Source of the DNA: Apostichopus japonicus
Taxonomy: Eukaryota; Echinodermata; Holothuroidea; Aspidochirotida; Stichopodidae
DNA: 64,000 bases
NCBI RefSeq assembly: GCF_037975245.1
Contig: NC_092576.1
Coordinates: forward strand, 28,135,611 to 28,199,610
Direction of reading: 5' to 3'
Positions 1-64,000 of the stretch are shown here, piece by piece; the stretch's first letter is position 1; each line of letters begins with the position of its first letter. Made by a program: the position numbers and the translations under genes. Below the pieces are notes generated by a model. The model had not been told where the DNA came from. It was given only the letters and a program-made list of their open reading frames with translations, and did not search any database.

Positions 1-1146
1 GAGAACATTCCACACAATATCATCATAAAAGCCTCTCTTTAGAAATGGGTTTAAACTACATGAATGTACTTTTCAATGCAACAGTTAGGTCCTTTTCACA
101 GAACCAAGAGTTTTGATTATATCTTCAAAGAAAAAACAAGCCTACATCAAACAATACATGAATGAAGCCTGGTCAATACACAATGATACTTGACTATTCT
201 TTAGAGGACCAAGTACACATAGTACTGGGTAATATTGTATATCAGCTGAAATCATACATTAAAACACAAACTTATATCAATCTTTGCGGTTGACAATAAA
301 TATCTCTGACTATTGTGCCTTACTAATGTAACAAACTAGTATATATCATTCTACACATTGAACCGTAATAACTATACAAGCATTAACAATGCAATTGTGT
401 CAGGGCTAACATAACTGAGATGTACTATACCAGTGAGAACATTAACTAGCAACATTTCTATTAATTGCAAATATCAATCAAGATACATAGTTAGGACATC
501 TACTTCAATGTAAATCACTGAACATCTATCAAAGGGATGAAAAATCAAACCATTGGGCATATTTTTTATTTCAAACTCTGGCATGTCAAGTCTTCACATG
601 TGTGCTATAAAGTTGGCTATTCCTTAGAGGACATCATTGTACAAACCACTGCAACAGTGGTACAGGTGATAATGACATCTAACCTATAATGCCAATGGTT
701 TGGATATACTTACTGGTTCAATGATATTTCACCAGTATTAAATCATCTGGTTTGCTAAACAAAAACTTGATGATATTTATCTAAGATTGATGTATAATAA
801 CATGGCCTATTTCTTACCTTGGCAATCTGTGTGGTGCATTCTGATTCCCCAGGTGCTCTCTCTGGCTCATTATCAGTGTTGCATTCTCTCAAAACTTCAG
901 GTGGCTTGTTTTGATTTGTTTTTTTCTAAGAAGATTAAAAATCCTTTTTCAATGATAACACTTTTGGCATTTGAAGTGATATGCTTTCAGAACTAAATCT
1001 CAAATTACAAATATTTCATTGTTACTTAGTAAAGTCAGCAGTCATTATCAACTATACTAGTGAGAACATTCCACACAATATCATCATAAAAGCTTCACTT
1101 CAGACAACTCACTTTTAACTACATGAATGTACTTTTCAATGCAAAC
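1..1146. repeat. Direct repeat pair of about 95 bp (1-96 and 1052-1146)
   Basis: The sequence beginning GAGAACATTCCACACAATAT at position 1 recurs at 1052. It keeps the same downstream block ACTACATGAATGTACTTTTC, with a small difference in between. The second copy lies in the intron between the 818-925 and 1313-1502 exons of the SET gene; the first lies 3' of the last coding exon. It looks like a dispersed intronic or intergenic repeat of unknown class. No coding capacity is seen. Confidence 0.7.
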
Positions 1147-4100
1147 AGTATTGTAAATGAGCTGAAATCCTTGCATTAAAACACTGATTTAAGTTTAGTT
1201 TGATATTGCTATTCAGACTGGATGGCGACAGTTGTCGTAACATGTATTTAGGTAAAGCTTTGTTAACAGTTCAATACGATACAAACAAGGAGCAGTTACA
1301 TCATTGTCCTACCTTCTTCCTCCATCTTGCATCAGGTTGTCCATAATCATATCTGATTTCATTTCCTTTCTTAATCTCTGAATTTGCAAATATGGCCAAT
1401 TTTGGTTGCTTGTTTATGATAATCTTCTTCACAACAGCATTGGGTTTCTTCCAATCATCATTACAATACTTTCCCTTTCCTGTGCTATGTGTAGCATCAA
1501 TGCTAGCAATGGAAAAAAGAAGAAAACTTAAATTCTACTTCACCATTCTGCAAACTATGCCCCTCCCCCACCCCTCCCAGAAAAAGAAAACATGTTGATG
1601 TTAATTTAGTGTTTTATAGGGTCTAACAACTCAAAATATGTTATTTCAATCACACTTTTGGACACAACACACAGAGACTTCCTAGGATGCCACACTCTAA
1701 TAACCTATCCTTGACATACATGCAATACCTTATGCTCAAAGGGCTCTTGCTTTTCTTAATTTATTCTGTGTATTGGTAATGAACTCCTCAATGTTCTAAG
1801 TAGTCCAACCCTTTTGTGTTCCTAAGATTTTAATAGTGTCATATCAAAACAAAACTTGGCACAGAACATTAAACAACATCAATTGATTAACAATCAGTAT
1901 ACAACACCTCAACATTAATTTGTGCCTAAAGTCAACCTTGATTTAGCATTTGAACTGTGATATTAAGTACTACTTAAGTTGTGAAATGAAGCCTCAATCA
2001 ATCTCATGAAAAGAATGTCACTCATAACAAAGTCATAATTAACAACATCCTTCCAATCGTTTGAAGAAAAACATGGATCTAATAAACACTTGTAGCTCAA
2101 CAGTGAAGAAAATGTAGAGTAACTGTTGCCTACCACATACTGTCTTGACCACTCTGGAAGAAGAATATGAAAGTAGTGTCCTCCTCTTCCCCCACCTGGT
2201 AGGCATGTCTTAACACACCAGAATATTCTAGGAGGAATTCTCCTTTTTCAAAGTCTGCCGTAGCAAATAATCCATACCCTTTAATAATAACAAATGAAGG
2301 AAAATGATCACCAACAACTCAATATTAACCCTTCTTGAAAATATAGCAATGATGCTTCTTATATGACATAGTTGCTGACAGTTAAGTCAGTGCAAGTTTA
2401 CACTTCCTTGATCCATTTTATGTGTTGGATGGACTAACCACACGTAAACGCATTTTGATAATTGAAGCATGCTGTCCAATGTTAAGTCCCACATCACTGC
2501 AACAAACTGTGCATATATTGTAAATGGCAATAAGTTGCATACATTTATCTCAACTAGGTTACAGAAATATGATACCAATTGACTCACCAACTGCTTCTGA
2601 AACATATTTCACTTCAAACCCAGAAGGGTCTTTTTTTTTCTTGATGAAATCTGCATAAGCTGTAGGTTGCTGTTGGTTTTTATTACTTCTTGTCTGCATC
2701 TATCAATAAATTTGATAATGTTTTTGTATGGGAGACACTTTCCTGTTACCTTGCCAAACAAACAATATATAGTTCCCAGACATTATGAGATAATAATCTT
2801 AAACCTTTTTCATTCCATTAATCTACTAGTTATCTTAATACATGACACCAACCACACCCAAGCTAACAGTCATGATGTGAATGCTAAAGTAACTATTTGA
2901 TTGATCAATTCAGTTTTCTAAATCAACTGATCATTAATTACTTAAGAATAATTTAATAAAATCTCTATAGGCCACAAAACATGTACTATAAAATCATACA
3001 AACTAGTATTCGTTGTCATGTATTCTACTTAGCAAAAACCATAAAACACATATATTAACAAGCATTACACTTGGCACAACATGCCTATTAATATTACAGT
3101 ATATATTGTTCCTCTACAGGCAACAAACATTAAAGGAGTTTAGCCTATCACATGTAAGGATTGTTGCCTAACATATGCAGCACACACCCATGGAGTAGCC
3201 TATATCAGAAACTGTTCAGTAAGAAATGCAGCCCAACATATGCAGTACACATTCAAGAAAGAGCCTATGCCTATACACCTTTTAAAATGGTAGGTAATGT
3301 AGCCTAACATACATCCAGCACATACACAAGTAGTCTATATCACATTATCAGAAACTGTTCAGCCTACAGAATGCTAGGAACTTTTATGTAAGTATTGTAG
3401 CCTTACATATGCACTACACTTTAACGAAATAGCATATAACTGTTCAGTGAGTATTGCAGCCTAACATATATACAGCATGCATTCAAGAAGTAGCCAATAC
3501 CAATTAGACTATTAAGATTTATGAGATTGATGTGCATGTTATCAAATACCCCTGATACCTGTTTCCTGTGTCGGACTGTGAATATGACCTACATTTGACA
3601 GATTGATGGTTAAATTTGAAGAATGCACTGAAAATGTTCAGTCTACAGTGATCAGGAAAAATTGGTCTTTTACATGTCAGTCATGAAGAGGTACTGTTGT
3701 GGTACTACGTGGTACTGTCCAACTTCAATTTCAACTACACTTTTATTTCCCTCTTTCAATGATTTCCTTCTGCACTTTCCCTTCTCAATAATGAAGCTAT
3801 GCTATTAGTAATACATAATACTTGAAGATGGCAGATTGGATCTCCTATTTTGTTACAGTATCTCACACATTTAATTTCAAACTCTATTTAAGCTTTGATT
3901 GTAGAGGTAAAGAACTAACCAGCAATTGATACTCCTGTCCGAATACAAACATCGTGAGACAAATTCATCAAACCCCTCCTTTAATTTACTGAGTCCCTTG
4001 TAAATTCAGCTAACACTGATGGATCATTTCACTTACTGAGGATAATGATACATGGAGTTCAAGAATTCTTTCTCCACACAGCCAATATCCATTAGGCCTT

Positions 4101-4906
4101 TCTGTCAATACATCATTTACCAAGTCATTCACCAATATCAGTTGCACAAATGGGCAAAGCAAACGTTGGGAAAGCAAAAACACCAATGAATTAAAATCTT
4201 CTCTCTCATATAAGTAGAAATACCAGAAAGAAATCTTTTTTATGATCGACTACAGTGATCCTGTCAAGTCCTGCTTCAGGTGACTCAGACAAAAGACTGA
4301 ATTTAATTTTACAGGAGTTGCAATAATCCCAAAGTAATGACAATATATATGGTTCTGAAAATTTAATAATGCCATAAAATGGCCTGCCTTCATTTACTTC
4401 CATGCTTTAAGTATAACCTCATTTGCTAACATATCCTACCATTCCTGCATTAGTCTCTAGTCCTAGACAAGCCTAGGCTATAGTTGAACCTTTGCTAAAC
4501 CTGGTTTGTACAAAGGCCTTAAGTTTTAACATTAGGCCAACGTTTGACCTAGCACCTAATTTAGTTGTTCCTCTGGACACAATGTAATCTCGGATTATTA
4601 AATACTGAACAAATAACTTGTGATTCGCGCAGTCTAGAAAGTCCGCTAAAGCTACTTATTGCTACCACTAAGCTAATGGTTATCCTAGCCTAACCCACTA
4701 TTACTATACTATTGGTATATACACCATTACAGGTACTATACGCCTATAAGTATAAGAACAATCAACACATAACATGAGTTCAGTGAACACCTCGACAACG
4801 AAGCATGTCTTTTGAATGTACCAACTTTTTTTACGTCTTATTACTTAAAAGTAAAAAGTAACTCCATAACTTACGATTTCTCACATGGAGGCCAGTCGTC
4901 GTACAT
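743..4906 (-). CDS. SET-domain protein-lysine methyltransferase (KMT5A/SETD8-like), nine exons, one frameshift
   Basis: Predicted S-adenosylmethionine-dependent lysine methyltransferase, probably nuclear. Coding exons on the minus strand, in order: 4906-4875, 4404-4037, 3996-3920, 3575-3559, 2659-2588, 2278-2134, 1502-1313, 925-818, 754-743. All junctions have AG acceptors and GT donors (for example GTAAGT at 4874 and 4036, GTGAGT at 2587) and the phases agree. The product is about 339 residues. The SET domain covers roughly residues 178-290: YGLFATADF (GxG motif region), FLLEYSG, CIDATHSTGKGKY, then YCNDDWKKPNA in the place of the family's RxxNHSxxPN, and IRYDYG with the catalytic-region Tyr. 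A basic run WRKKKK follows. The N-terminal 160 residues are not recognised. The start is the ATG of MYDDWPPC. The 368-nt exon is one base out of frame at a run of six T (4236-4241), so this is either a pseudogene, an allele or an assembly error. The last exon (QTR then stop) is the least certain. Substrate unknown. Confidence 0.82.
3140..3510. repeat. Degenerate minisatellite in a SET-gene intron
   Basis: About five imperfect units share a core like GTAGCCTAACATATGCAGCAC, followed by ATTCAAGAAGTAGCCTATA and AGAAACTGTTCAG. Cores sit near 3165, 3227, 3299, 3398 and 3456, so spacing varies from about 58 to 99 bp. The array lies in the 899-bp intron between the 17-nt microexon and the 2588-2659 exon. 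It is intronic and diverged, with no known function. Confidence 0.6.
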
Positions 4907-5213
4907 GAATTCGCGTGAACTTATGCCACTGTGGAAAAAACTCTTGTAAATGGTGGCGCTAGATACTAAACATTGAAGTGTGTGTACTTTTCATGTTTGG
5001 GCTCAAGTGTGTGTAAATCCAATGATCAGGTTAAACCATCCTTTCAAGGACATCGTTCAAATTTCGACAGATGGCTTTTAAGACTTCGAAGAGGCAGTAG
5101 CACATAAAATATTTCGAGGACGTGTGTTTAAGTACTCGGACGTACATGAGGTCCCCGAAGGAAAGGTGTGGTATCATGAGCATGTCCTCGAAGATTCGAT
5201 AAAGTCAACACAC

Positions 5214-5245
5214 ACACGCATACACACACACACACACACACACAC
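5214..5245. repeat. (CA)n microsatellite
   Basis: An uninterrupted or near-uninterrupted ACACAC tract lies just upstream of a perfect hairpin, in the spacer between the SET gene start and the 5567-5765 exon. Confidence 0.9.
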
Positions 5246-5262
5246 GCCAAGTTGAACGCATA

Positions 5263-5292
5263 GGTTCCTTGCTTTGCAAAAAGCAAGGAACC
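5263..5292. repeat. Perfect 13-bp inverted repeat (hairpin)
   Basis: GGTTCCTTGCTTT (5263-5275) is followed by the four bases GCAA and then by its exact reverse complement (5280-5292). It lies between the (CA)n tract and a local direct repeat. It could be a small cruciform or a folded transcript element. No flanking U-tract or gene context assigns a role. Confidence 0.75.
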
Positions 5293-5293
5293 A

Positions 5294-5575
5294 AAAAGTA
5301 AAGGTTTTGGAAAAAGCCCTATATCAGTTCAGTGATCCTTGACGGTCAATGGAAATTAGATTCTAGGCTTTCATAACCTGGTGGTCTGTGTGATATCACT
5401 AGGTAGCCTATAGTACGTCACTTTGATTGACGAGCCAATGATTGTAAAAGGATTTTTATCTCATTTTAAAAAAAAAAGGAAAAAAAAGAGTAAAGGTTTT
5501 GGAAAAAGCCCTACATCAGGTCAGTGATCCTTGGTGATCATTGGAAACTAGATTAGGCTTTCATACCTAGGTAGA
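5294..5575. repeat. Local direct repeat of about 85 bp that includes a splice-donor region
   Basis: The block beginning AGTAAAGGTTTTGGAAAAAG occurs near 5297 and again near 5490, about 195 bp apart, with roughly a dozen differences. The second copy runs into the GT donor of the exon at 5567-5765. The first copy carries a related but altered CAGGTTATG at the matching place. This looks like a local duplication of an exon-intron junction. Confidence 0.7.
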
Positions 5576-5765
5576 CAGAAAGAATGTTTACCAGGCCGAG
5601 GAAAGCAGCGCACAGGCCAAATGTCTTCTTCATTCTATGTCGGGGGCTGTTCATGATGTCGTCCAAGGTTTTCGTCTGCCCTCCAATCAGCGTTTTGTCC
5701 TGCTTGCCAAAACTGGACGAGGAAAAGAGGACGTCGTCATCGTCGGAATCCATGGATACCGCCAT
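5567..5765 (-). CDS. First coding exon of an unrecognised gene with a hydrophobic segment
   Basis: An ATG in good context (AGAGATGGCGG) opens a 66-codon frame that ends at CTAG/GTATGA, a strong donor at 5567, leaving one base of the next codon. The peptide starts MAVSMDSDDDDVLFSSSSFG, has an acidic and serine-rich head, a basic patch RHRMKK and then FGLCAAFLGLVNILSVYLG, which could begin a membrane helix. The exon is richer in G+C than its flanks, as expected for coding DNA. Joining it to the nearest downstream acceptor (4928, exon of the SET gene) gives a stop at once, so it appears to belong to another gene or transcript whose next exon I could not find. Family unknown. Confidence 0.5.
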
Positions 5766-5819
5766 CTCTTACTTCCGTTGGCTCTCTGGAGATCTGGATA
5801 ACATCGTAGAAAGAAAATA

Positions 5820-7845
5820 AACGACTCGTTAGTTACTCACACACCGTCTTAAAAGCAGGTTTTCTTTTTCTTCTAAATTCTAAATCAGGTTGGACGTGCC
5901 AGATTTATAAATGACCTAACTATCAAAATAAATCATAAATACATTAACAAAAATTTAAACAAAAACAGCTATTCATCATTTATACCCCCATCAATGCCAG
6001 AGAAAATCCATTCTTTTTCACCAATAGTGTCAAACTGTTCCACTGTCTGAGCTACTCAACCGTAAAGCCAGTCTAACCTCAATTACAGTAAAGTATGTAC
6101 ATTAGGTGTACGAAAGGCTGTGTTGCAGCCTACAGTATATAATTTTTAAGGAACTGACCGGCTATGCCAATTACTGTACCAATGATTTACCATACTTCCT
6201 AGTTCAATAACTTAAACTTTAATAAGAAATGAAATTAACCTTTGAATAGTTGTTTAGTACCTCATTTTTTTGTAATATTTTATGCCCACTTAGAAAATTA
6301 AGTACTTAAGATGTTGTGATGACATTAATACATTTTGACTTCCCAATAGATACCAACTGCAACACAAGAAGTCCATGCATTTTTTTTTTTCTCTCATGTG
6401 GCACGGGGATCTGACAGGAAAGCAGTGTATACATATACTGTACATATGTGCAGAAAATAACTTCAGCTAAATGAAGAAATATGACGCCAACTGCCAAAAA
6501 AATAAATAAATAAATACAAAAATTCAATAAAAAATCAATTTTAAGTGATTTTGTACAAGTTTTTGGCAAAGATTGAAATTAAATTAAACAAAATGTTTTG
6601 CTTTGTTTGGGTTATGTTTGCTTTTAAAGGAATCTTTTACTGCCAAACGGAATCTCCTTCCAGTCATATCATTTTGTTGTCTTTGTATCGCCATAAGCCT
6701 TGCCCTGTGAGGAATTTTAGTTTCGATGATAGAGTGCTTGAAATGTTGGCCCGTCCTGCCAGAAAATTCAGATCTAACAAGTGCTGACTTACGTTGAGAC
6801 GTGACGTCAGTGCTGCAAATTGGTCAGAATTGATCAGATCTCACTCTTAGCTTTGCCTTGATACAATTATACAGGAATGTGTACAGACTTCACGTAAGGC
6901 TGTGAATGCAAAAGATCTGCTCTAAGCTTGACCTTGAGACAGTGCATAGAAAAGTGTACAGACTTCACATGTACGGCTGTGATTCAAAAAATCTCTCAAA
7001 TAACAAATATCAGAACAACGTATTATGAAGAACTAGTTATGGAATTCTGGAATGTTTTAACTCTCCAAAAGATTGCTAACTTGCAACTTTACCAGAAATA
7101 TCCATATAAATGGCTTTTATACTTCAGAAATTTGTGAACTTTCCTTGCTACAGTGTAGCTTGCTAATGATAGCGTCCCTGCAACGAAGTGCAGCGATGAC
7201 CTCACCATCGCTCATCATTCTCCACTGTTCAAAATATATTAGATTAAGTTGGCGTGAGGTGAATCACAGGTTGCAAAATCATGAAAGAGAGGGGAAGACC
7301 CTCAGCTCAGACCTCTCCCCAGACTGCAGGGAAAAAAATGGCTTTTTGTTCACAGGCTTTTTGGTAACTTCTTGGAGCATGTATGTGCACATGTATGTAC
7401 CTAGTTTATACCTTGATTTGAACATAGGGGAACATGAAGACTTTCCACAAAAAAGGCCAACTGAAAAGCCTGTCATGTATGAGAGCCCATTAATGAGCAA
7501 CAACTGTTTAGAAATGAAAGTAATAGTAACCAGTATTAGGCGAGAGTATCGACATGGCTCTATTCGCCAAACACATGGCCACTTGTCACTCGTAATGATA
7601 CATCATAAAAACTCATTAATTGTAGCAGGTAGTACGTAATGTCACATTATCACTTCTTTCTGACTTATATGCTAGCATAGGTATATATACATTCTGCTTC
7701 CTAGTGCCAACTGGCAAATTATAAATCTGTGCAATTCAATTGACCTTGTAGTAAAAGAAAGTGATGAACAACCTACAGGTAACCAATATCAGAGTATCAT
7801 TTAAATTATATAACTGTTTTATAATAACGATACTCGCTGAAACAA
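5820..7845. other. Intergenic stretch without assignable genes
   Basis: AT-rich DNA with short open frames on both strands that show no splice sites or known motifs. A pair of similar tracts (6840-6880 and 6895-6970, sharing GTGTACAGACTTCAC and CCTTGA-ACA) forms a weak local repeat. I see nothing else here that I can support. Confidence 0.5.
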
Positions 7846-7849
7846 ATTC

Positions 7850-8032
7850 TACGCAGGCAGTTACTCAAGGACAAAACAAAACCAATCGCAAATTCATATT
7901 AATCAAGGTGTGATCCACTGGAATTCACTCACAAGCAATTTAAAAGATGCAAAATCCTTGCGTCATTATAAAATATCACTGAAACGCCGCCACTCTCAAA
8001 CTTCACCAGTGCGCGTCATGTAATTCTCTGTA
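7850..8032 (+). mobile_element. LINE reverse-transcriptase C-terminus, remnant
   Basis: The plus-strand frame reads VIHWNSLTSNLKDAKS, then LRHYKISLKRR, and stops at about 8032. The pattern WNSL, about ten residues, then SL..(F/Y)K..LK is the usual C-terminal end of CR1/RTE-type LINE ORF2 proteins. The rest of the element is not seen upstream, so this is a 5'-truncated copy. The LINE call rests on motif recognition only. Confidence 0.55.
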
Positions 8033-8393
8033 TGTAGCTATTCCTTCCTCCACATCTTTTTTCATCAAAAAATAAATATAAAAAAATGCTTCACAGATAT
8101 ATAAATGTACGTCAGTATGTGTGTAATTATGTATAAATGTTTACTACAAATAAATGTTCATACAAAAAAGCTAACCAATTATAACTTGGATACATGTGCA
8201 CTAGTGGTGGTATCTACATATTGATGTCAATTTATGTCAAGGAAGTCAGAATTGGTATGTTTTTAGGTTTAACTTCTTCTTCGGTCAAGTCTTGTTTTTT
8301 TAAATTTTATTTTCCTTTTCTCTCTTCTATCTATTCTTTGTTCTTTCTCTCTTGTAGTTATTTGCTGATACTTCTTCTGCTTTTATTTTATTT

Positions 8394-8409
8394 GGGGGGG
8401 GGGGGGGGG
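8394..8409 (+). repeat. Poly-G run (16 G)
   Basis: A homopolymer run of 16 G follows a T-rich tract, between two LINE fragments. It is prone to length error in sequencing. It could form a quadruplex, but nothing supports a role. Confidence 0.9.
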
Positions 8410-8589
8410 TTGGAACAATAATGCTTATTCTTGTTCCTCTACCATCACATTTCACAATTATCTGTTTTGTTAATCCTACATCAGCGTCAGTCTGAGCAAA
8501 CGATCCAAACCATGTCTTTATCTATGCACGTATGTAAAATGGTAATGAAAACTTTGATCTATTTTGTATGTTGTGAAATGGTAGAAATA

Positions 8590-9178
8590 AAGAAACTCGG
8601 CTATACATCTCTGGTGAGAAGTAGCTTGGAATATGCTTCCATAATTTGGGATCCTTACCAACAAGGGGACATTAATCACTTGGAAAGAATCCAACGCAGA
8701 GCTGCTCGCTTTATTAGCGGTGACTATACTTCCCGGGAGGAAGGGTTTATGACTAGACTGCTCAAAGAACTAGAACTCCCAACACTTGAAAACCGTAGAA
8801 AAAGTGATAAATTATGTACTCTCTACAAGATTATGCATGACCAATTCCCAGCTATTCAACAGGATCATTACCTCACTGCCCTTCCCACTAGGAGACGGAT
8901 CATGCCTACGCAGTTTAAAGTTTGTGCTGCGGATAACATAATTAGGAATCAAGTCAACAATAATAGTAAAGCCCTTAAGTACATTCGTTGTAAGACCCCC
9001 CAGTATAAGCATTCTTTTTTCCCTCTGCCATTGCTGGTTGGAATAAGTTAAATGATGAGCAGGTGTGCGCGCAGAGCATCGACACATTTAGGTGTCGTCT
9101 GGCGTGCTGCTAGTGCTGTCTATCTCCCCGTTGCGCTTATGCCCTATGGGTTTCTGCAACGTATTAAGAAGAAGAAAT
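8590..9178 (+). mobile_element. CR1/Jockey-type LINE, 3' part of ORF2 and tail
   Basis: The frame at 8431-9051 contains YTSLVRSSLEYASIIWDPY, then LERIQRRAARFISGDY and LPTLENRRKSDKLCTLYKI, a very typical thumb/C-terminal region of CR1-like LINE reverse transcriptases. Near 9020 the frame breaks. In another frame it continues as AIAGWNKLNDEQV then SIDTFRCRL, the standard WN....SL..F...L ending, so one indel separates the parts. The copy ends in an AAGAAG-rich tail near 9178. It is 5'-truncated: the catalytic palm motifs are missing. A dead copy. Confidence 0.85.
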
Positions 9179-9179
9179 A

Positions 9180-10850
9180 AAATTTAGTCAAAATGCTGGC
9201 TGCACCCATGTTGTCACAAACAACTCCCAAAGCAAGGAGTGATGTTGTTGCTTTGGCTACAACAGTACTCTTGTCTTCTGCACAAAAGCAGAATAGCTAG
9301 GCTTTGGAAAACCTCACTAGTCACTGCACTGAGACTCTTGTATATTTGTTGTTGGTGACAGGAGGATTAGCATAGCTTAAGAAGCCTCCTGTACTAGGTC
9401 TATTCCATTATCCTTTCTGTTGTCCTTGTTTATCCAATTGTTGATTACAATGTATGTAGGCATACATGATTAAGGGTGCTCCAGTGTAGGCCTAGAATTC
9501 AGCACTGTAATCTGAAGAAAGTTTGAGACTCAAGCACAAGCAGACACTGAGTGAAGTTGTGTTTATACTGGTCTCTCGTCATCTACACTTTAACTTACAA
9601 GACTAGGTTAGCCTAGGCCTACAGTATTCACTTGCCTAGGCCTAACCCTAAGTAGGCCTAGGCCTAGCTTAGTCCTAGTCGTTAGCAAACAAGGCTACTA
9701 GCAACTTCTACACGCACTTCGGAGTGCATAGAAGTTGATTCTTAGCATTGAAATTCAAAAATCAATGCACACTATTACCTTGCTATCCTTTAAGAAACAG
9801 AGTTTTCCGTAATTTACGTCGAGATCTATACAGCAATATGTCATTAACTTTGCTTTTGCATCATATACATTAACTAGGACCGATTATGTGTGTGGCACCA
9901 GGTTCAGTCGAGTCCGGTAGATTATGTCAACCATGCAGTTAAACAAAAGTCAAAGTACTGTACATGTACCACTGATGGATCAGTGACATGTACCAAACAT
10001 GGAGGGTCACGTGACGCGTTCCTTGTAGCACTAGACTGTTAAAGTACTCCTTGAATCATGTGTCTTCTACAACAGCTAACACGTTCTGATCAATTAGCTA
10101 CCAGAATTCAGGTGGAACTACGCGAGCAATGGAATCTAGCTAATTGATACATATTCCAATATCTACCGAAATTTTTAATTCCTAAATTCCCGTTTTGAGT
10201 ATTTTTTCTTCTTCAAACAACCGAAGGGCAGGTGAAATGTACACAGTATATCATGGATCTACACAAATTTACATAGACACGAGATGCAGACGACAGGATT
10301 CGTCGTTCCTTAACAACGCAAGGCTCCTTGCCGTTTTTGCACGTAAACGTGACAAGCGGAGGAATGACCGCCATAAGCAACGCTGAACAACGTTAACATC
10401 AAAACTTCCCGTTATAAACACCCGTTATAGTGGTGTTTTGTAGTCTACGGAATGCTGATGTCCTTTGCACTGACTATAATTAAATAATATGTTAGTAGTG
10501 CCTGGGAACACATCACATGACCCTCCTTGGTCGCTACGGTTTCTTATTGTGGGAATGAGCCTTCCAGGTTATTTTAAATTCGATGTCCATTGTACGTAAA
10601 GTGTATTGGCCTTGCTATCGCTAATAACAATATCGCGAGTGATCTGAAACTTTATTGACATGCCCAGAATCCCATTGCGATGCATTCAGTTGCTATCAAG
10701 TGTTCATTCCATTTTAAGAGTAGACATAGTTATGTATAAATTTTGAGAGTAAGTTTCTGCGAAATGTACCTCCCAAATGGCTGCTCCGATTTTCTTCAAA
10801 TTGATGGGAAGGTACCACAGGGTGATCTCGTGTGTCTTGCAGACCCGGAA
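9180..10850. other. Intergenic stretch without assignable genes
   Basis: Contains CCTAGGCCTA-rich low-complexity DNA (about 9600-9680) and short open frames such as 10195-10386, which I cannot tie to any family. No splice pattern, tRNA or transposon ends were recognised. Confidence 0.45.
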
Positions 10851-10854
10851 CCAA

Positions 10855-10952
10855 AGGTCGAAGGTCAGAGGTCAAGAAACATGGAATTGACATCAAACCA
10901 AAATATGAGGTTGCCAGGGGAAATGAGGTCAAGGTCACATGATTAAAGGTCA
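10855..10952 (+). promoter_or_regulatory. Cluster of AGGTCA half-sites (DR1 and DR0 arrangements)
   Basis: Five exact AGGTCA hexamers lie within 91 bp: 10862-10867, 10869-10874, 10926-10931, 10932-10937 and 10947-10952. A near match (AGGTCG) sits at 10855-10860. The first pair is spaced by one base (DR1), and the second pair is directly abutted (DR0). AGGTCA is the core half-site for many nuclear receptors. No gene start is near, and the segment may itself be part of a dispersed repeat, so function is only a possibility. Confidence 0.3.
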
Positions 10953-10997
10953 ATGTATATATTTGGCAGATTTTGTGTGTGTGTAACAAACCCAAAA

Positions 10998-11423
10998 CTG
11001 CATAGGCTCTTACTCTCGTAGACATGACATGTGCACGTGTTATTGAACATATTCTTTTATTGGATTTATATTTATTTATTTTTTTTCATTTTTTTTTTCA
11101 AGCATGTTGTCACAAAATGCTTGAAAAACTAGTCTAAAACAGAATTTTTTGTCTACTTTTTAACTTTCCTCAGATTAGTCAAGTGTTGCTTCTGGAAAAT
11201 TATTTTGGGGATTATTGTAACCTACAAAATGGAGAAATATAGCACCATTTTGCATCTAGGTATTCCTTATCTTCAAAAAAATATCAACACCACCTCCCCT
11301 AAGACCCCTCCCCAGGACGGCGATCACTATGTAAGTAACATAGGGCCTACCAATGAAAAACGGGCCGGTCTAGGTGAAAAATGCCCGGGCCGGGTTTAAG
11401 ACCCAGTCCGCCCTAGTGTTGGT
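10998..11423 (-). mobile_element. hAT-type DNA transposon, truncated copy
   Basis: Read on the minus strand from 11415, the end TAGGGCGGACTGGGTC and the next 400 bp match the left part of the hAT copy at 18405-19256 (shared GGCCCGGGCATTTTTCA, and an AGTCTAAAACA/CTAGTTTTTCAAGCAT region). The element's other terminus is missing here. Immediately outside the terminus, 11416-11423 reads ACCAACAC on the minus strand. The same octamer follows the right end of the other copy and is present once at the unoccupied site 40579-40586. Confidence 0.75.
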
Positions 11424-11598
11424 GTAAAAGAACTTCAAAACATCAAGTTTGATCTTAATTGGTGATAAATACCCCTACACCAACATGTGTTTACATAAAA
11501 AAGACAGTGATGACATTTTTTTTCATAATTCATCTTTTTTTAAAAGGCAAGAAAAGTCGCAAGTAAGAAATGAATGTCATACCACTTGCTACACATTG

Positions 11599-11717
<119 letters not shown>

Positions 11718-11967
11718 TTCCTTTTTCTCATGTTAAATTTATTTTGGCTGTAATGTAATGAATTTATTTTTATGTTTTGTTTTAAAACTTTCATCATGGT
11801 TATCAGAATTAAACAAAGAAATACCAAAATCTTACACTCTTTCAGACAAAGATAGGTGACCCAAAATTAAGTGGTTCCAAAGGTTCCAAATGTCAATATG
11901 ATTTCATAACAGATTACAGTTGACTTTGTGAGTATTCTTCCATCGAGAAAGATCACGTTAAGTAAAT

Positions 11968-12345
11968 TTTATTATTATTACACCGTTATTTATATAGCGC
12001 ATAATCCACAAGTTCTATGCGCTTTACAATTAACCCTGGTCATTGGTAACTTGTCACACCTATTCACCAAAGTGTGCACAATTCAAACAATCTCTCCTGG
12101 GGCACAACAGTGCACCACAGCCACGTGTCCCCTGGGGGACTTCCCATAGGGTGCAGCCACAAACCGGCGCACGCAACTATATTTACAAGTCACCTCGCAA
12201 TTCCCCATTTATACACCTGGGTGAAGAGAGGCAATGGAGATAAAGTGCCTTGCCCAAGGACACAACGCAAGATCTGGCCAGGGCTCGAATCTGTAATCCT
12301 TAGATCACAAGTCCACTCCTTTAACCACTTGACCACAACGCCACC
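11968..12345 (-). mobile_element. tRNA-derived SINE with LINE-like tail
   Basis: On the minus strand the element starts GGTGGCGTTGTGGTCAAGTG. An A-box-like TGGTCAAGTGG is followed about 40 nt later by a B-box-like GATTCGAGCC, the two internal RNA polymerase III promoter boxes of tRNA genes. The body contains CCTTGGGCAAGGCACTTTAT. The 3' part AAAGCGCATAGAACTTGTGG and GCGCTATATAAATAAC, followed by AAT repeats, is the kind of tail shared with CR1/L2-like LINEs that supply retrotransposition. Length about 378 bp. No clear target duplication was found. Confidence 0.75.
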
Positions 12346-12623
12346 TTACATAATACTTAATAGGTGTAGGACATGATATAATCACTGACATTAGCTTCAG
12401 TGTCGCCACTATTTTTACTATGATACTACTACTATGTCACAATGATACCACACATTGACAATAATGAATCTTCCGAGAGCATCAAGGGGTGGACCAAATG
12501 AGGCTTGAAAGATTCGCCGTACAACTTAAAAGTGGGAAGAAGAAATTCTACCCTTTCTCCCCACGATTGTAAAGTAAGCCGATATGTCCTCTATGCCATA
12601 CATGAATAGTTCAGCTAGATACT

Positions 12624-13030
12624 AAGGAATAACGAAGGCATGGATCAAAGACAATTCATATTATTCAGTACCACAAACCTCTATACCTTAAAGGAAATAA
12701 CGAGGCCAGGGATCGAAGACAAACTATATTATTCAGTAACCTCACAACTTTGTACCTTAAAGGAATAACAAAGGCAGGGATCAAAGACAATCTATATTAT
12801 TCAGTAACCTCACAACTTTGTACCGTAAATGAATAACGAAAGCAGGAATCAAAGACAATCTTTATTATTCAGTAACCTCACAACTTTGTACCTTAAAGGA
12901 AATAACGAGGCCAGGGATCAAAGACAATCTATATTATTCAGTAACCTCACAACTTTGTACCTTAAAGGAATAACAAAGGCAGGGATCAAAGACAATTTAT
13001 ATTATTCAGTAATCTCCAAACTCTCTGATA
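12624..13030. repeat. Tandem repeat of about 68 bp, six units, with three-unit higher order
   Basis: Units begin AAGGAATAAC or AAGGAAATAAC at 12624, 12691, 12760, 12828, 12896 and 12965. Each contains GCAGGGATCAAAGACAATCT, TATTATTCAGTAACCTCAC and AACTTTGTACCTTAA with small changes. Units 2 and 5 share GAAATAACGAGGCCAGGG, while units 3 and 6 share GAATAACAAAGGCAGGG. The array therefore has a period of about 205 bp on top of the 68-bp period. It is not CRISPR: there are no unique spacers and the genome is eukaryotic. Confidence 0.85.
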
Positions 13031-13034
13031 TTTG

Positions 13035-14105
13035 ATTTTTTTTTAAGTTAATCGCTTTCTATTTGACTGAATAGTCTCGCTTTAAAAATTGGCTCCTAAG
13101 GCCTCACCACAATACACAGATAGCCGTCATTGGTTACGTAATACGCTTGAAATTCCATATATTCCTTAAAGTTGACGAAGCCATGTGTCAAGTATAACAA
13201 CTGCCTCTGAAAATAACCAGCGTCATTAAAGGGGTACAGGTGAAGGAGGTAATTTGTAACTAATCGTGGCGCTTGATTTCGAGCGCTAGTCGGCTCAGAC
13301 AAAACAAAACTGAGGCCCTTCTGCCAACATATGCTTTGCTTGTGTTGCATTTTGAAATGTTTTTTTTTTCTTCTCATCCACGCCCCCACCCCCCTAGTAC
13401 GAACATTTTGATTGCTCTACTGTTTGGAGGGTATTAAGATATTCCACAGAGAGAATGAGGGACAAACTGTCTTTACTAAAAACGTTACTATGACCGAGTA
13501 AATTGACATTTTAGTCACAACTGAGAATTATGACGCGTATTTCATATGTTACGGAGTTGAAATGATTGCGTAATGACATATGTATGGGATGAGGTACGGG
13601 TAATATTATTACATTTTTGTTCAAGATTTGAGATATTCAGTATTGGTGGAGGGCGCCGTAGACAAAATTGAGGGCTTAACTTGTAGCTTTAGATAATCAA
13701 TTCTTGACGTATGTAACGGATCTTAATCCTCCAAGCCCAGTCGAATCACATGCTAGTAGTATACGGTGCTACTGTATTGTAATATTATTTAAAAAATTAT
13801 CATAATACATCTTTGTACCATATCATATTATATGCAAGAATATTATTGTGATTGTTTGATATGATATTATTATGTTACAATAGTATTGTACGGTACTATG
13901 TGCATCGGGTGCCAAGCCACGGTGGTATGCTTATGTTACTAATGAACTCCGTTGATACCTTTGGGTAAGCAACGTTTGTTGTTTATTTTATAGTGCTTTC
14001 AAGAAACGTGGAACTGTTTGTAACTTTATAATAGCAGGCCACCTATACACTTTGGCGATCTTAGTCAACTTAATCTGGCTATCAGAGAGATGTAATGTGA
14101 GGACA
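13035..14105. other. Stretch without assignable genes
   Basis: AT-rich DNA. The longest open frame (13096-13389, minus, 97 codons) has no recognised motif and no splice context. A region rich in ATATTAT/ATAATAT (13770-13880) forms weak inverted repeats. Nothing further is supported. Confidence 0.4.
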
Positions 14106-15353
14106 AATTACTAAGTACGCCAAAAATGATATTTAAAAAGATGAAACTATTATTACTGCAATTAACATATTTATATTGGATAAGAAAAAATGTTTATTTT
14201 GGTGATAACGAAAAGTAGATATGATCTACTTCTATAACCAAGGTCTGAAATTCATTTTTTAACTTTCCAAGAGATACGTAATGATTGCAGAATACATTCG
14301 AAATAGGCAAGGTTTCTTTTTTTTTAAGTACAAAACTTATTTTTGATGGAGTAATATATTTCTGATGAAGAATTTAGTTATTTTTGATGGACCTAATATA
14401 TTTTTTGATGGAGATTTTTTTTATTTATAGAGTAATTTCCTTTTTCTCATGTTAACTTTATTTTGGGTGTAATGTAATGATTTATTTTCATATTTTGTTT
14501 TTGCGGTAATGGCCGCCCATAGTGTATCGGTATGAGGTATTTGAGGAAACCTTTCAACATGGTAATCAGCAAAAACAAACAAAAAACAATGACAAGGCAA
14601 AGACAAGGATAGGTCACCTAAAATGATATGGTCCGAAAGGTTCCAAAGGTCTATATGATTTTATAGCGATAACAGTTGACTTTGTGAGTATTTTTCCATT
14701 GACAACGATATTGAAAAGGTTCAAACTATTAATACTGCAATTAACATATTTATACTAGATAAGAAAAATTAAAATTGTATATGTTGGTGATAACGAAAAG
14801 TATATTTGATCTACTGCTTACCAATGTCTGAAATATATCTTTTTAACTCTCCAAGAGATACTCAATGATTGCAGAATATACTGGATATAGACCAGTTTTA
14901 CTGCATGTACAATTCAACTGCATGATATCCGTATTGACTATATAGCCAGCTATAAATGTGAAATACATCTTTCGACACTGCACTCAGACTAAACAACACT
15001 CTTATAACGATGAAAACTCATTGGCTCGTGCAGCTGGTTTTCGTTGTAAATAATGAAGACTTTACATATTATAATAATGTACTCTACGTACGCAGTCTAC
15101 TAGTCGTTTGCAGTTATAGAACTTTAAATTATATCCTCCGATCGACTTAGACCACACTGAGCTGAAAATGACGGAGGCGCGAAACCAATGTCTCTGTTTT
15201 GTTCTTCTGGTGCAGAATTTAAGGCTGAATCATCACACGTTGTAAGTGTAAAACCACACTATTTTAGTACTTGAAAGAGATGCGTTTGGTCACATGACAC
15301 ATTTCGACCTGCAGCCAATAATATATACTGTTGATCACTTAAGAGATCTAGTG

Positions 15354-15354
<1 letters not shown>

Positions 15355-15407
<53 letters not shown>

Positions 15408-15772
15408 GAAAATCGTAATGAGTTGGAAAATCAAGAACAGTGAAAAAACGTTCAGCCTCCACCGGGATTCGAACCACGGGCCTTCCGCTCTGTACGCGGA
15501 CACCCTAACCACTAGGCTATGGACGCTGATTGTATGTCCAGAGGTTCGAAACCGGTAAGGAAGGTCGTAATTCCACTGTAGGCGTTTGTCACCTGTATCG
15601 AACAATACTAGTTCTGTTTTTGGTGACATATTTTGCCTTACTCTAGAGATCAAACATGATGCTAACCAACTCGAAATCATTTGTGATTCCTAAAGCCGGA
15701 TCTCGAAAGAGATACTTTAAACAGACTTTATGTTAATGCAATGGAGGTAAACGACAAATGCAAATGAATATA

Positions 15773-15831
<59 letters not shown>
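15355..15831 (-). mobile_element. tRNA-like SINE inserted between two (TA)n tracts
   Basis: The direct copies of the block have a short TATATAT tract between AGATCTAGTGTTA and CC(C/T)AGGAGA. Here that spot is split: (TA)n 15355-15404, an insert 15405-15768, and (TA)n 15769-15831. On the minus strand, 15526-15455 is a 72-nt tRNA-like head. It has an acceptor pairing GCGTCCA with TGGAGGC (six of seven pairs), an A-box region AGCCTAGTGGTTAGGGTG, an anticodon-like stem TCCGC/GCGGA with a seven-base loop, and a B box GGTTCGAATCC. The T-stem pairs poorly, so it is not a good functional tRNA. Confidence 0.65.
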
Positions 15832-15833
<2 letters not shown>

Positions 15834-16383
15834 TAGGAGAGCCTTTCATCTTCTCATTGCCTGTCGTCGTTGATAGTGTGGTGAATTTAACATACGTTAC
15901 CTGACAAAAAAGGTAAAGAAATCTGTCATTTCACAGATTACCACAAAGTTGATTGAAATGTATTATTATTTCGCCTAAAGTAAAAAGCGGTATTCCATTG
16001 ACCGTATCAAGTTGATTATTAGCATTGGATTGGTATGTTTTTTTGTACTGTTGATATTCATTATCGCTTGTGTACCTTAATCAACTAATTGAGGCCATGT
16101 TTTGGTGTCATTTTTGCAGATTGTTTCAACGTGTAAGTGATCCTGCATTTGGGATCCTCAAAACATTAGTTGACCTCATCATTTTCCATGCGTTCAACTG
16201 AAACAAGTTATAAATATGTTTGATACGGATTATTTCATAGTTTTGAGACCTACCACGGTATTGACACGAACATTCCAGGCTAAAATGACGTTTGTTATGG
16301 TTATGTGTTAATGTGTTCTACTTACTACGTACTTAAGTATTCTTGTCTGATGGTAACTGTTCCATCAGTACCCCAGCGCCGTC

Positions 16384-17372
16384 TTATTGGTTATTCTGAT
16401 TACGTGACACATTCTCGTCATACTGCAAAGAGGAATACCAACGTAGGTAAGATATATATTCAAGAAGAATTAGAAGAGTAAGAAAAAGAATAGTAAGATG
16501 AGACAGAAGGAAGAGGAATAAGAATACTTACCTGTGTTGATTTGTGCACAGCTTTTTGTGCCTTCTGCAAAGTGGCCTTCCCTCTCGCAATGTACGTTCG
16601 CAATCGGTGCCTTTTCACTAATCGCGCACATCTGGGCAATCTAATCGTTCAATGATACCGAGTAGTACTTTTGCTCCTTCTTCTAAGGCCATTGAGAATC
16701 CTGCAAAGACACATCAGACTTAGCTACATGCAAGCTAATAACTTACTCAAACACGATTGCGACGATATTTGCTGCTTGTAGTTATGTGTGGTGCAAAGTA
16801 TTCCAAGTGTTTAACGAAGTCATTTGCACACTCGAAAATTCTAAGAGATTATGTATTTTCATATGGGTAAAAAATCTTGTTATTTTTACAGTAGTTGCTG
16901 ACATTTCTAAAAGAAGAATATCTATGTGGCGAATAAATCACGACGTCACAATTTCTATGCAATCCATTCTGCTTATATCTAGTAATTAAATGTTGAAAAT
17001 TTCTATAGCTAACGAGCATCGTTTTTTCAGATGAACGCTGAATATATGCTGTGATGATAAGTATATGGGCTAATGTTTGGAACACGGTTTTCTTTGCGTT
17101 ACAAATTTGTTTATGTACTACCAATTTCGACTATTATTACAATACGTTTTCACAGAGGTAGTGTTAATACACATATTCATTATGATGCCTGGGTTCACGT
17201 CGCTTAACTCTTCAACGGCTTTCCTCGTATGTCGGTTGGTAGCCAGTGCCACCTTCGCGTCTGTCAATAGCCGGTCACGTTGTCTAATAAAGCTGCTATA
17301 TGTACGACTCTTCAGAAGACCGTAACTGCTGCTGACGGCTGTGACAGACAGTACAAGCGCGGCTTGGCTCAT
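16384..17372 (-). pseudogene. Three-exon unknown gene family, inverted copy (frameshifted)
   Basis: Exons by splice sites on the minus strand: 17372-17189 (ATG, 61 codons plus one base, then a GC donor, CCCAG/GCATCA), 16700-16532 (acceptor TTTGCAG, donor GTAAGT) and 16422-16384 (acceptor TTTGCAG, stop after NVSRNQNNQ). Exon 1 reads MSQAALVLSVTAVSSSYGLL and later ATNRHTRKAVEELSDVNPG, as in the other copies. Exon 2 is 7 nt shorter than in the copy at 36714-36889, which throws it out of frame and brings a stop before the conserved HQLRMYI part. The splice signals are intact, so the damage is recent or the frame is repaired in another allele. Function unknown. Confidence 0.6.
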
Positions 17373-17869
17373 TGTATATCTGGATTGATTTGTATACTAA
17401 GTGAAAGTTAATGAGAGACTTTTCATTGAAATGATTATTTTGCAGTCTATTGATTTGACCTTGGATTGGATATTAGGGTTACTAGTTTGTCTTAAGGGAA
17501 TGGAAATGTTTATAAAAAACCAATACCAATGGTACATTCACATTATGGGTGTATGAACCTGTGGAGTATAAAATTAGACGTAAATTTGATAGGAAAACAT
17601 CTTTATTTATCGGTGTGCAACAATGACGTCAAACCTGTGTGCTCCAAGTTCACTTTTGGTACAAAAGGTCGCAACTTCAACTGTCAATATCTAAAAAAAG
17701 GTTCATAGGAATTGAATGCAAATTTCACCAGAATGGTTAGATTATGTTCATCGTTAACATATCAAAACACAGGTTTGACCTGGACTATTCTTTTAAGTCA
17801 GCATGAAAAGTTCCAAGGTTCAAGATAACTTTATACAAAGATAGCTAGAAAGATAGAGTTTTTAGAGGT

Positions 17870-18320
17870 TTTGGCTGCGTTAGAAGATCGCCATCAATTT
17901 CCACCCGCCTCTTTATAAATTAATTACCTAGTACCATAACTTCATTTCCATCAGGATTGAGCTTCAGGGGTAACAAAACGAGACATCCAATTCTGAACGG
18001 TAGTTAAAAAGAAATTAAACCGCATCACGGGTCAGAGCTGTATTGCTGTTTGCAATCAAAATGCTATCTAGAATATCCGGCAACTTTCAACCTTCAAAAT
18101 GAAAGGATCTCAAATAAATAACACCGGGCCCAACACAGAACCCCAAAGAACACACTGTCTGGTTACCATAGTAACGGAAGTGAGCCAGTTAAACACAATG
18201 CCTGATAAAACCAATAACATTGGACAAAATTTGACTAAGCAAAGAGTGATCAACATTGTCAAATGCAGCACTAATGTCTAGTAAACGTAGGACAGTGTCA
18301 GAAGTCATGTAAATATCACT
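17870..18320 (-). mobile_element. CR1/L2-like LINE reverse-transcriptase fragment
   Basis: Minus-strand translation gives VLRLLDISAAFDNVDHSLL, the motif-A region of LINE reverse transcriptases (catalytic Asp in the LDISAAFD stretch). Further on comes LKLNPDGNEVMVLGN, matching the common LKLN..KTEV...G block. The frame is broken by stops between them, and the YADD box is not seen. The fragment lies beside the end of the inverted block. Confidence 0.75.
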
Positions 18321-18404
18321 CAATAATCAACCGATTCACACAGAGATTACATTAACTACTGTAAATCTTAAAGTTTTGTTCCACAATAAAAACTGGATTG
18401 TGCT

Positions 18405-19256
18405 CAGGGGCGGACTGGGTCTTAAAACCGGCCCGGGCATTTTTCAGCTAGACCGGCCCATTATTCATTGCAATGTTACTCACATCGTGATGGCCGTCCT
18501 GGGGGAGGGGTATAAATGAAAAATTTTTGAAGTTAAGGAATGCCTAGAGGCAAAATGGTGCTATATTCTCAAGTTTGTAGGTTACAATAATCCTTTAAAA
18601 AAGACCCAAAAATAATTTTCCAGAAGCAGCATTTGATAAAACTGACAACAGTTAAAAAAGTAAACAAATATAGACAAAAATTCATGTTTTAGACTAGATT
18701 TTATCTAGTTTTTCAAGCATTTGGTGATAACATACTTGAAAAATATGGAAAAAAAACGAAATAAATCCAGCAAAACATATATGTTCATAAGAAGATTACA
18801 TGTCATGTCTACGAGAGTAGGAGCTTACGCGGTTCGCTGCTTCTGGCAGCCCCACCATCAATGATATTTTTAGGTTCAAATGTGGCCAAGATCCTTTTTC
18901 CACAGACATCAACATGAACGCCTCAAGATGTTCTTGTGTCATTGTACTTCTCAAACGGGTTTTTGATTCTCTTCAAGGCAAAGAAAGAACGTTTACATTG
19001 ATCTTCGTACTTGTATATCTTGTCGTACAAATCATAGCACGGACGGGTTGCCAATAGCACGTTCTTTTGTTACGAACTAACAGGCTTACTAACATGGTGA
19101 TTTCATGAGCTGATTCCCACAGTTAAAAATATATTTCTACATAGCCCGTCTGTATTCTATTAACTACTGTGAAAATGGGCTGTAGTTTCACCAGGCTCCA
19201 CAGCCCACCGGCCCATCGGGCACGGCCCAAATGCCCGTGTGGCCAGTCCGCCACTG
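18405..19256 (+). mobile_element. hAT-type DNA transposon, internally deleted, with both termini
   Basis: Left end CAGGGGCGGACTGGGTC and right end GGCCAGTCCGCCACTG form imperfect terminal inverted repeats of the CAGNGGCGGACTGG type known from hAT elements. Length 852 bp. The minus strand near 18900-19020 encodes CKRSFFALKRIKN and, in a shifted frame, RSTMTQEHLEAFMLMSVEK, the C-terminal dimerisation region of hAT transposases, so it is a decayed remnant. The octamer ACCAACAC follows the right end at 19257-19264. The left flank no longer shows it. Confidence 0.85.
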
Positions 19257-19346
19257 ACCAACACATACTATTGATTTATCAGACAATTGATGAGGAATAC
19301 ACTACTCCGACCTTTTACTACACTGTTAATTGTATCATCGATTTAG

Positions 19347-19865
19347 CTCATTAACATATTCCAAATCCCGATTTCGGTGATGATTGACATATGAAGATAC
19401 ATCACGTACAATCACCTGACAAGGCGCGCGAATAATTTAATAGTTCCAAAATTACGAAACTATCAAGCTAGCAAGGTTGTTCATCATGATTATGTCAATG
19501 GTAATTATGAACAGTTACTTGCAAACAGATTTCGGTGTAACAATAAGGCTGAAAAACTGATATGTCAATGACGTGCAATTATCTCAATGTAAAGTGGGCT
19601 TGTCTACTCAAACACGTGGAGCTATAGTATAGGAAAACACATGCAACTGCAGAGGCAGGCCTACAGTACGTACACAGACGCAATAACCTACTCCAGTTAC
19701 ACCATAAACAAAGATGATATTGTTTTGCAGTGAGGCCTACTGTAAGGTTACGTTTAACATATACCTATTCAAATCGACATATTATCGACTAAGCTCATTA
19801 ATATATTCCAAATCTCGATTTCGGTGATGATTGACATGTGGAGATACATCACGTTTAGTCACCTT
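19347..19865. repeat. Direct repeat pair of about 72 bp (19347-19418 and 19793-19865)
   Basis: Both copies read GCTCATTAA(C/T)ATATTCCAAA, then GATTTCGGTGATGATTGACA and GATACATCACGT, with a handful of differences, 446 bp apart. They flank a stretch with no gene. They might be remnants of terminal direct repeats of a lost element. Confidence 0.65.
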
Positions 19866-20879
19866 AACCATTGAACTAGCGCTCGTGCCCGGTTCGTCTC
19901 AGATCCCGTGGTGGATCGCTGGCCGATGACCGCCGGTCGATTAGTATCGGTGGTGTGTGGATGACTGTCGCTACTGCGGGCCGCCGATTTGGAGGTGGTG
20001 GCAGAGGAATGAAATGGACAACCAACGAAATCAAAAATGGAAGTGTTATGAAGTCTGCAAGTAAGGAGAAGAAAGCTGCTTGTGTCCTAGGGTTAGCTTA
20101 AGGGAATTACAAAGCTGGCATTACTTATACATGTAAAGACTTGCTAATATGATTAAAGGATAAAGCTAGAGATGAGGAGAGTGGTTTTTGGCAGTGGGGC
20201 TGTGGCTTTTGTGAGGTGAGGAGCGGAGGTAATAAGGAGAGACAACGAAAGGGAGAAGCCGAGGTTGTATGAGAGGATAGCAGTGATAGTGTTGCAAGGT
20301 ATCATAGGTTGTTATGAAGGCTTTATGTTTTGAGATTGTAGAAGGAAGTAGTGACATTTTGTGGAGTCCGATAATAAAAGAAGAAAAACATCGAATAACA
20401 TTGTCCTGAATCTATTACCCCAAACAACGTAACAGGAAGTAAAAGTAGATATTAGCACACTCTTTTCATGTAAACCTTATGTCTACCTAATTTCTACCCT
20501 TTTCCCTCCGTACATTGGAGAGGCTTCATTGACCCACGAACCTCAGCGCCTCCTTTAACACTCGAGCCTGACTTTCAATGGACATTTATTCACTTACTGA
20601 TCTATATCTCCAGAATGCTATATGGGAGAGATGGTGGGGTTTAATACGGTAAAAATACATCACACTTACGTGACCAGCTGTCTTAAACTCCACGCTGAGT
20701 AGAATTTTCCTATCATAATTGAGGCGGTATCAGAGTCTTCATTGATTGCTGTATAAGTCGGATGCCATATTAAGCAGCTGGTCGAATGAACACACTGCCC
20801 TGATTTGCCGCTACTTGATTCATATCGACCAATCGCGGCCTATCTTTGGATTGTAGTGAAGAGCCATGTATCTGGGAGT

Positions 20880-21100
20880 TAGGGAACAACTCCCTGCGCT
20901 GCATGGACGTAGCGCTAATGCCGCGCACATCGGACAACCCATCGCCCTAGGACTATGATATACTAGAAATGCGCAATCCTTGGCCGTTAAATTAAGGAGA
21001 GCCCTAGTCTTGATGTGTTTAAAACTAGATTGCCACGCATTGTTTCCAGCACTGCTGCGCTGCATCCGTTTTGCAAGATTTCGTTTTGGCATGGTTGGTT
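20880..21100 (+). mobile_element. LINE 3' end remnant in copy A
   Basis: Homologous to the better preserved tail at 32890-33125 (shared CGCAATCCTTGGCCGTTAA and TTGATGTGTTTAAAACTAGA). Frame-disrupting changes relative to that copy mean no continuous C-terminus can be read here. Confidence 0.6.
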
Positions 21101-23054
21101 GCAATATCACATTCAATTCTTTAATTGTAATAGCAACATAATTATATCGACAATATATGTTGTTATGGAGAGCTACCTCAGGCTTTCGTATATGTCATTG
21201 CGTTCTAGCTTTTTTTCTCATTGCTGTTTTTATTTTATCAGATAAGTCTCTTTTACCTATAAAGTGCATCAAGGCTAATATTGATCTTTCTTGGGTAAGC
21301 TGATATATGAACTGTCATTGTTCTATGATATACAAAAGCCTAGCCAATTGCTTGTTGATTTCAATGTAAGCTTAATAACCAAAATAACGCAAAAATGTAC
21401 GTTCCTACATTGATAAACAAAAGAGACAGGAATCCAAAATCCTCTAATAGAGGATTGAACCATGAAAGTTGGTTTTCCCATCATCATTGGCAAGAAATAT
21501 TTTACAGAAGCTTTGTACAGTATCCCATTAGGAAGCACAAGGAAGGGAAAAAACAAATCCAGACATCAATTGAACCTCCATGAATGTTTTTGTTTTCAAA
21601 TAAAATTATTCCGAGCTGACTTTTAACTCAAATTAAATATTAAATACTGTACGATATTCAATTTTCTCAATTTTCACCTAAGCTGTTTATCTTTAGTAGT
21701 TTCTTCATGTCAATTTAATGGAGACAATTTAGTTTGATAATCATTTATGAACGTTATCAACATTTGATTTCAATAAAAACAAATAATTCGACCGGGGAAG
21801 TACTCAATATAGACATTTGGTTTCACAGCTGCAAGATAAATACTAACAACTTTGATATCCAGCTAATTTACTAAAAAAAACACGACTGTATGAAGTATGA
21901 AGTGGAAACTGTTTGCTGGTTGGTGCCGTTTGTTGTTTGATCAGACGTTTTGGGATGACTTTAAATTGAAGTTTAGTGTTGATTTGTAAATCGCGGACAA
22001 CAAAGGAAACATTCGGGCAGACAATAGGACCTAGACGTGCCCGGTTGTAGAAAAGTAACCTTTAAAATACAGTTAGTGATTCTTCAAAGCTTTAATATAC
22101 GATAAAGTTATCTTGAACCTTGGAACCTTTCATATCATATACGTTTGAGAGACAGACTTACAGCTGCCGATAATCTGTTAATAAAAGGTTTGTTTCAGAG
22201 CTTCATAGGACGTATCAGCACTACATGTCTAAGGATAAAGTTGATATTTCATGAACCGTGAGTACTTCTTATTTATTAATAACAGCTTCATGAATACGTT
22301 TTCTTTCTAATAATACCAGTCGGCAATGACTACTAATGTCAGATACTTATTTCATTTCAAGATAAAAATAAAATAAAAAACTGAGTCAAGGTAGCTCATA
22401 TTCTTTCTGCTTAATTGCGAAAATCAACAAAGTTGGGAGAGGTAAATTTAACGATTATCTTAGCGTACTTTGAAAGAAGTAAAGATTCATGTGATTAAAA
22501 ACCTCGGTGGAATTCATATCCTGATATGAACTGTAAGATACCTGATCTTTGTCGGGTAGAATGTATTCGAGGTTTCGTTAAATACAAAACGGCATTAAAA
22601 GTTCAACGAATTTTGTATCAATAAACCCAGCCATGCTGACTTAAAAGAATAGTCCAGGTCAAACTTTTGTTTGATGTGTAAACGATGAACATAATCTAAG
22701 CATTCTGGTGAAACTTGCATTCAATTCCTATGTACCGTTTTTGAGATATTGACAGTTGAAGTTGCGACCAAATTTGTACCAAAAGTGAACTTGGGGCACA
22801 CAGGTGTGACGTCATTGTTTCACACTGATAAAATAATGTTTTGTTTTCCTATAAACTTTACGTGTAATTTTATACTCCACAAGTGAATATACCCAAAATG
22901 TGAATGTACTGGTATTTTATAGACTCCCCATCTCTTTTAGACAAATTAGAAACCCTATCTAATCCAAGGTCAAATCAATAGACTGAAAAATATCATTTCA
23001 ATGAAAAGTCTCTCATTAACTTTCACTTAGTATAGAAATCAATCTAGACATACA

Positions 23055-25572
23055 ATGAGCCAAGCCGCCCTTGAAATGTCTTTCACGGCCGTCAGCAGCA
23101 GTTACGGTCTTCTAAAGAGTCGTACATATAGCAGCTTAAGAAGACAACGTGACCGACTATTGACAGACGCGAAGGTGGCACTGGCTACCAATCGGCATAC
23201 GAGGAAAGCCGTTGAAGAGTTAAGCGACGTGAACCCAGGCATCATAATGAATATGTGTATTAACACTACCTCTGTGAAAACGTATTGTAATAATAGTCAA
23301 ACTTGGTAGTTGTGACGGAGATCATTTCCTTTTGACATATCTGGTGCTGAGGGCGCTATTTCAGAATTGGAGTTAGAACTCGTGTTTTTTCAGAAAGCAA
23401 AGAATTTTTAACCTGCACGATATCAGTAGATTCCATCCTCTTTTGTACAACGTTTTATTACTGAATATCCATCCAAGAGTTACAGTCTACCTTGATTTAA
23501 CAAATTTCATTATTGGAGAGTCACAGTCATGTAAGTTTTGTGTTGAAAATTGAGTATTCCCTTTGTAAAAAAAACCGAAGGTAGCCAGTGTCCCCTTTGC
23601 GGTGATTAATTGGGACTATTGTACCGGTTGCACGAAAGTTTTCCCTGGGATCCATATTTTCCTATAGGGTCTTTACGTTTCGTTAGTGTGTCTTTGCACT
23701 GTCCCCAGGGGTTATCCCGTTATGTTCTTTTTATACCTCCAGACATTTTTACATTGTTTTGTCATTTTGACAGGAGTTATAGGTGTAATTTGGTGGTTTT
23801 CAGGTTTGGGTGTTCAGAAATTGGGGGTGTTCGGAAACTGGCTCCCTTTTGTTTACTCGGTAAATTATGTATGATTTGTGTACTTCGTGATGTTTATTTA
23901 CATTATTTAGCTCCACTAGGCTATTTTACAGTACAGGAGTTGGTGTATATACTGTATGGTTTTCTGTTAGTTGTTGAAACTAGACGTTGTATTCTTCCTC
24001 CTTTACAGGATTACACCTTTTGCCATGTCCTGTATTTTCACAGATCTTGCAGACTCCTTTTTTTTGGTCGAGTCACTCTGCATCATTGATAAGCAGACTT
24101 AATGCATTCATTGACCCTACCGGTCCGGCCCTTAAAGTGTCAAGGCCCTTTCACACATTTCATGTGTTGCCATTTCCTTTATGCTAGGCCTATGTTCTTT
24201 GTTCTTATGATCTATTATATCACGTACAAGTATGATTCATTATTTTTTGTATATTACCTTGGTACTGTACACATATTCATTACTTTCAGGTGTTCTTACA
24301 GTTTTGTAATCTATTGATTATTTGTTTTGACCTAGTGGCTCAGTCGGGACAAGCCATTTGTTTTACGGTACTTTCTCTACATCAATTTTCCATGTACATT
24401 TACATGTGCTGTTGTACCTTTAGAGTATAGACAACCAACCAAACATGTTTTCCTTGTGTGTATGAGACACCAGGTGTCTTTGTGTCATCTACCATGTTCA
24501 ATACACTTTCATAGGTTTTTTATTGATCATTTTCCTATTTACTAAGTAGCTTTTCTACACATTCTCATTATTCTGTTGTTAACCCAACTGGTTCTCATAT
24601 TTTATCACATTTTCTCATTTCAAGCTACCGGATGTTATCAGACGGCTGTTCCAGTTCTACCAGTATCTTATAATATATTTGAAGTTATATATCTTGCATG
24701 TTTTACTTGTGAGTAAGATGTTTATGAGTCGTTTTATATTATATCTCAACAGTTCACCGTTGAAGTACAATAAAGTGGAAACCATTGCTCAGACCCTTGG
24801 CCGCTTCTTTTTTATTTTCATCGGTTGACACTAACTGGTTGATTACAATATTACCGGTTCTACACATTGGCCAGTACAGTAGTACATAGACACATTTGTA
24901 ACTCAAGGGAAACCGTGTTTCATACATTAGCCCATACTCATCATCACAGCATATATTCAGCCTTCATCTGAAAAACGATGCTCGTTAGCTATAGTAATTG
25001 TAAACCTTTAATTACTAGGTAGAAGCAGAATGTATTTCATGGAAATTGTGACGTCATGATTTATTCGCCACATAGATATTCTTCTTTTAGAAATGTCAGC
25101 AACTACTGGACAAATAACAATATTTGTTACTCATATAAAAATACATAATCTCTTAGAATTTTCGAGTGTGCAAATGACTTCGTTTAACACTTGGAATACT
25201 TTACACCACACATAACTACAAGAATTGCCTGGATGTGCTCAATTAGTGAAAAGGCACCAGTTGCGAATGTACATTGGGAGAGGGAATGCCACTTTGCAGA
25301 AGGCACAAAGAGCTGTGTACAAATCAACACAGGTAGGTATTCTTCTTCCCCCTCTTCTGTCTCATCTAAGCCCTTCCTCTTACTTTTCTAATTCTTCTTA
25401 TTATTTGACTATATCTTACCTACGTTGTAATTCTTCTTTACAGTATGACAAGTATGTGTCACGTCATCAGAATAACCAAGACCAGGATGATGAACTGACA
25501 GAACCAGATTGTACCAGTATCAGTACCAGTACCACACTGGGTACTTGTGAAGATGAAGTAGCTATAGAATAA
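23055..25572 (+). CDS. Three-exon unknown gene family, copy A (exon 2 shortened, intron holds a solo LTR)
   Basis: Exon 1 23055-23238 (MSQAALEMSFTAVSSSYGLL ... SDVNPG) ends at a GC donor, CCCAG/GCATCA. Compared with the 36 kb copy, about 150 bp including the original exon 2 acceptor and first 22 codons are deleted. An AG at 25221-25222 (TACAAG) now precedes AATTGCCTGGATG and is in the correct phase, so a shortened exon 2 (25223-25332, LPGCAQLVKRHQLRMYIGRG) could still be spliced. Exon 3 is 25444-25572 (YDKYVSRHQNNQ ... acidic tail, stop), lacking the 18-residue repeats. Spliced product about 140 residues. Whether it is expressed is unknown; it may be a pseudogene. No family recognised. Confidence 0.45.
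23306..24883. mobile_element. Solo LTR with 5-bp target duplication
   Basis: A 1568-bp unit, 23311-24878, starts TGTGACGGAGATC and ends GGCCAGTACA, the TG...CA ends of LTRs. It is flanked on both sides by GTAGT (23306-23310 and 24879-24883). The matching place in the other block copy, near 36290-36300, reads AATCAAACTTAGTAGTACATAG with no insert, giving an empty-site comparison. A polyadenylation signal AATAAA lies at 24769-24774. No gag or pol is seen, so LTR-LTR recombination left only the solo LTR. Strand is probably plus, from the AATAAA position. Confidence 0.88.
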
Positions 25573-26569
25573 TTAGCAATACAGTACGTAGTTAGTAGAA
25601 AACATTAAAACATAACCTTACTTACAAAACGTTATTTTAGCCTGGAATGTTCGTGTCAATACCGTGGTAGGTCTCAAAACTATGAAATAATCCGTATCAA
25701 ACATATTTATAACTTTTTTCAGTTGAACACATGGAAAATTATAAGGTCAATTATTGTTTTGAGGATCCCAAACGTCGGATAAATTACACATTGAAACGAT
25801 CTGCAAAAATGAAACCGAAACATGGCCTCAATTAGTTGATTAAGGTACACAAGCGAAAATGAATATCAATAGTACAAGAAGCATACCAATTCAATGCTAA
25901 TAATTAACTTGATACGGTCAATGGAACACCGCTTTTCACTTTAGGCTATATAATACATTTCAATCAACTTTGTGGTAATCTGTGAAATGACAATTTGTTT
26001 TCCTTTTTTTGTCAGCTAATGTATGTTAAATTCACCACACTATCAACGACGACAGGCAATGAGAAGATGATTTACTCTCCTGGGATATATATATAACACT
26101 AGATCTCTTAAGTGATCAACAGTACATGATATTGGCTGCAGGTCGAAATGTCTCATGTGACCAAACGCATTTCCTTCAAATACTGAATTAGTGTGGTTCT
26201 ACTTTCCCCAGTGGAAATAACACCTCTAACTTACAACGTGTGACGAATCAGCTCTAAATTCTGCACCAGAAGAACAAAATAAAGACATTTGTTTCGCTCC
26301 TCCGTGATTTTCAGCTAAGTGTGGACCAAGTGGGAGGCATTATTTAAAGTTCTATATGCAAACAACTTGTAGACTACGTAGAGAACGTTATTATAATATG
26401 TAAAGTTTTCATTATTTACAACGAAAACCAGCTTCACGAGCCAATGAGTTTCATCGTTTTACGAGTGTTGTTTAGTCTGTGCGCAGTATCGAAAGATGTA
26501 TTTCACATTTATAGAAAGCTATAGTCAATAAGGATATCATGCAGTTGAATTTTACTTACAGTACAACTG

Positions 26570-26946
26570 GTACCAAGGGAAGCAGGACACTTCGCCCAAC
26601 AACCATTTCGCCCAACTGCCATTTCGCCCAACCTTACCATTTCGCCCAACCAGCCTGCTCAGACTCCGATCGATATCGAGCGGACCTCACTTTTTTATTT
26701 ACCTATTACGAAGTAACCTAACCCAAAATAAATCAAATTGACCTAGTGGAATAGAAAAATTAATATTATTCTGACTGAATATTAGTAAAAATAAGGTTGG
26801 GCGAAATGACCAACACGGTTGGGCGAAATGACCATGCTGGTTGGGCGAAATGACCAGGCTGGTTGGGCGAAATGACCAGGCTGGTTGGGCGAAATGGCAG
26901 TTGGGCGAAATGGTTGTTGGGCGAAGTGACTAGAAAGCGTACCAAG
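26570..26946. mobile_element. Palindromic MITE built of GCGAAATGACC-type units, with 8-bp target duplication
   Basis: Left arm 26578-26660 has repeated CATTTCGCCCAAC units. The right arm 26790-26938 carries the same units in reverse orientation (GGTTGGGCGAAATG, seven times). The terminal part CACTTCGCCCAACAACCATT matches its reverse complement at the other end exactly. GTACCAAG occurs at 26570-26577 and 26939-26946. The other block copy reads GGTACCAAGCGGGAAGCATG at this point (38342 on), without the 361-bp insert. This is a non-autonomous DNA element with an 8-bp duplication. No transposase is seen. Confidence 0.85.
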
Positions 26947-27648
26947 CAGCAAGCTTGTCTATATCCAGTATATTCTGCAATCATTACGTATCTCTTGGAG
27001 GATTAAAAAGATATATTTCAGACATTGGTAAGCAGTAGATCAAATATATTTTTCGTTATCACCAACATATACAATTTTTCTTATCTAATATAAATATGTT
27101 AGTTGCAGTTTTAATAGTTTGATCCTTTTCAATATCGTTGTCAATGGAACAATAATCACAACGTCAACTGTAATCGCTATAAAATCATATAGAACTTTGG
27201 AACCTTTCGGACCACATAATTTTAGGTGACCTATCCTTGTCTTTTGCCTTGTCATTGTTTTATTTGTTTGTTTTTGCTGATTACCATGTTGAAAGGTTTC
27301 CTCAAATTCCTCATACCGATACAATATGGGCGGCCATTACTGCCAAAACAATATAAAAATAAATCATTACATTACATTCAAAATAAATGTAAGTGGTATG
27401 ACATTCATTTCTTACTTGTCGCTTGTGTTGCCTTTTAAAAGAGATGCATTATTTAAAGAAAATGTCATCATTCTCTTCTAATGTAAACACATATTCATGT
27501 AGGGGTATTTATCACCAATTACATCATCATCATCATCGTCATAGTGATCATCATACTGATTATGAGTTTGAACTTAAAGAAAGAACATTGATTAATGGAT
27601 ATCATTCATTCCTTTGGCAATCATAAATATAGTATTTCATATGAAGTA

Positions 27649-28085
27649 TCAGAAAGTTGTAGGGATGTCCCCTCCCGTTGTTATAACCAAAGAAGATATC
27701 CTGCTTTGAATAAAAGAACTGCTTCTTAAGAACAAATTTTCAACATCTAAAATAAAAGAGGCAGTTATGGAACATTTCCAAAATAAGTGCTCAATATTCT
27801 CAGTTTCAATTTTATAAAAGGTACAAAGATCTGAATCCCGTTTACCCATCAATGAAAGGAGCCTAATCGTGGCAACAATTCTATGAATAAATTTGAACTG
27901 GGAAAACTGGATTTTAGCTTCAGAGACAGTAGAATACGGCATATGAAAGAAGCGATGCCAGTCTCTGTAGGTTAAGTTGGTGAAGGTCGCATTCCACTTT
28001 TCAATTCCGGTTGTCTGATAGACGACGCAAATGGCGCATATAAAGTAGTTGGGAGACTGTTGAGGCTTTTAGAACTTCATTGAAT
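27649..28085 (-). mobile_element. L1/Tx1-like LINE ORF2 C-terminus, copy A
   Basis: The minus-strand frame holds FFHMPYSTVSEAKIQFSQFK, FIHRIVATIRLLSLMGK and ENIEHLFWKCS. The pattern (Q)FK.IHRI..TN..L..(M/I)G, then ..LC.FC...E...HLF..C is the zinc-binding region at the C-terminus of L1/Tx1-type LINE reverse transcriptases. Here the first Cys-X2-Cys has become CTFY. The upstream part KWNATFTNLTYRDWHRFF is readable in an adjoining frame. A broken copy paralogous to 39530-39870. Confidence 0.75.
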
Positions 28086-28545
28086 AGAATTATTTTGTCA
28101 TTATAAATATAATTAATAAAATATTAGTAATAAATATAGTAGTATTAATAATAAGTAGCATATATCAAAGTGTTGTATCGTGAAAAAAAACATGCTCAAG
28201 AGCACTGTGCAAAGAACGAATACCTGGAATATAAAATTACCAAACTTAAGAAAACCTAAAAGTAATAACAACAGCAATAAAAGTAAAAATGATATAAGAC
28301 AGGGTTATAAACCACAATAAAGAACATAAAAATATAAATATACATAACGAATGTGCACAGTAATCTGAATAAAACAACGTATAAGATTTATGCCGATACT
28401 CAAGCCTAAAAAGATAAGTTTTCAAATGCTTCTTAAAAGTGTCAATAGATGTGACATTTTTCAAGTGATGAGGAAGCGAATTCTATAGTTTAGGACCTGC
28501 TGCACTGAAGAACAATCTCCATATGTGACTTTGTTAGTACGAGGA
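28085..28545 (-). mobile_element. CR1/L2-like LINE C-terminus and 3' tail, copy A
   Basis: Read on the minus strand, 28500-28400 encodes the typical end AAGPKL..NSLP.HLKN followed by SIDTFKKHLKTYLF, though frame breaks interrupt it. After the stop comes a 3' UTR ending in CTTTGCACAGTGCTCTTGAG and ATT repeats at 28085-28160, a CR1/L2-style tail. It lies directly upstream of the L1/Tx1-like fragment, so the CR1 copy seems to have inserted into that older LINE. Confidence 0.7.
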
Positions 28546-31500
28546 CTATATGGAGCAGATCCAAAAATGAAGGTAAGTGATAACATGCTTAAACAAGTAT
28601 TACCTTAGGGACTTTTACCTCTTTTCTCTGACAATGGTTAACTTTTCGAGCGGATGAACACTACTCTAATTGTGGTTTGGTACCTACATGCGGGCTTGCT
28701 GCTACTGTAAATTAGTGGCGCTTCTACCCTAAACGGAAGTTGCTACTATCCAACACATGCTCTTTCTTTGCTCTGCACTACCAGGAGGTCGCGGCTATTT
28801 ATAGATTAGTTGGAAACTCCATAGAAACTGTAATAGCAACCAACCCTTTTATTAAATGGTTGTCTTTATTGTATAGTTACAAGCCAATCAGATGTTGCTT
28901 GATTCTTTCAAGTATAGAACGATTCTGTTCATTTTTTGTGGGACCGTTCCACTAAATGGGGGGGGGGGATGGGGAGGGAGGCTACCTATGACAGTAAGAG
29001 GCCCGTCTGCCGAAAACTGACCCCTCCCCTTGAAAAAAGTACACAAACTTACTTACTAATGAATTACAAGTTATTTTGGAATTATAAGGGACTGTGAATT
29101 GTTTTGGTAACAGTTCAATGCTTTACATTCTAGAACTGTTTGTTTATAGTGCACATTAGTATAGTGAGTTCTACGCAACAATCATCACTGAATAGAATGG
29201 TTGACCTAGTGGTTAGTTGAGGAACACATGTTACCGTGTTACGAACACAAAGTAGTAATTACTGATGCACGGCAGTTGTGGGACATGACCAGTAGTAGCT
29301 TTACCAGCTACTGTATGAGTATCTGCTGGGTGCATGCCTACCCTAGCGCACGCAAGTGAGGGATGGACGAACACTTTGAAGGACAGAAGCATGTAAAATA
29401 AAAAAATTTCAATTAGCAACTGCTTTCATTAACTGACCTTTACTAACAATGATGACAAAGGCATGTACATAGTGTGAATATGAATGTAGATGTAGCACCC
29501 CTAATATTTCCCAATAGTAGTGTCTATAGTTTTGTCCCCCTGTATAATATACCTTTCCTCTTAACTTTTCTTTTCCATTTACTTCTTATCTCTTTGTGGT
29601 ATTTTCTAGTAACGCTCACAGAGTCAGTGAACTGTGTGCATTACCCCTCAGTGGACTAGTTTCCTGCTAAAAGGACCATTAAGCCCTGTGTGGTTTGGCT
29701 TCACACTTAGATTACTCTTAGGTTACGCTAAGCTAGTGATAATTTATCTGTTATTCTCAACACTAACAGACCAGGCCTTGTTTTATTCTCCCTTAAGTGT
29801 AGTAAGTGTTTTCACGCTCTCTGTAATCTCTGGTGGAGTAAGTTAAAGATGTGGGAAGACAGTTTATCTACTTCCTGGAGTATTGGTAGCCAGTCTTAGA
29901 AAAATCTTGTCTGGTAGGGTGGGATAACAACCTTCCCTTTGTTCAAAGAAATGGCTTAAAACAGCTAAGTTTGCAAGCAACTCTACCATTCACCAAGACA
30001 CTCCAAGTCCTGTACCGGACTGTACCAGTTTTCATTAGAAATTAATTTTTAATTTAGAAATTAATTATATTAATTTCTACACAGGTAAGAGTTCATCTTT
30101 TGACTTTGCCACAGGCCCTTCAGTAGCTTGTTCATTTTCATTGTGCATACATAGAGTATTTTACTTGCAAATGTATACATGTTAGTTCTGTGCTGGCCAT
30201 GTGCACACAGAATATTTAGCAGCCCTCATTAAGTGTATGGTGTTGTATTTATTGTTGTTCCTGTGATGGCTACGTGCACACAGACTTAAGTTATTAATTA
30301 AACGTTTTGTACCTGTAATGGCTATAGAGAGTCTACAGGTGAGATCATTATTATTGTTACCTGTTGTTTTATAGTATGTTTATAGGGTTGATTATGGCAC
30401 TTGTACTGCCCTCAACCGTTGCCATTATGTGTGTTGTTATGTTCTAACCTACATTGAGTTAAAGTAAGAGTATTGGAAGTACTTAGGTTTTTTGGTCTAA
30501 CGAGAACCCACATTGGGATATTTATTTAGTTATTATGTACTATTACGATACGTCTAGCATTACCTGTTACCGTAATGTACTCACGTTCGTATCTATTTGT
30601 TCTAAGTTTTCCTATTCAAGCTATGTTTAGATTTCATGATGCAATGCTACACTTTTACTAGTTGCCATGGTGATAGGGATAGCTGAATTTCTGCAAACCT
30701 TTATAGTTGAAAGAATTGTAGCAATATGTTAGTAGGCATATTGACTATTTTGTGGACCGAGACTCTATTGTTGTTGTTTATTAGAATTAGAGTATTAGCA
30801 TGTATTTAGCCCTGTGAGTCACCCTTCACTGGTACAGACTCCATCTGACCAGATATATACAGCAGATAAGCTAGGTGACATAGTTTCCGTTTTATAGCCT
30901 GCTCTTAGTTCCAAGTGACGTTTAGGTACCTGCAGCCTAACAAAAGGTGTCAGTTGCCATGGCAACCTTAGGTCTAAGTAGTAAGAGGTGCATGGGTTGA
31001 ATCACATAGTTAGTATGCTACTGTTGTTGCTACGATTGCTAGCTGAGGGATTTCCCCAGTAGTACATTATTTATACTTGTAGACTTCACGTAAGTCATAG
31101 AGGTTGTATTGATTTTAGAATTAATCACTCGCCTCTATTTGGATATTTTCGTAAGTGGAACTAGGGCAACCAGCTTCTAGTAATATATTTGTTAACCTAC
31201 GACATTCCTAGATTATACTGCTATACCAGATAGGGATAGACAGTTTCACTTATTTATGGAGCACTGTGTTATTGCTGTTTGAGTAACATAGGCAAGTAGT
31301 TGTATGTTTAGCGATCAGTTGTGTATTAGTGTCTACGTCTCGGAAGGTTCACTTTATTTGAATACTTTATAGTTGACTTGTTGTCATGCCGACCAGGTAT
31401 GATGGGTTGTACCATATGTTTTACTCCTTATGAGGTAATTAGGTTGACATTCGCTTATACTATTTCATTATTGTTGTGTCACCCTTACTGATTATCTTTG

Positions 31501-32354
31501 TTGTATATTATTGCATATTTCATACTTATTTTAATTGCTAAGTAATTGTTTGTTTACTGTGGGAGATCGTTAATCCCCTTGCCCTTTGTTTAGTTCGTTT
31601 TTATTGTGTTGGCATTGCATGGTGACCATTCACCAAGACACTCCAAGCTGCCATGCACCTGGCTGTGCCAGACTGTACCAGTTTTCATTAGAAATTAATT
31701 ATATTAATTTCTACACAGCTTATTCATATGTAGTTGATGTAGTTTTCACCTATCGAGGGACCGTGCCTATAGATGTCCTATTATACGGTAGTTTTAGACG
31801 CCGGAACCCCCACGCCTGGTCCGGGTAACCAAGGACGCATGATGTACCCCCACTAGTAGATGCCATTCGTGGACTGAGGGACTGATCCTTTATTCGACGA
31901 GATGGGCGTGACTCCCAAGCTATTAGTTTTAGTAGGCCATTAGTGTTAGGCCATGATGATTTTCATGTGTTAATTATGATTTAACTTTATTTGCATTTTA
32001 TATATTTTCAATCATTTTGCATATCGTAATTCTCTTTTACCGTATGGTGAATAAATCATAGTTACCCTGCGGATTACGATAGAACATTGCGTTTGTCCTC
32101 ATTTTAATATACTGTGTTATTATATCTTCACAAAGGCAGGCGACTCATCACAGAATTGAACCCCGCTTCCCTTGATCTTATGTATCTCGTGGTTGCGTTA
32201 CCAGCACATATTTAGTCTTAACACTAAGTGCTACATAGGCATTACAAGGAGAATCCAATCCGTAAGGACAGGTCGACCCTTTCACATCGCCGGGCGAACA
32301 ACGGATGATCGGTACTGAACCGACTGGTAAACGCTGAAGTAGATATCCTGTGAC
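28546..32354. other. Spacer between the two direct block copies; no gene seen
   Basis: AT-rich DNA with stops in all frames. It holds a G-run near 28960-28970. A direct repeat pair at about 29987-30083 and 31624-31719 shares ACCATTCACCAAGACACTCC and CAGTTTTCATTAGAAATTAA, then TTAATTTCTACACAG. An AATAAA lies near 32050. TGTAGCACCCC at 29491 resembles an LTR start, but I could not find a matching end or target duplication, so an LTR call is not made. No protein motif was recognised. Confidence 0.5.
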
Positions 32355-32889
32355 GGTTCGTCTCAGATCCCGTGGTAGATCGGTGGTGTGTGGATGGCTG
32401 CCGCTACTGTGGGCCGCCGATGTGGAGGTGGTGGCAGAAGATTGAAATGGACAACCAACGAAATAAAAAATAAAAAAGTTAAACTAGATATTACCTTTTC
32501 AAGTAAACCTGCTACCTAATTTCTAGTAAACAAATATGCATCAGAATACAATATTTCACGTCTAAATTTCGGGGATTACCGTAGACCCATCTCCCTCTGT
32601 ACATGGGAGAGGTTTCACTGACCCACGAACCTAAGCCCCTCCTATAACACTCGACACGAGCCTGACTTCAATGCACATTTCTTCACTTATATACTGATCT
32701 ATATCTCCAAAATGCTTAATATGGAAGAGATGGTGAGGTCAGGGAGCTGCTACTCTAGCAGCTCCCTGGTATCAGCGTCTTCATTGATTGCTGTGTAAGT
32801 CGGACGCAGCTGGTCGAATGTACACATGGCCCTGATTGGCCGCTACCTGATTCATCTCGACCAATCGCAGCCTACCTTTGGACTGTCGT

Positions 32890-33130
32890 GAAGAGCCATG
32901 GACCAAGGAGTTGTTACGGAACAACTCCCTGCGCTGCATGGACGCACATCGGACGACCCATGCCCTAGGACTATAAAAGACTGGAATACGCAATCCTTGG
33001 CCGTTAAGGAGAGCCCTACTCTTGATGTGTTTAAAACTAGATTGCCCACGCATTGTTACTATATCACTGCTGCGCTGCGTACCAACATCCTCGTTGTGAT
33101 ACCCCTAATTGAACCTCTATGATTTTTATT
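32890..33130 (+). mobile_element. LINE ORF2 C-terminus and tail in copy B
   Basis: Frame 32898-33122 reads DDPCPRTIKDWNTQSLAVK, then ESPTLDVFKTRLPTH. The RTIKDWN....V..SPTLD.FK.RL pattern is a common C-terminus of non-LTR reverse transcriptases. Upstream catalytic parts are missing. Part of this tail (from GCCCTAGGACTATAAAAGAC) is repeated at 34413 by the tandem duplication. Confidence 0.7.
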
Positions 33131-35863
33131 CAAATAAAATTATTCAGAGCTGACTTTAAGCTCAAATTAAATATTAAATACTGTACGATATAACCTTTTT
33201 TCTTTTAAACCGCAACTGTTTATCTTTAGTAGTTTCTTTATGTCAATTTAACTGAGACAATTTAGTAACTTGATAATCATTTATAAACGTTATCAAAATT
33301 TGATTTCAATAAACACTAATAATTCGACAGGGGAAGTATTCAATATAGATTTGATTTCACCTGCAAGATAAATACAAACAGCTCTGATGTCCAGCTAATT
33401 TTTTTTTTAAACAAATCCAATGGTTGAAGTATGAAGTGGAAACTGTTTGCTGGTTGGTGCCGTTTGTTGTTGATCAGACGTTTTGGGATGACTTTAAATT
33501 GAAGTTTAGTGTTGATTTGTAATTCGCGGACAACAAAGGAAACATTCGGGGCAGACAACAGGGCCTAGACATGCCCGGTTGTAACAAAGTAACCTTTAAA
33601 ATACAGTGAATGATTCTTCAAAGCCATAATCTGCGATGAAGTTATCTTGGACCTTTGAACCTTTCATATCGTATACTTTTGAGAGATAGACTTACAGCTG
33701 CCGATATTCTGTCAATAGAAGGTTTGTTCAGAGCTCGTAGGACGCATCAGCACTACAGATCTAAGGATAAAGTTGATATTTCATGAACCGTGAGTACTTC
33801 TTTTTATTAATAACAGCTTCATGACTACGTTTTCTTCCAATAATACCAGTCGGCAACGACTACTTATGACAGATACTTATTTCATTTCAAGATAAAAATA
33901 AAATAAAAAATCGAGTCAAGTTAGCTCGTATTCTTTCTGCTTAATTGCGAAAATCAACAAAGTTGTAAGAAGTTAATTTAACAATTAACTTTGCTTTGAT
34001 AGAAATAAAAATGGGATTCATGTGATTAAAAACCTCGATGGAATTCACATCCTGATATGAACTGTAAGATACCCGATCTTTGTCGGGTAGAATGTATTCG
34101 AGGTTTCGTTAAATACAAAACGGCATTAAAAGTTCAACGAATTTTGTATCAATAAACCCAGCCATGCTGACTTAAAAGAATAGTCCAGGTCAAACTTTTG
34201 TTTGATGTGTAAACGATGAACATAATCTAAGCATTCTGGTGAAGCTTGCATTCAATTCCTATGTACCGTTTTTGAGATATTGACAGTTGAAGTTGCGACC
34301 AAATTTGTACCAAAAGTGAACTTGGGGCACACAGGTGTGACGTCATTGTTGCACACTGATAAATAATGTTTTGTTTTCCTATCAAATTTACGTCTAATTT
34401 AATACTCCACACGCCCTAGGACTATAAAAGACTGGAATACGCAATCCTTGGCCGTTAAGGAGAGCCCTACTCTTGATGTGTTTAAAACTAGATTGCCCAC
34501 GCATTGTTACTATATCACTGCTGCGCTGCGTACCAACATCCTCGTTGTGATACCCCTAATTGAACCTCTATGATTTTTATTCAAATAAAATTATTCAGAG
34601 CTGACTTTAAGCTCAAATTAAATATTAAATACTGTACGATATAACCTTTTTTCTTTTAAACCGCAACTGTTTATCTTTAGTAGTTTCTTTATGTCAATTT
34701 AACTGAGACAATTTAGTAACTTGATAATCATTTATAAACGTTATCAAAATTTGATTTCAATAAACACTAATAATTCGACAGGGGAAGTATTCAATATAGA
34801 TTTGATTTCACCTGCAAGATAAATACAAACAGCTCTGATGTCCAGCTAATTTTTTTTTTAAACAAATCCAATGGTTGAAGTATGAAGTGGAAACTGTTTG
34901 CTGGTTGGTGCCGTTTGTTGTTGATCAGACGTTTTGGGATGACTTTAAATTGAAGTTTAGTGTTGATTTGTAATTCGCGGACAACAAAGGAAACATTCGG
35001 GGCAGACAACAGGGCCTAGACATGCCCGGTTGTAACAAAGTAACCTTTAAAATACAGTGAATGATTCTTCAAAGCCATAATCTGCGATGAAGTTATCTTG
35101 GACCTTTGAACCTTTCATATCGTATACTTTTGAGAGATAGACTTACAGCTGCCGATATTCTGTCAATAGAAGGTTTGTTCAGAGCTCGTAGGACGCATCA
35201 GCACTACAGATCTAAGGATAAAGTTGATATTTCATGAACCGTGAGTACTTCTTTTTATTAATAACAGCTTCATGACTACGTTTTCTTCCAATAATACCAG
35301 TCGGCAACGACTACTTATGACAGATACTTATTTCATTTCAAGATAAAAATAAAATAAAAAATCGAGTCAAGTTAGCTCGTATTCTTTCTGCTTAATTGCG
35401 AAAATCAACAAAGTTGTAAGAAGTTAATTTAACAATTAACTTTGCTTTGATAGAAATAAAAATGGGATTCATGTGATTAAAAACCTCGATGGAATTCACA
35501 TCCTGATATGAACTGTAAGATACCCGATCTTTGTCGGGTAGAATGTATTCGAGGTTTCGTTAAATACAAAACGGCATTAAAAGTTCAACGAATTTTGTAT
35601 CAATAAACCCAGCCATGCTGACTTAAAAGAATAGTCCAGGTCAAACTTTTGTTTGATGTGTAAACGATGAACATAATCTAAGCATTCTGGTGAAGCTTGC
35701 ATTCAATTCCTATGTACCGTTTTTGAGATATTGACAGTTGAAGTTGCGACCAAATTTGTACCAAAAGTGAACTTGGGGCACACAGGTGTGACGTCATTGT
35801 TGCACACTGATAAATAATGTTTTGTTTTCCTATCAAATTTACGTCTAATTTAATACTCCACAC
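32962..35863 (+). repeat. Tandem duplication of a 1451-bp unit (32962-34412 and 34413-35863)
   Basis: The second unit begins with GCCCTAGGACTATAAAAGAC at 34413 directly after AATACTCCACAC, and the same AATACTCCACAC closes the second unit at 35863. Line-by-line reading of several hundred bases found no difference between units, including a ten-T run. This means either a very recent duplication or an assembly duplication. Copy A has only one unit. Confidence 0.9.
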
Positions 35864-36044
35864 GTGCATACACCCATAATGTGAATGTACCATAGGTATT
35901 GGTATTTTATAAACTTCACATTCTCTTAAGACAGACTAGTAACCCTATCCAATCCAAGGTCAAATCAATAGACTGAAAAATATCATTTCAATGAAAGGTC
36001 TCTCATTAACTTTCACTTAGTATACAAGTCAATCCAGCCATACA

Positions 36045-37480
36045 ATGAGCAACGCAGTCTTTGAACTGTCTTTCACGGCCGTCAGCAGCAGTTACGGTCT
36101 TCTGAAGAGCCGTACATATAGCAGTTTAATTAGACAACGTGACCGACTATTGACAGACGCGAAGGTGGCACTGGCTACCAATCGGCATACGAGGAAAGCC
36201 GTTGAAGAGTTAAGCGACGTGAACCCAGGTATCATAATGAATATGTCTATTAACACTACCTCTGTGGAAAGGTATTGTAATAATAATCAAACTTAGTAGT
36301 ACATAGACACATTTGTAACGCAAGGAAAACCGTGTTTCAAACATTAGCCCATACTCATCATCACAGCATATATTCAGCCTTCATCTGAAAAACGATGCTC
36401 GTTAGCTATAGAAATTGTAAACCTTTAATGACTAGGTATAAAGAGAATGGATTTCATGAAAATTGTGACGTCATGATTTATTCGCCACATAGATATTCTT
36501 CTTTTAGAAATGTCAGCAACTACTGGACAAATAACAATATTTGTTACTCATATGAAAATATATAATCTCTTAGAATTGTCGAGTGTGCAAATGACTTCGT
36601 TTAACACTTGGAATAACTTGAATCACACATAACTCCAAGCAGAAAATACCGTCGCAATCGTGTTTGAGTAAGTTATTAGCTTGCATGTAGCTAAGTCTGA
36701 TGTGTCTTTGCAGGATTCTCGATGGCCTTAAAAGAGGAAGCAAAAGAACTACTGGATATCATTAAACGATTAGAGTCCGAATTGCCTGGATGTGCTCAAT
36801 TAGTGAAAAGGCACCAATTGCGAATGTACATTGCGAGAGGGAATGCCACTTTGCAGAAGGCACAAAAAGCTGTGCACAATTCAACACAGGTAGGTATTCT
36901 TCTTCCTCCTCTTCTGTCTCATCTAAGTCCTAATTCTTACTTTTATAATTCTTCTTATTATTTGAATATATCTTACCTACGTTGAAATTCCTCTTTGCAG
37001 TATGACGAGTATGTGTCACGTCATAAGGAAAAAAAACAACAGACTGATCAACGGACTAGCGAGAATGCGTCAGGTGGTCCGAAAAAACAACACCAGCCTG
37101 TTGAATCGACTGGCGAGTATGTGTCAGGTGGTCCGAAAAAACAACACCAGACTGTTGAACTGACTGGCGAGAATATGTCAGGTGGTCCCAAAAAACAACA
37201 CCAGACTGCTGAACTGACTGGCGTGTATGTATCAGGTGGTCCGAAAGAACAACACCAGACTGTCGAGTATGTGTCACTTCAGCAGAAAAACCAATACCAG
37301 ATCAGTACCAGTTCCAGAACCTTTCTGGGAACCGCTAGAGGAGCTATTGGTTATACGATACTAAAGTACGTAGTTAGTAGAAAACATGAACATTTTATCC
37401 TAAAGAAACGTCATTTTAGCCTGGATTATTCGTGTCAATACCGTGGTAGGTCTCAAAACTATAAAATATTCCGTATATAA
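36045..37480 (+). CDS. Three-exon unknown gene, intact copy (279 residues)
   Basis: Exons: 36045-36228 (donor CCCAG/GTATCA), 36714-36889 (acceptor TCTTTGCAG, donor ACACAG/GTAGGT) and 37001-37480 (acceptor CTTTGCAG, stop). Phases 1 and 0 agree, giving 840 nt. Exon 1: MSNAVFELSFTAVSSSYGLL, then a basic and charged stretch to SDVNPG. Exon 2: FSMALKEEAKELLDIIKRLE and HQLRMYIARGNATLQKAQKA, probably helical or coiled-coil. Exon 3: YDEYVSRHKEKK, four tandem 18-residue repeats of the kind EYVSGGPKKQHQTVELTG, a Gln-rich linker, and a tail GTARGAIGYTILKYVVSRKH. There is no signal peptide, catalytic motif or transposase motif that I recognise. Copies at 16384-17372 and 23055-25572 keep exon 1 nearly unchanged. 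Function unknown; it may be a host gene carried by segmental duplication or cargo of an undescribed element. Confidence 0.65.
37061..37270 (+). repeat. In-frame 54-bp coding minisatellite (about four units)
   Basis: Units start at 37061, 37115, 37169 and 37223. Each encodes (E/V)(N/Y)xSGGPK(K/E)QHQ(P/T)(V/A)E and, in the first three, a closing (S/L)TG. The fourth unit passes into EYVSLQQKNQYQ. The unit length is a multiple of three, so copy number can change without breaking the frame. It is absent from the other two gene copies, whose exon 3 is short. Confidence 0.9.
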
Positions 37481-38910
37481 CATATTTATAACTTGTTTCA
37501 GTTGAACACATGGAAAATGATAAGGTCAATTATTGTTTTGAGGATCCTAAACGCCGGATAAATTACACATTGAAACGATCTGCAAAAATGAAACCAAAAC
37601 CTAGCCTCAATTAGTTGATAGGGGTACACAAGCAATAATGAATATTAACAGTACAACAAACATACCAATCCAATGCTAATAATCAACTTGATACGGTCAA
37701 TGGAACACCGCCTTTCACTTTGGCTATATAATACATTTCAATCCACTTTGTGGTAATCTGTGAAATGACAATTTCTTTCCTTTTTTTGTCAGCTAACCTA
37801 TGTTAAATTCACCAAACTATCAACGACGACAGACAACGAGAAGATGATTGATTCTCCTGGGATATATATAACACTAGATCTCTTAAGTGATCAACAGTAT
37901 ATGATATTGGCTGCAAGTCGAAATGTGGCATGTGTACAAAAGCATTTCTTCTCAAATACTGAATTAGTGTGGTTTTACTTTCCCCAATGGAAATGACACC
38001 TTTAACTTACAACGTGTGACGAATCAGCTCTAAATTCTGCACCAGAAGAACAAAAAAAAAGACATTTGTTTCTCGCCTCCGTTATTTTCAGCTAAGTGTG
38101 GCCCAAGTGGTAGGCATTTAAAGTTCTATATGCAAACAACTTGTAGACTACGTAGAGTACGTTATTATAATATGTCAAGTTTTCATTATTTACAACGAAA
38201 ACCAGCTTTACGAGCCAATGAGTTTCATCGTTATACGAGTGTTGTTTAGTCTGTGTGCAGTATCGAAAGATGTATTTTACATTTATAGAAAGCTATAGTC
38301 AATAAGTATATCATGCAGTTGAATTTTACCTACTGTACAACTGGTACCAAGCGGGAAGCATGTCTATATCCAGTATATTCTGCAATCATTACGTATCTCT
38401 TGGGGTTAAAAAGATAAATTTCAGACCTTGGTTAGAAGTAGATCAAATATACTTTCGTTATCACCAAGATATACAATTTTTCTTATCTAATATAAATATG
38501 TAAATTGCAGTATTAATAGATTGATCCTTTTAAATATCGTTGTCAATGGAAGAATACTCACAAAGTCAACTGTTATCGCTATAAAATCATATAGACCTTT
38601 GGAACCTTTCGGACCATATCATTTTAGGTGACCTATCCTTGTATTTGCCTAGTCATTGTTTTTTTTCGTTTTTGCTGATTACCATGTTGAAAGGTTTCCT
38701 CAAATGCCTCATACCGATACACTATGGGCGGCCATTACCGCAAAAGCAAAATATGAAAATAAATCATTACATTACACCCAAAATAAATGTAAGTTGTATG
38801 ACATTCATTTCTTACTTGCGGCTTGTCTTGCCTTTTAAAAAAAGATGAATTATTTAAAAGATGTCATTACTGTCTTTCTATGTAAACACATATTCATGTA
38901 AAGGTATTTA

Positions 38911-39200
38911 TCACCAATCATCACCAATCATCACCAATCATCATCATCATCACCCATCAACAGCCATCATCACCCATCAACAGCCATCATCACCCATCAT
39001 CATCAGCCATCATCACCCATATCACCCTCATCACCATCATCATCACCAATCATCACCAATCATCACCATCATCATCACCAATCATCACCATCACCAATCG
39101 TCACCATCACCAATCGTCACCATCACCAATCGTCACCATCACCAATCGTCACCATCACCATCACCATCACCATCACCATCACCATCACCATCACCATCAC

Positions 39201-39283
<83 letters not shown>
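38911..39283. repeat. Compound microsatellite: TCACCAATCA, TCACCA and (CAT)n
   Basis: Begins with three TCACCAATCA decamers, continues as mixed CACCAT/CAGCCAT units, and ends in a pure (CAT)n run of about 27 units (39203-39283). Copy A has only a very short ATC tract at the matching place (27522-27545), so it expanded after duplication. The Ser/His-rich open frame across it is an artefact. Confidence 0.93.
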
Positions 39284-39284
<1 letters not shown>

Positions 39285-39399
39285 TATGTTTTCGAAAGCT
39301 GGAAGTTCTTAAGTAGTTGAATATTCAATACTGATTATGAATTTATAGGAAAACTCATTGATTAATGGATTTCGTTCATTCCCTTTGCAATCATAAATA

Positions 39400-39885
39400 T
39401 AGTATTTCATATGAAGTATCAACAAGTTGTAGGGATGTCCCCTCCTGTTGCTATAACCAAAAAAGATATCCTGAAAAAAGAACTGCTTCTTAAGAAACAT
39501 ATTTTCAACATCTAAAAAAAAAGAGGCAGTTATGGGACATTTCCAAATAAGTGCTCAATATTCTCAGTTTCAAATTTACAAAAGGTACGAAGATCTGAGT
39601 CACTTTTACCCATCAATGAAAGAAGCCTATTCGTGGCAACGATTCTATAAATAAATTTGAACTGGAAAAAATGGATTTTAGCTTCAGAGACAGTGTGATA
39701 CGGCATATGAAAGAAGCGATGCCAGTCTTTGAAGGTTAAGTTGGTGAAGGTCGCATTCCACTTTTCAATGGCGGTTGGTATGTATAACAGACGACGCAAA
39801 TAGCGCTTATAAAGTTGTTGGGAGACTGGTGATGCTTTTATAACTTCATTGAATAAAATTATGTTGTCATTATCAATATTATTAA
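39400..39885 (-). mobile_element. L1/Tx1-like LINE ORF2 C-terminus, copy B
   Basis: Minus-strand frame 40069-39530 includes AIEKWNATFTNLTFKDWHRF, FFQFKFIYRIVATNRLLSL and FCKFETENIEHLF, then shifts. Same C-terminal zinc-binding region as in copy A (27649-28085), with independent damage in each. Confidence 0.75.
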
Positions 39886-40575
39886 TAAAATAATAATAAT
39901 AAGTAGCATATATCAAAGTGCTGTATCGTAAAAAAAAAACATGCTCAAGAGCACTGTGCAAAGAACCAATGACCTGGAATATAAAATTACCAAACTTAAG
40001 AAAACCTAAAAGAAATAAAAACAACAATAAAAGTAAAAAAATGTTATAAGACAGGGTTATAAACCACAATAAAGAACATTAAAACATACATTAATACATT
40101 AAACATACATTAATACATTAAAACAACATTAATACATAAAAAAATGTGCACAGTAATCTGAATAAAACAACGTATTAGATTAATGCCCATACTCAAGCCT
40201 AAAAAGATAAGTTTTCAAATGCTTCTTAAAAGTGTCAATGAATGTGACATTTTTCAAGTGATGAAGAAGAGAATTCCAGAGTTTAGGACCTGCTGCACTG
40301 AACGAACAATCTCCATATGTGTGACTTTGTTAGTACAAGGAATGACTCGAAAAAGATGACTTAGGGACCGCAATGCCCTAGCTGGCGTGTAGCGTTTCAC
40401 CAAATCAGTCATATAACTCGGAGATTGATCATAAAAAAAACCGAAACACGTGCAGAATGAGCTCGTATTTTATCCGGCGGTGAATTGGCAACCAATGCAG
40501 GTCTCAATGTACTGGAGTTGTGTGTTCGTGACGAAGGGTTCTGGTCATAAAACTCGATGTTTTGAAGTTTTTTTT
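39885..40575 (-). mobile_element. CR1/L2-like LINE C-terminus and tail, copy B
   Basis: On the minus strand: LVKRYTPARALRSLSHLF at about 40410-40355, equivalent to the LLxxYTPxRxLRS block that precedes the C-terminus of CR1/L2 reverse transcriptases, then a decayed WNS....SL..FKKHLK ending and a 3' UTR closing in ATT repeats near 39895. It extends further upstream than copy A. Confidence 0.75.
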
Positions 40576-40578
40576 AAC

Positions 40579-43010
40579 ACCAACACTTACTATTGATTTA
40601 GCAGACATTTGATGAGAAATACACTATTCTAACCTTTTCTACTCTGCTCATTGTGCTGCATGTGTAGTAATCCTACTGATCTATGGTCTAGGCTAATTCA
40701 TATAAGTTTTTAAGTTAATAGGATATTTGCCGTAGTGTCTCATAATGTGATGAGGGTTAAAAGATTTGCCTTCTTGGCCCGAATTTTAGCACACTATAAG
40801 AATTTTTCTGTGATTATGTAATATATCTAGTTTAGTAGTAAAAATGCCACTGGGCTGCAAAATTAATCTGCACTGTTAGTGTCAGTGTAAGCATCTTTTT
40901 GCGTAAGCTTCTTTAGTGGTAATGTGTATAAGCGTCTTCAGTAGCAATGTATTCCTGAGTATAGTTTGCTTTTTTTTAAACAACAAGGTGCTGTTCGTTG
41001 GTCATTAAGGAAAACATTATTGAGTGTTAGCATCCTACATTTGGAGATAATACAGCAGACCTCCAACTGTTGAAATGAAAACTGAAGGACATTTTAAATA
41101 AGGCCTGTATGGCAGGAGTGTTATGAGAGTGGATGTTTCTTGTAGTTACAATCATAAATGCGCAGAAATCTTGCTATGAACACCATACAGATCCTTGCTA
41201 GTATTCATGAAAACATTTTGAATTTTTCCTACAAAAGGATGTAATTTTGAGCATTTCTTAGCAACATTTTCGTCTCATGAAGGTAGAAACACAGGAATGA
41301 AGAAATTGATGGCATAAATACAGATACTGCAAATGAAGAAGTTACTTGTGAAAAAGATTTTTCAAGTAGTCCCATAGAAATTTGGGGAAATATTTTCAGA
41401 TGAAAGGTGCAATGCATGGATGGTGAATCTAGTAAGCTTAAACAAGATTCAATAATAAAATTGCACTGTTTATGCTCAATTAGAATCAGTTTTACACGTC
41501 CCTGTCGCAACTGTTCAACAAATAGTTACTGACCTTGTAGAGATACACTCTTTGTCAAGGCCTTTGATTAATTCACAGTGAAAAATATTTTGGAACAGTG
41601 TCCTGAACTAGATTTTCACCTTGTTGATGAACCTACAGGTGCCTTGTATCAGAAGTATCCATTTGTGAAGAGTTAACAAGTTTCCAGTCAAGGAAGTACC
41701 GGAATTCTTGCTTGACATAAATTAAGACAAAAATATTATTATTACATGCACCAGGACCACAAATTGTACTGTCTGTTGCCAGGACATGTCAGAAACTCAA
41801 TGGAGATGGATGAGAGACAGAAGAATACTTTCTTTAGTGAAGACCCTTCACAAATTTACATCGTTATAGATTCAAATTTTGTGCCTAACAAAGAAGCTTT
41901 CCAAAAGCTGTCGCTAAGTACTTTGCACTTCATTACTGCATCCCATTGGAATACCATAAGGATCAACAAAAGTCCATGGATGGAAACATTTTAGTCCCAT
42001 GTTCAAAAGCCTGAAAAACAAGCTAATGGTAAAGAATCCAACTAAGAAAGGAAGAAACTTTCACCAGCATATTAAGCAAAGTGAACTCGAATCCAGTGTT
42101 AGATTGGATTGGACTGTCATATTTTATATTTTATTTATAAGAAAAAAAAGTTAATGCCATGGAAAGAAAGACGCATTCAAAGGTATATTGTAATAAGTTT
42201 ATTTATTCTGTTTAGTTTGTATTGTTATGTTTCATATTTTATTCATCATATTTTGTATCAAAGAAAAGGAGAAACTCAATGAACTTGTGACATGTGTTCC
42301 TTTGTATTGTAACGTAATTTATAGATCAAGAAAACAAGTTAATGTCCTAGAAAAGACACAATATGTTATAATGAATACAATCTTTAATTATATATGATAC
42401 TTTTCTTTACTCTTCCTTGGAAATATATATATACTGTTTGATTTGTGTCAGCCAAAATGATTCCAAGGGAGAGTTGTACTCATTCACTACAAAAATATCC
42501 TGCAGAGAAAATCCTGGTGAAAAATCATATCATCATCGGTGAAGGCATACATATATTGGTATTTTGTTTTTAAAATTGTCAGTAAATTCTACATAAGTGT
42601 TTATCTCACTCTAGCTTGTTGCCTCTAATAGTTAGTAATGATGGTAAAGATCAATGAAGGGCACATGTTAATCTTTATATGCAACATGTTATCTTAGATG
42701 CAATGAAGCAGAGCAAACCATATGTTCATCACCACATCTGGATGTTGTTATAGTTCTTCATGCTTTCATATCTATCAAGGAATATCTTTGAAATTCTTGA
42801 GCTAAATAGCCTATATTTACATAGACTTTACATGTAAAAGGCAGCCCAGACGAGATCAGCATTGCTCCAACGTGCACAAGAAATATGTCAACTATTGTCA
42901 AACACTACTATTAAGTCTGCTTTACAACAGTTATCTTGAGAGCTTGTATCTGCAAGAGTCTGAAAAGTCTGTTGTTTCCAAATGACAGTCTAGAATAATT
43001 TTAAGGGTAG
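40579..43010. other. Stretch without assignable genes; holds an unoccupied hAT target
   Basis: ACCAACAC at 40579-40586 followed by TTACTATTGATTTA corresponds to the sequence flanking the hAT copies at 11416 and 19257, here without an insert. The rest (open frames at 41229-41510 minus and 41746-41994 plus) shows no motif I know. The plus-strand pieces between 41560 and 42010 look like decayed coding sequence broken by stops, of unknown origin. Confidence 0.4.
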
Positions 43011-43720
43011 AAACTTTGAAGACTCAAGTTATCCCAACACATTGGGTTTTAAAGTGTGAGGAGTATGCGGCAAATATAAAAAGCCTACGTTATACAAGAT
43101 CGTATCGAAAGCAAACCCGGGGACCAGGGGAAATAACTTCTAAGTGCAGAAAAAAAGAGCGACTGCCTCCTGTCATGGGAATGTCTCTCCAGCGATATAA
43201 TCTACAAAGCAAGGTCGCTACTGGTCAAGAGACAGCCGTATATATCGGTCTGTCTAATGGAAGCTCAAAGCAAGGTACAACCACACCAAATCTTTCCGCA
43301 ACGAACGTTACCAAAAAGAACATGAGCTCTCAAAACATATATGGGATTTTAAAAAAAGAAAATCGACCACTCCATTTGTTGGGAAATCCCAAAGCACTCA
43401 AATACGCATAAGCGCAGCTCCGACAAGTGTGATCTCTGTATGGAAGAAAAGTTCCGCATAGTAAAAAGCTGAGCCGACAAAAGCCACAACAGAATCAACA
43501 AGCGTAGCCAGTGTGTGTCCAAATACCGTCATGGCAACCATTCAAGGACACCACCTGACCGTCGCAAAAGGAAACAATCGTTCATGCAAGAGTCAGTTGC
43601 CTGATGATCGCCGTAGTGAAAAGAGCTCACTGCGAGCGTTAAACTTGAGTTGCAACGCAATTTGAATAGCGTGTTTATATCTAGCATTAGCACGGCTTGT
43701 ATAGTCAGTTCAAACTTTTT
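43010..43720 (+). mobile_element. Penelope-like element, GIY-YIG endonuclease region, decayed
   Basis: Frame 43016-43411 has KCRKKERLPPVM, then VATGQETAVYIGLSNGSSKQ, with the YIGL core of the GIY-YIG nuclease. A shifted frame continues as ELSKHIWDLKKENRP and WEIPKHSNTHKRSSDKCDLC, then MEEKFRIV, the block that follows YIG in Penelope-like elements. At least one frameshift and later stops show that it is dead. The reverse transcriptase part is not seen upstream. The Ty3/gypsy element inserted just downstream. Confidence 0.65.
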
Positions 43721-43783
43721 GTAAGGGTCACAGTCAAATTCAGTCACATTTAAATTAGGTCTATATTTACGTTTAAATGCAAG

Positions 43784-45502
43784 TGTAGCCGGTCAAAAAC
43801 GCAGTGACGAGGCTTAAATATATTTTTAGGTTTGGGAAGATTACAAGTGACACCTCCAAATTAGGGTAGGGCCGATTTACTCTGAGATCGTGGGGACAAC
43901 TTAAAAAGGCGGAATGCTCACACAAAAACAAACTAATAAAGGTAAAGTGGTGTGTTTACGATGCACATGGACGTTGTATTAATATCAATGGGGTTACTTT
44001 AAATTAATGTGAAATTATATGAATGGGTGTAACTTACATATCTCGGAACTCTTACTTCTTATAACGACTCCACTGAACTTAATGGAAAAATAATACTTAT
44101 CAGTCCCAATGAAAATAATAACAAAATCGCGGCGCGGGTCGACCGAATACAATTTGAGAACGAAATTGTCTCCTTGGGAAACTTCTAGGGCGGTTCACTT
44201 AGTTGGGGACGTTTCCGGATTGGGTGGTTCTCTGGACAGCTCGCTACTCGGGGAAATAACCTCTTGGGCGTCTCAGCTTGGGGCGTCTCTAGGAGAAACT
44301 GTTCATCACTCGGGTTGGGTCATCGCAGGGGTTCACTTCCGGATCCAAACATTGAATTAAAATGGGAATTTATAGTTCAGTTCCGTCACAAAAGAAAATT
44401 ATAGGGTTGCCAGATATTAGTACAGGATGAAATATAGTTCTGCCTCCATTGGTACAGCTCCGGGTGATACACTTTTATTAAATATGAAATCTCCTTGTAA
44501 AACAGTTCAAGGTGTTTACTAAAATAGAATATCCATTTGTAGAACAAGCTCCAGGTATTCACTAAACTTCTTTAAAAACTCCATGGGTAAATAGCTTCAA
44601 TTAAGTGTCCATTTAACTTCTAATTAATTTAATACTGGTCCTCTACTCTATTACTGGTGAAGTTAGTCTAAGAAAATAATTATGATCTCGTGCCCAACCA
44701 TTTCAAACTTAATCCTTCCCCTCTTCTCCTCTAACTACTGTAACTACTGTAAACTTAACTCGGCATCAGTGTCTTATCTTAATTTCCCCCTACCATGCTA
44801 CCTTATTCACTCCATCCCATAATAATAAGAATACATCCCATAATAATAGTACAAGGCAACTCACACATGACCACCTTAAACCAATTAAACACAAAGCTTG
44901 GTTCATTGAATATTCATGATTTGGCCTTTGTCTCAACTTCCCCCCTCCTACTCGAGACCAGCTTGCCCTCCACTTCCTGGTATCTGAGGTCCAGTGACCA
45001 ACCAGCTGTCAATTAATACTTCATACATAATTTACCAGACACATTACTTAATTTATGGTGTCCTTTGGTACATTTAAAATAATCATCTATCACCAAAACA
45101 TTCCTATCTAACCAAACAAAAGTTATAAAATTGTCTATTTAACCCACAGTTCTGAAAAGGATAGACTCTTGGAGCCACTCGTATATTCCTAGAAAATAGG
45201 ACCACGCAAAACAATTACTTAGCTTAAGAAAAAGACAGGTCACACAGGGCCACCCGACCACTAACTGTTGCCATGTAGTAGTTAGCAATAAAAGTGAAAA
45301 TTAAGGGAACTCATAAATCTACCAAGTAAAGGTTATTCATTGTCAAATGAATAAAAACAAACAAACAAAAGAAAATGATCAAATGAATAAAAACAAAGAT
45401 AAGAAAATGAAAGAAAATGATTAAATGGATAGAAACAAAAGGTGGAAAATAAAAGAAAATGATAACTATACAAAACATTAACCAGGTTATGCTCTGGTTA
45501 CA
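43784..45502 (-). repeat. 3' LTR of the Ty3/gypsy element
   Basis: On the element's sense strand it starts TGTAACCAGAGCATAACC and ends GGCTACA. 1719 bp. Differences from the other LTR include single substitutions near 43791 and 44026, and one extra base near 44697. Confidence 0.93.
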
Positions 45503-46046
45503 CTTTCCCCCCTGCCTCTGGAAATGGCTCCTGACATTTCACCTTAAAACAAGTCACCACCACCTGTGACTTTTTTTTCAAAACACTTAGTGGCATAAAA
45601 CACTCTTTTTTTTAGTTGGTAATAAATCAATTCATGACACTCATAGACAATCTGGAGAGCAAACTGTGCAAAATGCAATCAATATGACAAAATGTTAATA
45701 ATCCTTGCACTAAATAGGACTGTATCCCACCATAACATTCACTGTTTCAACCAAGGAGAACAGGTTTCCTTCGTTAAATTTCACAGAAAAAATATTAGTT
45801 TCCTTACTTCACATCATGTACAATAGATATAAGTGGATAATTCAACCACAAATAGTTTGTCAGAAAAAAATGGTACTTGTTACTATTGGTTTCAACACAC
45901 AAAACAAAATATGACCTTGTAATCATATGAAAATAAATGTAATGAGTTGTAAGTTATTTACTCAACACGTCTTTGCAGATCTGTTTCCAGTGTAGCACAC
46001 TGTAACAGACAAATACTAACAGATCATATCTTTTCATCTGGAACAA
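45503..46046 (-). promoter_or_regulatory. 3' untranslated part and polypurine tract
   Basis: Directly next to the 3' LTR, 45503-45521 reads on the sense strand CCAGAGGCAGGGGGGAAAG, a purine-rich tract of the type that primes plus-strand DNA synthesis. The rest, up to the pol stop at 46047, is AT-rich with no open frame worth reporting. Confidence 0.8.
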
Positions 46047-48479
46047 TTAAACATTGGCTACCAAAGAGCAAATGGCCTTATAAAACTCTTTTGGGAGATC
46101 CCTACATGACAATAAAAAATTAGTTTTCTCTTCCCAGGAGGGGCTAGTAACCTTACATTGGTTTGCTATGTGAGCATGTGACACACCTTTGCGTCGTGCT
46201 GCCAATCTTGCCGATCGTCTAGTTGGTTGTACTGCGTGCCGTACTCGTGATCCCAGCACAGGGCCTGTTGGGGTGGACTTAGTCTCAGTCTTTGGGGATC
46301 GGGGTGCCGGTATAGGCGGTGTCTCTGTCGGTGGGGTAACAGCTTCTGGCTCCACTGGGATTCTTCTCTCTTCCAAACTAACGTTGTGCTCCGCCTCTTC
46401 CAATGTAGCATGCGGAGTAGTCACTTCTTGTTCCTTTAATATTCTGGGAACCTCCTCACGGGTTAAACAAGCTCTTGACCTTCTAGCTGGTACAGGCCTT
46501 GTTACCACTGCATACCAGGATGACTGATCATCTGTATCACTATCCTCTGTAACGTCAACTAAGGGTTTATCGTGGTAACATTGTCTTGGTCTTGGGACTG
46601 GTTTCTTTGAGGTTTCTGGGGGATCACATGTACTCATCGATTCCGGAATAGGTAGCAATAGGTTTCTGTGAAGTGTACGCCTCTTTCCTCTCCCAAGCTC
46701 TTGCTCTACCACATACACAGGTATATCAGGGTTAACTCTCCTTAAAACTTTGTAAACCTCTTGACCCCAACGATCAGCTAGCTTGTGTTTACCTCTGAGG
46801 TGCACATGCCTCACTAGTACTCTGTCTTCTGGTTCAAGCTCATTTCCTTTAGCCTTGGAGTCATATACGTGATTGTTGTGTTGTGCTCTCTCTTTGGAGT
46901 GTTTTGCAGCTAGTTGATGAGCAAATTCTAGTTTTTCTCGTAGTTGCTCCGCATACTTATGGTGAGCCCTTGTGGATATTACTGGTTTAGGGAGTTGCAT
47001 TGCTACATCCGATGGGAGGATCGGGTTTCTACCAAACATGAGGAAATAAGGTGCGTACCCAGTACTTGAGTGTTTAGTAGCGTTGTATGCATGACATAGT
47101 GGAGCTACAAACTCTTTCCAATTTGCTTTCTTCTCTTCAGACAGGGTACCTAACATGTCAAGAAGGGTGCGGTTGAATCTCTCACAGATTGGGTTGCCTT
47201 GGGGGTGATAGGGTGTTGTCCTGGACTTTCTTATTCCTGCAATCTTGCAAAGATGTCCGATTACTTCACTCTCAAAATTACGGCCTTGGTAACCGGGTTG
47301 GGAAATTATAATGTACAAAAAATTATCGAATAAGACACGTGCTGTAGTACGAGCCGTCTGGTCTCTCGTGGGGAACGCCTGGGCATACTTCGTAAAATGG
47401 TCTGTGACTACCAGAATGTTTTCGTACCCTCCCTTTGATTGCTCAAGGGATAGATAGTCCATACACAACAGCTCCATTGGGGAAGATATGTGGATGTTGA
47501 CCAGTTTTGCCACACCTCCTGCTTTCTCATGTGTCTTGCGACGGATACATCTACCACATGATTTGATATAGTCGCTCACATCACCTGCCATCTTTGGCCA
47601 GAAATATCTTTCTCTCAGTAGCTCTAATGTCCTCTCTTGACCCATATGTCCTACTTCATCGTGCAGTCCAGCCATAGCCTGACCTCTATACTGTGGAGGT
47701 AGGACAAGCTGATACACATTCTCTCCCTGGGGATCGTTATAGCATCGGTACAGTACTCCATCTTTTAAAAGAAATTTATCCCAATGTCGGAGTAATTGTT
47801 TAACACTGGGCGTTTCTGCTACGTACAGTCTTCGATTTGGGGGAAGACCTCTCTCTAGGTACCTAATTACTCGATAGATATCTGGATCTCGCTTCTGTCG
47901 ATTCTGCCATAAATGGGGGTCGCCGCTCATCAGAGACTGGGGTTGATTTAAGTCAGTATCAGTACTACCATTACATTCCACCTCTAATACTCTTGTCTGG
48001 GAGCACAGGGTCTCTACCATAGGAAGTGTGTTCTCTCCAACAGTGCACTTTGATAGCAAATGAACTTCACATATTGCTCGTACTGTGTCTCCAGTTAGGG
48101 TGTGGGGGTCGTCGGGGTGGGGTCTGCGGGACAATCCATCTGCATCTCCATTCCTCTTACCTGGCCGATAATGAAGGTCATAATTGTAGGTGGATAGAGC
48201 TGCCAACCAACGATGTCCTGTAGCATCAAGTTTAGCTGTTGTATTTACATAGGTGAGGGGGTTATTATCTGTCAGGACAGTAAATTTACGACCATATAGG
48301 TACTCCTTAAACTTCTCCGTCACTGCCCACTTCAGAGAGAGAAATTCCAGTTTATGTGCAGGGTAGTGCATTTCACCCTTTCTCATACCTCTGCTCGCAT
48401 ATGCTACCACCCTCTCTTTCCCATCTTGTGTCTGGTATAATGCTGCCCCCAGCCCCAGTCCACTGGCATCAATGTGTTA
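46047..48479 (-). pseudogene. Ty3/gypsy pol, second part: RNase H and integrase
   Basis: Open for about 787 codons after an in-frame stop at 48477-48479 that separates it from the reverse transcriptase. RNase H is seen in VLTDNNPLTYV and HRWLAALSTY near the start. The integrase zinc-binding region follows with HDEVGHMGQERT and KSCGRCIRRK (HHCC). The core starts at LLCMDYLSLE (first Asp) and the Glu is in ICERFNRTLLDM. Between them, at about 47289, the local sequence SQPGYQGRNFE lacks the expected acidic catalytic residue and looks altered by a small deletion or several changes. A basic and proline-rich C-terminus follows, with VLVRHVHLRGKHKLADRWG resembling the GPY/F-type module. Confidence 0.9.
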
Positions 48480-50429
48480 GATGAAGGGCTTAGAGAAATC
48501 GGCAAATGCAAGGATTGGGGGTGATGATAATTCCTTTACTAGTGTCTCGAATGCAGCTTGGCACTCAGGGGTCCAATTCCAGGAGGGATCCTTTCTCTTC
48601 CCTGGGGGATGGGTTCCTGCTGTGAGGGCATGTAAGGGTTTCGCCATCTTTGAATAGTCCTTGATAAATCTACGGTAATAACCTGTAAATCCTAAAAATG
48701 AGCTTACGTCTTGTACACTACGGGGTACGGGCCATGTCTGGAGTGCTTCAATTTTACTAGGGTCAGTCTCCACCCCCTCTTCGGATATGATGTGGCCAAG
48801 GTATTTAACTCTTTTACGGAGTAGTTGGCATTTGGATGGTTTCACTTTAAGGCCGTAATATTCAAGTCTCTGGAAAACCGCTTTCAATCTCTCGAGGTGT
48901 TCTTCAAAGGTATGAGAAACTATTATAATATCGTCAAGGTACACCAGACATTGTTGAAGGTTAAGGTCACCCATACACATCTCCATGAGGCGTTGAAAGG
49001 TTGCAGGGGCATTAGTTAGACCAAATGGCATGCGGTTACACTCATAAAAACCAAAGGGTGTCGTGAAGGCTGTTTTGTACTTCTCTTTCTCCTCTACCTC
49101 TATCTGCCAGTATCCACTTTTAAGATCTAGGGAGGAAAACCACTTCGCACCTGCCAGGGCATCCAGACTCTCTTCAATACGAGGTAGAGCGTATGCATCT
49201 TTAATCGTCTTGGCATTCAATTTACGATAATCTATACAAAATCGAAGGGTTCCGTCCTTCTTTCTCACTAAAACTACAGGGGATGCAAACGGGCTGCAGG
49301 AGGGTCGAATAATATCACCATCCTCCATGTCCTTCAACAATTTTCGGACCTCCTGATAATCAGCTGGGGGTATTCGCCGATGTCTCTCCTTAAAGGGGGT
49401 CGGGTCACTTAAGGGAATGGTATGCTTCACTGCCGTCGCACAGCCTAGATCATTTTCATGTTTAGAGATGACCGCTTCATGTTTCCGCAATAGTGTCTCT
49501 ATCTCTTTAAGTTGTGGTGGGGTCAACAGGGATTGGTCAATGTCAAAATCGTCAAACGTTATCTCCTCACATGGACTCTGTACGTTGGCGCTCATACTCT
49601 GCGCCTTTCTCTCCCTCCCAGTTTTTGACACTGGAGCCTGCAGTACATCTACTCTGTGGATTTGACACACTTGCTTATTTCCCTTTAGGTAAACATCCTT
49701 CGTGGAAATATTGGTAATTTTTAAAGGGAAAGTCTTCACTCTTTGGGAGATATCGATAACACCGGGACTAATAATCAGTCCCGAAGGCAGCCGGGCGTCT
49801 GGATCATATTCGGGAATTACATAAACTCTCTCTCCTTTAGGGGTCGTCGTCCTCGCCCTCCCTTTTACTAGAACTGATTTACCAGGTTGGATCTTGACAT
49901 TACTATGGTGGTCGAGATATACCCTCCAGCCACTCTCTTCTGTATGGACCTTGGACTGTAACTCTCTATAGGCTGTCTGCCACGCTGAGGGAACTACGTT
50001 ATGTTGTAAAAATTGTACCCCAAGGCATTCTCTACATTTCTCCATACAGCGGGATATGATATTAGTACCAAGAAGTAGGGGCACACCTTGGTTGTAGGGT
50101 GTGTCAAGGACAATAAGGGCACAGGTTTCATACTTCTCGTCTCTAACGGTCACATGGTCGGGGAAGGTTATCGTTACTCTCACGTAGCCAAGATATGCCA
50201 CGCTATGTCCTCCGCCCCATTGCAGGTCAATGAGGCCACGTAGGTCTCCTAAGGGCATGTAGGAGAGATATCTCTTGTAGAATGAATTAGCTATCATGGT
50301 CACTTGGGATCCGGTGTCAATGAGACTCTTGCAGTAGACCCCATTAATTATAGCCGCACTCTCTGATGTATCTCCCACAATCTCATCTACAGGGGGGGTT
50401 CTCCTGGGGGCAAGGTCGGTTTGGGCCAC
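48480..50429 (-). pseudogene. Ty3/gypsy pol, first part: protease and reverse transcriptase
   Basis: About 650 codons. Aspartic protease active-site motif LIDTGSQVTMI at roughly residues 36-46. Reverse transcriptase with FCIDYRKLNAKT, FSSLDLKSGYWQ (first catalytic Asp), MPFGLTNAPATFQRLM and CLVYLDDIIIVSH (YLDD box), then the connection to RNase H. It lies in the same frame as gag, separated from it only by the gag stop codon at 50430-50432, and it has no ATG of its own at the junction. It ends at an in-frame stop, 48477-48479. Confidence 0.93.
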
Positions 50430-51686
50430 TTACTGCTCCCCGGGTATAAGTGACCGTGGGGAGTTTAAATTCACCTGGGTTGATGTCCTGCAAAATGTTG
50501 CTATGTGGCCGGACTGGTTGCACCTAAAACATCTGGTCTGGGGGCACTGACGAGCCAGGTGGCCCACAACCCCACATTTAAAACATTTTTGGGGCACCCT
50601 GTTCATCAATGGGGGTATATCATTTGACCTACGGGGTTTTGGGGTTGAGTAATCGCTCTCCTGTCTGTCTGCTCTTTGGAGCTCCTCAAGTTTCTTGGTA
50701 AGCTCTCTAACCTTCACCTCCAAGTCATGGACCACTGGGGACGGGGCTGCCGAATGCATTAGTACTCTCCCGGTTTGAGCATTTCTTTTGAGGTGTCTCC
50801 GGTCGGCACACTCTTGTTCGGCCAAACGTGTCAGCCGAAGGAGATCTCCAAAATTTCTCGCCTCTTGGTAGTTGTGCCGAACGGCCCCCCTTACGTCATC
50901 GTCCACGAGCCCCTTCCAAAACACTACCCTAAGGGTCCGGTCCACCTCTTCTGCAGAGATCCCTCCTCTGTCCTTAGCCTTCATGACAAGGCTTTCTAAT
51001 CTACACCCAAAGGCTGCAGTTGTTTCTCCTTTCTGCTGGTGTGTATTATAGGCCTGTGCTAGCAAGTCAGCCCCTCATTCCACAGTTCCATAAATCCCCT
51101 CCAACTTTTCAACTATTTCCTCAATACTTGAGTTTGGGCCTAAATGTCTTACTACCCTTGCTGCTTGGCCCCTCAGGGAATTCCTTACTGCATTCTCTAT
51201 AACCTCCTTAGAGTGCACTTCTTGTTGCAGGAGACAAGAGATCTCGTACTCCCACATCTCAAAGTTTTTTTACGCTTAATTTATTGTTGGTCTCCCCAGC
51301 AAAGACCGAAATTCTTGGGGGTTGGATGATAGTGGTCCCCATGGGTTGGCGAGCTGGGGGAGCTGATCCCTCTGAGGATAAACTCAGGTTATCGTCTTTT
51401 TGCACAGTGTAACCTGCTAGCTTCAAGGCTTTGATCATGTCTTGTCGAGACATCTCGCTTGAGGGGCTTTGTATGGAAAGGCTAAGGGAAATTCCCTTGA
51501 AAACCTCATCCTTCAGATCTGTCACTGCCCTTTCTGCTATCTCTGCAGACACATACTCACACAAACCAACGCTAGGGTCACCATTAAACCTGAATTTACT
51601 TCCCCTACTCTACCCATAAAATTCTTCAATTCTTCCAAGTCAATGTCCCCGGGGATACCCTTAACAGTTACAACCTTACCTTCCAT
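50430..51686 (-). pseudogene. Ty3/gypsy gag, broken into several frames
   Basis: Likely start ATG at 51686: MEGKVVTVKGIPGDIDLEEL, an RRM-like beta-alpha opening reminiscent of PNMA-type gag proteins. A frame change occurs near 51595. The next frame contains CEYVSAEIAERAV and stops at 51259, after a seven-T run (51265-51271 on the plus strand) that shifts frame again. The third part has SSIEEIVEKLEGIYGTVE and an in-frame stop at 51075-51077, then the capsid-like LAQAYNTHQQKGETTAAF. The nucleocapsid shows two CCHC knuckles: CFKCGVVGHLARQC and CFRCNQSGHIATFC. Final stop 50430-50432. Confidence 0.88.
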
Positions 51687-52087
51687 GGTTTCTATGGTAA
51701 CGCAGGGAAGACTGGAGTAATAAATATTAGTTTACACCTCAAAAAGTCAAAAGTGTAAAGGCATGTGAAGGAATAATGGTTGTAAACTATTTAGGGTTAT
51801 ACTGTGCAGTAAGCTATTCTAGAAACCTCTCTGCAAAGACTGAAATGTATGCTACACGCTCATTTGTAACATTGGTGGAATTACTCATATAATACAACTT
51901 GTGAAAACTGGAACCTAAGATATGGATAAAAAAACTCTGCTCTCACTTTAAAGGCAATTAAGTTGAAAATGTTGGACATTTAAAATAACATTGAAATTAA
52001 GTATGACTGGGTAAACACGTCGCCTTCTCAATGACCTAATCTCAGAGAAATAAATTGTAATCAGGTCCCATAAACGGGCGCCAATTA
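51687..52087 (-). promoter_or_regulatory. 5' leader with primer-binding site
   Basis: After the 5' LTR end (GGCTACA) come four bases and then TGGCGCCCGTTTATGGGA at 52083-52066 on the minus strand. It begins with TGG, complementary to a tRNA CCA end, as expected for a primer-binding site. The exact tRNA is not assigned. The rest of the leader up to the gag ATG is untranslated. Confidence 0.8.
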
Positions 52088-53805
52088 TGTAGCCAGTCAA
52101 AAACGCAGTGACGAGGCTTAAATATATTTTTAGGTTTGGGAAGATTACAAGTGACACCTCCAAATTAGGGTAGGGCCGATTTACTCTGAGATCGTGGGGA
52201 CAACTTAAAAAGGCGGAATGCTCACACAAAAACAAACTAATAAAGGTAAAGTGGTGTGTTTACGATGCACATGGACGTTGTATTAATATCAATGGGGTTA
52301 CTTTAACTTAATGTGAAATTATATGAATGGGTGTAACTTACATATCTCGGAACTCTTACTTCTTATAACGACTCCACTGAACTTAATGGAAAAATAATAC
52401 TTATCAGTCCCAATGAAAATAATAACAAAATCGCGGCGCGGGTCGACCGAATACAATTTGAGAACGAAATTGTCTCCTTGAGAAACTTCTAGGGCGGTTC
52501 ACTTAGTTGGGGACGTTTCCGGATTGGGTGGTTCTCTGGACAGCTCGCTACTCGGGGAAATAACCTCTTGGGCGTCTCAGCTTGGGGCGTCTCTAGGAGA
52601 AACTGTTCATCACTCGGGTTGGGTCATCGCAGGGGTTCACTTCCGGATCCAAACATTGAATTAAAATGGGAATTTATAGTTCAGTTCCGTCACAAAAGAA
52701 AATTATAGGGTTGCCAGATATTAGCACAGGATGAAATATAGTTCTGCCTCCATTGGTACAGCTCCGGGTGATACACTATTATTAAATATGAAATCTCCTT
52801 GTAAAACAGTTCAAGGTGTTTACTAAAATAGAATATCCATTTGTAGAACAAGCTCCAGGTATTCACTAAACTTCTATAAAAACTCCATGGGTAAATAGCT
52901 TCAATTAAGTGTCCATTTAACTTCTAATTAATTTAATACTGGTCCTCTACTCTATTACTGGTGAAGTTAGTCTAAGAAAATAATTATGATCTCGTGCCCA
53001 CCATTTCAAACTTAATCCTTCCCCTCTTCTCATCTAACTACTGTAACTACTGTAAACTTAACTCGGCATCAGTGTCTTATCTTAATTTCCCCCTACCATG
53101 CTACCTTATTCACTCCATCCCATAATAATAAGAATACATCCCATAATAATAGTACAAGGCAACTCACACATGACCACCTTAAACCAATTAAACACAAAGC
53201 TTGGTTCATTGAATATTCATGATTTGGCCTTTGTCTCAACTTCCCCCCTCCTACTCTAGACCAGCTTGCCCTCCACTTCCTGGTATCTGAGGTCCAGTGA
53301 CCAACCAGCTGTCAATTAATACTTCATACATAATTTACCAGACACATTACTTAATTTATGGTGTCCTTTGGTACATTTAAAATAATCATCTATCACCAAA
53401 ACATTCCTATCTAACCAAACAAAAGTTATAAAATTGTCTATTTAACCCACAGTTCTGAAAAGGATAGACTCTTGGAGCCACTCATATATTCCTAGAAAAT
53501 AGGACCACGCAAAACAATTACTTAGCTTAAGAAAAAGACAGGTCACACAGGGCCACCCGACCACTAACTGTTGTCATGTAGTAGTTAGCAATAAAAGTGA
53601 AAATTAAGGGAACTCATAAATCTACCAAGTAAAGGTTATTCATTGTCAAATGAATAAAAACAAACAAACAAAAGAAAATGATCAAATGAATAAAAACAAA
53701 GATAAGAAAATGAAAGAAAATGATTAAATGGATAGAAACAAAAGGTGGAAAATAAAAGAAAATGATAACTATACAAAACATTAACCAGGTTATGCTCTGG
53801 TTACA
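52088..53805 (-). repeat. 5' LTR of the Ty3/gypsy element
   Basis: 1718 bp, TGTAACC...GGCTACA on the sense strand, nearly identical to 43784-45502. It carries the element's promoter, which I could not place exactly. Confidence 0.93.
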
Positions 53806-53809
53806 CAAG

Positions 53810-56759
53810 GTGGCGCTTAAAAGTACTTTGGACTTTCTGTATTTAGAAATAGGGGATGTGGTGTTAACCAAACATCCCTGCATACATGTGTGCAAGTGAT
53901 TCTTGGTTGGATGCATCCATGGAAGGGTATAGTTTTTTCTCGACGGTTGCTTTAAGCTAACGCGTGAACAGGATTCATATTTAACTACTAACATTGAATG
54001 GGAAGTACCGGGCTTACTCCCATCATTAACACACCAGGAGCACAAAGGTTTTGAACATAAAAAATACTGAGGAGGGCGTACTCTCAATTTCGCATGACAG
54101 CAGCAAGATGGAGAAATGGACAGTCGCTATAATGAATGTCCATTATGGATGAATGTAAAGTGCGCGTTAAATATATTAGTGATTTGCAAATACTGCCATA
54201 CAGAAATGTAGAATGTATGGTACGTTTCAACAACTCGTTTTGTTATGCAGAAACGCGTAGAATGATGTCAATTGGCTGCTGGGTTCATGACATATCTGGA
54301 TTGAGCTTGTGCCTTAATTCATTCTTTGGGATAAAGGCAAATTGTAAACATACCGTTTATATGCTAATCGATATGTTCATCGCTAAGGATACTGCACATA
54401 CATATAACTACACGGGATACATTTTTTATGGTATTATATAATTGTTCATGTAATTCTCTAGTTGAAAGTCTCAAACGATTTGTGCAAAGAAATTCACCTG
54501 ATCCCTTCATCAAGCTGTTCAATATACCTGTATTCAACTAATACACGTTGTAGAGTCAGTTTTCATTTGTATGATTTAAACAAAGGGAAACGATTACTAG
54601 CAGTATATATATATACACACACACACATAATGGAATTAACAGAGTTCAACTTTACAGGCAAAGTTCAACATCCCTATGTTACAAGACAATAACGATATAT
54701 TGATTTCCATCTTTTATTAAATGGAAGATATATTTATGTATGTATATGTAAATACTTATATATATGTATATATGCGTGTGTGTATTTGTATTCAATTGTG
54801 TAGTATGCATATGTGCATAAAAATGTATTGTGGGTGGTGATTGTAAGGTGGGTGTGTTATACGTATTGGGTTGGTTTGTGGGTAGATATAAGTTACGGTT
54901 TTCTTGTATTGTTCTCTCTATTTACTTATGGGAGCGCTTTACTAGATAAGCCCTCTGGTATTTTTGTAGTGCTACCTTTTACAATTTTCCCTGTTGTTGA
55001 TATGTTTTGTCACTTAGTTTACTTCTTTGTATTCATATTGTGTAGAAACAAATAAATGAAACAAAAGAAGCTAAAAAGTATTAAAGGATGACACGGTTGA
55101 ATAGTATTTATTAGGTTTCTATTGAGATTAAGGAAGCCAATTATTTTTTCCATGAGTAAATTATACAATCAAAGAAAGCTAATAAAACAGAAAAGGGAGA
55201 CCGAGGAAAATCCTTCTATATATATTACGTATTATTTTACAAGTATTCTTGACATAGGCCTATGAGAGTGTCAAACAATCCCGTGCTATCTTATGCGACT
55301 ATTCATTACATAAAATCATGAAAGAAAGAAAGAAATCCAAGATGTGAAGACATAAGTCGGTTGGCTTTTATTATTGAATAATATTAATATATTACCTCAC
55401 GACGAAAATTAAGTGTAAAACTATTCTTGTACTTGATAACTTTAATTATTGAATATACAAATATGAATGTACAGTAACCATTACCACAGAAGATAACATT
55501 CGGTAACTTAGAATTAAACAACTTATATACAACTGATATATCGAACTGAATTACAAATAATATCACCCAAAGAAAAGAACAAAAATCATTTTCATAGTAT
55601 TTTTAATATAAAATAGGTACTTAATCAACTAACATTACGATGGGAATTTTTGTGGTAATTTAAAGGGTAAATGACGCAGTTTCCTTTAGAGACGCTGTGC
55701 AGTAAAATAATTCAGTTAACGGAGAGAATGTCACTATATAATTCAATTTTTTGTTTATGTGCACAATGAAATCCGTAAAGATGATTTTTTATATATATAC
55801 ATTCTTGTTAACGTGTTTTACGTATTTATGTATTAACTTAAATTTGCTCACCGATCTATTACTATTGAATATTACCTGTCTGATTTGAGTCAAGAGAGAT
55901 AACTCGGGAACACTGTAACGTCCGGATATATACTAATGGCGTTAAACTCAAGTGTTAAAGTCTCATTACGTGTTTGCTAATGTTTTTTCTGAAAACAGAC
56001 TTCCGAAGCAGATTCAATGGTTCTTACTCTAAATGCACTTTGACCAGGTGGGTTTAATGGAGAAAAGCTTTCGCAATCGAAAGAAAACATTTATTTTCTG
56101 TTCTCCTCATAGCGCGAACGATTTACCGTTAAATCACTGCGACCGCCTATATCAGCATGTTTATTACACAAATGTAACCTATATTTACTCGTATCGTTCA
56201 AAGTTTGACCCAATTTCACGGAGGGAACGTCTGAAAACACTTGTTTATTACTTCAAATAGAAGGAAATGACACGATTTCGCAAGCATCATCGGTAAGACC
56301 AAAATAGAGATACTATTCAAGAGAACGGATCTAAGACAGACTAGCAACGAAACTGAAAGTTATTCCTATGCTTTAACAATACAGAGAGACTTGATTGGCG
56401 CATGAACTGTTGGGCGGGGCTGGCTATTGAAATTTGTAGAATCTACGGACTCGTTAAAAAATCTGGCGAATTTCATCCAGTTTTGATCCAATGTCTTACG
56501 ACAGATAACTCAATAAAAATAATGCAAAGAACGGTGTTATTTTCACTGAGCTTTGAGAGCAGTACGCTGGAAAGGTTCGAAGTTAAAATTTGGCAAACAC
56601 AAATTGAGACTTTAAATACAGATTTGGGGGGAAATTCCCTCAGTGGATATCTCTATTATTCTATTACCTCTTACATCAATTGATAGATCATCTTAACTTA
56701 CTTCCGATGACGTTATGCGAAGAACCGTGAAGTCGGTATAAAAATACGTTACATAGAGT
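53810..56759. other. Stretch without assignable genes
   Basis: A mixed TA/CA microsatellite near 54605-54630 and TATATGTATA-rich DNA near 54730-54790. Open frames (54136-54441, 56402-56683) have no motif, start context or splice pattern that would support them. The NHL gene's stop codon marks the right edge. Confidence 0.45.
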
Positions 56760-59751
56760 CTACGCAGGTTTTATCGTGACACAATTGTTTCCAGCATTTA
56801 CTATCATTAAATATGCGTCTTCTGCACACCGATAGTAGTGCAACCCACGAACAAAATTCAAGGACTTACTTCCGCTAAAGTAACCACCGACTGGACTTTC
56901 TTCTACCATGAATGGATCTAACACATTTTTGTTGTATTTTACAATACATTCGTATTGATAACTGTAACCAGGGGATCTAAGAGCGGCGTAGATGTTCCCA
57001 TTCTTATCTACATCAATCCCTCTGCAATGCACAATGCGACCGCCTGGTAAATCTGTTTTAATCACAGAAGTGGGACGTTCAAAATCTGAAGAATATATAT
57101 ATATTGCTTTATTATTGAAGTCTGAAATAACAAACTCACCTAACGGGCTCTTTTTGATATACCAAGGATCACCCAGTTGGTTGTGACCAGCCTGTCTAAT
57201 GTACTTACCATCACTTTCAAAAATGGCTACTACGGCATCACCAATTTTCCTACCGGACAGAACATAGATTTGTTTTGTCTCTCCGCATGCAGTTATACCC
57301 GCAGGCTCCGTTAAGTGATCTTTGCCAAAACTCGTTATATAGTTCAAATTATGGTCAAACACCATGATACATTTCGTATTTTTATCTGTCACGTATAGTG
57401 TGGTGCCAAGAAATACAGCGGCAAACGGCTTAAAATCATCACGGTGGAATCTCCTCACTTCTTTACCCTGCATGTCGTATACACGGATCCAGCCGTCCAT
57501 CAATACGAAAATTTCATTTTTCAATGTCAATACGTCATGTGGCTGGTTTATTCCCGTCAATCCGGTGATAGCAGGAGCTTCCGCCAGTATCTGAGTCGAA
57601 TCATACCTATTATCCGCTTTCTGGTTGACATGTGATTCCTGCCCTGTATAAACAAAAACAAAAGTGAAAATAGAACTGCTTCAAACAAGTGTGTCTCTGA
57701 AAATGGTGAACAGGGCAGACTTGACCGGTTTTTACTGAAACAATTGGTCTTTTCATGTACAAAACTGTGCATACATAGGTGACGTCACACGCTAAAACTA
57801 AAGTTTTGCTTCGTCCTGAAAACAACATGTTTACATGTTAAACGAAAGCAAAGAAACTAACAGTATATAAGGATGTCGTTTGCTGGTACTTGTTCACGGT
57901 AAAGCCAGTCTTCCGCTTGTTTCTCAATACATACATAATTGAATTTCAGGACATACCCACTGTGGGTATGTCCTGAAATTTGCGCATATCGCGTGCGTAA
58001 CAAACGGAAGCAAATGATCTATGTACGTCACACGAAGAGCGCCAATAAAAGTAGGGCAATAACAGAACATGAACATATTAATAACACAGTAGAATCAGAA
58101 CTGAACTAATAGCACTTAATGGTTTCAGATATTCCGTGATTACTGTACTTGATGTAACTCCATTTGGAATGGAAGTTATAAAACTACATTAATATCTTAT
58201 GATTAAAGTTTGGAGGATAGTAAGCAATCACATTAAGTATGAATTAAGATAACATATATTATTTTCAGACCCGAAAGAATAATACATCACATAAAGTATA
58301 TTTGAATGAAATGAATGTAGTGTTTTGTGGAAAATTGCAGAAATATCCCACCAAAGAAATATGAAAACAATAACATTTTTATTTGTTTTATTTGTATATA
58401 TATATATAAATATTTACCTCGAATCTTCCCATCGGTATTCGTTTCGTTGTTTGCAGTTTGACATTTTAAAAGGTGAGACTGTGGAAAAATGTTGATTTTA
58501 CAAATAAAGTAGCGATGGAAAAAATAGAAAAAGCATCTGATGGAAGAATGATTCATTAAGGAAGTCATATTAATAAAAAAGACATCAGGATATTGACAAC
58601 CTTTACTTGTAATAATGTAGACGCACCGACAAACATACGGTGGGTCAAAACCTAGTCAGGTGAGCTTTCGCATGTTACCTTTAATGATTTAAGAAGAGGC
58701 AAATTGCTTTAGCAAAATAATCTCCGGTGTAATTTGCTTGGTTTGATGATGGCGATGCGTTACTCCGTAATGAACGATTAAACAGAATGTATCAAACTCT
58801 TCCTTAATACACTTAAATATAGGAGAATTGGAAATGTTCAGTGCTAAAAGTGGCTTTCAAACTATTTATGGAAATTATTGAATAAAAGACTCACCATTAT
58901 CTTTTCTTTCACCTGTTCCCTTGCTTTTCGTAGCAGTGGTTCCTGCGTTGTAATGAACTGTCTCAAGTCTCCTCGGGTCCATACTTCCCAAAACTGTATC
59001 GGTTCTGTCGGTCCTCCTTTCATAAATTCATTTATTTGTACTTCTTCATCTCTCAGGGCTCTTCTCAAATCTTGAAAGAAAATGTGGTTTGAAGAGAATC
59101 TAGAGGTCAATTTGCCCAACTAATAGTTAAACCATGTATTAACGGGATATGCACAATTGAAAACCTTTCCAAAAGACTTCGAACGATTAAAATATAATTT
59201 GATTCAACCATTGGTGTCGTTACTTAAACTTTCTCTGAGCTTAAAGAAATGAAATGGGAGATGACAAACGTTCAATGAAAATGGCCGAGAAATGAGTCCA
59301 TTATTACCCTGTCACCTCGAATAACGTTCCCCTCATTATGCTGAAATCATGTTCTGTACATTACAGCATATGTGTATTTGTGCATTTTCGATGCACTTTC
59401 AGTAACAGTGATGATGTATGTCATAGATTATACGATACTTTAAACCAAACCCTTTTCATTTCTATATGCGTAAACGTCCCGGGTTGTAATACTAAATACA
59501 TGACTTATTTGACATTTTGATAAAATGTGAATCATTAATGAAAATACATTTTGGTCCAATGTTGACATACCAATGTCCATCTCTGCTGCTGGAATCTTGG
59601 CCTGTACGTCTCTGTTTATCTGCAGCGCATCTTGTGAACGTCTTCGAAGCTCATGGAATCTTTTTTCTACCGACTGATGCGGGTCTACATAGTACACAAC
59701 ATTTTGGTACGCTGTATTGGCATAGGTGACATAACTTAACATCGAGGCCAT
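56760..59751 (-). CDS. Coiled-coil and NHL-repeat beta-propeller protein, four exons
   Basis: Exons on the minus strand: 59751-59571, 59070-58895, 58478-58418, 57643-56760. GT-AG sites (donors GTATGT, GTGAGT, GTAAAT; acceptors TTTCAAG, TTCCACAG, TATACAG) and phases 1, 0, 1 agree, giving 433 residues. Residues 1-130 (MASMLSYVTYANTAYQNVVY, KRFHELRRRSQDALQ, LRKAREQVKEKIM) are charged and probably coiled-coil. Residues from about 165 to the end hold NHL-type blades such as EIFVLMDGWIRVYDMQGKEV, LYVTDKNTKCIMVFD, GEFVISDFNNKAIYIY and GIDVDKNGNIYAALR, so a six-bladed propeller. This is the C-terminal layout of TRIM-NHL proteins, but no RING or B-box is present. The frame stays open upstream to 59910 (ALEEEKKHLFLKK), so the start could lie further 5'; the ATG at 59751 (ATCATGGCC) follows a possible acceptor at 59777. 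A ligand-binding or RNA-binding scaffold role is only inferred. Confidence 0.8.
57942..57980. repeat. Perfect 19-bp palindrome in an NHL-gene intron
   Basis: AATTTCAGGACATACCCAC (57942-57960), one T, then its exact reverse complement to 57980. It lies in the intron between exons 58418-58478 and 56760-57643. The loop is too short for a usual microRNA precursor. A cruciform or a foldback copying artefact is more likely. Confidence 0.9.
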
Positions 59752-59919
59752 GATTCCGTATAGGGATGAGAAAATTCCTGACAATTTGTACAAAATATAT
59801 TTGATTATTGTCAAAAAAGAGTCAATCGTATCAGGTGGCAGTATTTTCTTCAAAAAGAGGTGTTTCTTTTCTTCTTCCAACGCTTCGATTGAAAAAAGGA
59901 CGTTCAACAACCATATATT

Positions 59920-62900
59920 TTATAACGCCTGGGATGCATTTGTAAACAGGTCTGAGAAACAGCTCATATACGTTGCTAAGGTGCTTGTGATTGTGGAGGG
60001 GAGGGGGAGGGGGTGTGGTGGAGGATCGGATTTTCCACTGGGAGGATTCGTTGGGATAGTTGCCATACCGGAAGTTTGACATTTGCAGCTGCAAAACACG
60101 AGTCAATGCGCTGTACCTGCAATACTGGTTCCTTAATTAGTAATACGCTAAGGTGCTTAACCTAACACCAAATAACCATATTCAACTTTAATATGGGTGG
60201 TGCAAAGAGATAGAAACAAGGTTTCGATTTTTCCAAGTTCGAATTTCCTGAAAACTTGTAACAATGGTAAGCCCAAAATCAAAACTGTTAGAAATAGCCT
60301 ACCATTATTGACTTATAAATCAGAATTATCCTCCAATCAGATGCAATTATTTTAGAGATGTTGCATTGATACTTTTTTTTTGTAACTTTCATGTTTTTGA
60401 ACACCGAGTTTCCGTCTTTTGAAGCTCCCGGCCAATTATTGGGGGTAAAACTGCTTCACATTTGTGCTAACTGTAGGATACCAAATCATTGACAAGTAGT
60501 CGTACAACTTTCATAGAGTTTTCCTCCTACTGCATGCTCAGTGACCTGCTAAGACAGTATGATCTTTCCTTGGAAAAATTAAATGCTTTTAAATTTAACT
60601 TGACGGAATAAATCTAGCGAGGATCTAGTGGGATTAATCTTAGTAGGCGAAGCTACGCGAAATACAACTCTGGCCCAAGTTAGGTTATTATTCCTGCGTT
60701 GAGTAAAGTCTGGAGACTCCCCATAGCGTTGATGCAAATGTGATTTGGAAATTTAAAGTCTTTAACTTTAAAGGTGTAGTTCTTTTACCAAACGGTAGAC
60801 GATTGGACACATTTCAACAAATTTCAATATACCCATGAAGCAAATTGTGCATCGATAATAATGTGGAAACTCAAACAGTTAAAACGAAACACATTGCTCA
60901 CTATTTAACATGTTTCACTAAATGCAGTTGTTTTGTCTGTCCTTTTATAAATTATGAATTTGGACCGTGAACTGTTGCACCAGTGTCAATAGTGCCAATG
61001 TCAACAATGTCTGATAATAAATCAGTTTATAGATCTTAAATTTTTCATATCATACTGAGATGGACGGTTCGCCAAATGTCAATATTATATGATAATGACT
61101 TATTTTTTATAACCACTTATTTCGTTATTATACTAGTACGGTATGCATACTATTATTAGTGGTGAACTTTGGACTGTGGACCTTTCTCTCGAGTGTCAGT
61201 AGTTTCGATTTAATGGTATAAGATTACAATAGACTCAGCAATGTATTGACAAAACTATATGATATTATTCAATGGTTAGTACAGTCAGTCACACACAACT
61301 TAGGCAACACCTACTAAATATTTATAATTTCACAGTAAAGTAATATTGATATTCAGGTCAAATGCTCAACTGGAAGCTTTTTTTTTTAAAAGTAACAAAT
61401 TATATTCATATTTAGGTCTTTAATTTTGAAAACAAATCTTTACAACTTTCTAACATTGCAACAAATGTCTGCTAACAAGGATCATTAAGCAAAGGAAAAG
61501 AGAGGAAAAAATGACACCGGTGTCCAATCCACGTCTTCTATTTTACACTCAAACAAATGCATTACCAGTTCAAAAATATTGCCAATCTAACAAATTTCTC
61601 ACATGGACGCTTAAATGAGCCTCTGCAGGGTTGCTGCTCTTGTTCTAGGTAGCTCTGGTAAGCAATTGCGTCTCCCTTCCCGCAAATACGAGGAGTGTTT
61701 GAATATGTCTGCCTGGTTTGTGCAATTCATGTTTGGTATGTCCAAAATATGATGAAATGTGGAAGAAAATACGATCGAACATTTTTCATATCATACTGTG
61801 ATTAACGGTGCACGAAATACAATGATTCTACTCAAAGGGCCACTATTTTTCAAACCTTAAAAACTGTGTCTCTTACTTCCTCTGTAACAGCTCCCTGTCT
61901 ATCCGTCATACCGTTATCATAACAGAGACCAGATACCACATAACAGCTCTACGGCCATGATGTGCATGGGCGGCGGTGAACAGGCCGTTTAGGTCGAAAA
62001 CGAACTGGGTTGCTCCAATCGGCAAGAGAAGACCCCCCCCCCCTCCGGGAAAAGGGGCTTACACCCAGTTTCGAGCTACCACGATGACTGTATTATCTAC
62101 GTAAATTTGTTATTAAGAACGCATTAACTGCTTTCGTCATTTATTTTATAGTGGGACTGCTAACACTTTCAAAACTACACGGTAAGTTAGCAACATTGAA
62201 CCACGTCTGTGAAATCGCATTATTACAGTGCGTTTGAATGGTCGGATTTTTCTAAGTTATTTGGGATCAACGAGATATGACTCCGGCCTAGCAACACTAC
62301 TTCCTGTCCCATGTCATTTTTATGGACTTATTATAGTTTGGTACTTACCCAAATGGTTTTTATCAATGTTAATACACGATAATGCAAGATATTTATTAAG
62401 TACATTTACTACGTATGGGTCTCTAGAACTCCTCTTTCTCAGAACAAAAGGTAATGCTGGAAATTATTAAGACTTCTCATGATTTCTGCTCGTTGACCTA
62501 TACCAGTGCTTACATATATGTCTCTTTATTGTGTTGTTTAGTATGACGTTAACATAAACTAAAGTGAAACTAAATTGGTCGGCTTTTGAATAGTCGCTAG
62601 ACTGTATCGTTGTGCACTATTCGTCTCATTGCGATCTGTACTGTAGTGTAAAGGTCTTATTGCGCATATAAACAACCGTACACATAGTCCATATATAACA
62701 TACAAACTCAATGCATGTCATCTAGTACAATGTTTACTTCTGGTTGAATTGCTAGCAAAAGCGCTCGATAAAACTATGAAATATGTTAGTTAATTAGACA
62801 AATAATATTCCCTACTTTTTCCTAGGCTAACTCTTAATCATTTAAAACTCCGGTTCGTCGGTCAATTAAAACTACAATTGCGCCGTTTTAACCATGTAAT

Positions 62901-64000
62901 CCCATCACTACACTAAAATAGACAAAGGAGCTGCTACTAAAAGGAGCTAACCAAATTGGCATGCAATCCATTTGATGTTAACAATCGTCATGGAATATTT
63001 GATTGGTCTGGAATACATTAAGTGGTCAGATAATACTTACCTTTTTGCCAAGATGTACACACATTAATAGTTTACCAATTCCGGGTGGCATGCATGGACA
63101 ACAGTGACGTTAGTGAAGATTCTGTTGAAACAAAATTCTGCAACTGCCTCAGTAAACGACACTTCCTTATCATTATAATTAGACTCCGCCCACAAGCTCG
63201 TCGGACGAATCGCAAAAGCGTTAAAATGGAGGCGAAAACAAATCTTTTTCGGGCTAATACTAAATTATGTTAGTACGCAAACAATAATTTAGTTCCAGTT
63301 TAGTCGAAGAGACAGTAATTTAGAGAAATGTGAGAAGTTAGCACATTCTCACTGACCATAAACGCGATGCATAAAAGCTCATGAACGTACACGTTACCGT
63401 GGAAACAATAACAATGGACTTTCCATGTAGTTCTCGTTAGAAGTGAACCATTTTTTTTAACTTCACTCTTCCAATAAACATGCAGCTACATGAGAAAGAA
63501 TAGTTGTTAGAATTGTTCACATATTTGTTAATTCATTTTGGGTAGCAATTCTTCAATTAAAATTAAATAATGGTTAAAAAACTGCCTCAACTTCTGGTCA
63601 TATTTCGTAAGATTAGTTGTTATTATAGGCCAGTATAAAAACTGTGCCGTACGATATCTTGTGAAATATGTCGACATATTGGGTAGTTCTTCATTTGTTG
63701 TTGCAATTAATCGTGTTTCCAGATTCTCGTCAGTATATGCAATATTAGTCGAATCCACGAAGTATAAAGCTTTGAGTGTGTCTCAGTCTCGCTGCCATAA
63801 AGTAAGGCTTCCAGAAGTTACAACTCCACCTGAGCAGATACACAAGCAAACAGAACATCACGAAAAAAAAAGCGCCGATGAGTTCCATTTACCAGTTTCA
63901 AAAGTTAAAACTGGGAAAACTTTTACCGTTTCAGTACAATATAACATGCCGACAATACATACAATACAATACATACGTATGTTTTAGTGTGCGTAGTGTC
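59920..64000. other. Intergenic stretch without assignable genes
   Basis: A purine-rich GAGGGGAGGGGGAGGGGG tract lies at 59997-60016, just upstream of the NHL gene. A C-run of about 11 is at 62029-62040. A weak repeat TTTTTCATATCATACTG(A/T)GAT sits near 61040 and 61782. Short frames on both strands (62228-62470, 63085-63273, 63528-63758, 63661-63987) show nothing I can identify. The right end could hold part of a gene that continues outside the window. Confidence 0.4.

What the first reader, a model, noticed from the sequence alone, without database searches (positions are those of the whole stretch)
16384..37480. An unrecognised three-exon gene family with protected exon 1, present in three block copies
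Seen: three copies (16384-17372 minus, 23055-25572 plus, 36045-37480 plus) share exon borders and phases. Exon 1 from about residue 11 to 61 is almost unchanged in protein, while the differences there in DNA are mostly silent. The first ten codons vary with amino-acid changes. Introns and flanks carry indels of hundreds of bases. Known: such a pattern fits a coding gene under constraint. Inferred: this may be a new small gene family riding on segmental duplications, or cargo of a large undescribed element.
Basis: partly seen in the sequence, partly recalled or inferred. Interest (0 to 1): 0.72.

Follow-up and report, generated by a model that had tools for sequence, protein, structure and literature searches.

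The report
Local trio of small sea-cucumber genes
Three neighbouring copies of one small helical-protein gene in a sea cucumber, two of them visibly damaged, share a distinctive exon with a nearby gene that carries an NHL propeller domain, so the family looks like a small offshoot of a known kind of gene and not an unknown mobile element.

Summary
Partly confirmed. Three copies exist: A 17372-16085 (minus), B 23055-25835, C 36045-37614. Exon 1 codons 11-61 are protein-conserved (7.5 silent, 2.5 replacement changes on 36.7 and 116.3 sites; p 0.0003-0.003 by rounding; border post hoc). But A is frameshifted in exon 2, B lost 139 nt with the exon-2 acceptor, A and B read GC at the intron-1 donor, and exon 2 looks neutral. 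A probable fourth exon was missed. In the genome (671.58 Mb; by inference Apostichopus japonicus) gene-body DNA matches only these three places, against mobile-element cargo. Exon 2 of C is exactly 176 nt, phase 1 to 0. So is exon 2 of a complete NHL-propeller gene 19 kb away (59751-56760, minus) and of a gene at 11.29 Mb on the same chromosome. Against C exon 2 these score 37-69; the other matched segments (108 in all, C included) score -18 or less. Exon 1 shows no such similarity. Best reading: NHL-less relatives of the helical front half of an NHL gene, copied locally; C possibly functional, A and B decaying. No transcript data were available.

The parts
36045..36228 (+). Copy C exon 1 (61 codons + 1 nt, phase 1, donor GTATCA)
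36714..36889 (+). Copy C exon 2 (176 nt, phase 1 to 0; acceptor TGTCTTTGCAG, donor GTAGGT)
37001..37351 (+). Copy C exon 3 (open; contains 54-bp in-frame minisatellite 37006-37263; 3' end unresolved)
37502..37614 (+).
23055..23238 (+). Copy B exon 1 (intron-1 donor position reads GC)
25223..25332 (+). Copy B remnant of exon 2 after a 139-nt loss (36640-36778 in C); an AG at the junction would keep the frame
25444..25540 (+). Copy B exon 3 (3' end is one of six options listed)
25723..25835 (+). Copy B candidate exon 4, open
17189..17372 (-). Copy A exon 1, open (intron-1 donor position reads GC)
16532..16700 (-). Copy A exon 2 with 7-nt deletion, frameshifted
16384..16422 (-). Copy A exon 3, short (YDENVSRNQNNQ stop)
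16085..16197 (-). Copy A exon 4 with in-frame TAA
35660..35983 (+). Dispersed repeat (about 320 bp) just upstream of exon 1; also 22678-22993 (B) and 17436-17758 (A)
59571..59751 (-). Gene N exon 1 (60 codons + 1 nt, phase 1)
58895..59070 (-). Gene N exon 2 (exactly 176 nt, phase 1 to 0), homologous to copy C exon 2
58418..58478 (-). Gene N exon 3 (61 nt, phase 0 to 1)
56760..57643 (-). Gene N exon 4: NHL beta-propeller, best solved matches TRIM2 NHL chains

Best explanation
The three copies are paralogues of one small host gene made of a helical front half (exon 1, one long helix; exon 2, two helices joined by a short turn) and a variable tail. SHOWN: exon 2 (176 nt, phase 1 to 0) is shared with a complete NHL-propeller gene in the same window (N) and with a gene at 11.29 Mb on the same chromosome (P); gene-body DNA was found only at these three places. 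SHOWN: A is broken, B has lost part of exon 2, C is open. INFERRED: the family arose from, or shares an ancestor with, the helical front end of an NHL gene, lost or never had the propeller, and was copied locally by segmental duplication. INFERRED: the helical part is an oligomerisation module, so C most likely works by pairing with itself or with the front half of NHL paralogues such as N, as a regulator or competitor without an effector domain; A and B are decaying copies. Exon 1 is the part for which selection is visible.
For: Genome-wide: exon 1 protein has 3 matches at E<=1e-3, all in the window; exons 1+2 at E<=10 give 7 matches, six in the window copies plus P (E 0.64); P searched back at E<=10 gives itself and window C exon 2 (E 1.4) only; gene-body DNA only the three copies. 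Exon-2 homology: same length and phases in C, N and P; among 108 AG-176-GT open segments (about 264 kb plus locus L031) scores against C are, besides C itself, P 69, N and N' 37, next best -18; shuffles C-P 0 of 20000, C-N 0 of 20000, P-N 1 of 20000. N is a four-exon, 433-aa open frame with NHL (Pfam E 1e-5, 25.7 bits against cut-off 20; TRIM2 NHL chain E about 5e-11). Exon-1 constraint. Helical models, best pLDDT 82 and 83. Damage in A and B.
Against: Exon 1 shows no detectable sequence similarity between C, N and P (1004, 917 and 2253 of 5000 shuffles score as well for C-N, C-P and N-P). The genome-wide hits that led to P (E 0.64 and 1.4) are not significant alone. C and N exon 2 are only 22% identical, and no constraint is seen on exon 2 among A, B, C. 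The C intron-1 donor (GTATCA) is weak on a recalled matrix (90th percentile of all GT in the window) and A and B read GC, so splicing of intron 1 is uncertain. The structure models come from three-row alignments, have pTM 0.43-0.45, and the other four models average pLDDT 69-75. No transcript, peptide or orthologue in another species could be examined. The role as partner or competitor of NHL proteins is inference only.
Confidence: 0.55

Rival explanations
1. All three copies are pseudogenes of a once-functional gene; the exon-1 signal is history from before or between the duplications, and copy C is merely open by chance or recency.
For: A and B carry disabling changes, exons 2 and 3 look neutral, the C intron-1 donor is weak, the exon-3 ending differs between B and C.
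Against: Copy C keeps exons 1, 2, 3 and 4 open, with a strong exon-2 donor and acceptors that look good by eye; changes private to C in codons 11-61 are two silent and no replacement (read).
Confidence: 0.3
2. Only exon 1 matters: a short protein of about 83-84 residues reading on from exon 1 into what is called intron 1, or exon 1 spliced to other, unseen exons.
For: Exon 1 alone shows constraint; the frame runs on past the donor for 22-23 codons (hand reading of the alignment and the and 2 sequence; stop-to-stop frames of 91-92), and GC/GT at the donor would then be a silent change.
Against: Past codon 61, C differs from both A and B by one silent and four replacement changes (hand reading of the alignment), so constraint seems to stop at the proposed border; P and N have a phase-1 donor at the end of their first exon too.
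Confidence: 0.1
3. Cargo or coding part of a large undescribed transposable element.
For: The copies lie in both orientations among transposon remnants; a high-copy repeat abuts exon 1.
Against: Gene-body DNA was found only at these three neighbouring places in 671.6 Mb and the protein likewise; the two other copies of the flanking repeat that were read (3.1 kb each) do not carry the gene.
Confidence: 0.03

Closest known systems
TRIM-NHL proteins (TRIM2, TRIM3, TRIM71, Brat)
   Same: The neighbouring gene N carries an NHL propeller whose best solved matches are TRIM2, TRIM3, Brat and TRIM71; a helical front half before it resembles the coiled-coil plus NHL layout (recalled).
   Different: No RING or B-box in the N model (Pfam). 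No NHL was found in the C model of exons 1-3 or the B model of exons 1-4, and tblastn of the NHL exon at E<=1e-3 finds only N in the window. The helical part matches no Pfam family above cut-off.
Other NHL genes on the same chromosome (C16:4.57, 6.86-7.14 and 24.17 Mb)
   Same: NHL exon 45-57% identical to that of N.
   Different: The one upstream region read (2.5 kb, L046, the gene's strand) has no such 176-nt exon but a sub-threshold death-effector-domain match. The others were not read.
Lineage-specific genes on segmental duplications (general class, recalled)
   Same: Three local copies, direct and inverted, with decay of some.
   Different: Distant homologues within the genome are detectable through a shared exon; other species were not examined.

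Membership tests
TRIM-NHL family (copies A, B, C) | RING and B-box domains | tested here: not met
   Pfam scans of the C model (exons 1-3) and the B model (exons 1-4) found neither; A was not scanned, being frameshifted
TRIM-NHL family (copies A, B, C) | C-terminal NHL propeller | tested here: not met
   No NHL in the same Pfam scans; tblastn of the N NHL exon at E<=1e-3 finds only N in the window
TRIM-NHL family (copies A, B, C) | Coiled-coil dimerisation region | tested here: inconclusive
   Exons 1 and 2 modelled apart are helical; no Pfam match above cut-off; oligomerisation not testable
TRIM-NHL family (gene N) | NHL propeller | tested here: met
   Pfam NHL above cut-off, TRIM2 NHL chain E about 5e-11
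TRIM-NHL family (gene N) | RING and B-box | tested here: not met
   None in the 433-aa model; an upstream exon outside the model is not excluded
176-nt helical-exon family (C, N, P) | Exon 2 of 176 nt, phase 1 to 0, ungapped similarity | tested here: met
176-nt helical-exon family (C, N, P) | Similar exon 1 | tested here: inconclusive
   Same end phase and similar length, but no significant sequence similarity
Transposable element or its cargo | Dispersed copies with common ends | tested here: not met
   Gene-body DNA found at three neighbouring places only; the tool warns that its DNA search skips very common words
Functional protein-coding gene (copy C) | Transcript with the predicted junctions | not testable with these tools
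   No RNA data available

The most novel reading that the evidence does not exclude
A stand-alone helical module, split off from NHL-propeller genes and lacking any catalytic or binding domain, is kept under selection in exon 1 while its first ten residues and its tail diverge fast, acting as a dominant partner or decoy of the NHL proteins encoded about 19 kb away.
Probability: 0.15. Interest if true: 0.55.

Novelty: new variant of a known kind. Interest (0 to 1): 0.33.

Why it matters
It shows that an apparently orphan gene family can be tied to a known class of genes by one exon of conserved length and phase where domain and structure-sequence searches give nothing. If copy C is expressed, the cluster is a natural test of how NHL-type genes shed their propeller and yield small helical by-products. 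It also argues against the mobile-element reading.

Tried and rejected
Pfam, PDB and viral-contig searches for the spliced protein gave nothing credible. Rows dropped before saying so: Pfam EIF4E-T (E 0.0012, 18.3 bits against cut-off 28.5), DUF6809, DUF1664, DUF5054, TagH_C, T2SSF, Mis12, CCDC-167, SBBP, TetR_C_35 and DUF5128, all below their cut-offs; PDB chains 9qdo_A (E 0.26), 6zyw_P and 8g0p_A (E 0.76 and 0.78). A coding scan of the B/C block for further exons put exon 1 first; the hit at 37507 led to candidate exon 4; the one at 39366 and the rest were not pursued. The 'FEPLKSKC' matches to P exon 1 right of the window sit in stretches with stops and were dropped. A region upstream of an NHL exon at 7.0 Mb was read for the 176-nt exon and had none. 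No NHL was found within about 4 kb downstream of P exon 2. Species name: inferred from assembly size, scaffold number, longest chromosome and mitochondrial contig, not given by any tool. Paper searches (listings; PMC10344927 passages; PMC13228809 abstract and outline) showed nothing on this family in what I saw; that is no proof of absence. Mistakes mended: one exon-2 count used a wrong frame and was redone; one B exon-3 start was off by one base (right); the row 'intron1 as frame continues' is out of frame with exon 1 and was not used; the exon-1 comparison was replaced by that.
Full report
Where the window lies. The window is G000:C16:28135611-28199610 in a 671,581,487-bp, 35-contig genome. 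Contig C35 is 16,099 bp long; its first 10 kb reads open under the echinoderm mitochondrial code (frames recognised by eye as cox1, cox2, atp6, cox3, nad4, nad5 and cob). Size, scaffold count (34 in print, here 34 plus the mitochondrion) and longest chromosome (46.04 Mb here, 46.02 Mb in print) fit the Apostichopus japonicus assembly (PMC10344927, passages read). The name is an inference.

The observation. Blocks carrying the gene lie at about 11.4-17.8 kb (inverted, A), 19.9-28.5 kb (B) and 32.4-40.3 kb (C), 80-95% identical in the pieces over 300 bp. Exon 1 is open in all three. In codons 11-61 there are 7.5 silent and 2.5 replacement changes on 36.7 and 116.3 sites (binomial p 0.0003 with 2.5 counted as 2; about 0.003 as 3, own arithmetic); for the whole exon 9.5 and 9.5 (p 0.006, or about 0.02 rounded up). 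The border at codon 11 was picked after seeing the data. Positions 1+2 of codons 11-61 carry 1 change against a window median of 12, with 0.45% of 1562 overlapping windows as low. In the window scan the best stop-free windows are in frame with exon 1; one minus-strand window over the same stretch, with stops, scored slightly better. Codons 1-10 carry 9 changes in 30 nt, above the noncoding rate of 0.131 per site. So the 'protected exon 1, variable first ten codons' statement stands, with modest statistics.

What does not stand. Copy A exon 2 has lost 7 nt and runs into a stop; its exon 4 has a TAA. Copy B lacks the 139 nt that correspond to 36640-36778, which in C include the intron-1 acceptor and the start of exon 2; an AG at the new junction would keep the frame, but by eye it has no pyrimidine tract. 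At the intron-1 donor C has GT while A and B have GC. Exon 2 changes are neutral in proportion: A/C 5:11 (p 0.30), B/C 1:4, A/B 3:8; the first codons of exon 3 carry replacements only. A B/C coding scan pointed to a further exon: behind TTGTTTCAG, from 37502, a frame EHMENDKVNYCFEDPKRRINYTLKRSAKMKPKPSLN-stop is open in C and, nearly the same, in B, and broken in A. By hand count B and C differ there by three silent and three replacement changes, so support is moderate. The exon-3 donor is unresolved: one search lists 17 frame-keeping options for C and 6 for B.

Copy number. The 61-aa exon 1 finds exactly three places in the genome at E<=1e-3, all here. The 120-aa exon 1+2 at E<=10 finds the same copies and one weak match (E 0.64) at C16:11.29 Mb. 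A tblastn of exons 1-4 against the window and the fetched neighbourhood gives the three copies and otherwise only matches at E 0.15 or worse. Gene-body DNA 35990-37620 gives seven pieces, all in the three copies. The larger DNA query 35866-38360 gave 44 matches: eight in the three copies and 36 elsewhere, all within the first 120 bases, the end of a dispersed repeat; only 40 of 290 candidates were scored, so repeat counts are lower bounds. In the two other copies read, the repeat is about 320 bp long (window 35660-35983) and the gene is absent from the 3.1 kb fetched. An element reading for the gene itself is thereby not supported.

The link to other genes. The weak match (P) has an exon of exactly 176 nt with acceptor CTCTTTTCAATTTAG, donor GTGAGT, phases 1 and 0, preceded by an ATG exon of 196 nt ending in phase 1. 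Ungapped it is 32% identical to C exon 2 over 59 columns. Searched back genome-wide at E<=10, P finds itself and C exon 2 (E 1.4) and nothing else. A second weak match lies in the window (E 1.1): gene N on the minus strand, exons 59751-59571 (181 nt), 59070-58895 (176 nt), 58478-58418 (61 nt), 57643-56760 (884 nt), a 433-aa frame with one terminal stop. Its last exon is an NHL propeller (Pfam above cut-off; TRIM2 NHL chain E about 5e-11). As a control I took every AG-176 nt-GT segment with an open phase-1-to-0 frame in about 264 kb around and including the window plus locus L031: 108 segments. Against C exon 2 the scores are C itself 287, P 69, N 37, N' 37 (N' is a copy of N at 28.249 Mb with a 97% identical NHL exon), next best -18. 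With P as query the next best after C, N' and N is -9; with N as query it is -19. P was in the set because it had already been found; N and N' lay in DNA fetched beforehand but had been noticed by tblastn. Shuffles: C-P 0 of 20000, C-N 0 of 20000, P-N 1 of 20000. Exon 1 gives no such signal (C-N 1004, C-P 917, N-P 2253 of 5000 shuffles as good), so homology is shown for exon 2 and suggested for exon 1 only by place, phase and length.

The NHL side. N exon 1+2 at E<=10 finds N, N' and a damaged copy at 28.234 Mb, nothing else. N against N' has dN/dS about 0.20 in exons 1+2 (4 silent, 3 replacement) and 0.47 in the NHL exon (8 and 14). The NHL exon has 33 matches at E<=1e-3 genome-wide, 20 of them on C16. 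The one upstream region of another cluster that I read has no 176-nt exon on the gene's strand but a sub-threshold death-effector-domain match. Copies A-C have no NHL match in the window at E<=1e-3.

How it may work. A helical front half before a propeller is the usual oligomerisation part in TRIM-NHL proteins (recalled). The likeliest working of an NHL-less copy is therefore self- or cross-association, as a regulator or competitor; this is inference. The alternative that all copies are dead is kept at 0.3.

Verdict. A small local family with distant relatives in a known class of genes, two of three copies damaged, no evidence for a new element, function unproven.

Noticed in passing
window 43784-53806 (minus): LTR retrotransposon, Gypsy type by domain order (label recalled), with LTRs of about 1720 bp 99.4% identical; zinc knuckle, RT, RNase H and integrase domains found.
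   Followed up: partly
window 32959-34413 and 34410-35864: 1.45-kb tandem duplication at 99.93% identity just upstream of copy C, very recent or an assembly effect.
   Followed up: no
window 18405-19260: Sequence with terminal inverted repeats of hAT type (CAGTGGCGGACTGG-like; label recalled, seen by eye); 18408-18834 is related to 10996-11413 at 75%.
   Followed up: no
window 27649-28068 (minus): Remnant of a LINE-type reverse transcriptase end (zf-RVT, 26.6 bits, just under the cut-off of 27.5); the matching DNA in block C (39328-40341) holds a frame with no Pfam match of its own.
   Followed up: no
window 23311-24877: A 1.6-kb insertion in intron 1 of copy B absent from A and C.
   Followed up: no
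window about 17123-17215 (A) and 23212-23304 (B): A and B are 98% identical over 93 columns around the end of exon 1, above the neighbouring windows (89-92%), which may reflect gene conversion between the inverted copies.
   Followed up: no
window 53.9-64 kb with L014-L021: Large tandem segmental duplications right of the window; gene N and its copy N' lie 54.3 kb apart, and the longest matching pieces are 92-99% identical.
   Followed up: partly
L046 (C16:7008047-7010546): Upstream of an NHL exon an open frame with a weak death-effector-domain match (Pfam DED E 2.4e-4, 21.7 bits against cut-off 35.9): a possible DED-NHL gene cluster.
   Followed up: partly
window 37006-37263: 54-bp minisatellite inside exon 3 of copy C, unit a multiple of three, not reported by TRF in A or B; four of the units hold a phase-1 GT (CAG|GTGGTC).
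   Followed up: partly
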